IMG/VR virus record: IMGVR_UViG_3300009506_000062
Location: 1-44,350 of that record
Length of the DNA: 44,350 nucleotides
Reading direction: 5' to 3' (one strand)
Source: a virus
The position numbers and the translations under genes were made by a program. The notes below the pieces were generated by a model, which was given only the letters and a program-made list of their open reading frames with translations, did not search any database and was not told where the DNA came from. Of this stretch, positions 1-44,350 are shown one piece after another; within the stretch, counting starts at the first letter, position 1; each line of letters starts with the position of its first letter.

Positions 1-255
1 GACAGCCTCCATCGGATAGATGTCAAACGTGTAAAGCGGGCGGTTGCGATCGAGCTCGTGGAAAAACATCGTCAGCCCGCCGGCAAACGTACCGAACTCC
101 ACGATGACCTGCGGCTGCAGGCAGGCAATCTCGCGCTCCATAATCAGAAGCGAGTCCTCCTCATGGCTCATTTTGGTCTCAGCGTACCGGCCTTCCTGAA
201 TCCGGCTCTTTATCCAGAATCTCATTTTTGCGTAGTCCTTGTGGTATTCGTCCAA
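1..255 (-). CDS. Class I SAM-dependent methyltransferase, partial (runs off the left edge)
   Basis: Reading the minus strand from 255 to the window edge gives an open frame of 85 codons containing VIVEFGTFAGGLTMFF and LYTFDIYP. The first is a glycine-rich SAM-binding loop after a beta strand, the second a typical strand-2 region of class I methyltransferases of the Methyltransf_24 / CmcI type, often found in glycan gene clusters. The start is uncertain: TTG at 255 has GGAG seven bases upstream, and ATG at 225 has AAGGA about ten bases upstream. An in-frame stop at 298-300 sets the limit. It follows the glycosyltransferase gene after a 64-base gap and is probably co-transcribed with it. The substrate is unknown; a sugar on a modified virion protein is an inference from position. 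The C-terminus lies outside the window. Confidence 0.72.
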   Translation of the reverse strand, partial: MDEYHKDYAKMRFWIKSRIQEGRYAETKMSHEEDSLLIMEREIACLQPQVIVEFGTFAGGLTMFFHELDRNRPLYTFDIYPMEAV

Positions 256-319
256 GCCAGTGCTCCGCCCGGAGCGTATTTCGTAATACCCCGCATCCTA
301 AAACGGAGAACCGGTCTTG

Positions 320-1582
320 TCATTTCCACACCTCCGTCTCCGCCATGACGGGCGCGTACTCGTACCGGTATAGGTAATCCCAGTTATAATGCTGGCGCAT
401 GAACGTTTTTGACATTAGCGATTCGTTCTGCTGAAGCCTGCCGAGCAGAATAAACGCAATATCGTGATAATATTTTTCCTCGTTATCAATGTTGTGCTGC
501 CGCAGGTGGGATCCGAAATCGTGATACACGCCGCAGTTGCCGCCGACCTCGCGCATCATGTCGAGCGACTTGTTAAGCACCGGCATGACACCCGAAAGCC
601 CTGCTTCCGGCAGCACCAGGCCGAAGCTCTCCTCGCGGGTCGGAAAAATGAATACGTTCGACAGCAGCATCAATTCGCGCAGCATGCGCCTCGGAATGCC
701 GACATCGAACTTGGGGCTCTGAAAATCGGACGTAAAGATAAGCTCGGTCCCCGGGTCGACATCGTTCTGCAGCGCGATAGTCTTATACTGGTTGACCGAT
801 TCTTTCTGCTGCCGCCCGGTGGCCCACTGTGCGGCGATCACCAGGCAGATTTTGCGGCCCAGCTTTTTCATGTTCGAAAAGATCAGGATCACCTCCCGCA
901 CCCGCTTGGCAGAAAGCCGGTCTACTGAAGCCGGATATACCTGCACAACATCGGCCTGCATCACGGCTGAATATTGCTTGATGAACGCGCAGGTGTCCTC
1001 TGAAAAATCAAACCATGTCCGGGGATCTTTGATATGATGAATCGCCCGTACATCATCGATAACGCCCCGGTACTGCTCTGCCACGAACAGCCGCTCGGTT
1101 TTATTCGGGAACACCAGCTTGTGGTTCGAGCCAAACAGGCGGATGTTCCACCAGTCCTTTAGACCGGTCGGCACACTGTGAATCCAGTGCAGCCATTTCG
1201 GTTTTAGCCCCTGGGAACCTTCGCGCACCCCGACGCAGTACGGCAGGTTCCAGCCGGTAAACACGATGTCGTGAGTGAACACAACATCCATGTCAGCCAT
1301 TTCGTTTTTAACCATGTCCTTGGTCTGCTGGACCGTCTTGCGATGCTCCTCTGTAATCTGGGCCTGAGACGTATAGTCTTTAAGGTGGGCAAACGGAACC
1401 GACTTATGAATGTTGACGGCGTCGTGGAACGGAAACTTCGGGTTGAACTGCGTGCACACGAAAAGGTGCACCTCATGGCCGTACTCCACCAGCATGCGAG
1501 CCTGGTCGCTGACAATGCCGGTCAGCGAGTATCCGGGGTTAAAATCCTGAAAGGTTGTAAGAATTGCGACTTTCTGCTTCAT
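320..1582 (-). CDS. GT4-type (GT-B fold) glycosyltransferase
   Basis: The 420-residue product has the layout of a retaining GT4 glycosyltransferase: an N-terminal Rossmann region starting KVAILTTF and a C-terminal nucleotide-sugar half with the E-x7-E motif at E318 and E326 (context REESFGLVLPEAG), followed by the usual G-x-P-V segment. Such enzymes move a sugar from a nucleotide sugar to a glycan, lipid or protein. The length is normal for the family. No signal peptide or membrane helix is seen, so it should act in the cytoplasm. ATG at 1582 has AAGGAGG nine bases upstream. It has its own sigma70-like promoter (1621-1649) and is followed by a methyltransferase. It lies just after two Ser/Thr-rich adhesin genes, which makes O-glycosylation of those proteins an attractive inference. 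Donor and acceptor cannot be read from sequence. Confidence 0.88.
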   Translation of the reverse strand: MKQKVAILTTFQDFNPGYSLTGIVSDQARMLVEYGHEVHLFVCTQFNPKFPFHDAVNIHKSVPFAHLKDYTSQAQITEEHRKTVQQTKDMVKNEMADMDVVFTHDIVFTGWNLPYCVGVREGSQGLKPKWLHWIHSVPTGLKDWWNIRLFGSNHKLVFPNKTERLFVAEQYRGVIDDVRAIHHIKDPRTWFDFSEDTCAFIKQYSAVMQADVVQVYPASVDRLSAKRVREVILIFSNMKKLGRKICLVIAAQWATGRQQKESVNQYKTIALQNDVDPGTELIFTSDFQSPKFDVGIPRRMLRELMLLSNVFIFPTREESFGLVLPEAGLSGVMPVLNKSLDMMREVGGNCGVYHDFGSHLRQHNIDNEEKYYHDIAFILLGRLQQNESLMSKTFMRQHYNWDYLYRYEYAPVMAETEVWK

Positions 1583-1620
1583 TTGGGATCCTCCTTGGGT
1601 TGGATTGCGGTGCTTTTTTG

Positions 1621-1649
1621 CTTATATATCCGAACACTCGGACGTTCAA
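1621..1649 (-). promoter_or_regulatory. Sigma70-like promoter for the glycosyltransferase
   Basis: On the minus strand, TTGAAC (-35, positions 1649-1644) is followed after exactly 17 bases by TATAAG (-10, 1626-1621), matching the consensus at 4/6 and 5/6. The spacer holds the inverted repeat TCCGA-GTGT-TCGGA, a possible operator. The predicted start is near 1613, about 30 bases before the ATG at 1582. No other gene intervenes, so the glycosyltransferase and methyltransferase could be expressed independently of the late operon. Confidence 0.6.
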
Positions 1650-1655
1650 TCACAA

Positions 1656-1967
1656 TTAGAGGTCTCTTATCTGAAGATAGACGTCCACCTCCCAGGTATT
1701 ACCCCCGTCGGTTACGATCTTAAACGTAATCTTGTAAGGCGACTCGGCTTCGATAGTCGTGTCCTTCTTGACCCGCACCTTGACCTTGGTGGTATCGTCA
1801 ACAGCGATACCCGCAGCGTCTATAATATCGGCCGCGTTGCTGCCATTTACGTCCACCGCTGTCACCGAGCAGCTGCCGATCACAATGCTTTCCTCGCCGC
1901 TGATAACGTTGGTGATTCCGCCCCGAATCCAGAAAGTTTCCCCGGGCTGCTTGACTAAAGTGTGCAT
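1656..1967 (-). CDS. Small beta-rich protein, hypothetical virion accessory
   Basis: A 103-residue acidic protein with alternating hydrophobic residues typical of beta strands and no Cys pair, signal peptide or membrane helix. It contains SGEESIVIGSCSVTAVDVNG near the N-terminus and ends in TWEVDVYLQIRDL. The start overlaps the stop of the Ser/Thr-rich gene upstream, so it is translationally coupled to it and is the last gene of that transcript before the glycosyltransferase promoter. The position suggests a small fibre-associated or chaperone-like protein. I do not recognise the family. Confidence 0.65.
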   Translation of the reverse strand: MHTLVKQPGETFWIRGGITNVISGEESIVIGSCSVTAVDVNGSNAADIIDAAGIAVDDTTKVKVRVKKDTTIEAESPYKITFKIVTDGGNTWEVDVYLQIRDL

Positions 1968-4123
1968 TATAATCCCCTTTCGAAATCTGTTGTTCGATCC
2001 TCGGCTTCGAACGTATCCGTATACGATTCCCGCTCGAATGTATAGGTTTCCATAGCGCCGGCCTCGAATGTGCTGGTGTAGGACTCTCGCTCAAAGGCGC
2101 TGGTATAGGCTTCCCGCTCGAAATCGTAAATAGCTTCGGCGTACGCGAACGGGCTGGTGGTCGTCGTGGAGCTGGAGCTTGTCACCGTGCTCGACGAACT
2201 GGTGGTGCTCGACAGGGTGCTCGTCGTCGACAGCGTGCTTGAAGTGCTCGATGTTGTCGTAAGCGTCGATGTCGTCGAGCCCGTACTGGAAGTCGTCGAG
2301 CTGGTCGATGAAAACGTGCTGCTGGTAGTAGTGCTTGCACTGGTGCTCGTCGTGGTGTGTGTGCTGGTCGTGCTGGTGTGCGTCGAGCTCGTGGTCGATT
2401 CCGTGCTCGATGTCGTCGAGCTTTCCGTACTGCTCGTAGTCGAAGCCGTCGAACTGGTGGTCGTATGAGTGCTGCTCGTTGTCGATTCCGTGCTCGATGT
2501 CGTGCTGGTGCGCGTCGAGCTAGTCGTGCTCAGCGTACTTGATGTCGTCGAACCGGTGCTGGAGGTAGTCGAACTGACGCTGCTGCTCGTGGTCGACAGC
2601 GTACTTGACGTGGTCGTATGGGTTGAGCTGGTACTAGAAGCCGTACTGGAGGTTGTCGAGCTTGAGGTCGTGGTCGAGTGCGTCGTTGCCCCCGGCGCAG
2701 TCGAGGATGTCGTTGACAATGTGCTGCTGGTCGAAGCTGTCGAGCTGGTCGAACTGGTGGTGCTTGCCGTGCTGCTGGTTGTGGTGTGCGTACTGCTCGT
2801 AGTCGAAGCCGTCGAGCTTGTGGTCGAAAAAGTGCTGCTGGTAGTAGTGCTCGCACTGGTGCTTGTAGTAGTGTGCGTCGTTGTTGAACTTACCGTCGAA
2901 CTGGTGGTTGACGTCAGACTGGAAGTCGTCGTCGTGCGCGTCGAGCTGGTAGTCGAAGCTGTCGAGCTGCTGGTAGTCGTCGAGATGGTGCTGGAGGTTG
3001 TCGACGTCGAGCTGGTGGTCGTCACCGGGGCAAAATCGAGCACCACATCTTCGATATACTTGATTGCCCCCGGAGGAGCCGTCGTCGTTGTCGTCAACGT
3101 CGAGCTGGTCGTGCTTGCCGTCGAGCTTGTCGTACTTGCCGTGCTTGACGTCGTGCTGCTCGTGCTCGTGCGCGTGCTACTGGTGGTCGACAGCGTCGAT
3201 GAAGTTGTGCTCGTGTGTGTCGAGCTGGTCGTGGACAACGTACTACTGGTGGTGCTTTGCGTACTGCTGGTCGTCGAAACAGTGCTGGAGGTCGTCGACG
3301 CCGTACTTGATGTAGTCGTATGCGTGCTGCTGGTGGTCGACAGCGTACTTGATGTAGTCGTATGAGAACTGGTCGTCGTGCTCTGCGTGCTGCTGGTCGT
3401 TGACGCCGTTGTCGAACTGATTGTCGAGCTGGTGGTCGAAAAGGTGCTGGTAGTCGTCGAACTAAATGTTGTCGATGCCGTCGAGCTGGTAGAAGTTACC
3501 GTGCTCGAACTGGTCGTGCTGGTATGAGTAGAGCTTGTTGTCGTCGCCGTCGAGCTGGTGGTACTTTCTGTGCTTGAAGTCGTGCTGCTGTGTGTTGAAG
3601 TCGTCGTTGTATGCGTGCTGCTCGTTGTTGACGCGGTGCTGGAGCTTGTCGAACTTGAGGTCGTCGATGTCGTCGTGGTGACAACTTCATCGTACTGAAC
3701 CGTTATATAGACATGATCGGCCCTTACAACTGAAGCCGCCGTGGCGGTTAAGGTTACCGCCGCTAAATTGATAAGCGTCCAGGTACCGAAACTGCCGACC
3801 TGATCGGAACCCGATTGAAGAGACCAAGAAGCTGGAAAGTTTAGCAGGTTATCGAAGCTGTAGTAACTGCTGCCGTCATTATTTGAATAATTGATCTGAA
3901 TATCACCTTTGCCATCATCCGAATAGCCATAGATGCTGAAGATGACGCTAGTGATCGTGCCAAGATCAGAAGACTCGTCGAACGTAACCTTGTTGCTGAC
4001 AGAGTTCTTAGTCGAGCATTGTACGTAGCTGCCGTTCTGGGCGTTTATATAGGGCGAAGTTCCAGAACCAGCCCAGTTGCCGCCGTCAGTCCAGCTATTG
4101 GCATGTAGTACAATGCTGCCCAT
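1967..4123 (-). CDS. Ser/Thr-rich mucin-like adhesin or tail-fibre protein (second copy)
   Basis: The 718-residue product has three parts. Residues 1-148 form a beta-sandwich-like head that is clearly paralogous to the head of the next gene upstream (shared ANS-x-NW-GSG-SPYI-AQ pattern). Residues about 149-655 are almost only Ser and Thr, arranged in the heptad TTSSTx[ST] with one variable position, interrupted by a short non-repeat segment (APPGAIKYIEDVVLDFAP) and by an APGATTHSTTTSSS spacer. The last about 60 residues repeat the motif FERExYTxxFE. No signal peptide is seen, so it is probably assembled on the virion. The ATG is in a TAATG overlap with the preceding stop. Such tracts are extended and commonly O-glycosylated in other proteins; glycosylation here is inferred. 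A receptor-binding role is likely but unproven. Confidence 0.8.
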   Translation of the reverse strand: MGSIVLHANSWTDGGNWAGSGTSPYINAQNGSYVQCSTKNSVSNKVTFDESSDLGTITSVIFSIYGYSDDGKGDIQINYSNNDGSSYYSFDNLLNFPASWSLQSGSDQVGSFGTWTLINLAAVTLTATAASVVRADHVYITVQYDEVVTTTTSTTSSSTSSSTASTTSSTHTTTTSTHSSTTSSTESTTSSTATTTSSTHTSTTSSSTVTSTSSTASTTFSSTTTSTFSTTSSTISSTTASTTSSTQSTTTSSHTTTSSTLSTTSSTHTTTSSTASTTSSTVSTTSSTQSTTSSTLSTTSSTHTSTTSSTLSTTSSTRTSTSSTTSSTASTTSSTASTTSSTLTTTTTAPPGAIKYIEDVVLDFAPVTTTSSTSTTSSTISTTTSSSTASTTSSTRTTTTSSLTSTTSSTVSSTTTHTTTSTSASTTTSSTFSTTSSTASTTSSTHTTTSSTASTTSSTSSTASTSSTLSTTSSTAPGATTHSTTTSSSTTSSTASSTSSTHTTTSSTLSTTSSSVSSTTSSTGSTTSSTLSTTSSTRTSTTSSTESTTSSTHTTTSSTASTTSSTESSTTSSTESTTSSTHTSTTSTHTTTSTSASTTTSSTFSSTSSTTSSTGSTTSTLTTTSSTSSTLSTTSTLSSTTSSSSTVTSSSSTTTTSPFAYAEAIYDFEREAYTSAFERESYTSTFEAGAMETYTFERESYTDTFEAEDRTTDFERGL
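2155..3680 (-). repeat. Ser/Thr heptad repeat tract (21-bp coding repeat) in the second adhesin
   Basis: This is an in-frame degenerate repeat, mostly of a 21-base unit encoding TTSSTx[ST]. Thr is written with ACG, ACC, ACT and ACA and Ser with TCG, AGC, AGT and TCA side by side, so the protein pattern is far better conserved than the DNA. The position x is Ala, His, Glu, Leu, Val, Phe, Gln, Arg or Gly. The tract is broken at about 3020-3075 by a short unrelated segment. Confidence 0.9.
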
Positions 4124-7074
4124 TATTCTTCAATCCTTACTTGGACATATCCGAGACTGTAAAACGATCCCGTGTAATCCTCAAACGATGCCGCCAGGCA
4201 ATCTTCTTCGGTTGCCCCCTGTCGGTACTTAATAGTCGGTGTATTCCCCGAGCGATATTTATTGACTGTAATACGGGCATGGTTTCCGACTCCCAAGTTC
4301 CATACCGGGGACACCATGTATTCCTCTGTCTCAAGCTCTAAGCGTTCAAGATCACCGCTGCCGGTCACCGCTCCCGTACCGGTCCATGTAGCAAAATCTT
4401 CAGCCGCATCTTCATCGATGTCGGTATCGTGACCCCAACAGACCGTCTGCTGCGGAACCGTTACAGATGTTGTCGTGGTACTCTGCGTGGTGCTGGTTGT
4501 CGAGGCTGTACTGCTACTGGTACTTGCCGTCGAGCTTGTCGTACTGGACGTGCTCGTGTGCGTGCTGCTGGTGGTCGACTCGGTAGATGATGTCGTCGAC
4601 AGTGTGCTGCTCGTTGTCGAGAACGTCGATGATGTCGTGCTGCTGCTGCTCGTTGTACTGGTGTGCGTCGAACTGGTAGTCGACAGCGTGCTGCTTGTGC
4701 TGGTATGCGTAGAACTGGTCGTGCTCAGCGTGCTCGACGTGCTTGTATGAGTGGAGCTTGTGGTCGACAGCGTTGACGAAGTCGTTGAGAATGTTGATGA
4801 AGTCGTGCTGGTGTGCGTCGAACTTGTGGTCGACAGCGTCGATGAAGTTGTGCTCGTGTGCGTCGAGCTGGTGGTCGAAGCCGTAGAGCTGGTGGTCGTA
4901 TGGGTAGAACTGGTCGTGCTGCTCGTAGTCGTATGGGTGCTGCTCGTCGTTGATAGCGTCGAGCTTGTCGTCGTATGAGTGCTTGAAGTCGTCGACTCAG
5001 TACTGGACGTTGTACTGGTGTGCGTTGAACTGGTGGTGCTTGCCGTGCTGCTCGTAGTCGTATGGGTCGAGCTAGTCGTTGAAGCCGTCGAGCTGGTCGT
5101 GCTCAGCGTGCTCGATGTGGTAGACGCGGTGCTCGATGTCGTTGAACTTGAGGTCGTTGTCGAATGTGTCGTCGCCCCCGGAGCGGTCGTCGAAGTCGTC
5201 GACAGCGTGCTGGAGGTTGATTCTGTAGAAGTGGTCGTATGCGTCGAGCTGGTGGTGCTCAGCGTGCTTGATGTCGTCGTATGCGTCGAACTGGTGGTAG
5301 AAGCCGTGCTGCTGGTCGTTGAAGCCGTTGTACTTGTGCTCGTGTGCGTAGAGCTTGTCGTACTCGCCGTGCTGCTGGTACTCGTATGCGTGCTGCTGGT
5401 CGTTGACACGGTGCTACTGGTACTGGTATGCGTCGAGCTGGTCGTTGAAGCCGTCGAGCTGGTGCTGCTTGTGCTGGTATGAGTCGAGGTTGTTGTCGTA
5501 TGCGTGCTGGTCGTACTGGTATGGGTCGAGCTGGTGGTTGAAGCCGTCGAGCTGGTGGTGCTTGTGCTGGTATGAGTCGAGGTTGTTGTCGTATGCGTGC
5601 TGGTCGTACTGGTATGGGTCGAGCTGGTAGTGGAAGCTGTAGAGCTAGTGCTGCTTGTGCTCGTATGCGTACTGCTGGTGGTGCTTGCCGTAGAACTGGT
5701 AGTAGAAGCTGTAGAGCTGGTAGTGCTTGTACTCTCTGTCGAGCTGGTAGTAGAAGCTGTAGAGCTGGTAGTGCTTGATGTCGTCGTCGTGGAAGTTGTG
5801 GTACCTGAGTCTTCCGGAATCCAGCCACTTGTAGAGAGCTGGACATTATCGAAATAAGACTTTAAATCCGATGCAGCAGTTTTGCCTTTGCGTAAATAAA
5901 TAAACTGGGCATTTCCAGCAGTGGTGGTTCCTGTTACAAGAGTTGTGCCGTTTAATTTTATTTCGCACGTGCCGCCGGATACATAATGAAAATCAAGGCG
6001 ATACAGGTTCCCGACAGTGAACATGATGTCATCGCCATAAACATCACCACCACTATTTTCGATCACCCCCCGGAACCACATGTCACCCGACTCGTCTTTT
6101 TCAACCCAGACTTGCAATGCGGCGGCGCCGTCTGCTCCGATATGGACGTAATAATCAGGTGATGAGGCTACCTGTCCGGTCATATCTATCGGAACGACAT
6201 CGACCCTTGCATATAATTCCGCATAGGTGGAATCAAAATTATTCTGGATTATAACGCCACTGGTGCCACCCGATAATTCAACGCATCGACTACCCCAATA
6301 GGGAAGCGACAGACCCGTTTCGGTTCTAACATCAGCAACGGATTTATCTTCATTAATTGTACCGCCGCCGCTATTTGTTTGTGCCCAGTCGCTACCGATA
6401 CCGCTTGCAGTTTCATCAAAACCGGTTGCTTCAAACTGCTCGTTGAAGATCAATTCTCCTGGAGGAGCAGTTACGGTGGTGGTCGTTGTCGAAGCCGTCG
6501 AACTGGTAGTCGAAGCTGTAGAGCTGGTCGTCGTACTGGTATGGGTCGAACTGGTAGTGGAAGCTGTAGAGCTGGTGCTGCTTGATGTCGATGTCGTGCT
6601 GGTAGTTGAGGTTACTACAGAATATTCGACATCGAGATAACAGCGATCAACGTTGACGGTCGACGCCGAAGTCTGCGTCATGCGAGCGGCGGCATCGTTT
6701 ATCTTCGCCCACGTATCGAATGTGCCGTCGCCGCCGCTTGCGACTGACCCTCTGTTAGAACCTTGCCGGGTTTCGTAGCCCGTAAGAAAATTCAGCTCTG
6801 TATTGGTTACAGGCCATGAGCTGCCGTTATTGTTTGACAACTCGATATTGATGTCGCCCTTGCCGTCGGTCGACAGCGCCCTGATGTAAAAATAGACGGC
6901 ACCGATAGTACCGAGATCGGCCGATTCCTGAAATGTGAAAGTAGCGCTGACTTGGTTCTTAGAAGAGTTTGCTACGTAGCTGCTGTCCTGCGCATCGATA
7001 TACGGAGATGAACCGCTTCCGGTCCAGTTAGCGTTGGTAGGAGAGCTGTTAGCGTTTAAGATTACGTTTGACAC
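4123..7074 (-). CDS. Ser/Thr-rich mucin-like adhesin or tail-fibre protein (first copy)
   Basis: The 983-residue product starts with a GTG at 7074 (GAGGG seven bases upstream) that overlaps the YkgJ-like gene by 13 bases. Order of parts: a beta-sandwich head (residues 1-152) paralogous to that of the next gene; a short Ser/Thr linker; a concanavalin/LamG-like domain (about 205-420, beginning GELIFNEQFEATGFDE, with a typical DNVQLS end); a long Ser/Thr heptad tract (about 425-870); and a C-terminal beta domain with two Cys that ends YVQVRIEE. This looks like a modular adhesin with domains spaced on stiff, possibly glycosylated stalks. There is no signal peptide. The lectin-like domain may bind host surface glycans; that role is inferred. 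Confidence 0.8.
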   Translation of the reverse strand: MSNVILNANSSPTNANWTGSGSSPYIDAQDSSYVANSSKNQVSATFTFQESADLGTIGAVYFYIRALSTDGKGDINIELSNNNGSSWPVTNTELNFLTGYETRQGSNRGSVASGGDGTFDTWAKINDAAARMTQTSASTVNVDRCYLDVEYSVVTSTTSTTSTSSSTSSTASTTSSTHTSTTTSSTASTTSSTASTTTTTVTAPPGELIFNEQFEATGFDETASGIGSDWAQTNSGGGTINEDKSVADVRTETGLSLPYWGSRCVELSGGTSGVIIQNNFDSTYAELYARVDVVPIDMTGQVASSPDYYVHIGADGAAALQVWVEKDESGDMWFRGVIENSGGDVYGDDIMFTVGNLYRLDFHYVSGGTCEIKLNGTTLVTGTTTAGNAQFIYLRKGKTAASDLKSYFDNVQLSTSGWIPEDSGTTTSTTTTSSTTSSTASTTSSTESTSTTSSTASTTSSTASTTSSTHTSTSSTSSTASTTSSTHTSTTSTHTTTTSTHTSTSTTSSTASTTSSTHTSTTSTHTTTTSTHTSTSSTSSTASTTSSTHTSTSSTVSTTSSTHTSTSSTASTTSSTHTSTSTTASTTSSTASTTSSTHTTTSSTLSTTSSTHTTTSTESTSSTLSTTSTTAPGATTHSTTTSSSTTSSTASTTSSTLSTTSSTASTTSSTHTTTSSTASTTSSTHTSTTSSTESTTSSTHTTTSSTLSTTSSTHTTTSSTTSSTHTTTSSTASTTSSTHTSTTSSTLSTTSSTHTSTTSSTFSTTSSTLSTTSSTHTSTSSTLSTTSSTHTSTSSTLSTTSSTHTSTTSSSSTTSSTFSTTSSTLSTTSSTESTTSSTHTSTSSTTSSTASTSSSTASTTSTTQSTTTTSVTVPQQTVCWGHDTDIDEDAAEDFATWTGTGAVTGSGDLERLELETEEYMVSPVWNLGVGNHARITVNKYRSGNTPTIKYRQGATEEDCLAASFEDYTGSFYSLGYVQVRIEE
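4465..5800 (-). repeat. Ser/Thr heptad repeat tract in the first adhesin
   Basis: This is the long stalk of the first adhesin, with the same TTSSTx[ST] heptad as in the neighbouring gene. Variable residues are mainly Ala, His, Leu, Glu, Val and Phe. His at x is followed by Thr throughout, while Ala, Leu, Glu, Val and Phe are followed by Ser. A second, shorter tract lies at about 6480-6610. Because codon choice gives GTC/GTG/GTA triplets on the opposite strand, the plus strand also carries long open frames rich in Val, Leu and Glu; these are artefacts. Confidence 0.9.
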
Positions 7075-7493
7075 TCTCGCGCCCTCACAAGAATACCCAT
7101 CACAACATTATAGAATTCTTTAGCAGCCAGGATGTCTTTCGTCTGTTTCTCGATCATCGCATCGATTACAAACTCACTCGGCTTTTCAAATACGGGGCAC
7201 TCGGGGAATTCTCGATACGACAGCGGCGCATCGGCGCAGCCGCCCGGTTTCGTATCGTTGATTGCACAGAGATTGTCGCTCGTAAGAAAGGGGCAATGCC
7301 GGTTCATGTCTTCTTTCTTTTTAAGGCTTTTTTCGAAATAAAAACCACCCTGTCCCTTAATTGGGTAATTATCGATATAAAACACTTCTTTTAAAATATC
7401 CCAGCGCTTCTGCGTACTCCAACGCAGCACGTCCGACCAGCGGATGTCGATTGACCGGGACCGGCAGCAGTTCCCACACTTGATACACTTCAT
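7062..7493 (-). CDS. YkgJ-type Cys-cluster protein (putative zinc/iron-chelating)
   Basis: The protein starts at ATG 7493, which overlaps the preceding stop as ATGA, giving 143 residues. It begins MKCIKCGNCCR and has CPFL, LCAIN, KPGGC and ECPVF motifs further on. This Cys pattern is typical of the YkgJ / UPF0153 zinc- or iron-chelating family. The biochemical role of the family is poorly known; metal or Fe-S cluster binding is expected. It sits between the lysis cassette and the two Ser/Thr-rich adhesins, so it could help mature those proteins or act on the host envelope, but nothing in the sequence decides this. No membrane segment is present. Confidence 0.75.
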   Translation of the reverse strand: MKCIKCGNCCRSRSIDIRWSDVLRWSTQKRWDILKEVFYIDNYPIKGQGGFYFEKSLKKKEDMNRHCPFLTSDNLCAINDTKPGGCADAPLSYREFPECPVFEKPSEFVIDAMIEKQTKDILAAKEFYNVVMGILVRARECQT

Positions 7494-7813
7494 GGCTCTG
7501 GACTCGGCTCCCACCAATAAGTGTTGGTCGGATCAATTGGAGGCTCAGTTCCGATGCTACCCATCCACACCTTATAATTAAACGGAATCTCGGTATCGAT
7601 CCTGTTCGGCATACTGAAAATATGAATCCGAATATGGTACGGCGTATCCGAAAGTGCGTTGTCGATAAAATTTTCAATAACGACTTCGGCCTGCGCGATT
7701 GTTACGTTCTGGTTAGGAAGCTGCCCGCCGTCAAAATACTTTGTAAGCTGCGCTTTAACCACCCCTTGATAACCAATATTGTGCTGTTCAAGAACAGGAT
7801 CCCAGATTATCAT
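7490..7813 (-). CDS. Hypothetical protein
   Basis: A 107-residue protein without Cys, membrane helix or signal peptide. It has a central amphipathic helix (QAEVVIENFIDNALSDTPY) and a beta-rich, aromatic C-terminus ending in a Pro-rich tail (WWEPSPEP). It lies between the holin-like gene and the YkgJ-like gene and overlaps the latter by ATGA, so it belongs to the same transcript. I do not recognise the family. Confidence 0.65.
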   Translation of the reverse strand: MIIWDPVLEQHNIGYQGVVKAQLTKYFDGGQLPNQNVTIAQAEVVIENFIDNALSDTPYHIRIHIFSMPNRIDTEIPFNYKVWMGSIGTEPPIDPTNTYWWEPSPEP

Positions 7814-7817
7814 CGCA

Positions 7818-8078
7818 CTACTCCTTCTTGAGCATCTTTCCGCTGGGACCGGTTGCCATGTTTTTCAGGATATAAGCGATCCCCGCCGCAACGCTGCTGC
7901 CGAAAACGTTCCCCCAGGCAATGTTAAAACTCGGTGGAGTCTGTGATACCGCACTGTAGATGACCGTCAGAACACTCGTAAGAACGACGATCACCAGTCC
8001 CCTACCAAAGTCGTTAAGGTTTACTCTCCACAGCTTCGTGAAATACCCCATCTCTTTACATTCTTGTTCCTCAGGCAT
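7818..8078 (-). CDS. Holin-like small membrane protein
   Basis: The 86-residue protein has an acidic N-terminus, one clear membrane helix (GLVIVVLTSVLTVIYSAV), a second weakly hydrophobic helix (NVFGSSVAAGIAYILKNM) and a basic C-terminal tail ending KMLKKE. Size, two-helix topology and the charged tail are typical of phage holins and related pore formers. ATG 8078 is preceded by GGAGG at five bases. It lies beside a spanin-like lipoprotein and a phospholipase-like gene, which fits a lysis role. No family motif proves this; another membrane protein is possible. Confidence 0.6.
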   Translation of the reverse strand: MPEEQECKEMGYFTKLWRVNLNDFGRGLVIVVLTSVLTVIYSAVSQTPPSFNIAWGNVFGSSVAAGIAYILKNMATGPSGKMLKKE

Positions 8079-8089
8079 AGTGTCCTCCT

Positions 8090-8323
8090 TTACTGGTCGA
8101 GTGCTGCTTCAAGCTCCAATATATAATGAAACAGCTTTTCTGAATCTTCTTTCGTAAAACAGATATAGCCGTCATACTGGTACGTATCAATCACCGGCTT
8201 TATCGGTTTCACGGGTTTTGGGCAGCTTGTGCACCCGACCACCGAAATGGTCAGCAATAGCACCAGCAGGATCGTCGTGAGCGCGGTCAGCTTCCCTTTG
8301 CCGTTTGCGAGTTTTGAATGCAC
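8090..8323 (-). CDS. Small lipoprotein, o-spanin-like (Rz1-like)
   Basis: Starting at GTG 8323, with GGAGGG seven bases upstream, the product is 77 residues. It has a basic N-terminus, a hydrophobic stretch (LTALTTILLVLLLTISVVGC) and a lipobox SVVGC, so it should be cut before Cys and lipidated. The next residues, TSCPKPVKPIKP, form a Pro-rich stretch as in outer-membrane spanins; the C-terminus is a short helix. The first part overlaps a different reading frame of another small membrane protein (8187-8393), the same embedded arrangement as Rz/Rz1. A TTG 15 bases further upstream is a less likely start. Confidence 0.6.
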   Translation of the reverse strand: MHSKLANGKGKLTALTTILLVLLLTISVVGCTSCPKPVKPIKPVIDTYQYDGYICFTKEDSEKLFHYILELEAALDQ

Positions 8324-8393
8324 GAGACAGCCCTCCAATCAATTTCTTGAACCCCGCGATTACAAAAAATTTGATAATGGTCAGCCAGGTCAT
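8187..8393 (-). CDS. Small membrane-anchored basic protein overlapping the lipoprotein
   Basis: A 68-residue frame whose ATG overlaps the stop of the phospholipase-like gene (ATGA). The N-terminus WLTIIKFFVIAGFKKLIGGL is a short membrane or amphipathic helix, and the rest is highly charged with Arg/Lys then Asp/His. It overlaps the lipoprotein gene over 137 bases in another frame. It could be an inner-membrane partner (i-spanin-like), although the coiled coil expected of Rz is weak. It may also be only the leader that couples translation to the lipoprotein. Confidence 0.4.
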   Translation of the reverse strand: MTWLTIIKFFVIAGFKKLIGGLSRAFKTRKRQREADRAHDDPAGAIADHFGGRVHKLPKTRETDKAGD

Positions 8394-8857
8394 GCCGCCT
8401 CCACAACCCTCATTTCGTAAGTGCTGCTTTTGCCATGCCAGAATGCCGGGCCTCCGAAGTTCTTGACTGCCTCATAATAGATTTTAGCCCGATGCAGCCG
8501 CATATTTTCAAGCACCCCGACCGAACCCTGCCCTTTTATGATTCGAACCATGTTGTCCCTGAGATTGAGGTCGGCATCGATTTTATCCTCCAACGTGACG
8601 CCCCAATGATATTGCCAGTCGTGTATCACGCATGCCGGTTTAACGGACAATCCATACATGGTGTCAGGAATCAAAAAATCTCCCAGGCCCCCAGGACCGC
8701 AGCCGCCGGCAATAGCTTTGATCATATCAGGCGTGGCATCGTGGAAGCAGCAAGGCTGTCGACCGTATTTCTCGGGAGCCCATAACGCAACCGGTATTTC
8801 ATTAGTCAAAAATTTCATCGCCATAACCCCAAATTTGACCTTCGTCCACAACGTCAT
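8390..8857 (-). CDS. Phospholipase A2-like protein
   Basis: Starting at ATG 8857 (GGAGGT upstream, ATGA overlap with the preceding gene), the product has 155 residues. It contains CGPGG (53-57), resembling the calcium-binding loop of secreted phospholipases A2, then ACVIHDWQYH with the His79-Asp80 pair of the C-x-x-H-D-x-x-Y active-site pattern, and a downstream IDADLNLRDNM helix that fits the Asp-bearing helix of the fold. Such an enzyme would hydrolyse phospholipid acyl chains and could assist lysis or envelope passage. No signal peptide is seen. The match rests on motifs only; the spacing differs from animal enzymes. Confidence 0.6.
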   Translation of the reverse strand: MTLWTKVKFGVMAMKFLTNEIPVALWAPEKYGRQPCCFHDATPDMIKAIAGGCGPGGLGDFLIPDTMYGLSVKPACVIHDWQYHWGVTLEDKIDADLNLRDNMVRIIKGQGSVGVLENMRLHRAKIYYEAVKNFGGPAFWHGKSSTYEMRVVEAA

Positions 8858-9321
8858 GCCGTACCTCCAAGAATCATGATTTGCTGATCCAACCACCATG
8901 TCATGAATTCTCTGTCTTTACTTTTTATAGGAGCAGCGACATCGAGATAGCCGATATAGGGACTGATTACCAACGCCCCGCCCGCTGCAATCATGGGGTT
9001 TGCCTTAAATACGTCCTTAATTAACAACACGACATTAGCACCGGTAACCACATTCTGCGAATTGACAGCGATCCGCAAACTACGAAGCACAGTCAACGCT
9101 TCTTCTTTGCTGTAGAGCTGCATATCGACGTTCGCAAAATTAGCAAGCATGATAATATCGCCCACTGTCTCTAATCGAAGATCATACCTGTGTGCTATAT
9201 CACAGAGCAAAGAGTCCCCCGGCGCGAGATCGTCACAGACTGATTTCGGTTTTGGTAGCCCTAAAGTCGAGCACCCGAACAAAAGCACGACTATACCCAC
9301 ACATACCCACCATCGTTTCAT
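8854..9321 (-). CDS. Lipoprotein of unknown function
   Basis: The 155-residue product opens with KRWWVCVGIVVLLFGCSTL, a signal sequence ending in the lipobox LFGC, so the mature protein should begin with a lipidated Cys. The mature part is mainly helical, with two further Cys near the start (SVCDDL, LLCDIA) and a hydrophobic region around IAAGGALVISPYIGYL. Being encoded beside a secreted nuclease and a phospholipase-like protein, it may act at the envelope during lysis or in superinfection exclusion. No family recognised. Confidence 0.65.
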   Translation of the reverse strand: MKRWWVCVGIVVLLFGCSTLGLPKPKSVCDDLAPGDSLLCDIAHRYDLRLETVGDIIMLANFANVDMQLYSKEEALTVLRSLRIAVNSQNVVTGANVVLLIKDVFKANPMIAAGGALVISPYIGYLDVAAPIKSKDREFMTWWLDQQIMILGGTA

Positions 9322-10106
9322 TTCACACCTCCAATCAGATTAAAGATCGTTGATTCAAGCAGATGCTCCTCGACGTCCGGAAGCCTCCAAAAAAAATTAA
9401 GCCCGCTGCGCTTCTCGACATCGTCTATTGTCACAAGATACTTTTTCAGGTCTCCGGAAACCGCTTCCTGATCCATTATAAAGGCCGTCGCCCTTATGTC
9501 GTCGTCACTTTTTATCGCTACGATCTTCCAGAACCCGCTCGGGACCACATGAATCTCGTCCGCCCCGGGAAGCGACGGCATGTTCCGTTCGTATAACGGT
9601 CCAGTCATCACCCAGACGGTTCCGTATTTCTTGACTAGGCTACGTACCGAGCTTTCAAGAATAACCCACGGACCCCGATTAAGGCCCGCTTTCTGCGGTG
9701 CGATGTTACTGTAATAATTTACCTGAGACGCGAATCGCGACCCCTTAAAAGAACCCAAAGGCGCCAGGTGCCCTCTGTCGTACTGCAGCTGCTTTGAAGC
9801 CCCCCGGTAATCGTCCGGACTCGGCTCCAGGGTCACGGCTTCACATAGCCACGGGTCTGCCTTCCACTCGCGCTCCAGGTCAAGATCCCCCATGGTTTCG
9901 TGCGGCGTCAGCATATAGGAAACCCAGTCAGCAAACTTCGTAATGCTGTTGGCACTCAACACGTACAAATCTCGAAACAAAAGGCTGCTTGATTCAGGAG
10001 CCCCTAACGGAATACCAGCAATAAAATGCTTACTGTAAATTTCACCGGACCCGGCAATGCCGGGAACCAGCAACACGAAACATAAAATAGCGACAAACCA
10101 TTTCAT
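9318..10106 (-). CDS. Secreted DNA/RNA non-specific endonuclease (NUC1 / Endonuclease_NS family)
   Basis: The 262-residue product has a Sec signal peptide (residues 1-19, KWFVAILCFVLLVPGIAGS) followed by a beta-beta-alpha-metal nuclease domain. The hallmark DRGH is at 110-113 (YDRGHLAP) and the metal-binding Asn region follows as SNIAPQKAGLNRGPW (N143 in the expected place). Enzymes of this family, such as Serratia nuclease, cut DNA and RNA without specificity, using Mg2+. The export signal means the phage sends it out of the cytoplasm. Its position in the lysis cassette suggests clearing of released DNA or of a biofilm, or attack on incoming rival phage DNA. These roles are inference; the enzyme family is well supported. 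Confidence 0.9.
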   Translation of the reverse strand: MKWFVAILCFVLLVPGIAGSGEIYSKHFIAGIPLGAPESSSLLFRDLYVLSANSITKFADWVSYMLTPHETMGDLDLEREWKADPWLCEAVTLEPSPDDYRGASKQLQYDRGHLAPLGSFKGSRFASQVNYYSNIAPQKAGLNRGPWVILESSVRSLVKKYGTVWVMTGPLYERNMPSLPGADEIHVVPSGFWKIVAIKSDDDIRATAFIMDQEAVSGDLKKYLVTIDDVEKRSGLNFFWRLPDVEEHLLESTIFNLIGGVK

Positions 10107-10345
10107 TCAGCGCACTCCTTTCGCTTAAACACAGTCTTATTTGCCAGCGCCAGAAGATTCTTCGCGGCCTTTTTACTAGTGCCATATTTTGTCACGGCGG
10201 CTTCGCAATCCTTCTGTTCAGCGAATAGCATAATCCTAACAATCATATTAAGAAGTCTCAGTGTCAGGTCCTCAAACTCTTTCACCCGTTGATCTTGAGC
10301 AACAAGTTCCTCTCTCACAATCTGCCGAATAACATCAGGATTCAT
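10103..10345 (-). CDS. Small hypothetical helical protein
   Basis: An 80-residue, mostly helical protein with no membrane segment; it starts NPDVIRQIVREEL and ends in a Lys-rich stretch. ATG 10345 has AGGAG six bases upstream. It sits between the NlpC/P60 gene and the secreted nuclease and overlaps the latter by ATGA. It could be a cytoplasmic partner or immunity-type protein for the nuclease, but there is no motif to support that. Confidence 0.6.
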   Translation of the reverse strand: MNPDVIRQIVREELVAQDQRVKEFEDLTLRLLNMIVRIMLFAEQKDCEAAVTKYGTSKKAAKNLLALANKTVFKRKECAE

Positions 10346-10355
10346 TCTATTCTCC

Positions 10356-10775
10356 TCATAAAAACGGATCTACAAAAGCGCACACCCCTTTTCTTGTGCG
10401 AAATGGACGCACTTTAATATAGGCGTTCTGTCTGATAGCGTCCGCCCGAGTCTTGGTCTTAGAACCTCCCCCACTGGCCCCTATCGAATGCGTGTCATCA
10501 AGGCACATCTCAACATGAATTACACTGCCCGCATCGTTTTTCCAGAACACCAGGCAACCCTCATAGGGAGTCGTAACCATATTATCACTGAATTTTTCCA
10601 ACAACTGTGCCGCCGTCCAATCCCCCTGTCTTGGCAACCTGCCGGCCGATTTCAGGCACTCTATGGCGTATCCGCTGCAATCAAACCCGGCCATCGGGTC
10701 ATCGCCGCCCCACAAATACGGCTCCCCGTGAAACGACCAGGCCACTTTAAGCGCTATAGTTTTAGGTGTCATCAC
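10356..10775 (-). CDS. NlpC/P60-family cell-wall hydrolase, endolysin candidate
   Basis: A 139-residue single-domain Cys peptidase. The catalytic Cys is C33 in FDCSGYAIECLKSAG and the His is H87 in SVIHVEMCLDD, which fit the NlpC/P60 pattern; HSIGASGGG follows. Such enzymes cut peptide bonds in peptidoglycan stem peptides. No signal peptide is present, so it would need the nearby holin-like proteins for release. A second NlpC/P60 protein at 22453-22854 belongs to the tail tip, so this one, inside the lysis region, is the better endolysin candidate. The start is GTG 10775 or the adjacent ATG 10772. Confidence 0.8.
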   Translation of the reverse strand: MMTPKTIALKVAWSFHGEPYLWGGDDPMAGFDCSGYAIECLKSAGRLPRQGDWTAAQLLEKFSDNMVTTPYEGCLVFWKNDAGSVIHVEMCLDDTHSIGASGGGSKTKTRADAIRQNAYIKVRPFRTRKGVCAFVDPFL

Positions 10776-11118
10776 TGCGACGCCTTTCTTTAAAAGGTTG
10801 TCCCCTTAAAACTCTCCAGGTCATGTGGATCACTATAGCTGCAAAGCACGATACTGGAACTACCAGCCTAATAAACCAAATATCGGATGTAACAACATCA
10901 AAATATTCCGACATCCTTTCACAATTTCTAAGATACCGACTATAGGTCTGAATTGAATAAGTAAATGCTTGGCCAACGAATAATATCGTAACGTAAATAT
11001 ACACAGCGGAAGCATCCCGCATCTTAATCCACCACCACAGGAACAACCCGAATCCGTAAAAACAAATCAGGGCTCCGAATAAATACAGCCACATAACCCT
11101 GTCAAACATCACAAGCAT
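10762..11118 (-). CDS. Three-helix membrane protein, possible holin
   Basis: ATG 11118 with AGGAG seven bases upstream gives 118 residues. I see three hydrophobic helices: VMWLYLFGALICFYGFGLFL, SAVYIYVTILFVGQAFTYSI and IWFIRLVVPVSCFAAIVIHM, with a basic tail ending KERRRSDDT. This topology fits class I holins. It is directly upstream of the NlpC/P60 gene, with overlap, as expected of a holin-endolysin pair. Several small membrane proteins occur in this cassette, so which one times lysis is open. Confidence 0.55.
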   Translation of the reverse strand: MLVMFDRVMWLYLFGALICFYGFGLFLWWWIKMRDASAVYIYVTILFVGQAFTYSIQTYSRYLRNCERMSEYFDVVTSDIWFIRLVVPVSCFAAIVIHMTWRVLRGQPFKERRRSDDT

Positions 11119-11284
11119 TTTTCTTCTCCTTTTTTCGGGAACCGCAAAACCATTCTTCGTCCCCATCAAGTACCGCCCGCATCGCCTTCTCCATCCGCTT
11201 TTCGGTCATATTAACTTTTTCGACATCCAATCTTACCGGCAACAGGGCTTCCTTTATTTTTGTAAAAAGAAACATTTCCATCAT
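11102..11284 (-). CDS. Small hypothetical protein
   Basis: A 60-residue basic, helical protein with no membrane helix and one Cys near each of two charged motifs at its end (WFCGSRKKEKKNACDV). It overlaps the genes on both sides by a few bases within the small-membrane-protein cluster. The gene fits the coupling pattern, but the family is unknown. Confidence 0.5.
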   Translation of the reverse strand: MMEMFLFTKIKEALLPVRLDVEKVNMTEKRMEKAMRAVLDGDEEWFCGSRKKEKKNACDV

Positions 11285-11490
11285 TGATTGTTCCTCTGCT
11301 GCCCCTGATACACCATTACCTCAATCAGGGTAACCAGTTTTTCGAGTGTTGTGGTCTGTTTGTTCACCGCTAAAAAAATCTGAGATAATGAATCCGTTAT
11401 AATTCTGTAGAGCAACCAAAAAACAACCAGAAAAATAATATAAACCGGATTGCCAATTAGCCTCGCTATTTCGATCAGCTTTTCTTCCAC
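11281..11490 (-). CDS. Small single-helix membrane protein
   Basis: I place the start at GTG 11490, just after the TAG of the fibre gene and with AGGAG upstream, giving 69 residues. An open frame continues upstream to 11589, but it only reads the Ser/Thr tail of the fibre gene in another frame. The product has an N-terminal amphipathic helix, one strong membrane helix (PVYIIFLVVFWLLYRII) and a C-terminal helical part (TTTLEKLVTLIEVMVYQG). It resembles many small phage lysis-associated membrane proteins. No specific family. Confidence 0.55.
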   Translation of the reverse strand: MEEKLIEIARLIGNPVYIIFLVVFWLLYRIITDSLSQIFLAVNKQTTTLEKLVTLIEVMVYQGQQRNNQ

Positions 11491-11497
11491 ACTTCTC

Positions 11498-11899
11498 CTA
11501 TGCGGTCGTCGTTGTAGTAGTGCTGCTACTCGTCGTCGTCGTCGCTTTCGTCTCAACCCGCGCTGCCAAGATAGCAAGCCTGCTGTCAATCGCCCTGAGT
11601 GCTTGAGAGAGTCGAAATGGCCACTGGCGGTCTCCGAATCCTATCTCGGGAAACCCATAGTTCTGCGTAAAGTCCCGCACAATATTGTAGTTTTGATATG
11701 TGGCGGTCGCTCCTACCCAGTTTGCAGTAAGCGTGATCTGCGTATCGCTGTCGACAGATGCGACTTGATAGTGAACATTGATGCCGTTCACCATGAACGA
11801 ATCGCCGGTCGATATGTTTTTGAGCCATGAAGTGCCGTGACCCGTAACAACGTTCGATCCGCTGGTCACATCTACTGTTCCTGTCTGATATTGAGGCAT
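11498..11899 (-). CDS. Accessory fibre protein with C-terminal Ser/Thr tag
   Basis: The 133-residue protein has three modules. Residues 1-65 are a small beta domain with the pattern TG-x-GT-x-WL-x-N-x-S-x-GD-x-F-x-x-x-GIN, shared with the protein at 16066-16728. Residues about 90-116 are a short helix (LRAIDSRLAILAARVETKA), shared with the protein at 15185-16066. The last residues are TTTTSSSTTTTTTA, identical to the end of the major capsid protein. It is probably a trimeric fibre or whisker component. The module sharing shows duplication and shuffling within this genome. Confidence 0.7.
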   Translation of the reverse strand: MPQYQTGTVDVTSGSNVVTGHGTSWLKNISTGDSFMVNGINVHYQVASVDSDTQITLTANWVGATATYQNYNIVRDFTQNYGFPEIGFGDRQWPFRLSQALRAIDSRLAILAARVETKATTTTSSSTTTTTTA

Positions 11900-11911
11900 T
11901 TCAGTATCCCT

Positions 11912-13639
11912 TTATTGAATCGTCATGCCGCCCGGCACAGCTATTACCGGAGCCCCGCCGGGGACTGGTGAGACTACCGCCCCCTTGGGACTACCCGGCC
12001 CGCCCGGGGAATCGTAATGAACCGTTATCACGTCATTGGCATCCCAAGAATCCCCGTCATAGCAGCCGACATAGACTGTGTTGTCGCCGGGAGAAAGCCC
12101 TGTTACCTCCGCCGTTAGACTATCAACCTCAGTACCATTTCCTGCATCCGGAGCAGACCCGATACGCCATTTGCACACAATGGGTCCTGCGTTTTGCGAA
12201 TCAATTTGCCAGGTAAAGGCGAGTTCGGTATTTGAGGCTGCGACATTCTTGGGATCGCTATCCGTTAAAGTTACTGTCTGTCCACCCCGCAAATAGTGGG
12301 GGTAAACAAACGGACGATAGTAATAAGTAGAATCCCATTCGTATCCTCCTTCGCCATCACTGACAGCTTTATACATCACGCCATTGATGGGAGAGGTAGG
12401 AGCTATTCCAACATACCCTCCTATTGAGGAACAGGACTGAGTCGTAACCCAATACCCCATTCCAAGAATTTCTGGTGTAACCGCAGCCATCTGAGCTGCC
12501 GTCCCGCACCCGACTCCGCCACCGTTCCCCGTGGTCCCAGATCCGTCAAAAACTCCCGAACGCTGAATCCAAAAATCGACATTCAATGTAGGCTCAGATC
12601 CGGGGTAGCCGCTATTAAAAGAATAAAATCCCAGTCCATCGTCATTTAGATTTGCAAAATAATAGGTGTTATTAATATCTTCATCAACGGGATTGCTGGG
12701 ATGTGACGGGCAACCTCCGCTGTCGTTCACAAAATCGTTATATAAGAGCGGATAAAAATTCCCAGTACCTTCTCTTTTATTAAAAAAAGCTATTATCCAT
12801 GACCCCCGGTCATTCATTATCTGTGTAGAACCAGTACGCGATGGCGTGAAGTGGTTTCCATAAACTTCAGATACCATTCCGCCACAGCCCCATGTACTTG
12901 CGTCTCCGTGTTGATCGAATGCCGATTCTATGCTGGTTGAATCAAAATTTATGTCGTTATAACGAGCAACATATCCCTTGGTTCCCTGCCCACTATCAAT
13001 GATACGGTCAGTAGCAGTGAAATCGTTATCCTCCACGAATATCTGATGGGAAGTTCCATATTCGTGTTGGTAATTTTCCCAATTTTCATCTTTACCGATG
13101 AACTGCATCAACTCGCCCGAACCACCTGAATAATCAAACGTATTCGAATAGATAACACCGTATACGGGAGATCCAGAAGTAGTTATTAAATAATCATCGA
13201 CTGTCTGAGTAAACTGATTATCGTGTAAAGTCATCTGGGTAAATGGCGCTGCAGTGCCATTGTAGTACCAGATCATCCACCCGCCTGCGAAGTGAAAACC
13301 GGAGATGTCAACCGGAACATCAGACGATGGTGAAACCTTTATCCGTGATGTCGAGATGCTCGTGCCTCCGGTCAACGTAATAGTGCCGGAACCCCCGACA
13401 AGAGTCAGTTCTTTATCGATAACAAGCTGGGTCGACCATGTTTCACTGCCATCTTCAACGATAACCGTTTCACCAGCCGTCGCGTAATTCTGAATGGCGT
13501 CATTAACGCAATCATATGTAGCATCGTAAGTCGTCCAGGTGCCAGCTGGCGACTCAGTTGGGGTTCCGCCGCAGGCCGCAAACACTTGGGTTCGAACAAA
13601 AAGAAAAACTAATAGAATACAAAATATTTTCTTCATCAA
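11912..13639 (-). CDS. Secreted right-handed beta-helix protein (pectate-lyase-like fold)
   Basis: The 575-residue product has a Sec signal peptide (KKIFCILLVFLFVRTQVFA) and then a pattern typical of right-handed parallel beta-helices: short strands with Asn/Asp/Gly turns and a DCVNDAIQNYATAGETVIVEDG opening resembling right-handed parallel beta-helix repeat proteins. The C-terminal part (about 450-575) looks like an Ig/Fn3-type domain ending in a Gly/Pro-rich tail. Many such proteins bind or cut polysaccharides. A cleavable signal peptide is unexpected for a virion fibre; see the finding on the secretory cluster. The ATG overlaps the upstream stop. Confidence 0.7.
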   Translation of the reverse strand: MMKKIFCILLVFLFVRTQVFAACGGTPTESPAGTWTTYDATYDCVNDAIQNYATAGETVIVEDGSETWSTQLVIDKELTLVGGSGTITLTGGTSISTSRIKVSPSSDVPVDISGFHFAGGWMIWYYNGTAAPFTQMTLHDNQFTQTVDDYLITTSGSPVYGVIYSNTFDYSGGSGELMQFIGKDENWENYQHEYGTSHQIFVEDNDFTATDRIIDSGQGTKGYVARYNDINFDSTSIESAFDQHGDASTWGCGGMVSEVYGNHFTPSRTGSTQIMNDRGSWIIAFFNKREGTGNFYPLLYNDFVNDSGGCPSHPSNPVDEDINNTYYFANLNDDGLGFYSFNSGYPGSEPTLNVDFWIQRSGVFDGSGTTGNGGGVGCGTAAQMAAVTPEILGMGYWVTTQSCSSIGGYVGIAPTSPINGVMYKAVSDGEGGYEWDSTYYYRPFVYPHYLRGGQTVTLTDSDPKNVAASNTELAFTWQIDSQNAGPIVCKWRIGSAPDAGNGTEVDSLTAEVTGLSPGDNTVYVGCYDGDSWDANDVITVHYDSPGGPGSPKGAVVSPVPGGAPVIAVPGGMTIQ

Positions 13640-14463
13640 TTACAATCTCCCGGCATGTCGGCAGAATCAACTGCAATATGCTTAAAGTACATCCTAATTG
13701 CTGTAGCTTCCGTATAACCACTTGTTAGTGCTCCCCAATAATAGCGACCCATACCAATAGAACCAGTGAAATCCGTTGCAGCAAACTCAGGAGTCTCGCT
13801 TCCATTCAAATACAAATTTACCTCGTCACTTGTTTCGTTTGCTTCTAATTGCACGCGATACCAAGTGTCTTCCGATATAACAGTATCACCGGTTATGGGA
13901 GACATCGGAGATGAACCTTGAATATACAACTTAATGTTGCCACTTACGTTTATAAAGCTGAGCCTCACAGCCATTGACGACGCGGCGTTATTAAGAATCG
14001 TGTAAAAGGATTGTATGTCATTGGTAGGCAACGTAATTGAATCAAGATAAAACCAGAACTGCGTATTAGTAGTATATACGTCTGAAAGCGTTGGCAGCTT
14101 CCATAAAGTTTGATGATTGATAGCAGTTATATCTATTAATAATGCAAAACCACCAGCATCTTTGCATGGAAACGTGCCAGGGACCGGCTGTAGGGATACG
14201 TCGTCCCCGCTGGCTTCTACTGCCGCTCCTATATTCCAACACTTACTGCCGACAGCAGGGCTGTCATCACTGTCACACAGGCTCTTCCCATTAAAATCTT
14301 CGCATGCCAAATCACAATTACCGGGATACAGAATCGTGCAGTCGGTATCACCTAAGCAGTAATCTTCGACACCATTCGCACCCGGCGTACCCGGCCAGAA
14401 CGCCAACGTCGTCGCTGGAATTAAGACAAATAAAATCGCTAATACTAATCCCCGTCTACCCAT
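13636..14463 (-). CDS. Secreted Cys-rich protein with LamG/ConA-like domain
   Basis: The 275-residue product has a signal peptide (GRRGLVLAILFVLIPATTLA), then a Cys-rich region (about 35-80, with DYCLGDTDC and NCDLACEDFNG) and a concanavalin/LamG-like beta-sandwich (about 95-265; TWYRVQLEANETSDEVNLYL is typical). Lectin-like binding to glycans is plausible. It is coupled to secreted proteins on both sides. It may be exported to the periplasm or cell surface rather than built into the virion. Confidence 0.65.
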   Translation of the reverse strand: MGRRGLVLAILFVLIPATTLAFWPGTPGANGVEDYCLGDTDCTILYPGNCDLACEDFNGKSLCDSDDSPAVGSKCWNIGAAVEASGDDVSLQPVPGTFPCKDAGGFALLIDITAINHQTLWKLPTLSDVYTTNTQFWFYLDSITLPTNDIQSFYTILNNAASSMAVRLSFINVSGNIKLYIQGSSPMSPITGDTVISEDTWYRVQLEANETSDEVNLYLNGSETPEFAATDFTGSIGMGRYYWGALTSGYTEATAIRMYFKHIAVDSADMPGDCN

Positions 14464-15188
14464 AATCCCCGCCTCCCAAATTCACGCCATTCGGTTGCTG
14501 ATGTCGCGCATAGAGTTATCGATGTTTCAATTTCACCGTCTGAATCAATCGAATCTCCATTGGTGTCAGTTAACGTCGCGATTCGATCGGTCCCGTTCGG
14601 ATCAATCGTAATTACAAGACCCTCAACATCTTTAATAGTAATGCAGCAAGTATTACCACCGGACACCGCTTCATCATGGAGGTTAATCAGCAGCGCATCA
14701 TCGTCGCCTTCATTGGTTATAATCGATCCACAATCAGCGGCAGTCGTTGTATAAACATCGTCCGCATCAGTAGAGTCAATAGGTATATATTTGGTTCTCA
14801 CCCCACCGATCAACAGATTACCATCTTCATCTATTATGGCCACGTAGTCGGCACCATCATATACTACCCAGTAATTAACAGTACCAGCAATACTTGCAGG
14901 GTCCCATCCAGCCGCTTCATTATCCGCATAATACCAAGTACCAGCAACGGGCGAGCCCGGAGCTGACGAACGAGCTGTGCCCGTGAAAGCGCCCGTAGTT
15001 AGTCCCGTGATCGTCCAGCTTTCATCAGATATTGCGCCGTCGCCGTCAGTATCCAATACTTGTAACAACGCATCCAATAATGCCTCAGTATGCAGCGTCA
15101 GGTTTGCAACAGCGTAAGATGTGAACAAAAATACAATCACGAATATGATCGGATGCGCCTTAAACAATTTAGCTAATTTTTTCATCAT
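14445..15188 (-). CDS. Secreted protein with an EF-hand-like calcium loop
   Basis: The 247-residue product has a long signal sequence or signal anchor (KKLAKLFKAHPIIFVIVFLF), then a DTDGDGAISDE loop (about 46-56) that matches the calcium-binding loop of EF-hands and dockerins, and a beta-rich body with two adjacent Cys (NTCCITIKD). A second acidic loop, DTNGDSIDSDGE, lies near the end. It is coupled to the Ser/Thr-rich gene upstream (start overlaps its stop). Role unknown; the dockerin-like loop hints at a protein-protein or calcium-dependent contact. Confidence 0.65.
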   Translation of the reverse strand: MMKKLAKLFKAHPIIFVIVFLFTSYAVANLTLHTEALLDALLQVLDTDGDGAISDESWTITGLTTGAFTGTARSSAPGSPVAGTWYYADNEAAGWDPASIAGTVNYWVVYDGADYVAIIDEDGNLLIGGVRTKYIPIDSTDADDVYTTTAADCGSIITNEGDDDALLINLHDEAVSGGNTCCITIKDVEGLVITIDPNGTDRIATLTDTNGDSIDSDGEIETSITLCATSATEWREFGRRGLWVDGD

Positions 15189-16066
15189 GCCACCCTTATG
15201 TATTCTCCGTCTGATCCTCGTACCGGGTTGCCGTTCGCATCTCTCAAGACATCGAGCGGCAACGTTGTCGTCGTTGTCGATGAATATGTTGAAGACGATG
15301 TAGTTGTGATTCCTCCCGTCTGTGTCGTACTCGTTGACGCTGTCGAACTTGTCGTACTGGTTGTACTCTCGGTCGAGCTGCTCGTCGTTGTCGAATGACT
15401 ACTCGTCGTCGTGCTGCTGCTACTCGTACTCGTATGTGTCGACGTTGTCGTATGAGTCGTCGTGCTGCTAACCGTACTGCTCGTGGTCGATACGGTTGAT
15501 GTCGATGACGCTGTGCTACTGGTCGTCGACATCGTGCTCGTTGTTGACTGTGTCGTTGCTCCAGGCTCAGTCGTTGACGTTGTGCTCGCAGTCGAGCTGG
15601 TCGTTGATACCGTGCTGGTTGTGCTCGCTGTGCTGCTTGTGGTCGACACGGTCGATGTCGACGACATCGTTGAGCTGGTCGTAGACGCTGTCGAACTGGT
15701 AGAACTGCTGCTGCTGCTGGTCGTCGTTGTGCTCGCTGTCGAGCTGGTCGTCGTCGAGCTGCTGGTCGTCGATGTCGTCGTCGCTGCTTTTGTCTCGGCT
15801 CTAAGCTCGATTTCTTTAATCCGTTGATCGATGTCCCGCAGCGTTACATTCCAGTGTTGCACCCAATCGACATCCCCATCATCGACTGTAAAAAAATCCT
15901 GACTGGTGATTCCGACATCATAAATCGAGTAGTACGGAGCTGTCGTTGTCGTCGTCGACGATGAAGATGTCGTCGTCGAAAACGTACTCGTGGTTGACGC
16001 AGTAGAACTTGTCGTCGTCGTAGAGCTTGTCGTCGTACTCGTAGTTGTTGAAGACGTTGTCGACAT
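15185..16066 (-). CDS. Ser/Thr-rich mucin-like fibre protein
   Basis: The 293-residue protein begins inside a Ser/Thr tract (residues 1-42). It then has a short folded part (PYYSIYDVGI to RIKEIELRAETKAA, about 45-95) whose helix matches the fibre at 11498, a second long Ser/Thr tract with heptad-like units and a PGATTQST spacer, and a C-terminal non-repeat end (DANGNPVRGSDGEYIRVA). The ATG is in a TAATG overlap with the stop of the preceding gene, in another frame. Together with that gene it reads like an enlarged, split version of the 11498 fibre. Confidence 0.7.
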   Translation of the reverse strand: MSTTSSTTTSTTTSSTTTTSSTASTTSTFSTTTSSSSTTTTTAPYYSIYDVGITSQDFFTVDDGDVDWVQHWNVTLRDIDQRIKEIELRAETKAATTTSTTSSSTTTSSTASTTTTSSSSSSTSSTASTTSSTMSSTSTVSTTSSTASTTSTVSTTSSTASTTSTTEPGATTQSTTSTMSTTSSTASSTSTVSTTSSTVSSTTTHTTTSTHTSTSSSSTTTSSHSTTTSSSTESTTSTTSSTASTSTTQTGGITTTSSSTYSSTTTTTLPLDVLRDANGNPVRGSDGEYIRVA

Positions 16067-16728
16067 TACAGCGAATTCCAGTTATAAACAGTACCATTCG
16101 GTGTGTTCACAATGAAGGCTCCTTTTTGAGATGGAGCAATCACTTGTTTTACCGTGTTTTCAGAATCAACCGTTTGGGTACCCGTAGAATTAAAATACGT
16201 TCCCTCTGGAGGCAGTTTTCCCGTATCGTTCTCACTTATAACCAAATAAAGCGCTCCGATAATCAAAGCACCCGAATTAATGAGCGAACCAAGACGAAGA
16301 CCAGAAGGATCAACAGGATCAAGAAGTTCCCTCATAACTTTCAAATACCCCCATAAACCTGTATAATACAAAACTAATTTTTTGTGATCGTACAGAGCAA
16401 GAGTACAGTAATCTGCGAGATCAATAAAAGCGTATCCATCAGCCTTGCTTATATAAATCGCATCTTCATCACTAACATATCCATGAATAATATGATTAGC
16501 AGCTTTCGCTTGTATCTGATATTTTCTATGAATACTCGACGCAAAGGGCCAGTTGACCCCTATCTCAAGCTCATTGTCTGCTGTCACTGCTGTTATCGGA
16601 AACGAGCAGTTGATTCCTTTGAGCTTGAAGCGATCTCCGACAGATACGTTCGTCAGCCACTCGGTTCCGTAGCCCGTTATCGTGTTCGACCCGTTCTGAA
16701 CTTCTGCAAGACCAGTGCGGTACTGCAT
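16066..16728 (-). CDS. Fibre-type protein with shared N-terminal beta module
   Basis: The 220-residue product starts with the same beta module as the 11498 fibre (TG-x-GTEWL-x-NVSVGDRFKLKGIN). It continues with a second beta domain, a hydrophobic helix (LGSLINSGALIIGALYLVI) and a small beta domain (about 165-220) ending GTVYNWNSL. No signal peptide or Ser/Thr tail of its own; the Ser/Thr part starts in the next gene. A virion attachment role for the shared N-terminal module is inferred from its recurrence. Confidence 0.65.
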   Translation of the reverse strand: MQYRTGLAEVQNGSNTITGYGTEWLTNVSVGDRFKLKGINCSFPITAVTADNELEIGVNWPFASSIHRKYQIQAKAANHIIHGYVSDEDAIYISKADGYAFIDLADYCTLALYDHKKLVLYYTGLWGYLKVMRELLDPVDPSGLRLGSLINSGALIIGALYLVISENDTGKLPPEGTYFNSTGTQTVDSENTVKQVIAPSQKGAFIVNTPNGTVYNWNSL

Positions 16729-17133
16729 TTAAACTCCGTGTGTTGGAAGAAGTCCGTCGTTCAGCTTTTTCGCATCTTCTGCGAGCCGCTCTTTCTGTTT
16801 TTCAAGTTTTAAAGCTGTATTGAGTAACCCACGCAACATCTTCTGTGTTTTATCGGGCTCTTCTTTGAGTGCCGCTACGATAGCAACAAAGCCCTGTGCT
16901 ATCGTTTGATTCGCATTCAGATCGTCACTCGCTTTTTGGTTGCGACTGCTCTCGATAGCCGCTTGAATTCGAATATGATCCGTCTGATGCTCGCAGAGTT
17001 TTTGATAAACAGCTCTAAACACACACAAATCGTATTCAGAACCCTCGACTTTTGCGCCGTTCCTGAACTGCGCAAGCGATTCAAGCAGCCCACAACGCGC
17101 TTTTTTTGTTTTACAGATTCCGTCACACAACAT
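16729..17133 (-). CDS. Hypothetical Cys-containing helical protein
   Basis: ATG 17133 is preceded by GGAGG seven bases upstream and lies after the stop of the fibre gene, so I prefer it to the frame start at 17208. The 134-residue product has MLCDGICKTKKARC at its N-terminus (a possible metal site) and is otherwise helical with a coiled-coil-like C-terminus (LNTALKLEKQKERLAEDAKK). The position among fibre genes suggests a fibre assembly or chaperone protein. Function unknown. Confidence 0.6.
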   Translation of the reverse strand: MLCDGICKTKKARCGLLESLAQFRNGAKVEGSEYDLCVFRAVYQKLCEHQTDHIRIQAAIESSRNQKASDDLNANQTIAQGFVAIVAALKEEPDKTQKMLRGLLNTALKLEKQKERLAEDAKKLNDGLLPTHGV

Positions 17134-17162
17134 GATTGCCCTCCATCTATCAGATTGCACCT

Positions 17163-17837
17163 CTACGCTTTCGTTACGATTATGCCGACTGCGGCGTACG
17201 GTCGCCACGTTGCAGCGGTTGCACCCCCGCCGGTAGCCCCTGTACCACTATAACCCGTATAGGACCCTGAGCCTTCCTCGCTGGTGTATAGATCATCAAA
17301 ATGCGTTTGAGCATCTTCACTGGGAGTATCTGGTAAGATCACCTTTCCAAGACCGTTCTTATCATCAAGAATTGTCAATGAATCCAAATTGGTTGCGACA
17401 CCACTTGAATTGTGGCTCTGGTCATGGCTGCCACTGTTGCTCTCATACCACTTATGTACGTGGTCATAACCAGTATGCCGGTGATTCGGGCCTGTATGCG
17501 TGTGGTTGGGTTGCGTCCATGTCCCCGCTGACGTACCCCCTGTCGTGTTGTACGCATTGCTGCCGCCCTTGGTAGCGAGCACACGATCAGTTACAGCAAC
17601 GATGCTCCACCCGGTCGGCGCTGTATTTTCGTACAGCCAGAGCTTCCTGCCGGTTGCGAAGAAGTTGTTAACTTTGTAATCGAGCGAAGCCGTCACGGCA
17701 GAGCTGTTAATACCGACTTTTGCTTCGAGCGCTTCGATAGCGTCTTGAAGATCGTTGATGTCGACCGCCATCACATCATCGACATTATCGGTCTTAGATG
17801 AAAACGAATCGAGACTTGTTGGAAAGTTTATCGCCAT
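17163..17837 (-). CDS. Tail fibre protein with His-rich collar-type C-terminus
   Basis: The 224-residue product has an N-terminal helix with a VDINDLQDAIEALEAKVG coil, typical of short phage fibres. Next is a region rich in HxH patterns (NHTHTGPNHRHTGYDHVH), as in metal-coordinated trimeric fibre tips such as T4 gp12. It ends WRPYAAVGIIVTKA, the usual end of phage tail-collar and receptor-binding proteins. It is probably a trimeric receptor-contacting fibre. ATG 17837 has GGGGGAG upstream. Confidence 0.8.
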   Translation of the reverse strand: MAINFPTSLDSFSSKTDNVDDVMAVDINDLQDAIEALEAKVGINSSAVTASLDYKVNNFFATGRKLWLYENTAPTGWSIVAVTDRVLATKGGSNAYNTTGGTSAGTWTQPNHTHTGPNHRHTGYDHVHKWYESNSGSHDQSHNSSGVATNLDSLTILDDKNGLGKVILPDTPSEDAQTHFDDLYTSEEGSGSYTGYSGTGATGGGATAATWRPYAAVGIIVTKA

Positions 17838-17849
17838 TGGGCTCCCCCT

Positions 17850-18056
17850 TTAAAATGTCGGTTCCCCAAATATGTCCACCAGCTCTTGGATCGTCGACTG
17901 ATTAAAAACGTTCTGGTAATACCCGCGCACTTGCCCCGCGATCCAGTTTTTCAGTATGCTCTCGACATATACGCGGGGCGACACTCCGTTCTTATTTGCA
18001 ATCGCTACTATCGCCGCTGCCTCTCTGTCATCGACTGTTATAACGTATTCAGCCAT
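17850..18056 (-). CDS. Small hypothetical protein
   Basis: A 68-residue acidic protein between the tail-tip protein and the fibre. It has an N-terminal strand (EYVITVDD) and a helix (EAAAIVAIANKNGVSPRVYVESILKNWIAGQV) that resembles a ribbon-helix-helix-like or small tail-associated protein. ATG 18056 has AAGGAG. No family recognised. Confidence 0.6.
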   Translation of the reverse strand: MAEYVITVDDREAAAIVAIANKNGVSPRVYVESILKNWIAGQVRGYYQNVFNQSTIQELVDIFGEPTF

Positions 18057-18065
18057 TGTGTCTCC

Positions 18066-21000
18066 TTACGCGTCCGCCCACGTACCGGGCGTTCCTGCTA
18101 CCGTACACTTTCTCAGCACACCGTTTACCATGCAGATGTCACCGACTTCGGCAGCGCCCGTCGGATCGGATGTGCGTTCAAAGAAATGAAAATCGCCGAC
18201 CGTCTGCTCGGCTGCAATATAAAAAGGTACCGTGTGCGCAGAATGGTGAATGTACGCAACCGCACCGGTTCCGTAGTGCGTTCCGTCACCGTACTTGAAC
18301 GTCCCGTATTTCCCTACCGCGCTTGTGACGTGCAGCGTAATGCCGTCAGAATTGATAATCACCCGCTTCCCGGTCGGCGCTGTCTGAAGCACGCTGCCCG
18401 TAATCGTCATACCGTTTATAATACCAGCCGTGATCTTCTCGGCTGCTACGTTCCCGACGTGCTCATCTAAGACAGCGAGCTTTTCGATATATGCTGAACC
18501 GATAACTTGGTTGGCGTTCGAATGCCAAGCGAGGTCGTGAACCCCTTCTATGTTGACAGCGATTATAAAATCACCATCGCTTAGCGTTGGGTTCGTATCT
18601 GAAAACGAATAAGCCGTGTCGCCGTTCACCCAATAAACATACTTGTTAGCTGTGCTGCCCGCTTCAATCGAATACGCAGCGCCGCCATAATAAAGCGTGT
18701 GTGCTGTATATGAAATCTGCCCTGAAGAAGGATCGTTGTCGGACCAGGAATCACCCTCAAGCATCGGTATGTTGAGCCACAGCTTCGACGCATGCAGCGC
18801 AAAATCGTTGATGTCGGTAGCTTGAACGTCAATCGTGAGCGTCTGCGCGTTCGCTGTCGCTGCAGTCATCGACTCTGCGCCGAACGAATCAACCGCGAGC
18901 ACTTCTATATAAATGTACGCTTGACCGTCGAACGAAATCTGCTCAGCGTCAGTAAGGTTTCTGTTTACCTGCGTACTCGGAGTTGTCTGCCAGGCGCCCC
19001 ACGAATTGGTGCCGACTTTCAAGCGGTACTTATAATGATCGAAGTCTTTATCGGTGTTCGAAGACCAGTAGAATGTGACTCCCCGAATGAACGCTTCTGC
19101 GATGAGACCTGACACATTGTCGGGAAGCGCATTGACAAACGTTTCCTGATCCGCTGTAGCTGAGAACTGATTAAAAGCATCTTGCGCCCATACTTTCACA
19201 ACTATCGTTGATGCGAGCGCTCCATCTTCAAGGTTCATATCATACGAATAGACGAACTGCGGATCGGTCACATAAACTGTTCTGCGCTCGTTCAGGCTAC
19301 CGTCATAAATCGTAACTTTATAATTCTTTATATCGGGATTGTCCGAAGCAAACCACGTAAGATCGATGTCACGAGTATTGAAAGCTGACGTACTTCCGGT
19401 AGAAGCGATGCGAAGACCCGTAATATTGTCGGGAGCGGGATTCGTCACACTAAGCACTGCGGGCTCTTCACTAACACGACCGTAATTGTCTGTTGCCCAC
19501 ACTTTAATTGTCAGCGCAGCAGCGGGAGTACCGCCACCGTCAACTGTATTGTTCGCGTACGTATAATTATAATAATTGACATCGAGCGACTCTTCTCTAC
19601 GCACTGTCAAATCAGGATTAAGAATCTGAATCTTATACGTCGACGGAACATTCGTAATAAGAGTGCCCGCACCCTCTTGTTCGTCTCCCGCAGCTTCAGG
19701 GAACGTAAAGCTCGCAATCGCCCATTCAAGCTGAAGGTCTTTCTCAAGCCATGTGGTAGCGGCACCCCTACCCACAATGGCAATCGCCGACACGGTTGGT
19801 ATCGGAAACTCGGTCTTTCCATAACCGTAAAAGTTCGCTGTTACTGTCTCTCCGTAACCAGGATTATTCCTGCCCGAAACCGCAAAGTCGTAAGTCATGC
19901 CCGGATTCAAATAGCGCACATCGAACACTCTGTTTACCGCTTCACCTGCTTTAATCCAGTGATCTGTGCCCGTTTCTCTATAGAAAATATACCACTGAAG
20001 CGTCTCACCCCTCCAGGTAAGACGCATGATGCCCTGTCCACTCTCCCAGATTTCAGTTACAGCGAGATCCCGCACAAAAACGGTCGTCGGGTACGGCTCC
20101 TCCGCCGGCACCGTAACCGCATCGTCGTACACTTCGTCAACATACTCAAGCGCTTTGATCTTGCGCGTCTGATCTTTTGAACGAGAGATGTCTGAAACAC
20201 GAAACTTCTTCGCGACATAATTGACAGCGCCGAACGAGTAAACATCATGCAGTGACGGCGTTGTAGTCCACGAACCCGTCAGCGTCAGCGTGTCAGTCGT
20301 CGTCTCGACACCGGGTGTCGTAATCGACTGCGTCTCAAGCTCATCGGTTCCGCTATGACGCACCAGAACTTGATAAGATGTGCCCGGTGTAAGCGTCACT
20401 TCACGATCTAAAACAACCGTATTCGATGTCGCTGATACGATACGTCCCGAATAGCCCCACTGCGGAAGATCATGTGCAACATAAATGACTTCACCTACAC
20501 GACAGCCGAGCGCATCAACACCCACATCGAACTCAACCCTGCGCTTTAAATACTGATTACAGTTCAGCAAAAACTTGCCGTGCTTCAGCGCTGTCTCGCG
20601 GGACGTACAACCGAACAGCGTTATTGCTCGCTTGTTTTCATCAAGATCAGAATCAGAATCATACGTCGACGTTCGCAGCTCAAGCGTCTTTCGTTGATAG
20701 TTGTCTTCAGCATCAAAGAACGTCAATTCAAGACAATTGACCCGCTCTGCTTTCGACAAAAATACTTCTTTAAACGAATTCTCAACTATGTTGCCGTAAG
20801 AAAATAGCTGGACGGGTGACGACTGCTCATCTAAAATAACACCGAAGTCGGTTCCTTTCTGAACAACGCGTGCTCTACCAATCGTTTCAGGCCACGTCAG
20901 CATCTCCCGCAGGCCCGCCGCTGTATCGATGTATGCGTTAAACTCTCTCGAATTATCATCGCACGCGGTCGCCCATGCTAAAAAATCAGCATAGACCATT

Positions 21001-22469
21001 CTTGAAGGACTGACACCCCCACCGTATTCTTTATTAACGAGCATGTCATACGCTGCCCACGCAGGATTATTAGCGGCTTTCGTACGCCATCCCACGGCGG
21101 GCACCCACACATCAACTGTGCTGCGAGTCGCAAGCACTGATATAGCAGGCTCTTGCCCACTGAGTTGATCGGTTGCCATGCCTGAAATGGCAATCAGCGA
21201 CATGCCTGGATATTCGAAATCATCGGGGATTACTTCTTGCAGAAACGCAAAGTAAGTATCAAAGTGATCTCGGCCACCGTACAGATGCGCGTACGATGCT
21301 GCGTAGCGTATTCGCACATCATACTCACCAGGCGTCAAATCACTAACTCTGAAAACATGAACACCCGGAGTAGCAGTTGCAGCCTGAATTAAAAACCCAT
21401 ACAACTCTGTACCGTTCCAGGTCCCGTATTGATATGTTGAATAACCGGGAAAGTCGGTCCACTCAGCGTCGCCCACTTTTCGATATTGAATATGCAACCA
21501 AACTGCACATATCCCCATGCCTCCCGAATCATTTGAATAGTAAAGCCCCGACGGAAAAGATACACCGACAACGAGACCTTCAACAGAATTACCACTCGTG
21601 CGCTGGGCAACGCTCCAGTCACCGTTTAACGGCACACGCGTCCCTACGGAGGTCTCTGTTATCGTATCTCTAAAACGATAACAGGGTTGCTGCGTATTAG
21701 TACCGAGCCGCTTCGTTGCAGAAACCCACTCATAATTTTCCATCGGATTATTGTTGATTTCTACCGACTCGATGCTGTCAACGGGATGGTCCGCAACAGA
21801 CAACAAAAGGTTCAAAAGCTCTTTCGTCGTAACATTCCACGCCGCATCTCCTTCAATATTGACCGACACATGACGAGCAATTATGGGCGAAAAAACGCGG
21901 TGTGTTCCGTATAAGATCGGAATTGGGTAGCCCTCAACATCACGGTTAAACCCTGCTCCCCATCCGTAAGTCGGTGAATCTCCTTGCTCAGATTCATCGG
22001 GCGTTGTCGGTGGTAAAATCGCATTTACGAGAAGCGTACCCCCAAGTGCTATCGCCGCGCCCAGTATCGCTGCCCCGGCCGTTCCTTCTCCAATCGCCCC
22101 TATTCCGAAATACGCACCTGCACCACCGTAAGAAACGTATGTAGCAATAATAATAACCGCGAGCATTGCTATCGTGCGCAGCGCATTATCGCTATCACCA
22201 CCAGCCGGCATCAAGCAGAACACAAGATTGTCACCCGGGGTCGGCGTAACTCCGTCTTCAACTCCGATGCGTTTTCCATTCAAACAGACTTCAACATCGA
22301 GGTCTTTGGGTATTAATGGAAAGATTTCTTTGATATATGACCGCACATCGCTTCCCGTATAATCGAGGAACCGAACCATACGAGAATCGTCATCGTGCGG
22401 TCGAAACGGGTTTGTAACCGCAGTTACCCAAACCTTATCTTTCGGTATGTCATCAAGACGCATCAACAT
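18066..22469 (-). CDS. Tail tip / host-specificity protein (lambda gpJ-like)
   Basis: From ATG 22469 the product is 1467 residues, close to the size of central tail-tip proteins. The N-terminus (LMRLDDIPKDKVWV to VCLNGKRIGVEDG) looks like a small ubiquitin-like or gpI-like domain fused to it. Two hydrophobic stretches follow (TIAMLAVIIIATYV; AAILGAAIALGGTLLVNAIL), then the conserved tip hub domains, and several fibronectin III-like repeats from about residue 850 (IMRLTWRGETLQWYIFYRETG). The C-terminal third ends with a small beta domain. It follows the NlpC/P60 tail gene as in lambda L-K-I-J order. It determines tail-tip structure and probably receptor choice. Confidence 0.85.
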   Translation of the reverse strand: MLMRLDDIPKDKVWVTAVTNPFRPHDDDSRMVRFLDYTGSDVRSYIKEIFPLIPKDLDVEVCLNGKRIGVEDGVTPTPGDNLVFCLMPAGGDSDNALRTIAMLAVIIIATYVSYGGAGAYFGIGAIGEGTAGAAILGAAIALGGTLLVNAILPPTTPDESEQGDSPTYGWGAGFNRDVEGYPIPILYGTHRVFSPIIARHVSVNIEGDAAWNVTTKELLNLLLSVADHPVDSIESVEINNNPMENYEWVSATKRLGTNTQQPCYRFRDTITETSVGTRVPLNGDWSVAQRTSGNSVEGLVVGVSFPSGLYYSNDSGGMGICAVWLHIQYRKVGDAEWTDFPGYSTYQYGTWNGTELYGFLIQAATATPGVHVFRVSDLTPGEYDVRIRYAASYAHLYGGRDHFDTYFAFLQEVIPDDFEYPGMSLIAISGMATDQLSGQEPAISVLATRSTVDVWVPAVGWRTKAANNPAWAAYDMLVNKEYGGGVSPSRMVYADFLAWATACDDNSREFNAYIDTAAGLREMLTWPETIGRARVVQKGTDFGVILDEQSSPVQLFSYGNIVENSFKEVFLSKAERVNCLELTFFDAEDNYQRKTLELRTSTYDSDSDLDENKRAITLFGCTSRETALKHGKFLLNCNQYLKRRVEFDVGVDALGCRVGEVIYVAHDLPQWGYSGRIVSATSNTVVLDREVTLTPGTSYQVLVRHSGTDELETQSITTPGVETTTDTLTLTGSWTTTPSLHDVYSFGAVNYVAKKFRVSDISRSKDQTRKIKALEYVDEVYDDAVTVPAEEPYPTTVFVRDLAVTEIWESGQGIMRLTWRGETLQWYIFYRETGTDHWIKAGEAVNRVFDVRYLNPGMTYDFAVSGRNNPGYGETVTANFYGYGKTEFPIPTVSAIAIVGRGAATTWLEKDLQLEWAIASFTFPEAAGDEQEGAGTLITNVPSTYKIQILNPDLTVRREESLDVNYYNYTYANNTVDGGGTPAAALTIKVWATDNYGRVSEEPAVLSVTNPAPDNITGLRIASTGSTSAFNTRDIDLTWFASDNPDIKNYKVTIYDGSLNERRTVYVTDPQFVYSYDMNLEDGALASTIVVKVWAQDAFNQFSATADQETFVNALPDNVSGLIAEAFIRGVTFYWSSNTDKDFDHYKYRLKVGTNSWGAWQTTPSTQVNRNLTDAEQISFDGQAYIYIEVLAVDSFGAESMTAATANAQTLTIDVQATDINDFALHASKLWLNIPMLEGDSWSDNDPSSGQISYTAHTLYYGGAAYSIEAGSTANKYVYWVNGDTAYSFSDTNPTLSDGDFIIAVNIEGVHDLAWHSNANQVIGSAYIEKLAVLDEHVGNVAAEKITAGIINGMTITGSVLQTAPTGKRVIINSDGITLHVTSAVGKYGTFKYGDGTHYGTGAVAYIHHSAHTVPFYIAAEQTVGDFHFFERTSDPTGAAEVGDICMVNGVLRKCTVAGTPGTWADA

Positions 22470-22854
22470 AACGATAAAAGCCTTCGATTTTATTCTTAAA
22501 AAATGGATGATCCAGTCGTTCGCGCAGCAGGTTCCTCCACGACATTGAATGAAAGAAATAACCATCGCCGACATAGGCGCCCACATGGCTGCAAACAGTC
22601 GGCAAATTACTGTCGAGCCCTCTAAACACAACAACGCATGGTGCTTCCGGTTCTTTTATCTTTTCCCACACAAACCGCTGAGCATCAATCTGGCGTCCGA
22701 TACCGCTCGTATCGTAGCAAGAAATAAAGAAATCAGGCAGCGTAATACCGAACTTTTCATACACGAGCCGCACTGCTCCCCAACAATCAGCACCCATCTT
22801 GCTCCTGCCTCTATTAACAAAGGGAATACCAATCAGATCGTCAAAATCAGACAT
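22453..22854 (-). CDS. Tail-tip NlpC/P60 peptidase (lambda gpK-like)
   Basis: Starting at ATG 22854, the product is 133 residues. The catalytic Cys is C24 in MGADCWGAVRLVYEKFG and the His is H90 in CSHVGAYVGDG, with a third polar residue at H102 (YFFHSMSWR); this fits the NlpC/P60 family. In lambda-like phages this domain sits at the tail tip and can locally open peptidoglycan during entry. It lies between the L-like and J-like genes, the canonical position. A TTG at 22890 would extend it by 12 residues and is less likely. Confidence 0.82.
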   Translation of the reverse strand: MSDFDDLIGIPFVNRGRSKMGADCWGAVRLVYEKFGITLPDFFISCYDTSGIGRQIDAQRFVWEKIKEPEAPCVVVFRGLDSNLPTVCSHVGAYVGDGYFFHSMSWRNLLRERLDHPFFKNKIEGFYRYVDAS

Positions 22855-24061
22855 ACAGACCGCGTCTACCGACACCGGGGGCACCTCCAAAATGTTGTGA
22901 GTTTTTACGCTCTCGACAGTCTGCGAGCGTTCGGTTGCAATTCGGATATTTAAAACTTTTTACATACCCGCTCATCGCAAGCGCATGACCCGTGTTATAT
23001 GACGACAGGCTATACTTATATCTAAAATCGACTTTCGCTCGCAGCGATAATTCCAGCGCATCGACAATAGTTGTTCGCGCAGCATTAGAATATATATTAC
23101 AATAGAGCTTACCGTACGTACCAACTGTTTCGTCACGAGTAATCGTTACATAGCGATCTAAACCGTACGCAATTCCACCAGACTGGTGCACCGCCGCACT
23201 TCCGTAAAACTCATACAGTCGCAAATAAAGTGTCCCGCTCGCCACTATTGCATACAGACCAAGCGCTGGGGCTGACTCGGTATATAAGCCGTAAAAATTA
23301 TTTATAGCGTTCGCAAGGCCCCACAAAAATACAATAGAGTCTTCAGCAGCTCCCGCATTAATTTTGAATTGAAACTGGTGTGAAAAATCACCGTAATAAA
23401 AATCAGAGCCCAAATCTCGATATACGTAAGCATTCTCATTTCTCTGCAAGCCTGAAAACGTCAACGTCTGCGCTGCAATCGTTATGCGACTATTGGGATC
23501 AACTTCAATGTCAGGCGAATCAACGTACTTATAAGGATTTGTCCACGGTGTATAAAGATACTGGCAGCGGGCACCGCCGTACCCGCCGGTCGGATACCGA
23601 CAATAGTTTTTTAAAATTCGATTCTTGGGGAATCTCTGGTTGTAAGGATTCGAAGCACCCAACGTAAAATGCGCCCACAACGGATCGGCCGAAGCACCGA
23701 TAACCTGCATGTTGGCTGTAAACTCAGGAGTAGAGTCAGCAAGATTGTCTGAATTAACAACATAAATCACAACATCAGAATCAACGACACCGTCTTCAGT
23801 CTCCATGTATGCCTGAATCGCCTTTGACGCATTACCGATACGAATCTCAAATTGCGGCACTTCGGCTTTCGAATCTTCAGGAATCTCGTCAATTTCAAAC
23901 GGAAACGCTACCCACGTTGCTCCCGCCCACCATGTGTTGGTATTATCGCTGCTAAGCCGCAAGATCGTATTATCAGGCAGCGTGATCTTTAGCAGCACGA
24001 TGAACACACTCGTTCTCGCGAGCTTATTTTTCTCTACGATTGCAACTGTTGATAATGTCAT
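22847..24061 (-). CDS. Minor tail protein, lambda gpL-like with inserted beta-sandwich
   Basis: The 404-residue product has an N-terminal beta domain (1-150) and four Cys in the arrangement C154-x11-C166 and C375-x6-C382 (NYCRY, ARCQY, NCNRTLADC), followed by a FGGAP end. This pattern is that of gpL-type tail-tip proteins, whose Cys bind a [4Fe-4S] cluster in lambda. Unusually, about 200 residues lie between the two Cys pairs. The segment (NAYVYRDLGS to MSGYVKSFKYP) looks like a concanavalin-like beta-sandwich. Neighbours are M-like and K-like genes. Confidence 0.75.
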   Translation of the reverse strand: MTLSTVAIVEKNKLARTSVFIVLLKITLPDNTILRLSSDNTNTWWAGATWVAFPFEIDEIPEDSKAEVPQFEIRIGNASKAIQAYMETEDGVVDSDVVIYVVNSDNLADSTPEFTANMQVIGASADPLWAHFTLGASNPYNQRFPKNRILKNYCRYPTGGYGGARCQYLYTPWTNPYKYVDSPDIEVDPNSRITIAAQTLTFSGLQRNENAYVYRDLGSDFYYGDFSHQFQFKINAGAAEDSIVFLWGLANAINNFYGLYTESAPALGLYAIVASGTLYLRLYEFYGSAAVHQSGGIAYGLDRYVTITRDETVGTYGKLYCNIYSNAARTTIVDALELSLRAKVDFRYKYSLSSYNTGHALAMSGYVKSFKYPNCNRTLADCRERKNSQHFGGAPGVGRRGLYV

Positions 24062-24402
24062 ATTTCCTCTAACCGAAGACCATCAAGCTCCACATAATCG
24101 GTTCCAATCGGTATCGCTTCAGGAAGCGCATCATCGACAAAACCTACTGAATACGTAGCGCCCGTTATTGTATGTTCCCAGTTGAATGATCCCCCTTGAT
24201 TGGTATTAAAAAACGCCACCAGCGTGTCGTAATCCGTCCGCGATAACGACGGCCAGCCAAGGGTGAACGCCCGCTTCATCTGGGTGGCCGCCGGACCGCT
24301 CTGATTATAGCCAGCCTCAAACGGCGTCCGAATCTGGCGCTTTCGCGGAACCTCTTTAAACCGCCTCCAGTCTGATTTTTGTATGCTTGGCCAGTCCGCC
24401 AT
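24058..24402 (-). CDS. Minor tail protein (lambda gpM position)
   Basis: A 114-residue protein located between the tape measure and the L-like gene, the place of gpM-type minor tail proteins. It is beta-rich with aromatic segments (SLSRTDYDTLVAFFNTNQGG, FNWEHTITG) common to small tail-completion proteins. No Cys, no signal peptide. The assignment rests mainly on position and length. Confidence 0.6.
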   Translation of the reverse strand: MADWPSIQKSDWRRFKEVPRKRQIRTPFEAGYNQSGPAATQMKRAFTLGWPSLSRTDYDTLVAFFNTNQGGSFNWEHTITGATYSVGFVDDALPEAIPIGTDYVELDGLRLEEI

Positions 24403-24406
24403 GACC

Positions 24407-27400
24407 CTACCTCCCTACCATCGCCAGCCTGTCCCTGAGGCCGTCCTTATTCCTGTCGATCGCGTCCATCACGACTGATATAATCATCCCCGAAGCGTCG
24501 ACTTTCGTTTCAGCCTTCGCGGTCGCCTGCACTCCGGTTTTATTTTCGACCTTTACCGTAACGTTCGGAGATCCAGGCGCCCGGCCGGGGCTCACGTACT
24601 CGGGTCTCTTTTCAGCGATATTGTAAATCCTGCCGGTCGAAGCCCCGATGCCGGTCACCGGCTCGTTGATCCACCCCCCGTATTGGCGGCCCCTCGGAGG
24701 AGCATACACCCCTTCGCCAACCAAATTCGGCTGCGCCTGATAATTGTCGTAAATATTGCCGGCAACTTTACCGATACCTTTAATCGCACCCATGACAGCG
24801 TTAAGCATAAGCTGACGCGCTATCATACGAGTAATCCACTTTATTGTGTCAACCGCAAACTCCCTGAAAGCATCCCCGGCGCTCTTGGTACCCTCAATCA
24901 TCGAATCGAACACCGTAGCAAACCCGTCCGACAGCACCGTGGCTATATTGGTACCAATATCGATCCACACATCTCCCCAGGTACTCGCATCTATCTTGCT
25001 GCGCTCAAGGCCGTACTTTAACTGATCGAGCCAGTCTCCCGAGATCCGGGCCTGCTCCCGATAATACTCCTCGTCCTCGACACGACCGGCATCGTGCAGA
25101 ATCTTAAGCCGCTCTAAATATTGCTGCTGGGTAATAAGCCCTATTTCAAGCTCTTTTTTGGAACGATCCTCGATATAATCCAGAAACTTTTTCGTATCTT
25201 CCTGATAAAACTTGCCCCTAATCATCGCAAGCTCTCTGAAAAGACTTCGATCAGCCTCCGCTATAATCGGTGCAGTTTTTTCAGCTGTTAGTTCCTGCTC
25301 CCTGGCGTACTCGTGTATTTTTTTGATAAGCGCATCATAGCCTTCCTCGGCTTTTTTAATCGCAGCCTCTTCCCCGACAAGCTCGGGCTCTCCCATCTCA
25401 CGAATATCTTTTAAAATATCATCAAGCTGCTCTTTCGCTTTTCGGGCCGCTTCTTCGTCCTTGTCGATATATTTCTGATGGATCGCTGTAATGGCAAGAT
25501 AGGCTGCTTCCTCTATATCAGTAAGCCGGTCAGTAAGATCTTTTCTGGATTTAATTATGCCGTCGTCATACTGAGCGTAAGCCTTGCGCTCAAGCTCGTC
25601 GCGCTTGCTTTCGATACGCCTTATTTCACGGTCTTCCCGCTCCGCACTGGCGCTCTCCAGGTCTTCAATAGCATCCACCAAATCCTGGTACGCGTCCCTC
25701 TGTTTTTGAAGCGCATCGGTGGTTGCTTTTATTTTACGCTGCCGCCCTGCCTGCTCGATTTCTTGTCTCTTAGCAGCTTTTTCGGCTTCACTAATCGCTT
25801 CTCCCGCCTCGTTTTTCATTAAATCAACATCAGCCAGCCGGTCGGCCATTTCGTTGTCGATCGCTACCAGCTGCGCAGCAAGGGCAGCCTTGCTGGCCTT
25901 TGCAACAAACAGGGCGATACGCTGCTGGGCCTGACGAGATTTTTTATCGACCTCGTTCATCATCCGAATAAATTCTTCTAAATAGGCGAGTCTTATTTTA
26001 TTAAGCTCGGCCTCAATGCCTTTTCCGAAAAGCCCTTTTTTGCGAAAATCTTCCCGCTGTTTATCGATCTCCTTGTTCATCTTTTCAACTTGATCGATAA
26101 AATTTCTGAGATTCTCATAATCCGGTTTTTCCATTAAGGAATCATAGAGCTCTAAAAAGCGCGCTCCGAGCGGCTCATCTATTTCAGAAATCGCCATCAG
26201 TTGCTGCCTGAAAAAGTCAAGCGGCGTTCCGGTCCTTTCAGCGATCACCCGCACATCCGTAATGATGTCTTGATATTTCTTATGAATCCCCTCCACTATC
26301 CGATCTACGTCTTTTAGCCCTTTGGTCTCGGCTTTCAATAGTGCTTCGATTTCTTCTTTCGTACCGTAAATAATATCAGTGCGGCCCGGCAATTCTCGCA
26401 GGGCATCGGCAATATCCGGAATTACCGACTCAAGCGCATCCTTTTGCAAATCGATCAGCGCCAGTTGCTGGTCGGTCTGCTCTTTCATTTCCATGGCCCC
26501 GCGCCTTTGGGCCTGCAGAATACTGCGATAAAACCCATGGGCGGACCGCGTCAGTTTTTCAAGGCTTCTGGTATAGCCGTTATACATATTTATATATTCT
26601 TGAAGACGCTCTTTTTTGCGCTTTCCTATAAGCTCATCGAGAGCCCTGCCCTGATCCCTGAAAGAATTCGTCGCCAGGCTGACGGACTTAGCAAGCTCCG
26701 GATATTCGGCAATCATACGCCTTAAAATCTGGCCATATTCATCGGTTCCCGATTTGTTATCATCAAGCTCCTTTTTAAACTTTATGAGCTGACTGATTTC
26801 CTTGTCCCTCTGAACAATCATTTTTTCAGACCGCTGCGCCAGGCTGTAGTACCACTTGTCGTAGGATTTAAAAGCGATGATTATTCCCGTTACCAGCGCT
26901 ACGATCCCGAAACCCTGAAATGCCGTAAAAAAATTTTTAAGCGCATTTTTGAGACCCTTTAAAGAAAGGGTGGTCGTCATCATAACGCCGTTTACTTTGG
27001 CAAATTCTTTCACCCAGGCAACCGACATTTTTGTTGTAGCCGCAAGAGTCTGAAATACTAAATATCTAAATGCCGTTCTTAAAAGCGCCAAAGCAGCTGT
27101 GAGAGCCAACGTCGATACGATCGCCTGGGCAAACGGATTATTAAGAACCGTTATTAAAACATCCACAACCCCCCGGGCCGCCTTTAACAGCGCTTCAAAA
27201 GCCGGTACTAACGATTGCCCGATAGTGATCCCCAAGTCCCCCAATTTATCTCGCAGATTCTTGGCAAGAACCTCTAGCCCTTCCATCTGCTTTTCGGCCA
27301 TCTCGGCTGCTATCCCGGAGCGGGTTACCCAGCGGTACATCTTCTCAAACCCTTCCGGCCCCGCCTGGGCAAGCACCGCTGCAACCGACGCTCCGCGCAG

Positions 27401-28402
27401 CCCGAACAGCTGAAACGCTCTTGCCGCCCGCTCTGTTTCAGATACGTTTTCACCGAGAACCTTACTAAGCTCCTGAATAACCCCCTTAAAATCTTTAAAG
27501 TTTTTTAATTTTCCAAGATCAGCACCGGCAGCCCGAAACGCAAGCCGCAGCTTCTCGGTCGGCGCAACCAGGCGAGCGACCACTTGCCTAAACCCGGTGC
27601 CAATCGTACTGGCCCGCAGACCGGCGTTCGCGAGCACCATGGCGGCCGACGCCGTCTGCTTTATATTCAATCCGGACTGGTATGCTATCGGACCCAAAAA
27701 GTTAAACGCGGTCCGGAGTTTATCGATGGTGAGCTTGGATTTATTGACCGCGCTGGCAAAAACATCTGCAACCATTGTCGCGTCCGACGATTCCAGCTTG
27801 AACACTCGCAGCGCCGACGTAACCAGATCGGCTGTAGTCGCCATGTCGGACAGCGTTCCGGTCGCAAGGTTCGCCACTGCGCCCAGCACGTCCATGGTTT
27901 CCGAAGCGCTCAACCCCGCCTGTCCCAGCACAACCGCCGCGTCCGATACCTCTTTAACGGAATACTTAGTTGTTCTTGCAACCTCACGGATTTCTTCACC
28001 GAGCGCCTGGGCTTGCCCCTCGCTCGCACTTGTAATCGCCTGCAAGTTTTTTATAGCCTGATGAAATCCGAACGTCGCCTCCTGGCCCGCTTTCATTGCT
28101 CGAATAACGCCGAAGATCGCGCCGGCCGCAAGACCGTAGGCCGCCGTTACCTTCATGGCCGCCGTAAGGCGCTCAAACCCGCCGCGCACGCGCCCGATCT
28201 GCCTACCCATCCATTCCTGCTGCTGCCCAAGCTCTTTTGTAGCAGCCGTCGCCTTCTTCATGGGCGCGACAGACCCGCCGATAGCGGTATTCAGACCGCT
28301 TAATATGAATTTTAGATCGCGAACTGCTTTTCTAAAGGTAGGATCAAGATTGCCCGTAAACAGGGTACCGAGGGATAGGGTTCTGTCTGCTCTGATCGCC
28401 AT
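24407..28402 (-). CDS. Tail tape measure protein (TP901-type)
   Basis: The longest reading unit after the tip protein: 1331 residues. The N-terminal third resembles the TP901 core of tape measures (SDAAVVLGQAGLSASETMDV; TIGTGFRQVVARLVAP), followed by hydrophobic segments (LALTAALALLRTAFRYLVF; VALVTGIIIAF), a very long coiled-coil region rich in Lys/Glu (about 540-1150) and a Gly-rich end. It sets tail length and is ejected at infection. Its length predicts a tail of roughly 200 nm using the usual 1.5 Angstrom per residue; this is an estimate. ATG 28402 follows the tail chaperones directly, as expected. Confidence 0.92.
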   Translation of the reverse strand: MAIRADRTLSLGTLFTGNLDPTFRKAVRDLKFILSGLNTAIGGSVAPMKKATAATKELGQQQEWMGRQIGRVRGGFERLTAAMKVTAAYGLAAGAIFGVIRAMKAGQEATFGFHQAIKNLQAITSASEGQAQALGEEIREVARTTKYSVKEVSDAAVVLGQAGLSASETMDVLGAVANLATGTLSDMATTADLVTSALRVFKLESSDATMVADVFASAVNKSKLTIDKLRTAFNFLGPIAYQSGLNIKQTASAAMVLANAGLRASTIGTGFRQVVARLVAPTEKLRLAFRAAGADLGKLKNFKDFKGVIQELSKVLGENVSETERAARAFQLFGLRGASVAAVLAQAGPEGFEKMYRWVTRSGIAAEMAEKQMEGLEVLAKNLRDKLGDLGITIGQSLVPAFEALLKAARGVVDVLITVLNNPFAQAIVSTLALTAALALLRTAFRYLVFQTLAATTKMSVAWVKEFAKVNGVMMTTTLSLKGLKNALKNFFTAFQGFGIVALVTGIIIAFKSYDKWYYSLAQRSEKMIVQRDKEISQLIKFKKELDDNKSGTDEYGQILRRMIAEYPELAKSVSLATNSFRDQGRALDELIGKRKKERLQEYINMYNGYTRSLEKLTRSAHGFYRSILQAQRRGAMEMKEQTDQQLALIDLQKDALESVIPDIADALRELPGRTDIIYGTKEEIEALLKAETKGLKDVDRIVEGIHKKYQDIITDVRVIAERTGTPLDFFRQQLMAISEIDEPLGARFLELYDSLMEKPDYENLRNFIDQVEKMNKEIDKQREDFRKKGLFGKGIEAELNKIRLAYLEEFIRMMNEVDKKSRQAQQRIALFVAKASKAALAAQLVAIDNEMADRLADVDLMKNEAGEAISEAEKAAKRQEIEQAGRQRKIKATTDALQKQRDAYQDLVDAIEDLESASAEREDREIRRIESKRDELERKAYAQYDDGIIKSRKDLTDRLTDIEEAAYLAITAIHQKYIDKDEEAARKAKEQLDDILKDIREMGEPELVGEEAAIKKAEEGYDALIKKIHEYAREQELTAEKTAPIIAEADRSLFRELAMIRGKFYQEDTKKFLDYIEDRSKKELEIGLITQQQYLERLKILHDAGRVEDEEYYREQARISGDWLDQLKYGLERSKIDASTWGDVWIDIGTNIATVLSDGFATVFDSMIEGTKSAGDAFREFAVDTIKWITRMIARQLMLNAVMGAIKGIGKVAGNIYDNYQAQPNLVGEGVYAPPRGRQYGGWINEPVTGIGASTGRIYNIAEKRPEYVSPGRAPGSPNVTVKVENKTGVQATAKAETKVDASGMIISVVMDAIDRNKDGLRDRLAMVGR

Positions 28403-28412
28403 AGGGCGCTCC

Positions 28413-29125
28413 TTATAACTTGGTTTTCCCGCCTAATCGCCCCATGTGAAAGTCTTTCATTTCCTGAGTCGCCTTCTTTTTCTCGGCGCTGCTCAGTTTT
28501 CGATATTCGGCGGGATCCTTAAATGCAAATTGTTCTCCGGGCTTTTCAGCCTTGCTGTCATCAATTTTGGCCCCCATTAGAGCTGCCAGTATTTTGAACT
28601 GGGCGTACTGCCGCTCCATCGCATGTCGATAAAGCTCTATTATTTGCTCTCTGGTAAGCCCTCCTTCTTTGAAGTTTCTTCGGTAACAGTCGGTGAGGGT
28701 GTATCCGTATCGCTCGCAGACGGTGGTAACGGCCTCCCCGAAAGAAACAGACTCCCGATCTTTTCGAAGAGGCTCTTGGAGTTTTTTAAGACGCTCGCAA
28801 AATTCATCTCATACACCAGCTCCGCAAGCTCCAGGGCCTGTACGTTCGTTAGTTCTTTCATGACCGTCCCCGGCTTTTCGTCCAGGGCTGTCAGTTCAAT
28901 GAATTTTGGCAGATTGTCCCGAACCAGTTCCACGATGAACCCCACCACGGCGATGTCATCGTCGCTACCGTGCTCCGTAAAAAACTTCGTGATTGCCTGT
29001 GAAATCATTTCGCTCATCTCAATTTGAGACCCAAGCGAAAGCGGATAAATCTTAATTTTCCGCAGGCTGCGAATACCGATTTCGAAATCCGCAACCTGCG
29101 GATTGAGTTTGTCTTGTTCCGGCAT
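28413..29125 (-). CDS. Tail assembly chaperone fusion (G-T type), made by -1 frameshift
   Basis: The upstream frame starts at 29125. At codons 113-115 (Leu-Lys-Asn) the sequence T-TA-AAA-AAC contains the slippery heptamer A-AAA-AAC at 28787-28781. After a -1 slip the frame continues LQEPLRKDRESVSFGEAVTT and later GLTREQIIELYRHAMERQY to the stop at 28413, giving a 237-residue fusion. The extension has ordinary protein character, while the zero-frame end is low-complexity. This is the arrangement of G/GT tail chaperones, which coat the tape measure before tube assembly, and it sits immediately before the tape measure gene. An ATG at 28619 in the extension frame could also start a short product, but a true frameshift explains the upstream coding. 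Confidence 0.75.
28640..29125 (-). CDS. Tail assembly chaperone, unshifted product (G type)
   Basis: The 161-residue zero-frame product; residues 1-115 are shared with the fusion. It is acidic and helical in the middle (EMSEMISQAITKFFTEHG; VQALELAELVYEMNFASVLKN), then after the slip site becomes a Ser/Pro/Thr-rich tail (PLPPSASDTDTPSPTVTEET). This contrast shows that the coding pressure leaves the frame at the heptamer. In related phages the unshifted protein is made in large excess over the fusion. Confidence 0.8.
   Translation of the reverse strand: MPEQDKLNPQVADFEIGIRSLRKIKIYPLSLGSQIEMSEMISQAITKFFTEHGSDDDIAVVGFIVELVRDNLPKFIELTALDEKPGTVMKELTNVQALELAELVYEMNFASVLKNSKSLFEKIGSLFLSGRPLPPSASDTDTPSPTVTEETSKKEGLPESK
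28781..28787 (-). promoter_or_regulatory. Programmed -1 ribosomal frameshift site (A-AAA-AAC)
   Basis: Minus-strand heptamer AAAAAAC, in phase as A-AAA-AAC with the zero frame (codons TTA AAA AAC at 28789-28781). It fits the canonical X-XXY-YYZ rule. The -1 frame is open from here to 28413 and encodes a protein-like sequence. I did not identify a strong downstream stem-loop by eye. Confidence 0.72.
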
Positions 29126-29145
29126 ATTAACTGTCTCCAGTTTTA

Positions 29146-29775
29146 CTAAGTAGTTGTGGTTGTGGTTGTAGAAGTGGTGGTCTGAGTACCATCATCCCAA
29201 ACAACCTTGCCCAGCGGAGCGCTGTCCCAGGCAACCGAACCGCCTGAAACACTGCTGTCAGCCCGTTTTGCTTCAATCGAAATCGGGATCGAAGCAGGTT
29301 CTTCCGCTGCAAAATCCATCTCAATGGACGCGACCACTTGAGCTCGCGGAAATATAATGGTCATCGTGTTGGTTCCGTCCGGATAGGTATAAACCGCTTC
29401 CATACGGATATACGCCGGAGTTGCCATATTCCCGAAAGGAATGGTCCCCAGATGCGCGTCCGTATAACCGGTCGGGTCCAATCCGCGCGCGAGCGCGACG
29501 TTCTTGGGCGTGATTTCCTTGAACGCAAGCTCCATCATCGCCGCTTCCCGAAGCACGAAGATCGCATCCTCCAAAAGCGGAAATCCGGACTCCAGCTTGA
29601 AGTGCTCCACATTGCCGGTAAACTTGGTAGAGGCCAAGGCCCCCACCGAATGCGCCGCCGTCAGGATGGCACGCGATTGCCCTATATAACCAGCCGAAGC
29701 TGCAACTCGAATCTGTGCGAGACCTAACGCAACAGTTGTGGTGTCAAGAGTAGTGGGTCCAGTTCTTGTTGGCAT
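29146..29775 (-). CDS. Major tail tube protein with Thr tail
   Basis: The 209-residue product lies between the neck/tail-terminator genes and the tail chaperones, the fixed position of the tail tube protein. It is beta-rich (FPLLEDAIFVLREAAMMELAFKEITP; NTMTIIFPRAQVVASIEMDF), as in siphovirus tubes, and ends after VVWDDGTQ with TTTSTTTTTTT. The Thr tail is not a normal part of tube proteins and matches the tails on the capsid, neck and fibre proteins here. If the tube surface displays it, the whole tail would be studded with Thr peptides. Confidence 0.8.
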   Translation of the reverse strand: MPTRTGPTTLDTTTVALGLAQIRVAASAGYIGQSRAILTAAHSVGALASTKFTGNVEHFKLESGFPLLEDAIFVLREAAMMELAFKEITPKNVALARGLDPTGYTDAHLGTIPFGNMATPAYIRMEAVYTYPDGTNTMTIIFPRAQVVASIEMDFAAEEPASIPISIEAKRADSSVSGGSVAWDSAPLGKVVWDDGTQTTTSTTTTTTT

Positions 29776-29779
29776 ATTT

Positions 29780-30238
29780 TCACCTCCCCTCTATTTTCGT
29801 TTTTGTTTCTGCCGGATTTTTGTCGTCTTCAACGATTGGTGGAAAAAACGTAATCAGATTAACATGCCCGCACGTCTTACGAAGGCACACCATCTTTACA
29901 GACCCGTGAATTGTCATCACGACTGGCGCCCTCCATGTTTTCTGATCCTCCTTTCTTTTAGCAATAAGATCGTTAATAACGGAATCGTGGTTATCAAACT
30001 CCTTCTTTTCAACGTTAACGAACCCCCAAAGCTCTGGAAACTCAGTAAGAAGCCTGACGACCTCAATCCAAAAAGCATCTCCTCTTAGTCCGCTTAATCG
30101 TTTTTTATAGTCTTCAAGCCGCCCTATCTCCCTGCCGTAGTTTTTAGGAAGACCGAAAACGAATTCAAAGCAGCCGTTCGGCAGCCTTCGTAAAAGCCGC
30201 TTTCCGCATTTTTCGCATGTAATCAGCATCCTGCTCAT
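29780..30238 (-). CDS. Zinc-ribbon-like protein in the neck region
   Basis: A 152-residue protein with CEKCGKRL at residues 8-15 and a second Cys pair in CLRKTCGH (about 118-125), which together could bind one zinc ion. The middle is helical and charged. It sits between the tail terminator candidate and the tube gene and overlaps the former by ATGA. Zinc-ribbon proteins in this place are not part of the standard tail set; it may act as a regulator or an assembly factor. Function unknown. Confidence 0.65.
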   Translation of the reverse strand: MSRMLITCEKCGKRLLRRLPNGCFEFVFGLPKNYGREIGRLEDYKKRLSGLRGDAFWIEVVRLLTEFPELWGFVNVEKKEFDNHDSVINDLIAKRKEDQKTWRAPVVMTIHGSVKMVCLRKTCGHVNLITFFPPIVEDDKNPAETKTKIEGR

Positions 30239-30714
30239 ATCTTGCTCGCAAAATTCAGCCGAACGGTCAAAATCTTGTATTTCGTTTCATCAGGCGCATC
30301 GAGCTGCGGAGACTCGATTATGTCCGGATGAATCAATATTCCTCCCAACACGGTCCAGTCCCCTATGTTGGCGGCGCTCTTGTAAAACGTTATCCGCCGC
30401 ATACCGTCTGTCATAGAAGTGTCCCGCAGATACCCCATCACCTTATCGACCAGCTGCGCGAGCTTAAAGCCCTCGTTGTCCTGACGAGTGCAGCAGTAAA
30501 TGTCGATCACGCCCTCTGACATGTATCCACGAAACAGCGTCCCCCAGTCTATCGATACCCAGCGGTTGACCGCCGTAGCACCCTGAACCCGGGGAGTTGA
30601 AAGCGCTTTGTCAAACGTCAGCGGAATTCGCTCAACCGTTGATAGATTATCGACGAAATACCGCTTGATGCTGTCGCGGTAATTGGTTTCTCGGGCTGTC
30701 GAATCAAGCACCAT
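30235..30714 (-). CDS. Tail terminator / tail completion protein candidate
   Basis: A 159-residue protein in the position of the tail terminator (after the HK97 gp10-like neck protein, shortly before the tube). It has the helix-strand pattern usual for such proteins: an N-terminal helix, the strands VNRWVSIDWGTL and GVIDIYCCTRQDN, a helix FKLAQLVDKVMGYL and a final strand KYKILTVRLNFASKI. Assignment by order and size; no diagnostic motif. Confidence 0.6.
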   Translation of the reverse strand: MVLDSTARETNYRDSIKRYFVDNLSTVERIPLTFDKALSTPRVQGATAVNRWVSIDWGTLFRGYMSEGVIDIYCCTRQDNEGFKLAQLVDKVMGYLRDTSMTDGMRRITFYKSAANIGDWTVLGGILIHPDIIESPQLDAPDETKYKILTVRLNFASKI

Positions 30715-30919
30715 CCTGCACTTCCTTATAAACCTGATCCATGGTCTTTAAAAACTGGTTCATGATATAATCGTGCGCCTGGACCGATTCTGGGTCGTTT
30801 TTGTCAAGGAGCACCTGACACATACTTAAAAAGTGAAGCAGCATACCGATCTGCTGGATGCTCATCTCCAGAGTAACGTAGATGTCTTTCGGCTCTATTT
30901 TGACAACCTTCATACCCAC
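30704..30919 (-). CDS. Small hypothetical helical protein
   Basis: A 71-residue protein: a short beta N-terminus (KVVKIEPKDIYVTLEM) and two helices with many Met and Gln (IQQIGMLLHFLSMCQVLL; AHDYIMNQFLKTMDQVYKEV). It overlaps the neck gene upstream and the terminator candidate downstream. Probably a small neck- or head-associated protein; no family recognised. Confidence 0.55.
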   Translation of the reverse strand: MGMKVVKIEPKDIYVTLEMSIQQIGMLLHFLSMCQVLLDKNDPESVQAHDYIMNQFLKTMDQVYKEVQDGA

Positions 30920-31536
30920 ACCTGCTTAAGATAGTTAAGCGCTTCCTGACCCCTCTTTTCCCATTCCCCGGAAGCGGCATATTCGGTCGTCGTCGGATCA
31001 AAAATCGGTCTCGCCGGATGAATCCCGGCACCCCGGTACCACCCGCCGTACTCCATGACCTTCATATACATCGCAATTGGCTTGCGCTTGCCGCCGCCGT
31101 AAAACGATTTTCCGCCGGTATCCATCGCTTTATACGATATTCCGGCTACCCAGCCGCCCCCCTCTTTAAACGCCGCGATGTTCCTATAAAAATCGCCCGC
31201 CAGATAATGAAACCCCGGCCCCCTGAACCCGAACAATTTTGCTTTCCAGGCGGCGTATCGCGCTGAATACGGCTCATAAGGGCCGTGCTTTTGAGTCATT
31301 ACATTGCGCCGCAAAAGGTGCGTAAAATCGACAGCGCACTTAAACTGCATGGTTTCGCCGTGCCGCGTTGCCGACATCAACGCCCGATCGGCCGCCCTTA
31401 TGATACGCTTAATGTCGTTCGCACTCGGAATCACCTTAATGACAATCGGCAACGCACCCCTGATCGTCATCACATTTTTGCGTATGTTCGCCGGGCCAAA
31501 AAACCCGCTGGTGCTCTGTCGTGCCAAAGTCAGCAT
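30910..31536 (-). CDS. Neck / head-tail joining protein (HK97 gp10-like)
   Basis: The 208-residue product, rich in Gly, aromatic and basic residues, has a helix at the start (SANDIKRIIRAADRALMSAT) and the pattern YSARYAAWKAK ... GFHYLAGDFYRNI ... MEYGG ... IHPARPIFDPTTTEY. The patterns 'L-x-x-G-x-x-Y/L' followed by 'P-x-R-P-x-F' are typical of gp10-type neck proteins. Position before the tail terminator supports this. ATG 31536 has GAGG upstream. Confidence 0.7.
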   Translation of the reverse strand: MLTLARQSTSGFFGPANIRKNVMTIRGALPIVIKVIPSANDIKRIIRAADRALMSATRHGETMQFKCAVDFTHLLRRNVMTQKHGPYEPYSARYAAWKAKLFGFRGPGFHYLAGDFYRNIAAFKEGGGWVAGISYKAMDTGGKSFYGGGKRKPIAMYMKVMEYGGWYRGAGIHPARPIFDPTTTEYAASGEWEKRGQEALNYLKQVWV

Positions 31537-31718
31537 ATATTCCTCGGATCTATCTCGCGCTTATCGCCTTTTGGAAGAACTCCCGGATGAAACCGATTGC
31601 CGCACTTTTCGCAAACAACGACATTATCATCAACAACGACCGCAGCCCCGCAATAAGGGCATCTTAGGCGGTGGTCGTTGTTGTTGATGATGTCGTCGTT
31701 GTGGTGGTAGTCGAGCAT
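31530..31718 (-). CDS. Small zinc-ribbon protein overlapping a Ser/Thr tail
   Basis: A 62-residue protein with CPYCG and CEKCG, a classical four-Cys zinc ribbon (about residues 20-40), and a short basic tail. It starts at ATG 31718 (CGAGG five bases upstream), inside the preceding gene. Its first 18 residues, full of Asp, His and Asn, are encoded by the same DNA that encodes the Ser/Thr tail of that gene in another frame. I found no other usable start before the first Cys. Function unknown; possibly DNA or protein binding. Confidence 0.6.
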   Translation of the reverse strand: MLDYHHNDDIINNNDHRLRCPYCGAAVVVDDNVVVCEKCGNRFHPGVLPKGDKREIDPRNIC

Positions 31719-32335
31719 GGCGGCCTCGTGTCTTCTCCGACTTCGAGCATATCCACTTCCGCAAACCGGCGCTTCTTTATAACCTCGACTCGATAAAACT
31801 CAGATGATGAAAACCGAATACGGTCCAGGGGCTGAACCCCCCAACTTGACGGCAGGTATACCTCGTCCTCGCTGACACCGATGACGGCAAGCTCTTCGTC
31901 GGTCTCAAGATCGTTACCGAAAAGAGCCGCCGTAAAGAGCACGTCTGCATTGCCCTTTATCATCTGCCATCCGGTCGCCGTCCAGTAGGTGTCGGGATCG
32001 CGGGTGTCTACCGGACGCAGAATATCAACCTTCTTATTGGTCTTATACAGCACGCATCCGTACCGAATAACGGCATCTTCGAACATGTCCGGAGTCTTGT
32101 TCATGATAATGTAACGCTCTCCGGTAGTGTTCACCTCAATAATGTCGCCGGGAATCATAGCCGTGACGTAGGACATCATCGCCTCTAAAAAGAACTCCCT
32201 TATAAAAGGCTTGGTGACCTGCGCGTTCGGCTTTATCTGAATATATTCCCCGGTAACATTTCCGCTATCACGGATAATCGTAACCGAAGACCCAACTTCA
32301 GCAAGGACCTCAAGTATATCGGGACCGATGGTCAT
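31664..32335 (-). CDS. Neck protein with C-terminal Ser/Thr tag
   Basis: The 223-residue product starts TIGPDILEVLAEVGSSVTII. Similar starts occur in putative phage head-tail closure and neck proteins. The body is beta-rich with VNTTGERYIIMNKT, and the last residues are STTTTTTTSSTTTTTA, the same kind of tag as on the capsid and fibre proteins. It lies between the connector and the gp10-like gene. The last part overlaps the zinc-ribbon gene in another frame. Confidence 0.65.
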   Translation of the reverse strand: MTIGPDILEVLAEVGSSVTIIRDSGNVTGEYIQIKPNAQVTKPFIREFFLEAMMSYVTAMIPGDIIEVNTTGERYIIMNKTPDMFEDAVIRYGCVLYKTNKKVDILRPVDTRDPDTYWTATGWQMIKGNADVLFTAALFGNDLETDEELAVIGVSEDEVYLPSSWGVQPLDRIRFSSSEFYRVEVIKKRRFAEVDMLEVGEDTRPPCSTTTTTTTSSTTTTTA

Positions 32336-32790
32336 CAGTCGTTTTCTTTCGGACCAAATTCAACCAGCTGTTCTTCGTCGTATGTAATATCGATTCCGGT
32401 CTGTGGATCATAAGCAAACCCGGCGTCGATCTTCGTACCAAACATCCTGGAAGCGTCCACCCCGGCAAACTCGGCGGGGTTCTCCAGTACGGCTTTTTCA
32501 AAAGCCTCGTCCATCTCTTTGTAAAGTCTGGTAAAATGATCGAACCGGTGCTGCAGATTGATCTGCTCGAATTTAAACTTGTAGGCGCTCTCTGTGGCAA
32601 GATAAAAAAACAGGTGACGCTTGGCCCGGTTTTTCAACCAGTAAGCCTTAAAGTCCGTACCGACCGGCAATGTCCAGCCGGTCTCTCTGGACGCATCGTC
32701 TATTGAATTCTGAAAATCCGCATCTTCAAGTTTCGATGCAAGGCCCTTAACCTCCTGTTTCAACAGAATAAGAAGCTCTGTCCTGTCCAT
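32335..32790 (-). CDS. Head-tail connector candidate (gp6-like position)
   Basis: A 151-residue, largely helical protein (LILLKQEVKGLASKLEDADF; WLKNRAKRHLFFYLATESAY; FDHFTRLYKEMDEAFEKAV), acidic at its end. It lies directly after the major capsid gene, the usual place of the head-tail adaptor. The helix-rich composition fits the gp6/gp15 class of adaptors. Assignment by position and fold class only. The start overlaps nothing; a hairpin lies between it and the capsid gene. Confidence 0.6.
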   Translation of the reverse strand: MDRTELLILLKQEVKGLASKLEDADFQNSIDDASRETGWTLPVGTDFKAYWLKNRAKRHLFFYLATESAYKFKFEQINLQHRFDHFTRLYKEMDEAFEKAVLENPAEFAGVDASRMFGTKIDAGFAYDPQTGIDITYDEEQLVEFGPKEND

Positions 32791-32847
32791 CTCACCACCT
32801 CGGTTTCTCGAAGGCTTCCAGTTCTCGTCTTAGGAGCCTTTTTAAAG

Positions 32848-32876
32848 CTGGGCGGGGGACCTCGTCCCCCACCCAG
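32848..32876 (-). terminator. Strong hairpin after the major capsid gene
   Basis: On the minus strand a 13-base stem (CTGGGTGGGGGAC / GTCCCCCGCCCAG, one G-T pair) closes a three-base GAG loop 27 bases after the capsid stop. The following bases are CTTTAAAAAGG, which is a poor U-tract. It is therefore more likely a partial terminator or an mRNA 3'-end stabiliser that raises capsid expression than a full terminator. Confidence 0.55.
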
Positions 32877-32902
32877 GTATCCAGTCCATGCTCCGAACCA
32901 CG

Positions 32903-34222
32903 TTACGCGGTGGTTGTCGTGGTGGTAGAGCTTGAAGTGGTGGTTGTTGAAGTAGCGGATTCGCCGGCCGTAGCCTTGACATCCATGATGCAGGTAGCGT
33001 CCCGATGATAAAGAATCGGAAGCCCTTTATCCTGAACACGAATCCAGGTGCCGTCGGGATCCCAGTCGTCTTTCTTGTCGGTATACTGACCGTAATGCCG
33101 ACCAAGTCCGAACGGAGCCTCCTTGTATTCCGCAATCGGCATTCCTTCCACCCGGGTTGCCAGCAGGACGAACTTGTCGCTCGGCATAAAATACTTCTGC
33201 ATCGTGACAAAGTCCTCGGCAGCCTTGTACGAACTGGCGGGCGGGTTATCAACCTGAAGCCGACCGTTTACCGTATCAACCGCGATGATCCAACAATCCT
33301 CGTAGGTTCCGGCGCTTTGGTCGTTGAACCGCAGCTTTTCACCCACTGCAAAATCGGACGTATCATCAACGGAAATCCACGATGTACTGCCGCCTGTTAC
33401 CGCCGCCGTCAACCAGGCCCGGATCTCGTATACTTCGTCGTAAACGACAAAGTTTTTGATGTCGAGAATGGCCCCGATCACTTGCGGATTGACACCGACG
33501 ATCTCGTGCAGGTTCCCCTTATACAGATTGCCGTCTCCGAAGGCATTCTTTTGGAGAATCCCGCGAATGGTGGTGTCGTTCGCAAGATAGGTAAGGACGG
33601 TGGAATTACAGATTGCCAAGTCGACTATGCCCCCACAGTCTTCCCGAATGAGCCGCTTCGCATCCTGAATGTCCTTCATGATGTTTTTCGAAGTACCCGT
33701 ATCCCAGTTGAGCGCTGCTGTCGCTTTTGAAACGATATGATCGCTGGGAATTGAGTAATCAACATCGGCCATGTAGCCACCGGTCCTCTGGTAGCTGAAC
33801 GAGCCTGCGAACAACATCTTTGCAAACATCCATTCCTTGCGGCGATTTGACCGGTTTTTCAAGGTGGCCAGTTCGCGGGCAAGGCGCTGCTGCGCGGACA
33901 GATATTGTGCCTCTGTTCCCTCCTTACGAAGATTGTTCAAAAACTCTTCGTCGAAATACATTTTTTCTTTCCAGTATGCCGCCTCGGCAGAGTGCTGCGC
34001 GATGCCCAATGGAGAAGCAACGTGCGCAGGCGATCCCGGCGCGGCAAAGGGCGTCAGCCCACGTCCGCCTCGCTGGCTCTCCCACTTAATCGTGCTTGAG
34101 GGCGAAATGGACGACGGAAACAGGTTCATCAGCATCAGATTCGGCGGAGCCATAAATTTCTGCACAAACTTCTGAAGAACCTCAAGTTTTAATTCTGGAA
34201 TATCAGCTGAACCTCTTGGCAT
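32903..34222 (-). CDS. Major capsid protein (lambda gpE / HK97 fold) with Ser/Thr tail
   Basis: The 439-residue product lies after the protease-scaffold and decoration genes, as expected for the major capsid protein. The sequence resembles the phage_cap_E family (FLNNLRKEGTEAQYLSAQQR; VDYSIPSDHIVSKA; AICNSTVLTYLANDTTIRGI; DAKRLIREDCGG). Around residues 270-340 an inserted beta module occurs (SWISVDDTSDFAVGEKLRFN). The last 18 residues are almost only Thr and Ser and end TTTTSSSTTTTTTA. Standard capsid proteins have no such end. If exposed, it would appear on every capsomer. A strong SD, AAGGAGGTGAG, precedes the ATG. Confidence 0.9.
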   Translation of the reverse strand: MPRGSADIPELKLEVLQKFVQKFMAPPNLMLMNLFPSSISPSSTIKWESQRGGRGLTPFAAPGSPAHVASPLGIAQHSAEAAYWKEKMYFDEEFLNNLRKEGTEAQYLSAQQRLARELATLKNRSNRRKEWMFAKMLFAGSFSYQRTGGYMADVDYSIPSDHIVSKATAALNWDTGTSKNIMKDIQDAKRLIREDCGGIVDLAICNSTVLTYLANDTTIRGILQKNAFGDGNLYKGNLHEIVGVNPQVIGAILDIKNFVVYDEVYEIRAWLTAAVTGGSTSWISVDDTSDFAVGEKLRFNDQSAGTYEDCWIIAVDTVNGRLQVDNPPASSYKAAEDFVTMQKYFMPSDKFVLLATRVEGMPIAEYKEAPFGLGRHYGQYTDKKDDWDPDGTWIRVQDKGLPILYHRDATCIMDVKATAGESATSTTTTSSSTTTTTTA

Positions 34223-34240
34223 ATTAATCTCACCTCCTTC

Positions 34241-34924
34241 CTATCGTATTAGAATTAACTGACCAAAGCTGGACGCTGAGATGTCAGTTTGGGCCGCCGA
34301 ATCAAGATTCGTTAGCATGCCCGCGTACAGAGCACAGTTGCCCCAGATTAGCTCAGCAACAGCACCCTTGGCGTTTACGCCCGTGCCGGTGTCAACGGAT
34401 TTTTGCAGAATACCGACGCAGTCGGAATAATTGTTGGAAGAAACCCCGGCCTCGACACAAAGATACGCGTATCGAGCGGTTGTGAAAGCCGTTCCACCGA
34501 TTGCCGCCGTAAAGGTAATCTTCGCCCGTTGCGGCTCGGAGGTCCGGTCAATCGCCGTGATGGCACCTTTGTTTTCAGCGCTGGTCGTATTGTCGTTAAG
34601 AACGACATCGTCACCCACCTGAAACTTGTAACTGTCGTTCATGGTGACATAAACGAACTTGTCGGTGGTGCCGGTATTTGCAACCAGATATGCTCTCCCC
34701 GGATGGTTCTCCACTCCGGTAAAGGTTGTCGGGTTGTACGGAACCAGCTTATCCTTTCCGCCGGTCGTCAGCGCCGAGATGTTCTTGGCCAAAGCCGTGC
34801 CCATTTCAAGCAACCCGTAACCAGCCTGCAGCGTGATCGGACATGTTAAAGCCGCCTCCGGATTGGAGTAATACAGCTTTTTGTAGTCCTTCTGCTGGCC
34901 ATAAATCAAACCAGGAATATCCAT
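34241..34924 (-). CDS. Head decoration / capsid accessory protein
   Basis: A 227-residue, beta-rich protein between the protease/scaffold and the capsid gene, the position of lambda gpD. It contains PITLQAGYGLLEMGTALAKN, close to the pattern of gpD-family proteins, and near the end the GILQKSVDTGTGVNAKGAVAE segment typical of them. Between these is an inserted beta module (YKFQVGDDVVLNDNTTSAEN) similar in style to that in the capsid protein. It probably stabilises the expanded head. Confidence 0.72.
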   Translation of the reverse strand: MDIPGLIYGQQKDYKKLYYSNPEAALTCPITLQAGYGLLEMGTALAKNISALTTGGKDKLVPYNPTTFTGVENHPGRAYLVANTGTTDKFVYVTMNDSYKFQVGDDVVLNDNTTSAENKGAITAIDRTSEPQRAKITFTAAIGGTAFTTARYAYLCVEAGVSSNNYSDCVGILQKSVDTGTGVNAKGAVAELIWGNCALYAGMLTNLDSAAQTDISASSFGQLILIR

Positions 34925-34944
34925 ACTATCTCACCTCCTCCCTC

Positions 34945-35469
34945 TTAATTTTTTTTCTGCCCGACCATGGACAGCAGGCTGTCGGCTACTTCATCATCCT
35001 GCTTATCGAGCTGCGATTCATCATCGCCGGTTTCGGTTTTTTTGCTAAAACTCATGCCCTTGACTGCTTGTACGGCACCCCGTTTTTCCCAGTCTGCGAT
35101 TTCTTCATCAACCGCTTTCCCAAAAGCCTCTTTGTCAAAGACCCCGTCCTTGACAAACTTCGCGGCGGACACATGCTGCATGATCTTCTCATACAGGTCC
35201 TCGCGAATCTGACTGACAGCCAACTTCTCGGCCCAAATTCTGTCGGCTTCCAGCTTACGCTCCCGCTCATCCCGCAGGATGTCCTTCTTCTCCAGCTCGA
35301 GGATCTTGGTGTTTGCCGCGTCCAGATTGCTCGTCAGGCCGGTAATCTGGCCCGTCAGCTTATCCTTTTCGACATCAAACTCGGCCTTCATGGCCGCTTT
35401 AACCTCCTCTGACAACTTGGTTACCAATTCGGGGAAATCCGCTTTCAACTTTTCCAGTGTTAAATCCAT
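34945..35469 (-). CDS. Scaffold protein from an internal in-frame start
   Basis: An ATG at 35469 (residue 261 of the protease-scaffold) lies seven bases after GAGG in the stretch AGGAGGGAGGTGATAAG, close to the anti-SD complement and stronger than most sites in this window. It would give a separate 174-residue scaffold: acidic, helical and coiled-coil (DLTLEKLKADFPELVTKLSE; LEADRIWAEKLAVSQIRED). Independent scaffold from the same frame is known for lambda Nu3 and Mu Z. The Shine-Dalgarno is visible; production is inferred. Confidence 0.75.
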   Translation of the reverse strand: MDLTLEKLKADFPELVTKLSEEVKAAMKAEFDVEKDKLTGQITGLTSNLDAANTKILELEKKDILRDERERKLEADRIWAEKLAVSQIREDLYEKIMQHVSAAKFVKDGVFDKEAFGKAVDEEIADWEKRGAVQAVKGMSFSKKTETGDDESQLDKQDDEVADSLLSMVGQKKN

Positions 35470-36249
35470 CTTATCACCTCCCTCCTTTCCGCCTTTCTTA
35501 AACCTGATACTTTCAACTTCGACTTCGTCCGTCACTTCCTTCGAGAACGCCGTCGACTGGGTTTTGCTGTCCCATCCGAATACACACACAGAGGATTCCT
35601 GGAACAGGCATTCTCGCCAGATTGCTCCTGGGCCGCTTAAAGACAAACCGTTAAATTCGGAAGTTGCTCCTTCCTCTACCCATTCAATTCGCTTGGGTAT
35701 TGCATACATGCTGGCCTGAAAAGGAAAACCCTCTTTAGCGGTTTTCCTAAATTCGCGACTTGCTTCAGTGTCAACGAACGAAACTGAATCCGGTGACAAC
35801 TTCAGCGCCCCTTCCACAGTGGGTCTCTTCGAAAACCCGATCTTCCGATCAGTGTCGTGATTCTCAAGTATCGGATATTTGTCGCGATCAAACTTGATCC
35901 CCTTCAGGTCGATCCCCAGGCGCCCCCAGTACCAATGCCCCTCGATCAACCCGCCCGAATATACCGTCATCGCCATCTTTTCACTCTCGCCGTCGGCGGC
36001 CTCAAGCAGGTTCGCATGACAGCCGTGAGCGACAAGTCGCATGGCCCCTTTCGGAAGATTCAACTTTTCCATGACCTCCTCCATTGAAAATTTAGAGTTC
36101 GCAATCCTGATCGCTTTGCCCTCGCAATCGGAACCGCCTTCTTCCTGACATTGTTTCAGAACACCGTTGGCGATCGATACCCACTTTTTTTTCTGCTCGG
36201 TCGTGAGTCCCTTTTTATGTCTGTCGACATCACCAACTGTCCATGGCAT
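34945..36249 (-). CDS. Prohead protease fused to scaffold
   Basis: The 434-residue product has three parts. Residues 1-52 resemble a ChaB-like domain (KKKWVSIANGVLKQCQEEGG). Residues about 65-240 are a prohead protease-like domain, with a His in ILENHDTDRKIG (H131) and a Ser in GFPFQASMYAIP (S180) as candidate catalytic residues. Residues 261-434 are an acidic coiled-coil scaffold. The fused protease-scaffold layout resembles lambda C/Nu3 and Mu I/Z. ATG 36249 has GGGGAGG upstream. The gene follows a terminator-like hairpin after the portal gene. Confidence 0.8.
   Translation of the reverse strand: MPWTVGDVDRHKKGLTTEQKKKWVSIANGVLKQCQEEGGSDCEGKAIRIANSKFSMEEVMEKLNLPKGAMRLVAHGCHANLLEAADGESEKMAMTVYSGGLIEGHWYWGRLGIDLKGIKFDRDKYPILENHDTDRKIGFSKRPTVEGALKLSPDSVSFVDTEASREFRKTAKEGFPFQASMYAIPKRIEWVEEGATSEFNGLSLSGPGAIWRECLFQESSVCVFGWDSKTQSTAFSKEVTDEVEVESIRFKKGGKEGGDKMDLTLEKLKADFPELVTKLSEEVKAAMKAEFDVEKDKLTGQITGLTSNLDAANTKILELEKKDILRDERERKLEADRIWAEKLAVSQIREDLYEKIMQHVSAAKFVKDGVFDKEAFGKAVDEEIADWEKRGAVQAVKGMSFSKKTETGDDESQLDKQDDEVADSLLSMVGQKKN
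35473..35488 (-). promoter_or_regulatory. Strong internal ribosome binding site for the scaffold
   Basis: Minus-strand AAAGGAGGGAGGTGAT directly upstream of the in-frame ATG at 35469. The match to the 3' end of 16S rRNA is nearly complete, and the spacing from GAGG to ATG is seven bases. The encoded residues here (KGGKEGGD) are a charged linker, so the site costs the protease little. Confidence 0.75.
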
Positions 36250-36265
36250 GACTGCCTCCCCACAT

Positions 36266-36307
36266 AAAAAAGGGGGCTCCTGTGACCGTGGCTGCCACGA
36301 AGCCCCC
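36266..36307 (-). terminator. Intrinsic terminator between portal and protease genes
   Basis: Minus strand: GGGGGCT (36307-36301) pairs with AGCCCCC (36278-36272), followed directly by TTTTTT (36271-36266). The loop holds a second perfect stem, CGTGGC-A-GCCACG. It lies 28 bases after the portal stop and 17 bases before the start of the protease gene. Since no promoter is obvious downstream, it is probably leaky or regulated by antitermination. Confidence 0.65.
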
Positions 36308-36334
36308 TGCTATGATCTCGCTCCGGTAGCGAAA

Positions 36335-37951
36335 TCAGCTGTTTTTTTCAGACTTGCCCTTGTTAGCGCTGGCCTTTGGCTCCCCCTCCTGACGTTCCTG
36401 TATCGATTCAGCATCAACCGCGTAAACAAGCTCCGGATACCGGTTATCCTCGGTAGCCTTTCTGAGCCGCATCCTGCCATAACCACCCAGCCCCATGCGC
36501 CTTAGCACCTCTTCCTTCGAAACACCCAGCGTTTCGGTCACCGGCCCATGCTTGGTCCCAAGGAGCCCCTTGGCTCTTGATTCGAAATCGATCATCTCGG
36601 AAATCGGATAGATAATATCGACCAGCTGTTCCGGCGGCTTTCTGACCTTCTTAAAAATGGGTTCTTTGCTCTTGTCAAACCCCACAGCCTCCTCGACCAG
36701 ATAAGAAGACTTAAACCCGTTGATGCTGCTCTTCAAAAAGAAAACGCTCGCCCAGAAATCGAACTTCAGGAACCGATCAAAATAAGCAATCTCGTCGGAA
36801 GTCCTGTCCGACATCGGCCCCCTGGAAGCCTTTACCGTCGCAAATGTTCCTTTCGCCGTTCCGGTCATCACGTCTTCCGGCTCATTAAGGCCGGAAGCCA
36901 CCATTTGCAGGATGTCGGTGTCCTGCTCGCGGATGTTCGAAAGGTTCGGATTCTTAACCTCGACATCCATTCCAGGAGGAAGCACCAGCGCCCCTCCGGG
37001 CGTCTTTTTCTGCATGATGCCGGTTTTGCGACGCTCATCATCGGATAGCGACAACCAGGTTTTGAACGCCCTCGGGTCGGTGAACGTAAATACCCACAAA
37101 TAAGCGCCGGCGGATTTCTTATGGTCGATCTCATACTTTTTCAGGTTTTCGTAATGATTCAACCACTCAATCGTAGTCCTTAGATACGAAACCGCCCGCC
37201 GGGTCATAAAACCCCGATCCCAGGACACGATAAACCGGTCATAGCCCCCGAACCGCTTATAAATCCTTTTACGGCTCCGAGCGTCCCGCTGGTACTTTCG
37301 ATCGTAATCAGAATGACCCGATACAGACTCCACCAACTCGGGATAGCGGGCTACAAAAATGCTCGGGACCTGCTTCGAGATGTTGCCCATCCCGTCTGAA
37401 ATATTGTAAAAGAGCGGCATACTCGCCTTGGTCGGGTGAAAAATAATACCGGAATCTTCATCACCCTTCGGACCAACTAAAGCCGGATCGACAAAATCAA
37501 CCTCTACAAACCCATCGTCATGACAGGTCAGTAGTAAAAAAAGCTCGCCTTCTATAAAAGCCCGGCCCACGTACTTCGGCCAAAAATTGTACAACCGGTT
37601 GCGAGGGTCGTAGTAAGTGGCATCTATCTCGGATTGGATTTCTGGAATTTCAGATACGGTCTCAAAGCCCCAGCCGGTCAACCGACCGACAAGACCTCTT
37701 ACCGCCGTGTTGATTTGAGGGTTGCGCTGAAACTTTTTCCAGCATACCTCCTGGAGGGCTTCGCGGGTCGCTCGTTCATCGTCTTTGTCTAACACCGACG
37801 CAAGAACGAACCCGTCTTCGTCTCTACGCCCATTTAACGCGGGATCATACTGCCAGGGCATCGAGAACTGAATAGCCTGAAGAACTTCATCAGGTATTTT
37901 TTCTAAAATGTCGGACGCGGCTTTCGACCTGTCCTCCAACCCGTCTGCCAT
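36335..37951 (-). CDS. Portal protein
   Basis: The 538-residue product follows the large terminase and precedes the protease gene, the fixed place of the portal. It has the expected features: acidic and aromatic wing segments (LYNFWPKYVGRAFIEGELFLLL; VEVDFVDPALVG), a YLRTTIEWLNHYENLKKYEIDH helix as in portal stems, and a C-terminal helical part. It forms the dodecameric DNA gateway. ATG 37951 has AAGGGA six bases upstream. A strong promoter (37984-38012) lies 33 bases upstream, so head genes are expressed from here. Confidence 0.88.
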   Translation of the reverse strand: MADGLEDRSKAASDILEKIPDEVLQAIQFSMPWQYDPALNGRRDEDGFVLASVLDKDDERATREALQEVCWKKFQRNPQINTAVRGLVGRLTGWGFETVSEIPEIQSEIDATYYDPRNRLYNFWPKYVGRAFIEGELFLLLTCHDDGFVEVDFVDPALVGPKGDEDSGIIFHPTKASMPLFYNISDGMGNISKQVPSIFVARYPELVESVSGHSDYDRKYQRDARSRKRIYKRFGGYDRFIVSWDRGFMTRRAVSYLRTTIEWLNHYENLKKYEIDHKKSAGAYLWVFTFTDPRAFKTWLSLSDDERRKTGIMQKKTPGGALVLPPGMDVEVKNPNLSNIREQDTDILQMVASGLNEPEDVMTGTAKGTFATVKASRGPMSDRTSDEIAYFDRFLKFDFWASVFFLKSSINGFKSSYLVEEAVGFDKSKEPIFKKVRKPPEQLVDIIYPISEMIDFESRAKGLLGTKHGPVTETLGVSKEEVLRRMGLGGYGRMRLRKATEDNRYPELVYAVDAESIQERQEGEPKASANKGKSEKNS

Positions 37952-37983
37952 CCATTGTCCCTTGCGTGGGTTATTTTGTCGGG

Positions 37984-38012
37984 GTAATAACAGACAGTTA
38001 TCGGGTTGTCAA
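37984..38012 (-). promoter_or_regulatory. Extended -10 sigma70 promoter for the head genes
   Basis: Minus strand: TTGACA (38012-38007, perfect -35), a 17-base spacer, then TATTAC (37989-37984) preceded by TGT, so an extended -10 (TG-n-TATTAC). The predicted start is near 37976, about 25 bases before the portal ATG. The palindrome at 38021-38036 lies just upstream and may be an operator. Confidence 0.72.
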
Positions 38013-38020
38013 GCAAAAAA

Positions 38021-38036
38021 ACACAACATGTTGTGT
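38021..38036 (-). terminator. Palindrome followed by a U-tract after the terminase gene
   Basis: Perfect 16-base palindrome ACACAACATGTTGTGT followed on the minus strand by seven T. As RNA it can form a short terminator hairpin (six-base stem with a four-base loop) ending transcription of the terminase gene; as DNA it may bind a dimeric regulator just upstream of the -35 box. Its first five bases are shared with the hairpin at 38032-38054, so the two RNA structures exclude each other. Confidence 0.55.
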
Positions 38037-38054
38037 CTATCAGAAATAGACACA
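38032..38054 (-). promoter_or_regulatory. Alternative hairpin overlapping the terminase terminator
   Basis: Minus strand: TGTGTCTAT-TTCTG-ATAGACACA, a perfect nine-base stem with a five-base loop, five bases after the terminase stop codon. The 3' arm shares ACACA with the palindrome terminator, so forming this hairpin first would disfavour the terminator. This resembles an anti-terminator arrangement; the arrangement is seen, the function inferred. Confidence 0.5.
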
Positions 38055-38058
38055 CAAT

Positions 38059-39879
38059 TTAATACATACCAACTACATCTTGATTCTGAAACATCGCACC
38101 AAAAAAATCACGGGTACGCCTCGCCCTGAAAGAGTCGGCCGTAATCAGACGGCCCCCGTAAATGCCCCATGCAAGCGAGTACACCGCATCATCCTGTATG
38201 CCACCTTTTCGGGCCTTTTCGGGGCTCCCGAACACTCTTGCGTCGGCATCATGGTCGAACGCCGAAAGCTCCTCGACCAAAATATCAGGCCCCCTTGATC
38301 CCGGCACCGACAACCTCGGAGCCTTGAACCGGCCAGTGTTGACCAGCTGATACAATTCCGTGAACGCCAACTTCTGACGGTCGTACGACGGCGAGACTGT
38401 TTCGAACGGTATCCCTTTTTCCTCACACCACTGCTCAAGGTCCCACACACCCCAGCGCTCGGCCGTCACCATATCGATGCCGTCATACTCGTTTTCTATG
38501 CGTGTCAGGTCGCCCTTTAAAAATTCGAGCGAGTGGTCGGCAATGTCCATCAGATACAGCAAAAAATAAACGTACATCGGAGCTGCCATAACATCGAGCT
38601 GGCCAGTCAGGCTGCCCGGCAGCCCTTTCGCAACCACTGTCAGGATCGTCCGCGCTCCGGTTGTCTTCTGGCCCGTCTTCATCGGATCAGCCCGGTCGAC
38701 CCCTGCAAGAATTGCCCACTCAGTGTTGAGCATATTCCCAAGATAGTCCAGGCATTCGACCGGAGCCATTTTCGGCAGCCCGCTCTCCGTCACAAGTTTG
38801 TAAACCGATTCGACCGTCCACATCGATTTCTCGATCTCACCGACACGCTGGGACAGAATATAATCCGAACCCGAATCAACGCCGCTCGTGTCGTGCTCTT
38901 CTGCATCGTCAATCAGCTTGGTTTTTTCTTCAAGCAGCTTTATGATCCTGCTGTGATTGCCTACCCCGCCGTCAGCGCCCAGCATGCTGATACTTTCCAC
39001 CATGGCAGGGGTAAACACCTTCGTCGCCCCGGCCGACCACAAATTCAGAAAGTAGCGCTCAAAATCACCAAGCAGAAACCGAGACCGATAAGATTCAAGC
39101 TGTTGCTGCGTGTTGTTCGGGTGCCAGTAATCGTCCTGAAGGCCGTCCCGGCTGCGACGGTATGAAAAAAACAGAGTAGGATCTTTTTTGTTAACCCAGG
39201 TCTCGTACAAATGATACAGGATATGGTCTTTGGCAGATACCGTAGAATCGATAATACCCAGGGCGTTCGGAACATTTCGCACGCTGCCGTCGATCTGCGA
39301 AAAGAACGTCGGGGATTTCATCTGAAATATTTCTGAAAACGAATATCCCGTAATGTTCGACACGATACCGCTAAAACTCGATATTGGCCTTATAAACGAC
39401 ACAATATTGCCGCTACCGTCACGAATTCTGAGCTCTTTTTCCCGAACATTGGGACGTTGAATTTTGGAAAGAAGTTCCGGAGAGTTTAAAATAATATCGC
39501 GGATAATATCGAAATGAACGAACTTGGTCTGATCCTTGCTGTTGGCACATAACATAATGGCCTGCTTGGGCCAGGTAAAAAACCGCCACACCTGAACCAT
39601 GCAGGCCAAAAAACTTTTTGCCTCACCCCGGGGCCAGCAGAACACCAGCAGCCGGTACCGGAACCGCCCGTCCCGCATCTGAAGCGCGTCCATCATAACC
39701 TCTTTTTCGCGCTCCCATAAATCGCGGTACGACCGCCCCGTTAAAGGGTTCGGCCGCTTCGGCAGGTCGGCTATCGGAGTCCAGACCGCGTACTCAGAGC
39801 CTTCCGGATAAACCGGAACCCACACGGAGTCCTCGGCCCATTTTACAAACCCCTCGCCCCCGTTGCGATAGTCGCTCAT
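38059..39879 (-). CDS. Terminase large subunit
   Basis: With the start at ATG 39879 the product has 606 residues; a TTG at 39888 would add three. In the longer numbering, a Walker A variant CWPRGEAKS lies at 84-92, with TGYSFSEIFQM as a possible Walker B region (about 180-190). The RuvC-like nuclease part has the Asp at D398 (LAGVDRADP) and a second acidic pair at D566-D567 (GGIQDDAVYSLAWG), as in TerL nucleases. It powers DNA packaging and cuts the concatemer, and docks on the portal encoded next. The preceding gene is a small Cys protein, overlapping closely. Confidence 0.92.
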   Translation of the reverse strand: MSDYRNGGEGFVKWAEDSVWVPVYPEGSEYAVWTPIADLPKRPNPLTGRSYRDLWEREKEVMMDALQMRDGRFRYRLLVFCWPRGEAKSFLACMVQVWRFFTWPKQAIMLCANSKDQTKFVHFDIIRDIILNSPELLSKIQRPNVREKELRIRDGSGNIVSFIRPISSFSGIVSNITGYSFSEIFQMKSPTFFSQIDGSVRNVPNALGIIDSTVSAKDHILYHLYETWVNKKDPTLFFSYRRSRDGLQDDYWHPNNTQQQLESYRSRFLLGDFERYFLNLWSAGATKVFTPAMVESISMLGADGGVGNHSRIIKLLEEKTKLIDDAEEHDTSGVDSGSDYILSQRVGEIEKSMWTVESVYKLVTESGLPKMAPVECLDYLGNMLNTEWAILAGVDRADPMKTGQKTTGARTILTVVAKGLPGSLTGQLDVMAAPMYVYFLLYLMDIADHSLEFLKGDLTRIENEYDGIDMVTAERWGVWDLEQWCEEKGIPFETVSPSYDRQKLAFTELYQLVNTGRFKAPRLSVPGSRGPDILVEELSAFDHDADARVFGSPEKARKGGIQDDAVYSLAWGIYGGRLITADSFRARRTRDFFGAMFQNQDVVGMY

Positions 39880-39891
39880 GGCGACCAAATA

Positions 39892-40089
39892 TCATGCAAC
39901 CATCGTCGTGTCAATCGCAGCAACGTTCCAGCGCTTGCACCCGCAACCGACTCGCGGCGTACCGTTGCCGGTCCAGCCGTATTCAAAATACACCTTGTGC
40001 AGCTTGCCGCAGTACGGACAGCGGCACCATACCGATTCCCCAAGACCCTTGTTCCTCTGACGTCGCGTGCACCCACACTCATCGTTCAT
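39892..40089 (-). CDS. Small Cys-rich zinc-ribbon protein
   Basis: From ATG 40089 (GGAGGGGAG upstream, ATGA overlap) the product has 65 residues and seven Cys: CGC near the start, CRCPYCGK, and VGCGCKRW near the end. This can bind one or two zinc ions. It is inserted between the candidate small and the large terminase genes. Possibly a packaging or transcription accessory protein; no family recognised. Confidence 0.65.
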   Translation of the reverse strand: MNDECGCTRRQRNKGLGESVWCRCPYCGKLHKVYFEYGWTGNGTPRVGCGCKRWNVAAIDTTMVA

Positions 40090-40787
40090 CGTCTCCCCTC
40101 CAGCCATTTTCGCAACGCCGACGGCGTTGTGTCATAGTCAGCAGAAATGTCCGCTATCGAGTCCCCTCTTTTTGTGCGCTCTAAAATCTCGTCCGCGTAT
40201 TCATCGAACAATTCGGTATCGCTGTTGTCGCCGATCATGTCGGCATACCAGTCGTCTTTTTTCACCTCCTTTCTTTCCGGTTTTTCCTTGGGCCTGCCCA
40301 CCCCCTTATACTTCTTCCCCGGCGACGGAACCCCTTTAAGATACCCGAACCCTTTTGCAAGATCGACAAGCCCGCTCTGATTCCATTCTTTCCGAATCGC
40401 CTCGATCGTAGTCCGAATTTCACCGTATATCGGATGAACCTTCTTTCCGACAACCGGGCGTTCCAGCATCAGCTCTTCCTTATACAGGCGCGCCAGTATC
40501 CGGTACAGCGGTATGATGTGAATCCCGATCCACTGCATCACAAACGGGTCGGGGCTGTTCTCGTATTTGTAGGCCAGCTCGAAGAACGGCTTCAGAACCG
40601 CGCCTAAAAAATACCGCTCCAGGCCGCAGCGATGCTCCCGCCCGTAAGGGCAGTCTTTTGAAACCGGACACTTATCGCCGCTGCACGGGCCGACATAATC
40701 CCAGAGCAAAACCTGCGTCTGACCAATCCTGCCCTTGCAGATCGGCAGCTTGGCAAGATACAGCCTATTTATCGTCCTTTTCGCCAC
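40086..40787 (-). CDS. Candidate terminase small subunit or DNA-binding protein
   Basis: From GTG 40787 (GGGAGG five bases upstream) the product has 233 residues. A Cys cluster CSGDKCPVSKDCPYGREHRC lies near residues 37-56; the middle is helical, and a Lys/Pro-rich linker leads to a C-terminal helix-turn-helix-like end (DSIADISADYDTTPSALRKWLEG). The position just before the large terminase and the DNA-binding end suggest the small terminase subunit, which binds the packaging site, but the Cys cluster is not typical of it. A TTG at 40802 is a less likely start. Confidence 0.5.
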   Translation of the reverse strand: MAKRTINRLYLAKLPICKGRIGQTQVLLWDYVGPCSGDKCPVSKDCPYGREHRCGLERYFLGAVLKPFFELAYKYENSPDPFVMQWIGIHIIPLYRILARLYKEELMLERPVVGKKVHPIYGEIRTTIEAIRKEWNQSGLVDLAKGFGYLKGVPSPGKKYKGVGRPKEKPERKEVKKDDWYADMIGDNSDTELFDEYADEILERTKRGDSIADISADYDTTPSALRKWLEGRR

Positions 40788-41112
40788 CAGGGCCTCCCTC
40801 AACCGCTACCCGAACCCGCTCGATCCGGTAACCGTATTTTTCCATCGTCCCCCAGTCGGCTTCCTTGCCGGTTATCCGCCGGTACCCCGTCGTCATGGCG
40901 TTGCGCACATCAATCGGTGAATCTCCCACGGGACCGCAAATATTTCCCTCTTTGTTAAAAACAACGTACTTGACAAACGTCCTGCCCTGGCTGATCCACT
41001 TGATCCAACGGCCGCAGTTCTTGCAGAACGCCCCGATATGCGGACCTTTTTTACGCTTCTCGATTTCGACGTTCGCTTTACATGGTATGCAGTAATACAC
41101 CTCATCGCTCAT
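40765..41112 (-). CDS. Zinc-ribbon protein
   Basis: From ATG 41112 (GGAGGG five bases upstream; ATGA overlap with the preceding gene) the product has 115 residues: CIPCKA near residue 9 and CKNCGRW near 30 form a four-Cys zinc site; a beta part follows (TFVKYVVFNKEGNICGPVGD). The C-terminus is charged and Gly-rich. It overlaps the next gene by 23 bases. Probably nucleic-acid or protein binding; family unknown. Confidence 0.65.
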   Translation of the reverse strand: MSDEVYYCIPCKANVEIEKRKKGPHIGAFCKNCGRWIKWISQGRTFVKYVVFNKEGNICGPVGDSPIDVRNAMTTGYRRITGKEADWGTMEKYGYRIERVRVAVEGGPGGEKDDK

Positions 41113-41261
41113 GCGTCCCTCCAATACGCGGGCGGTACCGTCACCGTCACCGTCGCCTCACCCTTCATGCGCCGCTCGATCTCGCAATACTTACAGCTCC
41201 AGCGTTCACAGCTCCCGTCGGCGTGCAGCTTTTTTAAAAGCCGTTCTTTTACCTCGTCCAT
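41109..41261 (-). CDS. Tiny CKYC-family protein (50 aa)
   Basis: ATG at 41261 opens 50 codons. The product has KKLHADGSCERWSCKYCEIE and then RRMKGE, ending in a Val/Thr-rich tail. The CKYC-x-IE part is shared with the proteins at 42319-42612 and 42581-42925, which shows that it is a real coding unit even though it is short. It overlaps the genes on both sides (ATGA with the zinc-ribbon gene). The three Cys could bind metal. Confidence 0.65.
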   Translation of the reverse strand: MDEVKERLLKKLHADGSCERWSCKYCEIERRMKGEATVTVTVPPAYWRDA

Positions 41262-41632
41262 CGCGTGCTGTTCTCCCTTAACCGCTTGTCGCCCTTTCTG
41301 CGGGCCGGTTGCGAGCCGCCGCGCCCCTTTATCAGAACTCCCAGGCGCTGCAGTTCGTAGGTCACCTGGCCCCGGCTGGTCTTCAGGCGCCGGGCCAGCT
41401 TCGCCAGCGACCCCAGCTCCAGATACAGCAGGTGGGTCGCCTGGCTGATATGCCCGTAACCCATCCGATTCGCAAGCTCAAGCCGCCGCTCGCGGTCGTC
41501 GTACCGGTAGCGCCGGTCAAACTCCCCGTAGTCGATCTTGCCGCCAGGCTCCCTTTCAAGAAGCGGCTTTACGATCCAGGTGCCCCTAAATTCCCACAGC
41601 AGCAACTCGTTTCCACTAACTGTCTGCTTCAT
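41249..41632 (-). CDS. Small helix-turn-helix-type protein
   Basis: From ATG 41632 (ATGA overlap) the product has 127 residues. It contains LGSLAKLARRLKTSRGQVTY followed by ELQRLG, which fits a helix-turn-helix with a recognition helix after the T-S-R turn, preceded by charged helical segments with many Arg. It is basic and ends in Arg-rich sequence. A transcription regulator of the early/late switch or a packaging protein are both possible. Confidence 0.55.
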   Translation of the reverse strand: MKQTVSGNELLLWEFRGTWIVKPLLEREPGGKIDYGEFDRRYRYDDRERRLELANRMGYGHISQATHLLYLELGSLAKLARRLKTSRGQVTYELQRLGVLIKGRGGSQPARRKGDKRLRENSTRWTR

Positions 41633-41724
41633 TGCTTCCAGAGCGCGACCATCACGATAAAAAATACCGTTACGCAAAATATGGCAACGCTTCCCAATAT
41701 CGCGGCAGGCCATGATATGTCCAT
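41629..41724 (-). CDS. 31-residue membrane peptide
   Basis: ATG 41724 with AGGAG eight bases upstream gives a 31-residue peptide consisting mainly of one membrane helix (PAAILGSVAIFCVTVFFIVM). It ends WKQ and overlaps the next start (ATGA). The strong SD and the coupling make it likely to be translated. It resembles small phage-encoded membrane peptides that modulate host envelope proteins; the role is unknown. Confidence 0.5.
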   Translation of the reverse strand: MDISWPAAILGSVAIFCVTVFFIVMVALWKQ

Positions 41725-41725
41725 T

Positions 41726-41956
41726 TTATCGCTCCTTTTTCTTGTTTTTTTCGAAAAAAACGTTACTTCTGATGCCGCTTCTGTCATAAATGTTAAACTT
41801 TCTGTCGTCAAACCGGTCTTTCTTGATATAACCGGACCAGTTTCCCTTCGAATCGTACGTTTTATAGGTGTCTTTGCGATACTTGTCCTTCACAATGTGG
41901 GTCTCGTCAACAGCCAGCAATATCACTATCGCTGCTGCAAGCAGTATTTTTCTCAT
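41726..41956 (-). CDS. Small exported protein
   Basis: A 76-residue protein with a short Sec-type signal (RKILLAAAIVILLAVDE), then a charged, Tyr/Asp/Lys-rich mature part (KGNWSGYIKKDRFDDRKFNI) typical of small secreted proteins with beta hairpins. ATG 41956 has GGAGGGG about eight bases upstream. It is part of the small-gene cluster. Function unknown; an envelope role is likely. Confidence 0.55.
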   Translation of the reverse strand: MRKILLAAAIVILLAVDETHIVKDKYRKDTYKTYDSKGNWSGYIKKDRFDDRKFNIYDRSGIRSNVFFEKNKKKER

Positions 41957-42067
41957 TTATATGGCCCCTCCGTTATAATAAATACGCAGCTTAGCAGGCA
42001 CCCACATCAACAGATACCCCTGCTGCTCCCAGTGCCAGCGCTCAATATAATATTTCAGGGTCTTCAT
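41957..42067 (-). CDS. Tiny hypothetical protein (36 aa)
   Basis: ATG 42067 to TAA 41957 encodes 36 residues (KTLKYYIERWHWEQQGYLLM and a short tail). It fills the gap between two coupled genes exactly; its stop is directly followed by the ATG of the exported protein, and the GGAGGGG that serves that gene lies inside it. The SD is weak, so it may be translated by coupling with the gene upstream. No known family. Confidence 0.4.
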   Translation of the reverse strand: MKTLKYYIERWHWEQQGYLLMWVPAKLRIYYNGGAI

Positions 42068-42326
42068 CTCCGCCATCCACCGGTACCAGCACCAGATGAC
42101 CGTGCTTCTTATTTTCCCACCGCACTCCCTTGCCCTTCTTTCTAAACTCGCTTGCCTTGGGACACGTCGCCCAGTGCGCCGTGTATCCGTCCTCTACCGA
42201 CACCCAACACGGCAGGTTCCTTATCTCCACCAGCACCTTTCTCGGCTCCACGTCCACCGGTATCGGCTTTCCGCCTACCGTCTTAAACCACCGGATGAGC
42301 GCCCCGCAACCCCTGCACTTAGGCAT
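42042..42326 (-). CDS. Small zinc-finger-like protein
   Basis: A 94-residue protein beginning MPKCRGCGALIRWFKTVGGK; the first Cys pair, together with a later His and Cys (AHWATCPKASEF), may bind zinc. This start, followed by a KPIPVD segment, occurs in many small phage proteins of unknown role. ATG 42326 has GGGAGG upstream. It is coupled to its neighbours. Confidence 0.65.
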   Translation of the reverse strand: MPKCRGCGALIRWFKTVGGKPIPVDVEPRKVLVEIRNLPCWVSVEDGYTAHWATCPKASEFRKKGKGVRWENKKHGHLVLVPVDGGDEDPEILY

Positions 42327-42612
42327 CCTTTGCCTCCCTCACCGCGTCAACAGTTAACCGTGCCTCGATCGTACAGTATTTGCAATTCGCGACATAAGTG
42401 CTGCAGCTTCCCACCGGGTTCCCGCTGCACCGGCAGATCGTATGCACGTGCCGCTCGATCTCTTCCATGCTCATGCCGCTGACCACCCCGGGGATGTGAC
42501 AATAGTTGCCCCGTTTTCTCATATATTGCTTTTTTACGGAAGAGCCGCCCCGCAACCTGCAAACCCCTCGAACAAACGCCTCACAATCCCCGCAGCGCAT
42601 CCGGTTCGTCAT
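42319..42612 (-). CDS. Cys-rich CKYC-family protein
   Basis: From ATG 42612 (AGGGGGG upstream) the product has 97 residues and nine Cys: MRCGDCEAFVRGVCRL near the start, then ICRCSGNPVGSCS and finally NCKYCTIEARL. The last motif is shared with two further small proteins in this cluster. In-frame sequence upstream of the ATG only reads the neighbour's repeat. Probably binds one or more metal ions; function unknown. Confidence 0.65.
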   Translation of the reverse strand: MTNRMRCGDCEAFVRGVCRLRGGSSVKKQYMRKRGNYCHIPGVVSGMSMEEIERHVHTICRCSGNPVGSCSTYVANCKYCTIEARLTVDAVREAKDA

Positions 42613-42925
42613 ACATCCCCCCTGTAGTCGATGTGCTCGACGATGTGCTCGACGATGTGCTCGACGATGTGCTCGACTCCGACACACCCCGCATGCGCCG
42701 CTCGATAGCGCAATACTTGCACGCATCCCCCCGCCGCAACAGCAAACACTTGCCCTCGGCGTGCACCATCCGCATCACCAGATCGTCGTCCATCGCGTTG
42801 ATCTGCTCCACCGCCAAACCCAGCGGACACACATCACAACCCGCCACTAAAAACAACTTACACCACTTTGGCGGCGCTACCCAAAACCGACACCCTACTC
42901 CTGAGCAACCGACTGCGCAACTCAT
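42581..42925 (-). CDS. CKYC-family protein with a Ser-rich repeat tail
   Basis: From ATG 42925 (ATGA overlap, GGGAG five bases upstream) the product has 114 residues: seven Cys, a VHAEGKC ... ACKYCAIERRMRG segment like the 50-residue paralogue, then SESSTSSSTSSSTSSSTSTT and a short end. The Ser tail is encoded by four perfect 12-base repeats. The last residues overlap the start of the next gene. It is the only non-virion candidate here with a Ser/Thr stretch. Confidence 0.65.
   Translation of the reverse strand: MSCAVGCSGVGCRFWVAPPKWCKLFLVAGCDVCPLGLAVEQINAMDDDLVMRMVHAEGKCLLLRRGDACKYCAIERRMRGVSESSTSSSTSSSTSSSTSTTGGMYDEPDALRGL
42630..42677 (-). repeat. Four perfect 12-bp tandem repeats (Ser/Thr codons)
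   Basis: Plus-strand unit GATGTGCTCGAC repeated exactly four times, with no mismatch. On the minus strand it encodes repeated STSS. Unlike the long adhesin tracts, the codons here are identical in every unit, so the array is young or actively slipping. Confidence 0.9.
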
Positions 42926-43185
42926 GACGACTCCCTCACCCTCAATCTTAACTCCGCCATCAAAGCCAAAAACTCCGCCTCCGGCAACTCCCCTACCCTC
43001 AACCACTGCTCATTCCCCACCCGGTCCAGCCGCATCGCTGCCCCGCGCAGCTCAACCGTTAACGATACAAAATCGTCCGGCGCTGAATCGATCCTTAAAT
43101 TCGTTACTAAATCCGAAATGTCCACGCCCTTTACAAATAACCGCATCCCCACCAGCGGCCCTACATCGTACGCCGTCGATGCCAT
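42922..43185 (-). CDS. Small hypothetical protein
   Basis: ATG 43185 with GGAGGT three bases further upstream gives 87 residues; the frame is open further upstream but overlaps the Lar-like gene. The protein has a beta N-terminus (VGMRLFVKGVDISDLVTNLR) and a helical C-terminus with conserved-looking LTVELRGAAMRLDRVG. No Cys, no membrane helix. Family unknown. Confidence 0.6.
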   Translation of the reverse strand: MASTAYDVGPLVGMRLFVKGVDISDLVTNLRIDSAPDDFVSLTVELRGAAMRLDRVGNEQWLRVGELPEAEFLALMAELRLRVRESS

Positions 43186-43222
43186 TAGACCTCCATAAAC
43201 GGATATGCTTTTGCCGTGTTGA

Positions 43223-43435
43223 TTAATCGGATTTAGCCCTGCGGTTCCATCTATAGATAGCTTTTCTTTTTGGTCGGTTGTCAGAGTAAGCGGTAACTTC
43301 TGGTCTTGAATAACATTTCCTGTTTTCACAACGTATCATGGCCCAAGCATCTCCCTCATCTTCTGGATATATTGGATATATTCTAACTGGAACAACCCCA
43401 CAAAACGGACACGGTTTAAGTTGATGTTGTCGCAT
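43223..43435 (-). CDS. Lar-like restriction alleviation protein
   Basis: A 70-residue protein starting RQHQLKPCPFCG and ending YRWNRRAKSD. The LKPCPFCG start, the second Cys pair (IRCENRKCYSR) and the WNRR end are the hallmarks of the Lar / restriction alleviation family of small phage zinc proteins. In coliphages Lar reduces type I restriction of unmodified DNA. ATG 43435 has GAGG eight bases upstream. It is the first gene of the leftward operon after the control region. Confidence 0.75.
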   Translation of the reverse strand: MRQHQLKPCPFCGVVPVRIYPIYPEDEGDAWAMIRCENRKCYSRPEVTAYSDNRPKRKAIYRWNRRAKSD

Positions 43436-43581
43436 TTTATATCCTCTTTATCGCTTGGGGTGAACCCTTTGTATATCGTTCGTGAAATAAATGCTGGATG
43501 CGTTCAGGCCACACAGTCTGAAATCTCCTCTAGATCAGGCCACTTACAACCCTCGGGCCTGCGCGCGCTGGCGTGTGATTA

Positions 43582-43610
43582 TCTATATATCAAAGCTCAA
43601 TACAAAGCAA
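43582..43610 (-). promoter_or_regulatory. Weak promoter candidate for the leftward operon
   Basis: Minus strand: TTGCTT (43610-43605), 17 bases, TATAGA (43587-43582), inside a TATATAGATAAT stretch. Matches are only partial (3/6 and 4/6). The position is reasonable, between the terminator at 43634-43660 and the first gene. Confidence 0.3.
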
Positions 43611-43633
43611 GAGGTTTGATTCGAATTATACGG

Positions 43634-43660
43634 AAAAAAATTGCGGCGAGGTCCCCGCAA
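43634..43660 (-). terminator. Intrinsic terminator upstream of the leftward operon
   Basis: Minus strand: TTGCGG - 8 bases - CCGCAA followed by TTTTTTT. It would stop leftward transcription arriving from beyond the right edge of the window, so the operon needs its own promoter downstream. Confidence 0.6.
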
Positions 43661-43701
43661 CATGAATGAGGCCGGGGGTCCTCAGATTTTTTGGGGGGGG
43701 T

Positions 43702-43725
43702 GTGTACCACATCGTGGTGCTACAC
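43702..43725. promoter_or_regulatory. Inverted repeat, candidate operator
   Basis: GTGTACCAC-ATC-GTGG(TGC)TACAC: the outer GTGTA/TACAC and inner CCAC/GTGG arms are complementary around a short centre, with three extra bases on one side. The half-site ACCACAT recurs at 43743 and 43760, which suggests that one regulator binds several times. Confidence 0.4.
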
Positions 43726-43742
43726 TATATGTAGTAAACAAA

Positions 43743-43810
43743 ACCACATTGTTTGTAGTACCACATTGTTACATAATAGCTTATTAGTAATAGTTACTAA
43801 TAGTATTAGT
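43743..43810. promoter_or_regulatory. Direct repeats and overlapping AT-rich dyads
   Basis: ACCACATTGTT occurs at 43743-43753 and again at 43760-43770. Next come two perfect dyads that overlap: TTAGTAA-TAG-TTACTAA (43784-43800) and ACTAAT-AGT-ATTAGT (43796-43810). The stretch is very AT-rich, as in unwinding elements or operators. Confidence 0.45.
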
Positions 43811-43843
43811 TGGAGCGGCATTTTGAACTTTATAGAGTATTAA

Positions 43844-43892
43844 GTCAACCCCTTCGGTCAACCCCTTCGGTCAACCCCTTCGGTCAACCCCT
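43844..43892. repeat. 13-bp tandem repeats
   Basis: Three perfect copies of GTCAACCCCTTCG (43844-43856, 43857-43869, 43870-43882) and a fourth copy cut after ten bases. The core ACCCCTTCG recurs in a related site at 43938-43950 (GCTTGACCCCTTC). Confidence 0.9.
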
Positions 43893-44080
43893 ATATGCAC
43901 AACTCGTTATTTTGACAACCCATAGAGCTAAAAGACCGCTTGACCCCTTCGATATTGTAAGCGGTTGTCAATTCTTATTGCAAGTTATTCCTAATAAACA
44001 AAATCCCTGCAAACCCTTTATACACAAGGGTTTGAATTTAAAGACAGCGCAGCTACGCGGGTTTACAAGGTCAATATCCG

Positions 44081-44120
44081 ATTTTAAGCGGTTACAGCCG
44101 ATTTTAAGCGGTTACAGCCG
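44081..44120. repeat. 20-bp tandem repeat, two copies
   Basis: Two perfect adjacent copies of ATTTTAAGCGGTTACAGCCG (44081-44100 and 44101-44120). TAAGCGGTT also occurs once at about 43958, so the element is part of the same repeat family across the region. Confidence 0.88.
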
Positions 44121-44247
44121 ATTAATACTAAAAAACGATATATGCTTAAAATTAGCTGTAATGCTCTACGTTTGACGTTCTAAAAAAATGCATGTTGCCC
44201 TACACGCCAAAATTAAGATCCCTTAAAATCGACATAAGACCCCTTGT

Positions 44248-44350
44248 GGTGGTTGCTCAGGGGTCAAGCTGGTGGTTGCTCAGGGGTCAAGCTGGTGGTT
44301 GCTCAGGGGTCAAGCTGGTGGTTGCTCAGGGGTCCGGCTGGTGGTTGCTC
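44248..44350. repeat. 23-bp tandem repeat array running off the window
   Basis: Units at 44248-44270, 44271-44293, 44294-44316 and 44317-44339 (the last one with two changes), then 11 bases of a fifth. All contain GGTGGTTGCTCAGGGGTC. The first three share AGGGGTCAAGC, whose exact reverse complement occurs once at 43938-43948. These look like iterons. The array is cut by the end of the window, so its full size is unknown. Confidence 0.9.

Follow-up and report, generated by a model that had tools for sequence, protein, structure and literature searches.

Unrelated codons specify the C-terminal Thr/Ser tails of the phage virion proteins analysed herein, and selection on these tails is strong at the peptide level. 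Judging from their association with a glycosyltransferase cassette, their composition and the class of the enzyme concerned, we consider it likely that these tails act as acceptors for phage-encoded O-glycosylation of the virion, and the phage particles are probably sugar-coated.

Thr/Ser-Tailed Proteins of the Window

The window, namely the whole stretch of 44,350 bases that was analysed, is a virus record of IMG/VR carrying a tailed-phage structural module on the minus strand. A six-frame scan detected C-terminal Thr/Ser tails on exactly four real genes, all on the minus strand, and confirmed the preliminary description, which had noticed such tails on the major capsid protein (MCP), a neck protein, the tail tube and a fibre-like protein (Table 1). 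Of these names, "neck" reflects gene order only, and "fibre" reflects the resemblance of the first 75 residues to phage tail-fibre N-termini. The identification of the tail tube protein is supported by its predicted fold, in that the best PDB matches of the model (pLDDT 64.9, medium confidence) were tail tube or connector chains; its last ten residues were predicted to be disordered. Scans of the window for Rfam families and for tRNAs returned nothing. Near the fibre region, at 7062–7517, 9318–10106 and 10356–10775, a CxxCxxCC zinc/iron-binding protein, a DNA/RNA non-specific endonuclease and an NlpC/P60 protein were observed.

Table 1. Features of the window discussed in the text, with the basis of each assignment.
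Feature	Position	Strand	Basis
Major capsid protein (MCP), 439 aa	32903..34222	-	PF03864 (E=2.8e-28), phrog_29 (E=4e-42)
MCP tail, last 16 residues, TSTTTTSSSTTTTTTA	about 32906-32953	-	
Neck-region protein, 223 aa	31664..32335	-	Gene order, with adaptor-like 32335-32790 on one side and tail genes on the other; homologues
Neck-region protein tail, STTTTTTTSSTTTTTA	about 31667-31714	-	
Tail tube protein, 209 aa	29146..29775	-	Foldseek best matches are tail tube/connector proteins
Tail tube protein tail, TTTSTTTTTTT	about 29149-29181	-	
Fibre-like protein, 133 aa	11498..11899	-	Match of the first 75 aa to tail-fibre PHROGs of phages (best E=6e-15)
Fibre-like protein tail, TTTTSSSTTTTTTA	about 11501-11542	-	
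Mucin-like protein, 293 aa, 66% T+S	15185..16066	-	Sequence
Mucin-like Thr/Ser protein, 983 aa, 53% T+S	4123..7074	-	Homologous to 1967..4123 protein
Mucin-like Thr/Ser protein, 718 aa, 66% T+S	1967..4123	-	Sequence, composition; two genes upstream of glycosyltransferase
Small protein	1656..1967	-	Sequence
GT4-type (GT-B fold) glycosyltransferase, proposed tail-modifying enzyme	320..1582	-	Pfam, AlphaFold model, motif

Codon Usage and Selection on the Tail Peptide

The preliminary description had stated that the MCP and the fibre-like protein end in the same 14 residues with nearly all codons different. This was accurate, as 12 of the 14 codons in these identical ends (TTTTSSSTTTTTTA) differed, leaving the same codon at 2/14 positions and the same base at 26/42. 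Its argument against recent DNA copying also held, in that the two shared codons are no more than the 3.6/14 expected by chance from the codon usage of the genome. Moreover, Thr codon use did not differ between the tails and the remainder of the genome (p = 0.39), all four codons being employed. With Thr and Ser making up 12.9% of the residues outside the tails, the occurrence of 13/14 from composition alone has a p of about 3e-11, by which a chance origin was ruled out.

In the tails of three protein families, the third codon positions were saturated (0.69–0.72 differences per site) and the second conserved (0.14–0.19), supporting the earlier proposal of selection on the peptide. For the MCP tail, the values at codon positions 1, 2 and 3 were 0.27, 0.14 and 0.72, respectively, and the peptide is therefore selected. 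Slippage or DNA copying as the tail origin was rejected by these codon statistics. The tails are indeed simple repeats at the peptide level and vary in length, as would suit slippage of ACN repeats or the dispersal of a single DNA cassette among genes; however, the genome-like use of all four Thr codons, the few codons common to identical tails, the contrast between second and third codon positions, and the C-terminal location on virion proteins of one conserved clade make such DNA-level processes extremely improbable.

Tail length ranged from 11 to 51 residues with no fixed motif, and it appears that the composition of the tail is held and its sequence is not. In the tails of the clade to which the window belongs, other hydrophilic residues (Gly, Asn, Gln and Glu) were nearly absent.

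Distribution of the Tails among Capsid Relatives

Scanning of IMG/VR with the MCP of the window retrieved 54 relatives, in which the capsid protein carried a Thr/Ser tail in 17, carried none in 33 and was cut in 4. In the 17 relatives with a tailed capsid protein, the complete neck and tube genes were tailed too wherever they were recognised, and tails on all three of the MCP, neck and tube proteins occurred together at 22 loci, a given genome having all of them or none. In the tree of the capsid core, all 18 tailed rows, including the window, formed one clade (support 100/99; 0/500 shuffles), by which the tail is placed as a conserved trait of one phage clade. The preliminary description had named the lack of tails in every related genome as a refuting observation; instead, tails were universal in this clade and absent from the sister clades, which possess the same proteins without them. 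The tail-less neck homologues stop at ..EEDNR or similar, right before the tail position of the tailed form (..EDTRPPCSTTTTTTT..), and the tail-less tube homologues likewise finish immediately ahead of it (alignment A6). The protein cores finish at the same place with and without the tail, and the tail is therefore an addition.

Relatives of the capsid protein were found in one metagenome-assembled genome each of Melioribacter, Desulfobacterales and Bacteriovoracaceae. Among isolated phages, the tube protein of the window had no match and the MCP had distant matches only. Several tail-less relatives (L025, L026, L032, L034 and L035) possess an extra gene for a 160-aa decoration-like protein downstream of the MCP, which was seen in none of the tailed phages of the clade. 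One distant relative (L043) carries Ser/Pro tails (SSPSSSPSPSSS..) at the same ends of its neck and tube-like proteins (4853–5596 and 6831–8210), together with a capsid protein without a tail; these Ser/Pro tails are apparently of independent origin.

Tail-less relatives, including G014 (12598–20790; L072/L073), G015 and G020, were observed to harbor a cassette of about 8 kb that separates the neck gene from the following structural gene, encoding a 690-aa GT-B enzyme, a GT2 enzyme, methyltransferases and a radical SAM/B12-type protein. The slot directly after the neck gene is thus occupied by a sugar cassette in the tail-less sisters and is empty in the tailed phages. This cassette and the tails look like mutually exclusive alternatives, as if one sugar system had been replaced by another, a picture that comes from one evolutionary event. 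As the tail-less sisters carry these other glycosyltransferase cassettes, such cassettes do not need tails, a point that weighs against an acceptor role of the tails.

Tails in Unrelated Phages

A reverse scan with a DNA pattern for TTTT-xxx-TTTTTTA-stop matched 44 loci. Taken together with other IMG/VR loci, these comprised 215 tailed ORFs in 35 families from unrelated phages. Every tailed family with an annotated PHROG was structural, the functions being major head, head decoration, major tail protein, head-tail adaptor, tail assembly, minor tail, "head scaffolding" and structural; one tailed tube family matched phrog_807, "major tail protein with Ig-like domain". Among the annotated carriers, the tails were thus shown to be restricted to predicted virion proteins. 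In an unrelated major-tail-protein family (L187 and L200), the tail (..HSTTTTSSSTTTTTTA) was an exact repeat of the 14-residue tail of the window. A literature search retrieved no description of such tails on the virion proteins of phages.

The GT4-Type Glycosyltransferase and the Mucin-Like Proteins

The glycosyltransferase 320–1582 lies just downstream of two mucin-like genes, with the contig stopping shortly beyond it, and neither this enzyme nor the three mucin-like proteins had been linked to the tails in the preliminary description. Its PF00534 score was 25.1 in a single-protein scan (cut-off 26.4) and 28.1 in a genome scan with its neighbours. The AlphaFold model (pLDDT 91.9) displayed a GT-B fold, for which the closest structural matches were retaining GT4 enzymes such as BshA, MshA and PimA, SdgB and TarM being also listed. 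The EX7E residues E318/E326, as well as R222 and K226, were invariant in 19/19 homologues. The modelled protein thereby combines the GT-B fold and the EX7E motif of GT4/GT-B glycosyltransferases, and peptide Ser/Thr is its predicted acceptor. No relative of this enzyme was found among 50,697 isolated-phage records, and its profile matched no PDB chain by sequence.

As for the mucin-like proteins, that at 15185–16066 has ..RAETKAATTTST.. in common with the start of the tail of the fibre-like protein (..RVETKATTTTSS..), and the small protein at 1656–1967 resembles, when compared by eye, the end of a mucin-like protein of a related phage (G012 68212–71547, ..SPYKITFTAVTSLGNVWEVD..). In the mucin-like genes G012 49808–52318 and L115 2469–4097, the Thr/Ser repeat seems to leave the reading frame (..VLPPRPTHRVLQVVLPP..), for which an assembly error or a frame switch within the repeat is possible.

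Co-occurrence of the Tails with a Glycosyltransferase Cassette

A scan with the glycosyltransferase of the window alone retrieved 23 viral loci, of which 11 had tailed ORFs within 10 kb and 13 had tailed or mucin-like ones. With the unrelated phage glycosyltransferase GTB690 as control, tails were found at 0/25 loci (416 kb), and a link of the tails to just any phage glycosyltransferase was rejected. Conversely, the GT4 enzyme was encoded in 7/7 contigs of at least 40 kb found through the tail pattern, three of which look like one phage. Among the contigs of at least 40 kb that were read through, 19 had both tails and enzyme, 10 had neither, and 0 had either one without the other. As some of these contigs had been selected via the enzyme or the tail, and as the phages fall into groups of relatives, the Fisher p-value is too small; the numbers therefore represent a strong association and not independent trials.

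The GT4 enzyme was also present in 9/9 tested contigs that were found through the GT2 enzyme of the G012 cassette, and was absent from 24 tail-less or control contigs save for one 17.8-bit fragment. An apparently tailed phage without the enzyme (G008) was rejected as such, being the same phage as G091 (100% over 46 kb) with the enzyme in its missing piece. A 27-kb contig (G045) that shows no tails was counted against O-glycosylation of the tails, as was the Desulfobacterota prophage G406, which has the enzyme and lacks Thr/Ser tails. Another Desulfobacterota prophage, G278, encodes the GT2 and GT4 enzymes together with a structural-type protein (C2 364693–365706) ending in a Thr/Glu tail, ETTTTEDATTTTEEETTTTEEETTTSGE, and provides a host phylum for one such phage. 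Tunturi_4 was the only isolated phage with a match, a weak one, to the GT2 enzyme, and its first 50 kb contained no tails.

When gene families were ranked by the difference between 18 tailed and 10 control genomes, the GT4 (18 vs 0) and GT2 (16 vs 0) enzymes came first. They were followed by a GT-A-like family (13 vs 0), a methyltransferase (11 vs 0), a second GT-B enzyme (11 vs 0), a second GT-A-like family (9 vs 0), more methyltransferases (7 vs 0) and a hexapeptide transferase-like family (5 vs 0), where "GT-A-like", which corresponds to no Pfam family, and "hexapeptide transferase-like" are names read from the sequences. The families most associated with the tails are thus, by these assignments, glycan-assembly enzymes. 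The full cassette is exemplified by G012 41369–49242; a methyltransferase of this cassette (42369–43283) has a Thr/Ser stretch in its interior and, after it, a basic end (..TTTTTAPPVKKRKTYISNLRRRRKND).

Among the functions that the preliminary description had offered for the tail, an O-glycosylation tag is favoured by this co-occurrence as independent evidence, and a binding site for a processing enzyme is unlikely given tails of variable length without a fixed motif. More generally, a shared docking peptide for a capsid processing or assembly factor would be in keeping with the presence of tails on head, neck and tail proteins alike; nevertheless, the same proteins are tail-less in the sister phages and the families most associated with the tails are sugar enzymes rather than a protease or chaperone, and we regard this function, too, as very improbable.

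The tails could instead be unmodified, flexible hydrophilic brushes serving as spacers, for solubility or in weak adhesion, with the glycosyltransferase cassette acting elsewhere. Their low complexity, their length variation and the predicted disorder of the tube end fit such brushes, and the Ig-like domains on the MCP and tube of phage Douge, which act in adhesion (PMC13033339), illustrate that optional surface additions need no glycosylation. Brushes of this kind, however, leave unexplained both the joint occurrence of tails and one cassette in unrelated phages and the near-absence of Gly, Asn, Gln and Glu from the tails of the window's clade, and are considered unlikely.

Phage glycosyltransferases often modify host polysaccharide. 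The cassette might accordingly remodel the host surface, for superinfection exclusion or receptor change, and the tails might bind host glycan, whether remodelled or native, with host type as the link between the two; that the tail-less sisters carry such cassettes as well is compatible with this. On the other hand, in 10/22 cases the enzyme had a tailed or mucin-like gene on its own strand, no more than three genes upstream, against a background of 12%, and the tail composition is of the acceptor type, almost purely Thr/Ser. Remodelling of the host surface is therefore judged improbable, and O-glycosylation of the tails remains the preferred reading.

Comparison with Known Systems and Proposed Mechanism

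The glycans of mycobacteriophages are reportedly O-linked and attached near the C-terminus. The capsid and tail tube proteins of mycobacteriophages Che8, Corndog and Myrna receive their glycans from phage-encoded enzymes (Freeman et al. 2023, cited in PMC12363180, PMC11600133 and PMC12691614), and PMC11600133 describes a methyltransferase adjoining the glycosyltransferases of cluster O phages. The phage of the window similarly encodes a glycosyltransferase (320–1582). Unlike in the case of Che8, the cassette enzymes have no detectable homology to gp108–gp110, against which the A5 and A3 profiles gave E > 0.1 in hmmsearch and blastp gave no significant match. The capsid, tail and other virion proteins of Che8 that were examined had no Thr/Ser tails, and Che8 was consequently rejected as a positive control for tails and counted against their role in glycosylation; a dedicated low-complexity tag on many virion proteins distinguishes the present phages from the mycobacteriophages. 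Virion glycosylation has previously been shown experimentally for a few mycobacterial phages only, and by analogy the present system would work alike, with unrelated enzymes and a dedicated tag.

In the serine-rich repeat adhesin (SRRP) systems of Gram-positive bacteria, as described in PMC6973325, PMC5207161 and PMC7948813, linked glycosyltransferases (GtfA/GtfB and further enzymes) O-glycosylate Ser/Thr-rich stretches intracellularly. The proposed modification of the tails is likewise an intracellular O-glycosylation of Thr/Ser-rich stretches, and the structural matches of the window enzyme include SdgB, whose structure was determined with an SD peptide. Whereas the SRRP substrate is a cell-wall adhesin exported by the accessory Sec system, the proposed acceptors here are the C-terminal tails of virion proteins and the phage fibres. 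Phage Douge, for its part, bears Ig-like surface domains on its capsid and tail tube as optional additions coating the particle (PMC13033339); the tails resemble these in being optional surface additions on the MCP and tube, but are disordered Thr/Ser stretches instead of a folded domain.

In the proposed mechanism, the glycan chain would be started by the GT4 (or GT2) enzyme, and the GT4-type protein 320–1582 is the best candidate for attaching the first sugar to Thr/Ser of the tail in the host cytoplasm. The GT2-family enzyme, further glycosyltransferases, methyltransferases and the acetyltransferase-like protein of the cassette may then extend and cap the glycan. Since head, neck, tube and fibre proteins are all tailed, most of the particle's exterior would be covered with sugar brushes, and the mucin-like proteins would form heavily modified fibres. 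The coat may serve to shield the particle, to attach it to cells or matrix, or to protect it from degrading enzymes.

On a wider scale, we lean, on balance, toward a modular glycan-tagging system, in which a Thr/Ser tail added at the C-terminus would make any exposed virion protein a substrate, and one glycosyltransferase family together with its co-travelling cassette would modify all of them, across no fewer than 35 protein families from many unrelated lineages of uncultivated phages, including a Desulfobacterota prophage. If this is true, phage particles with a sugar coat would be common in environments of this kind. The role of a sugar coat for phages of uncultivated environmental bacteria is a question that is thereby raised, as antibody evasion cannot be the reason. 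The peptide tag and its linked enzyme family would provide a simple sequence rule for predicting sugar-coated phages and their modified proteins, and the Thr/Ser tail could be tested as a peptide tag for glycosylating proteins in bacteria.
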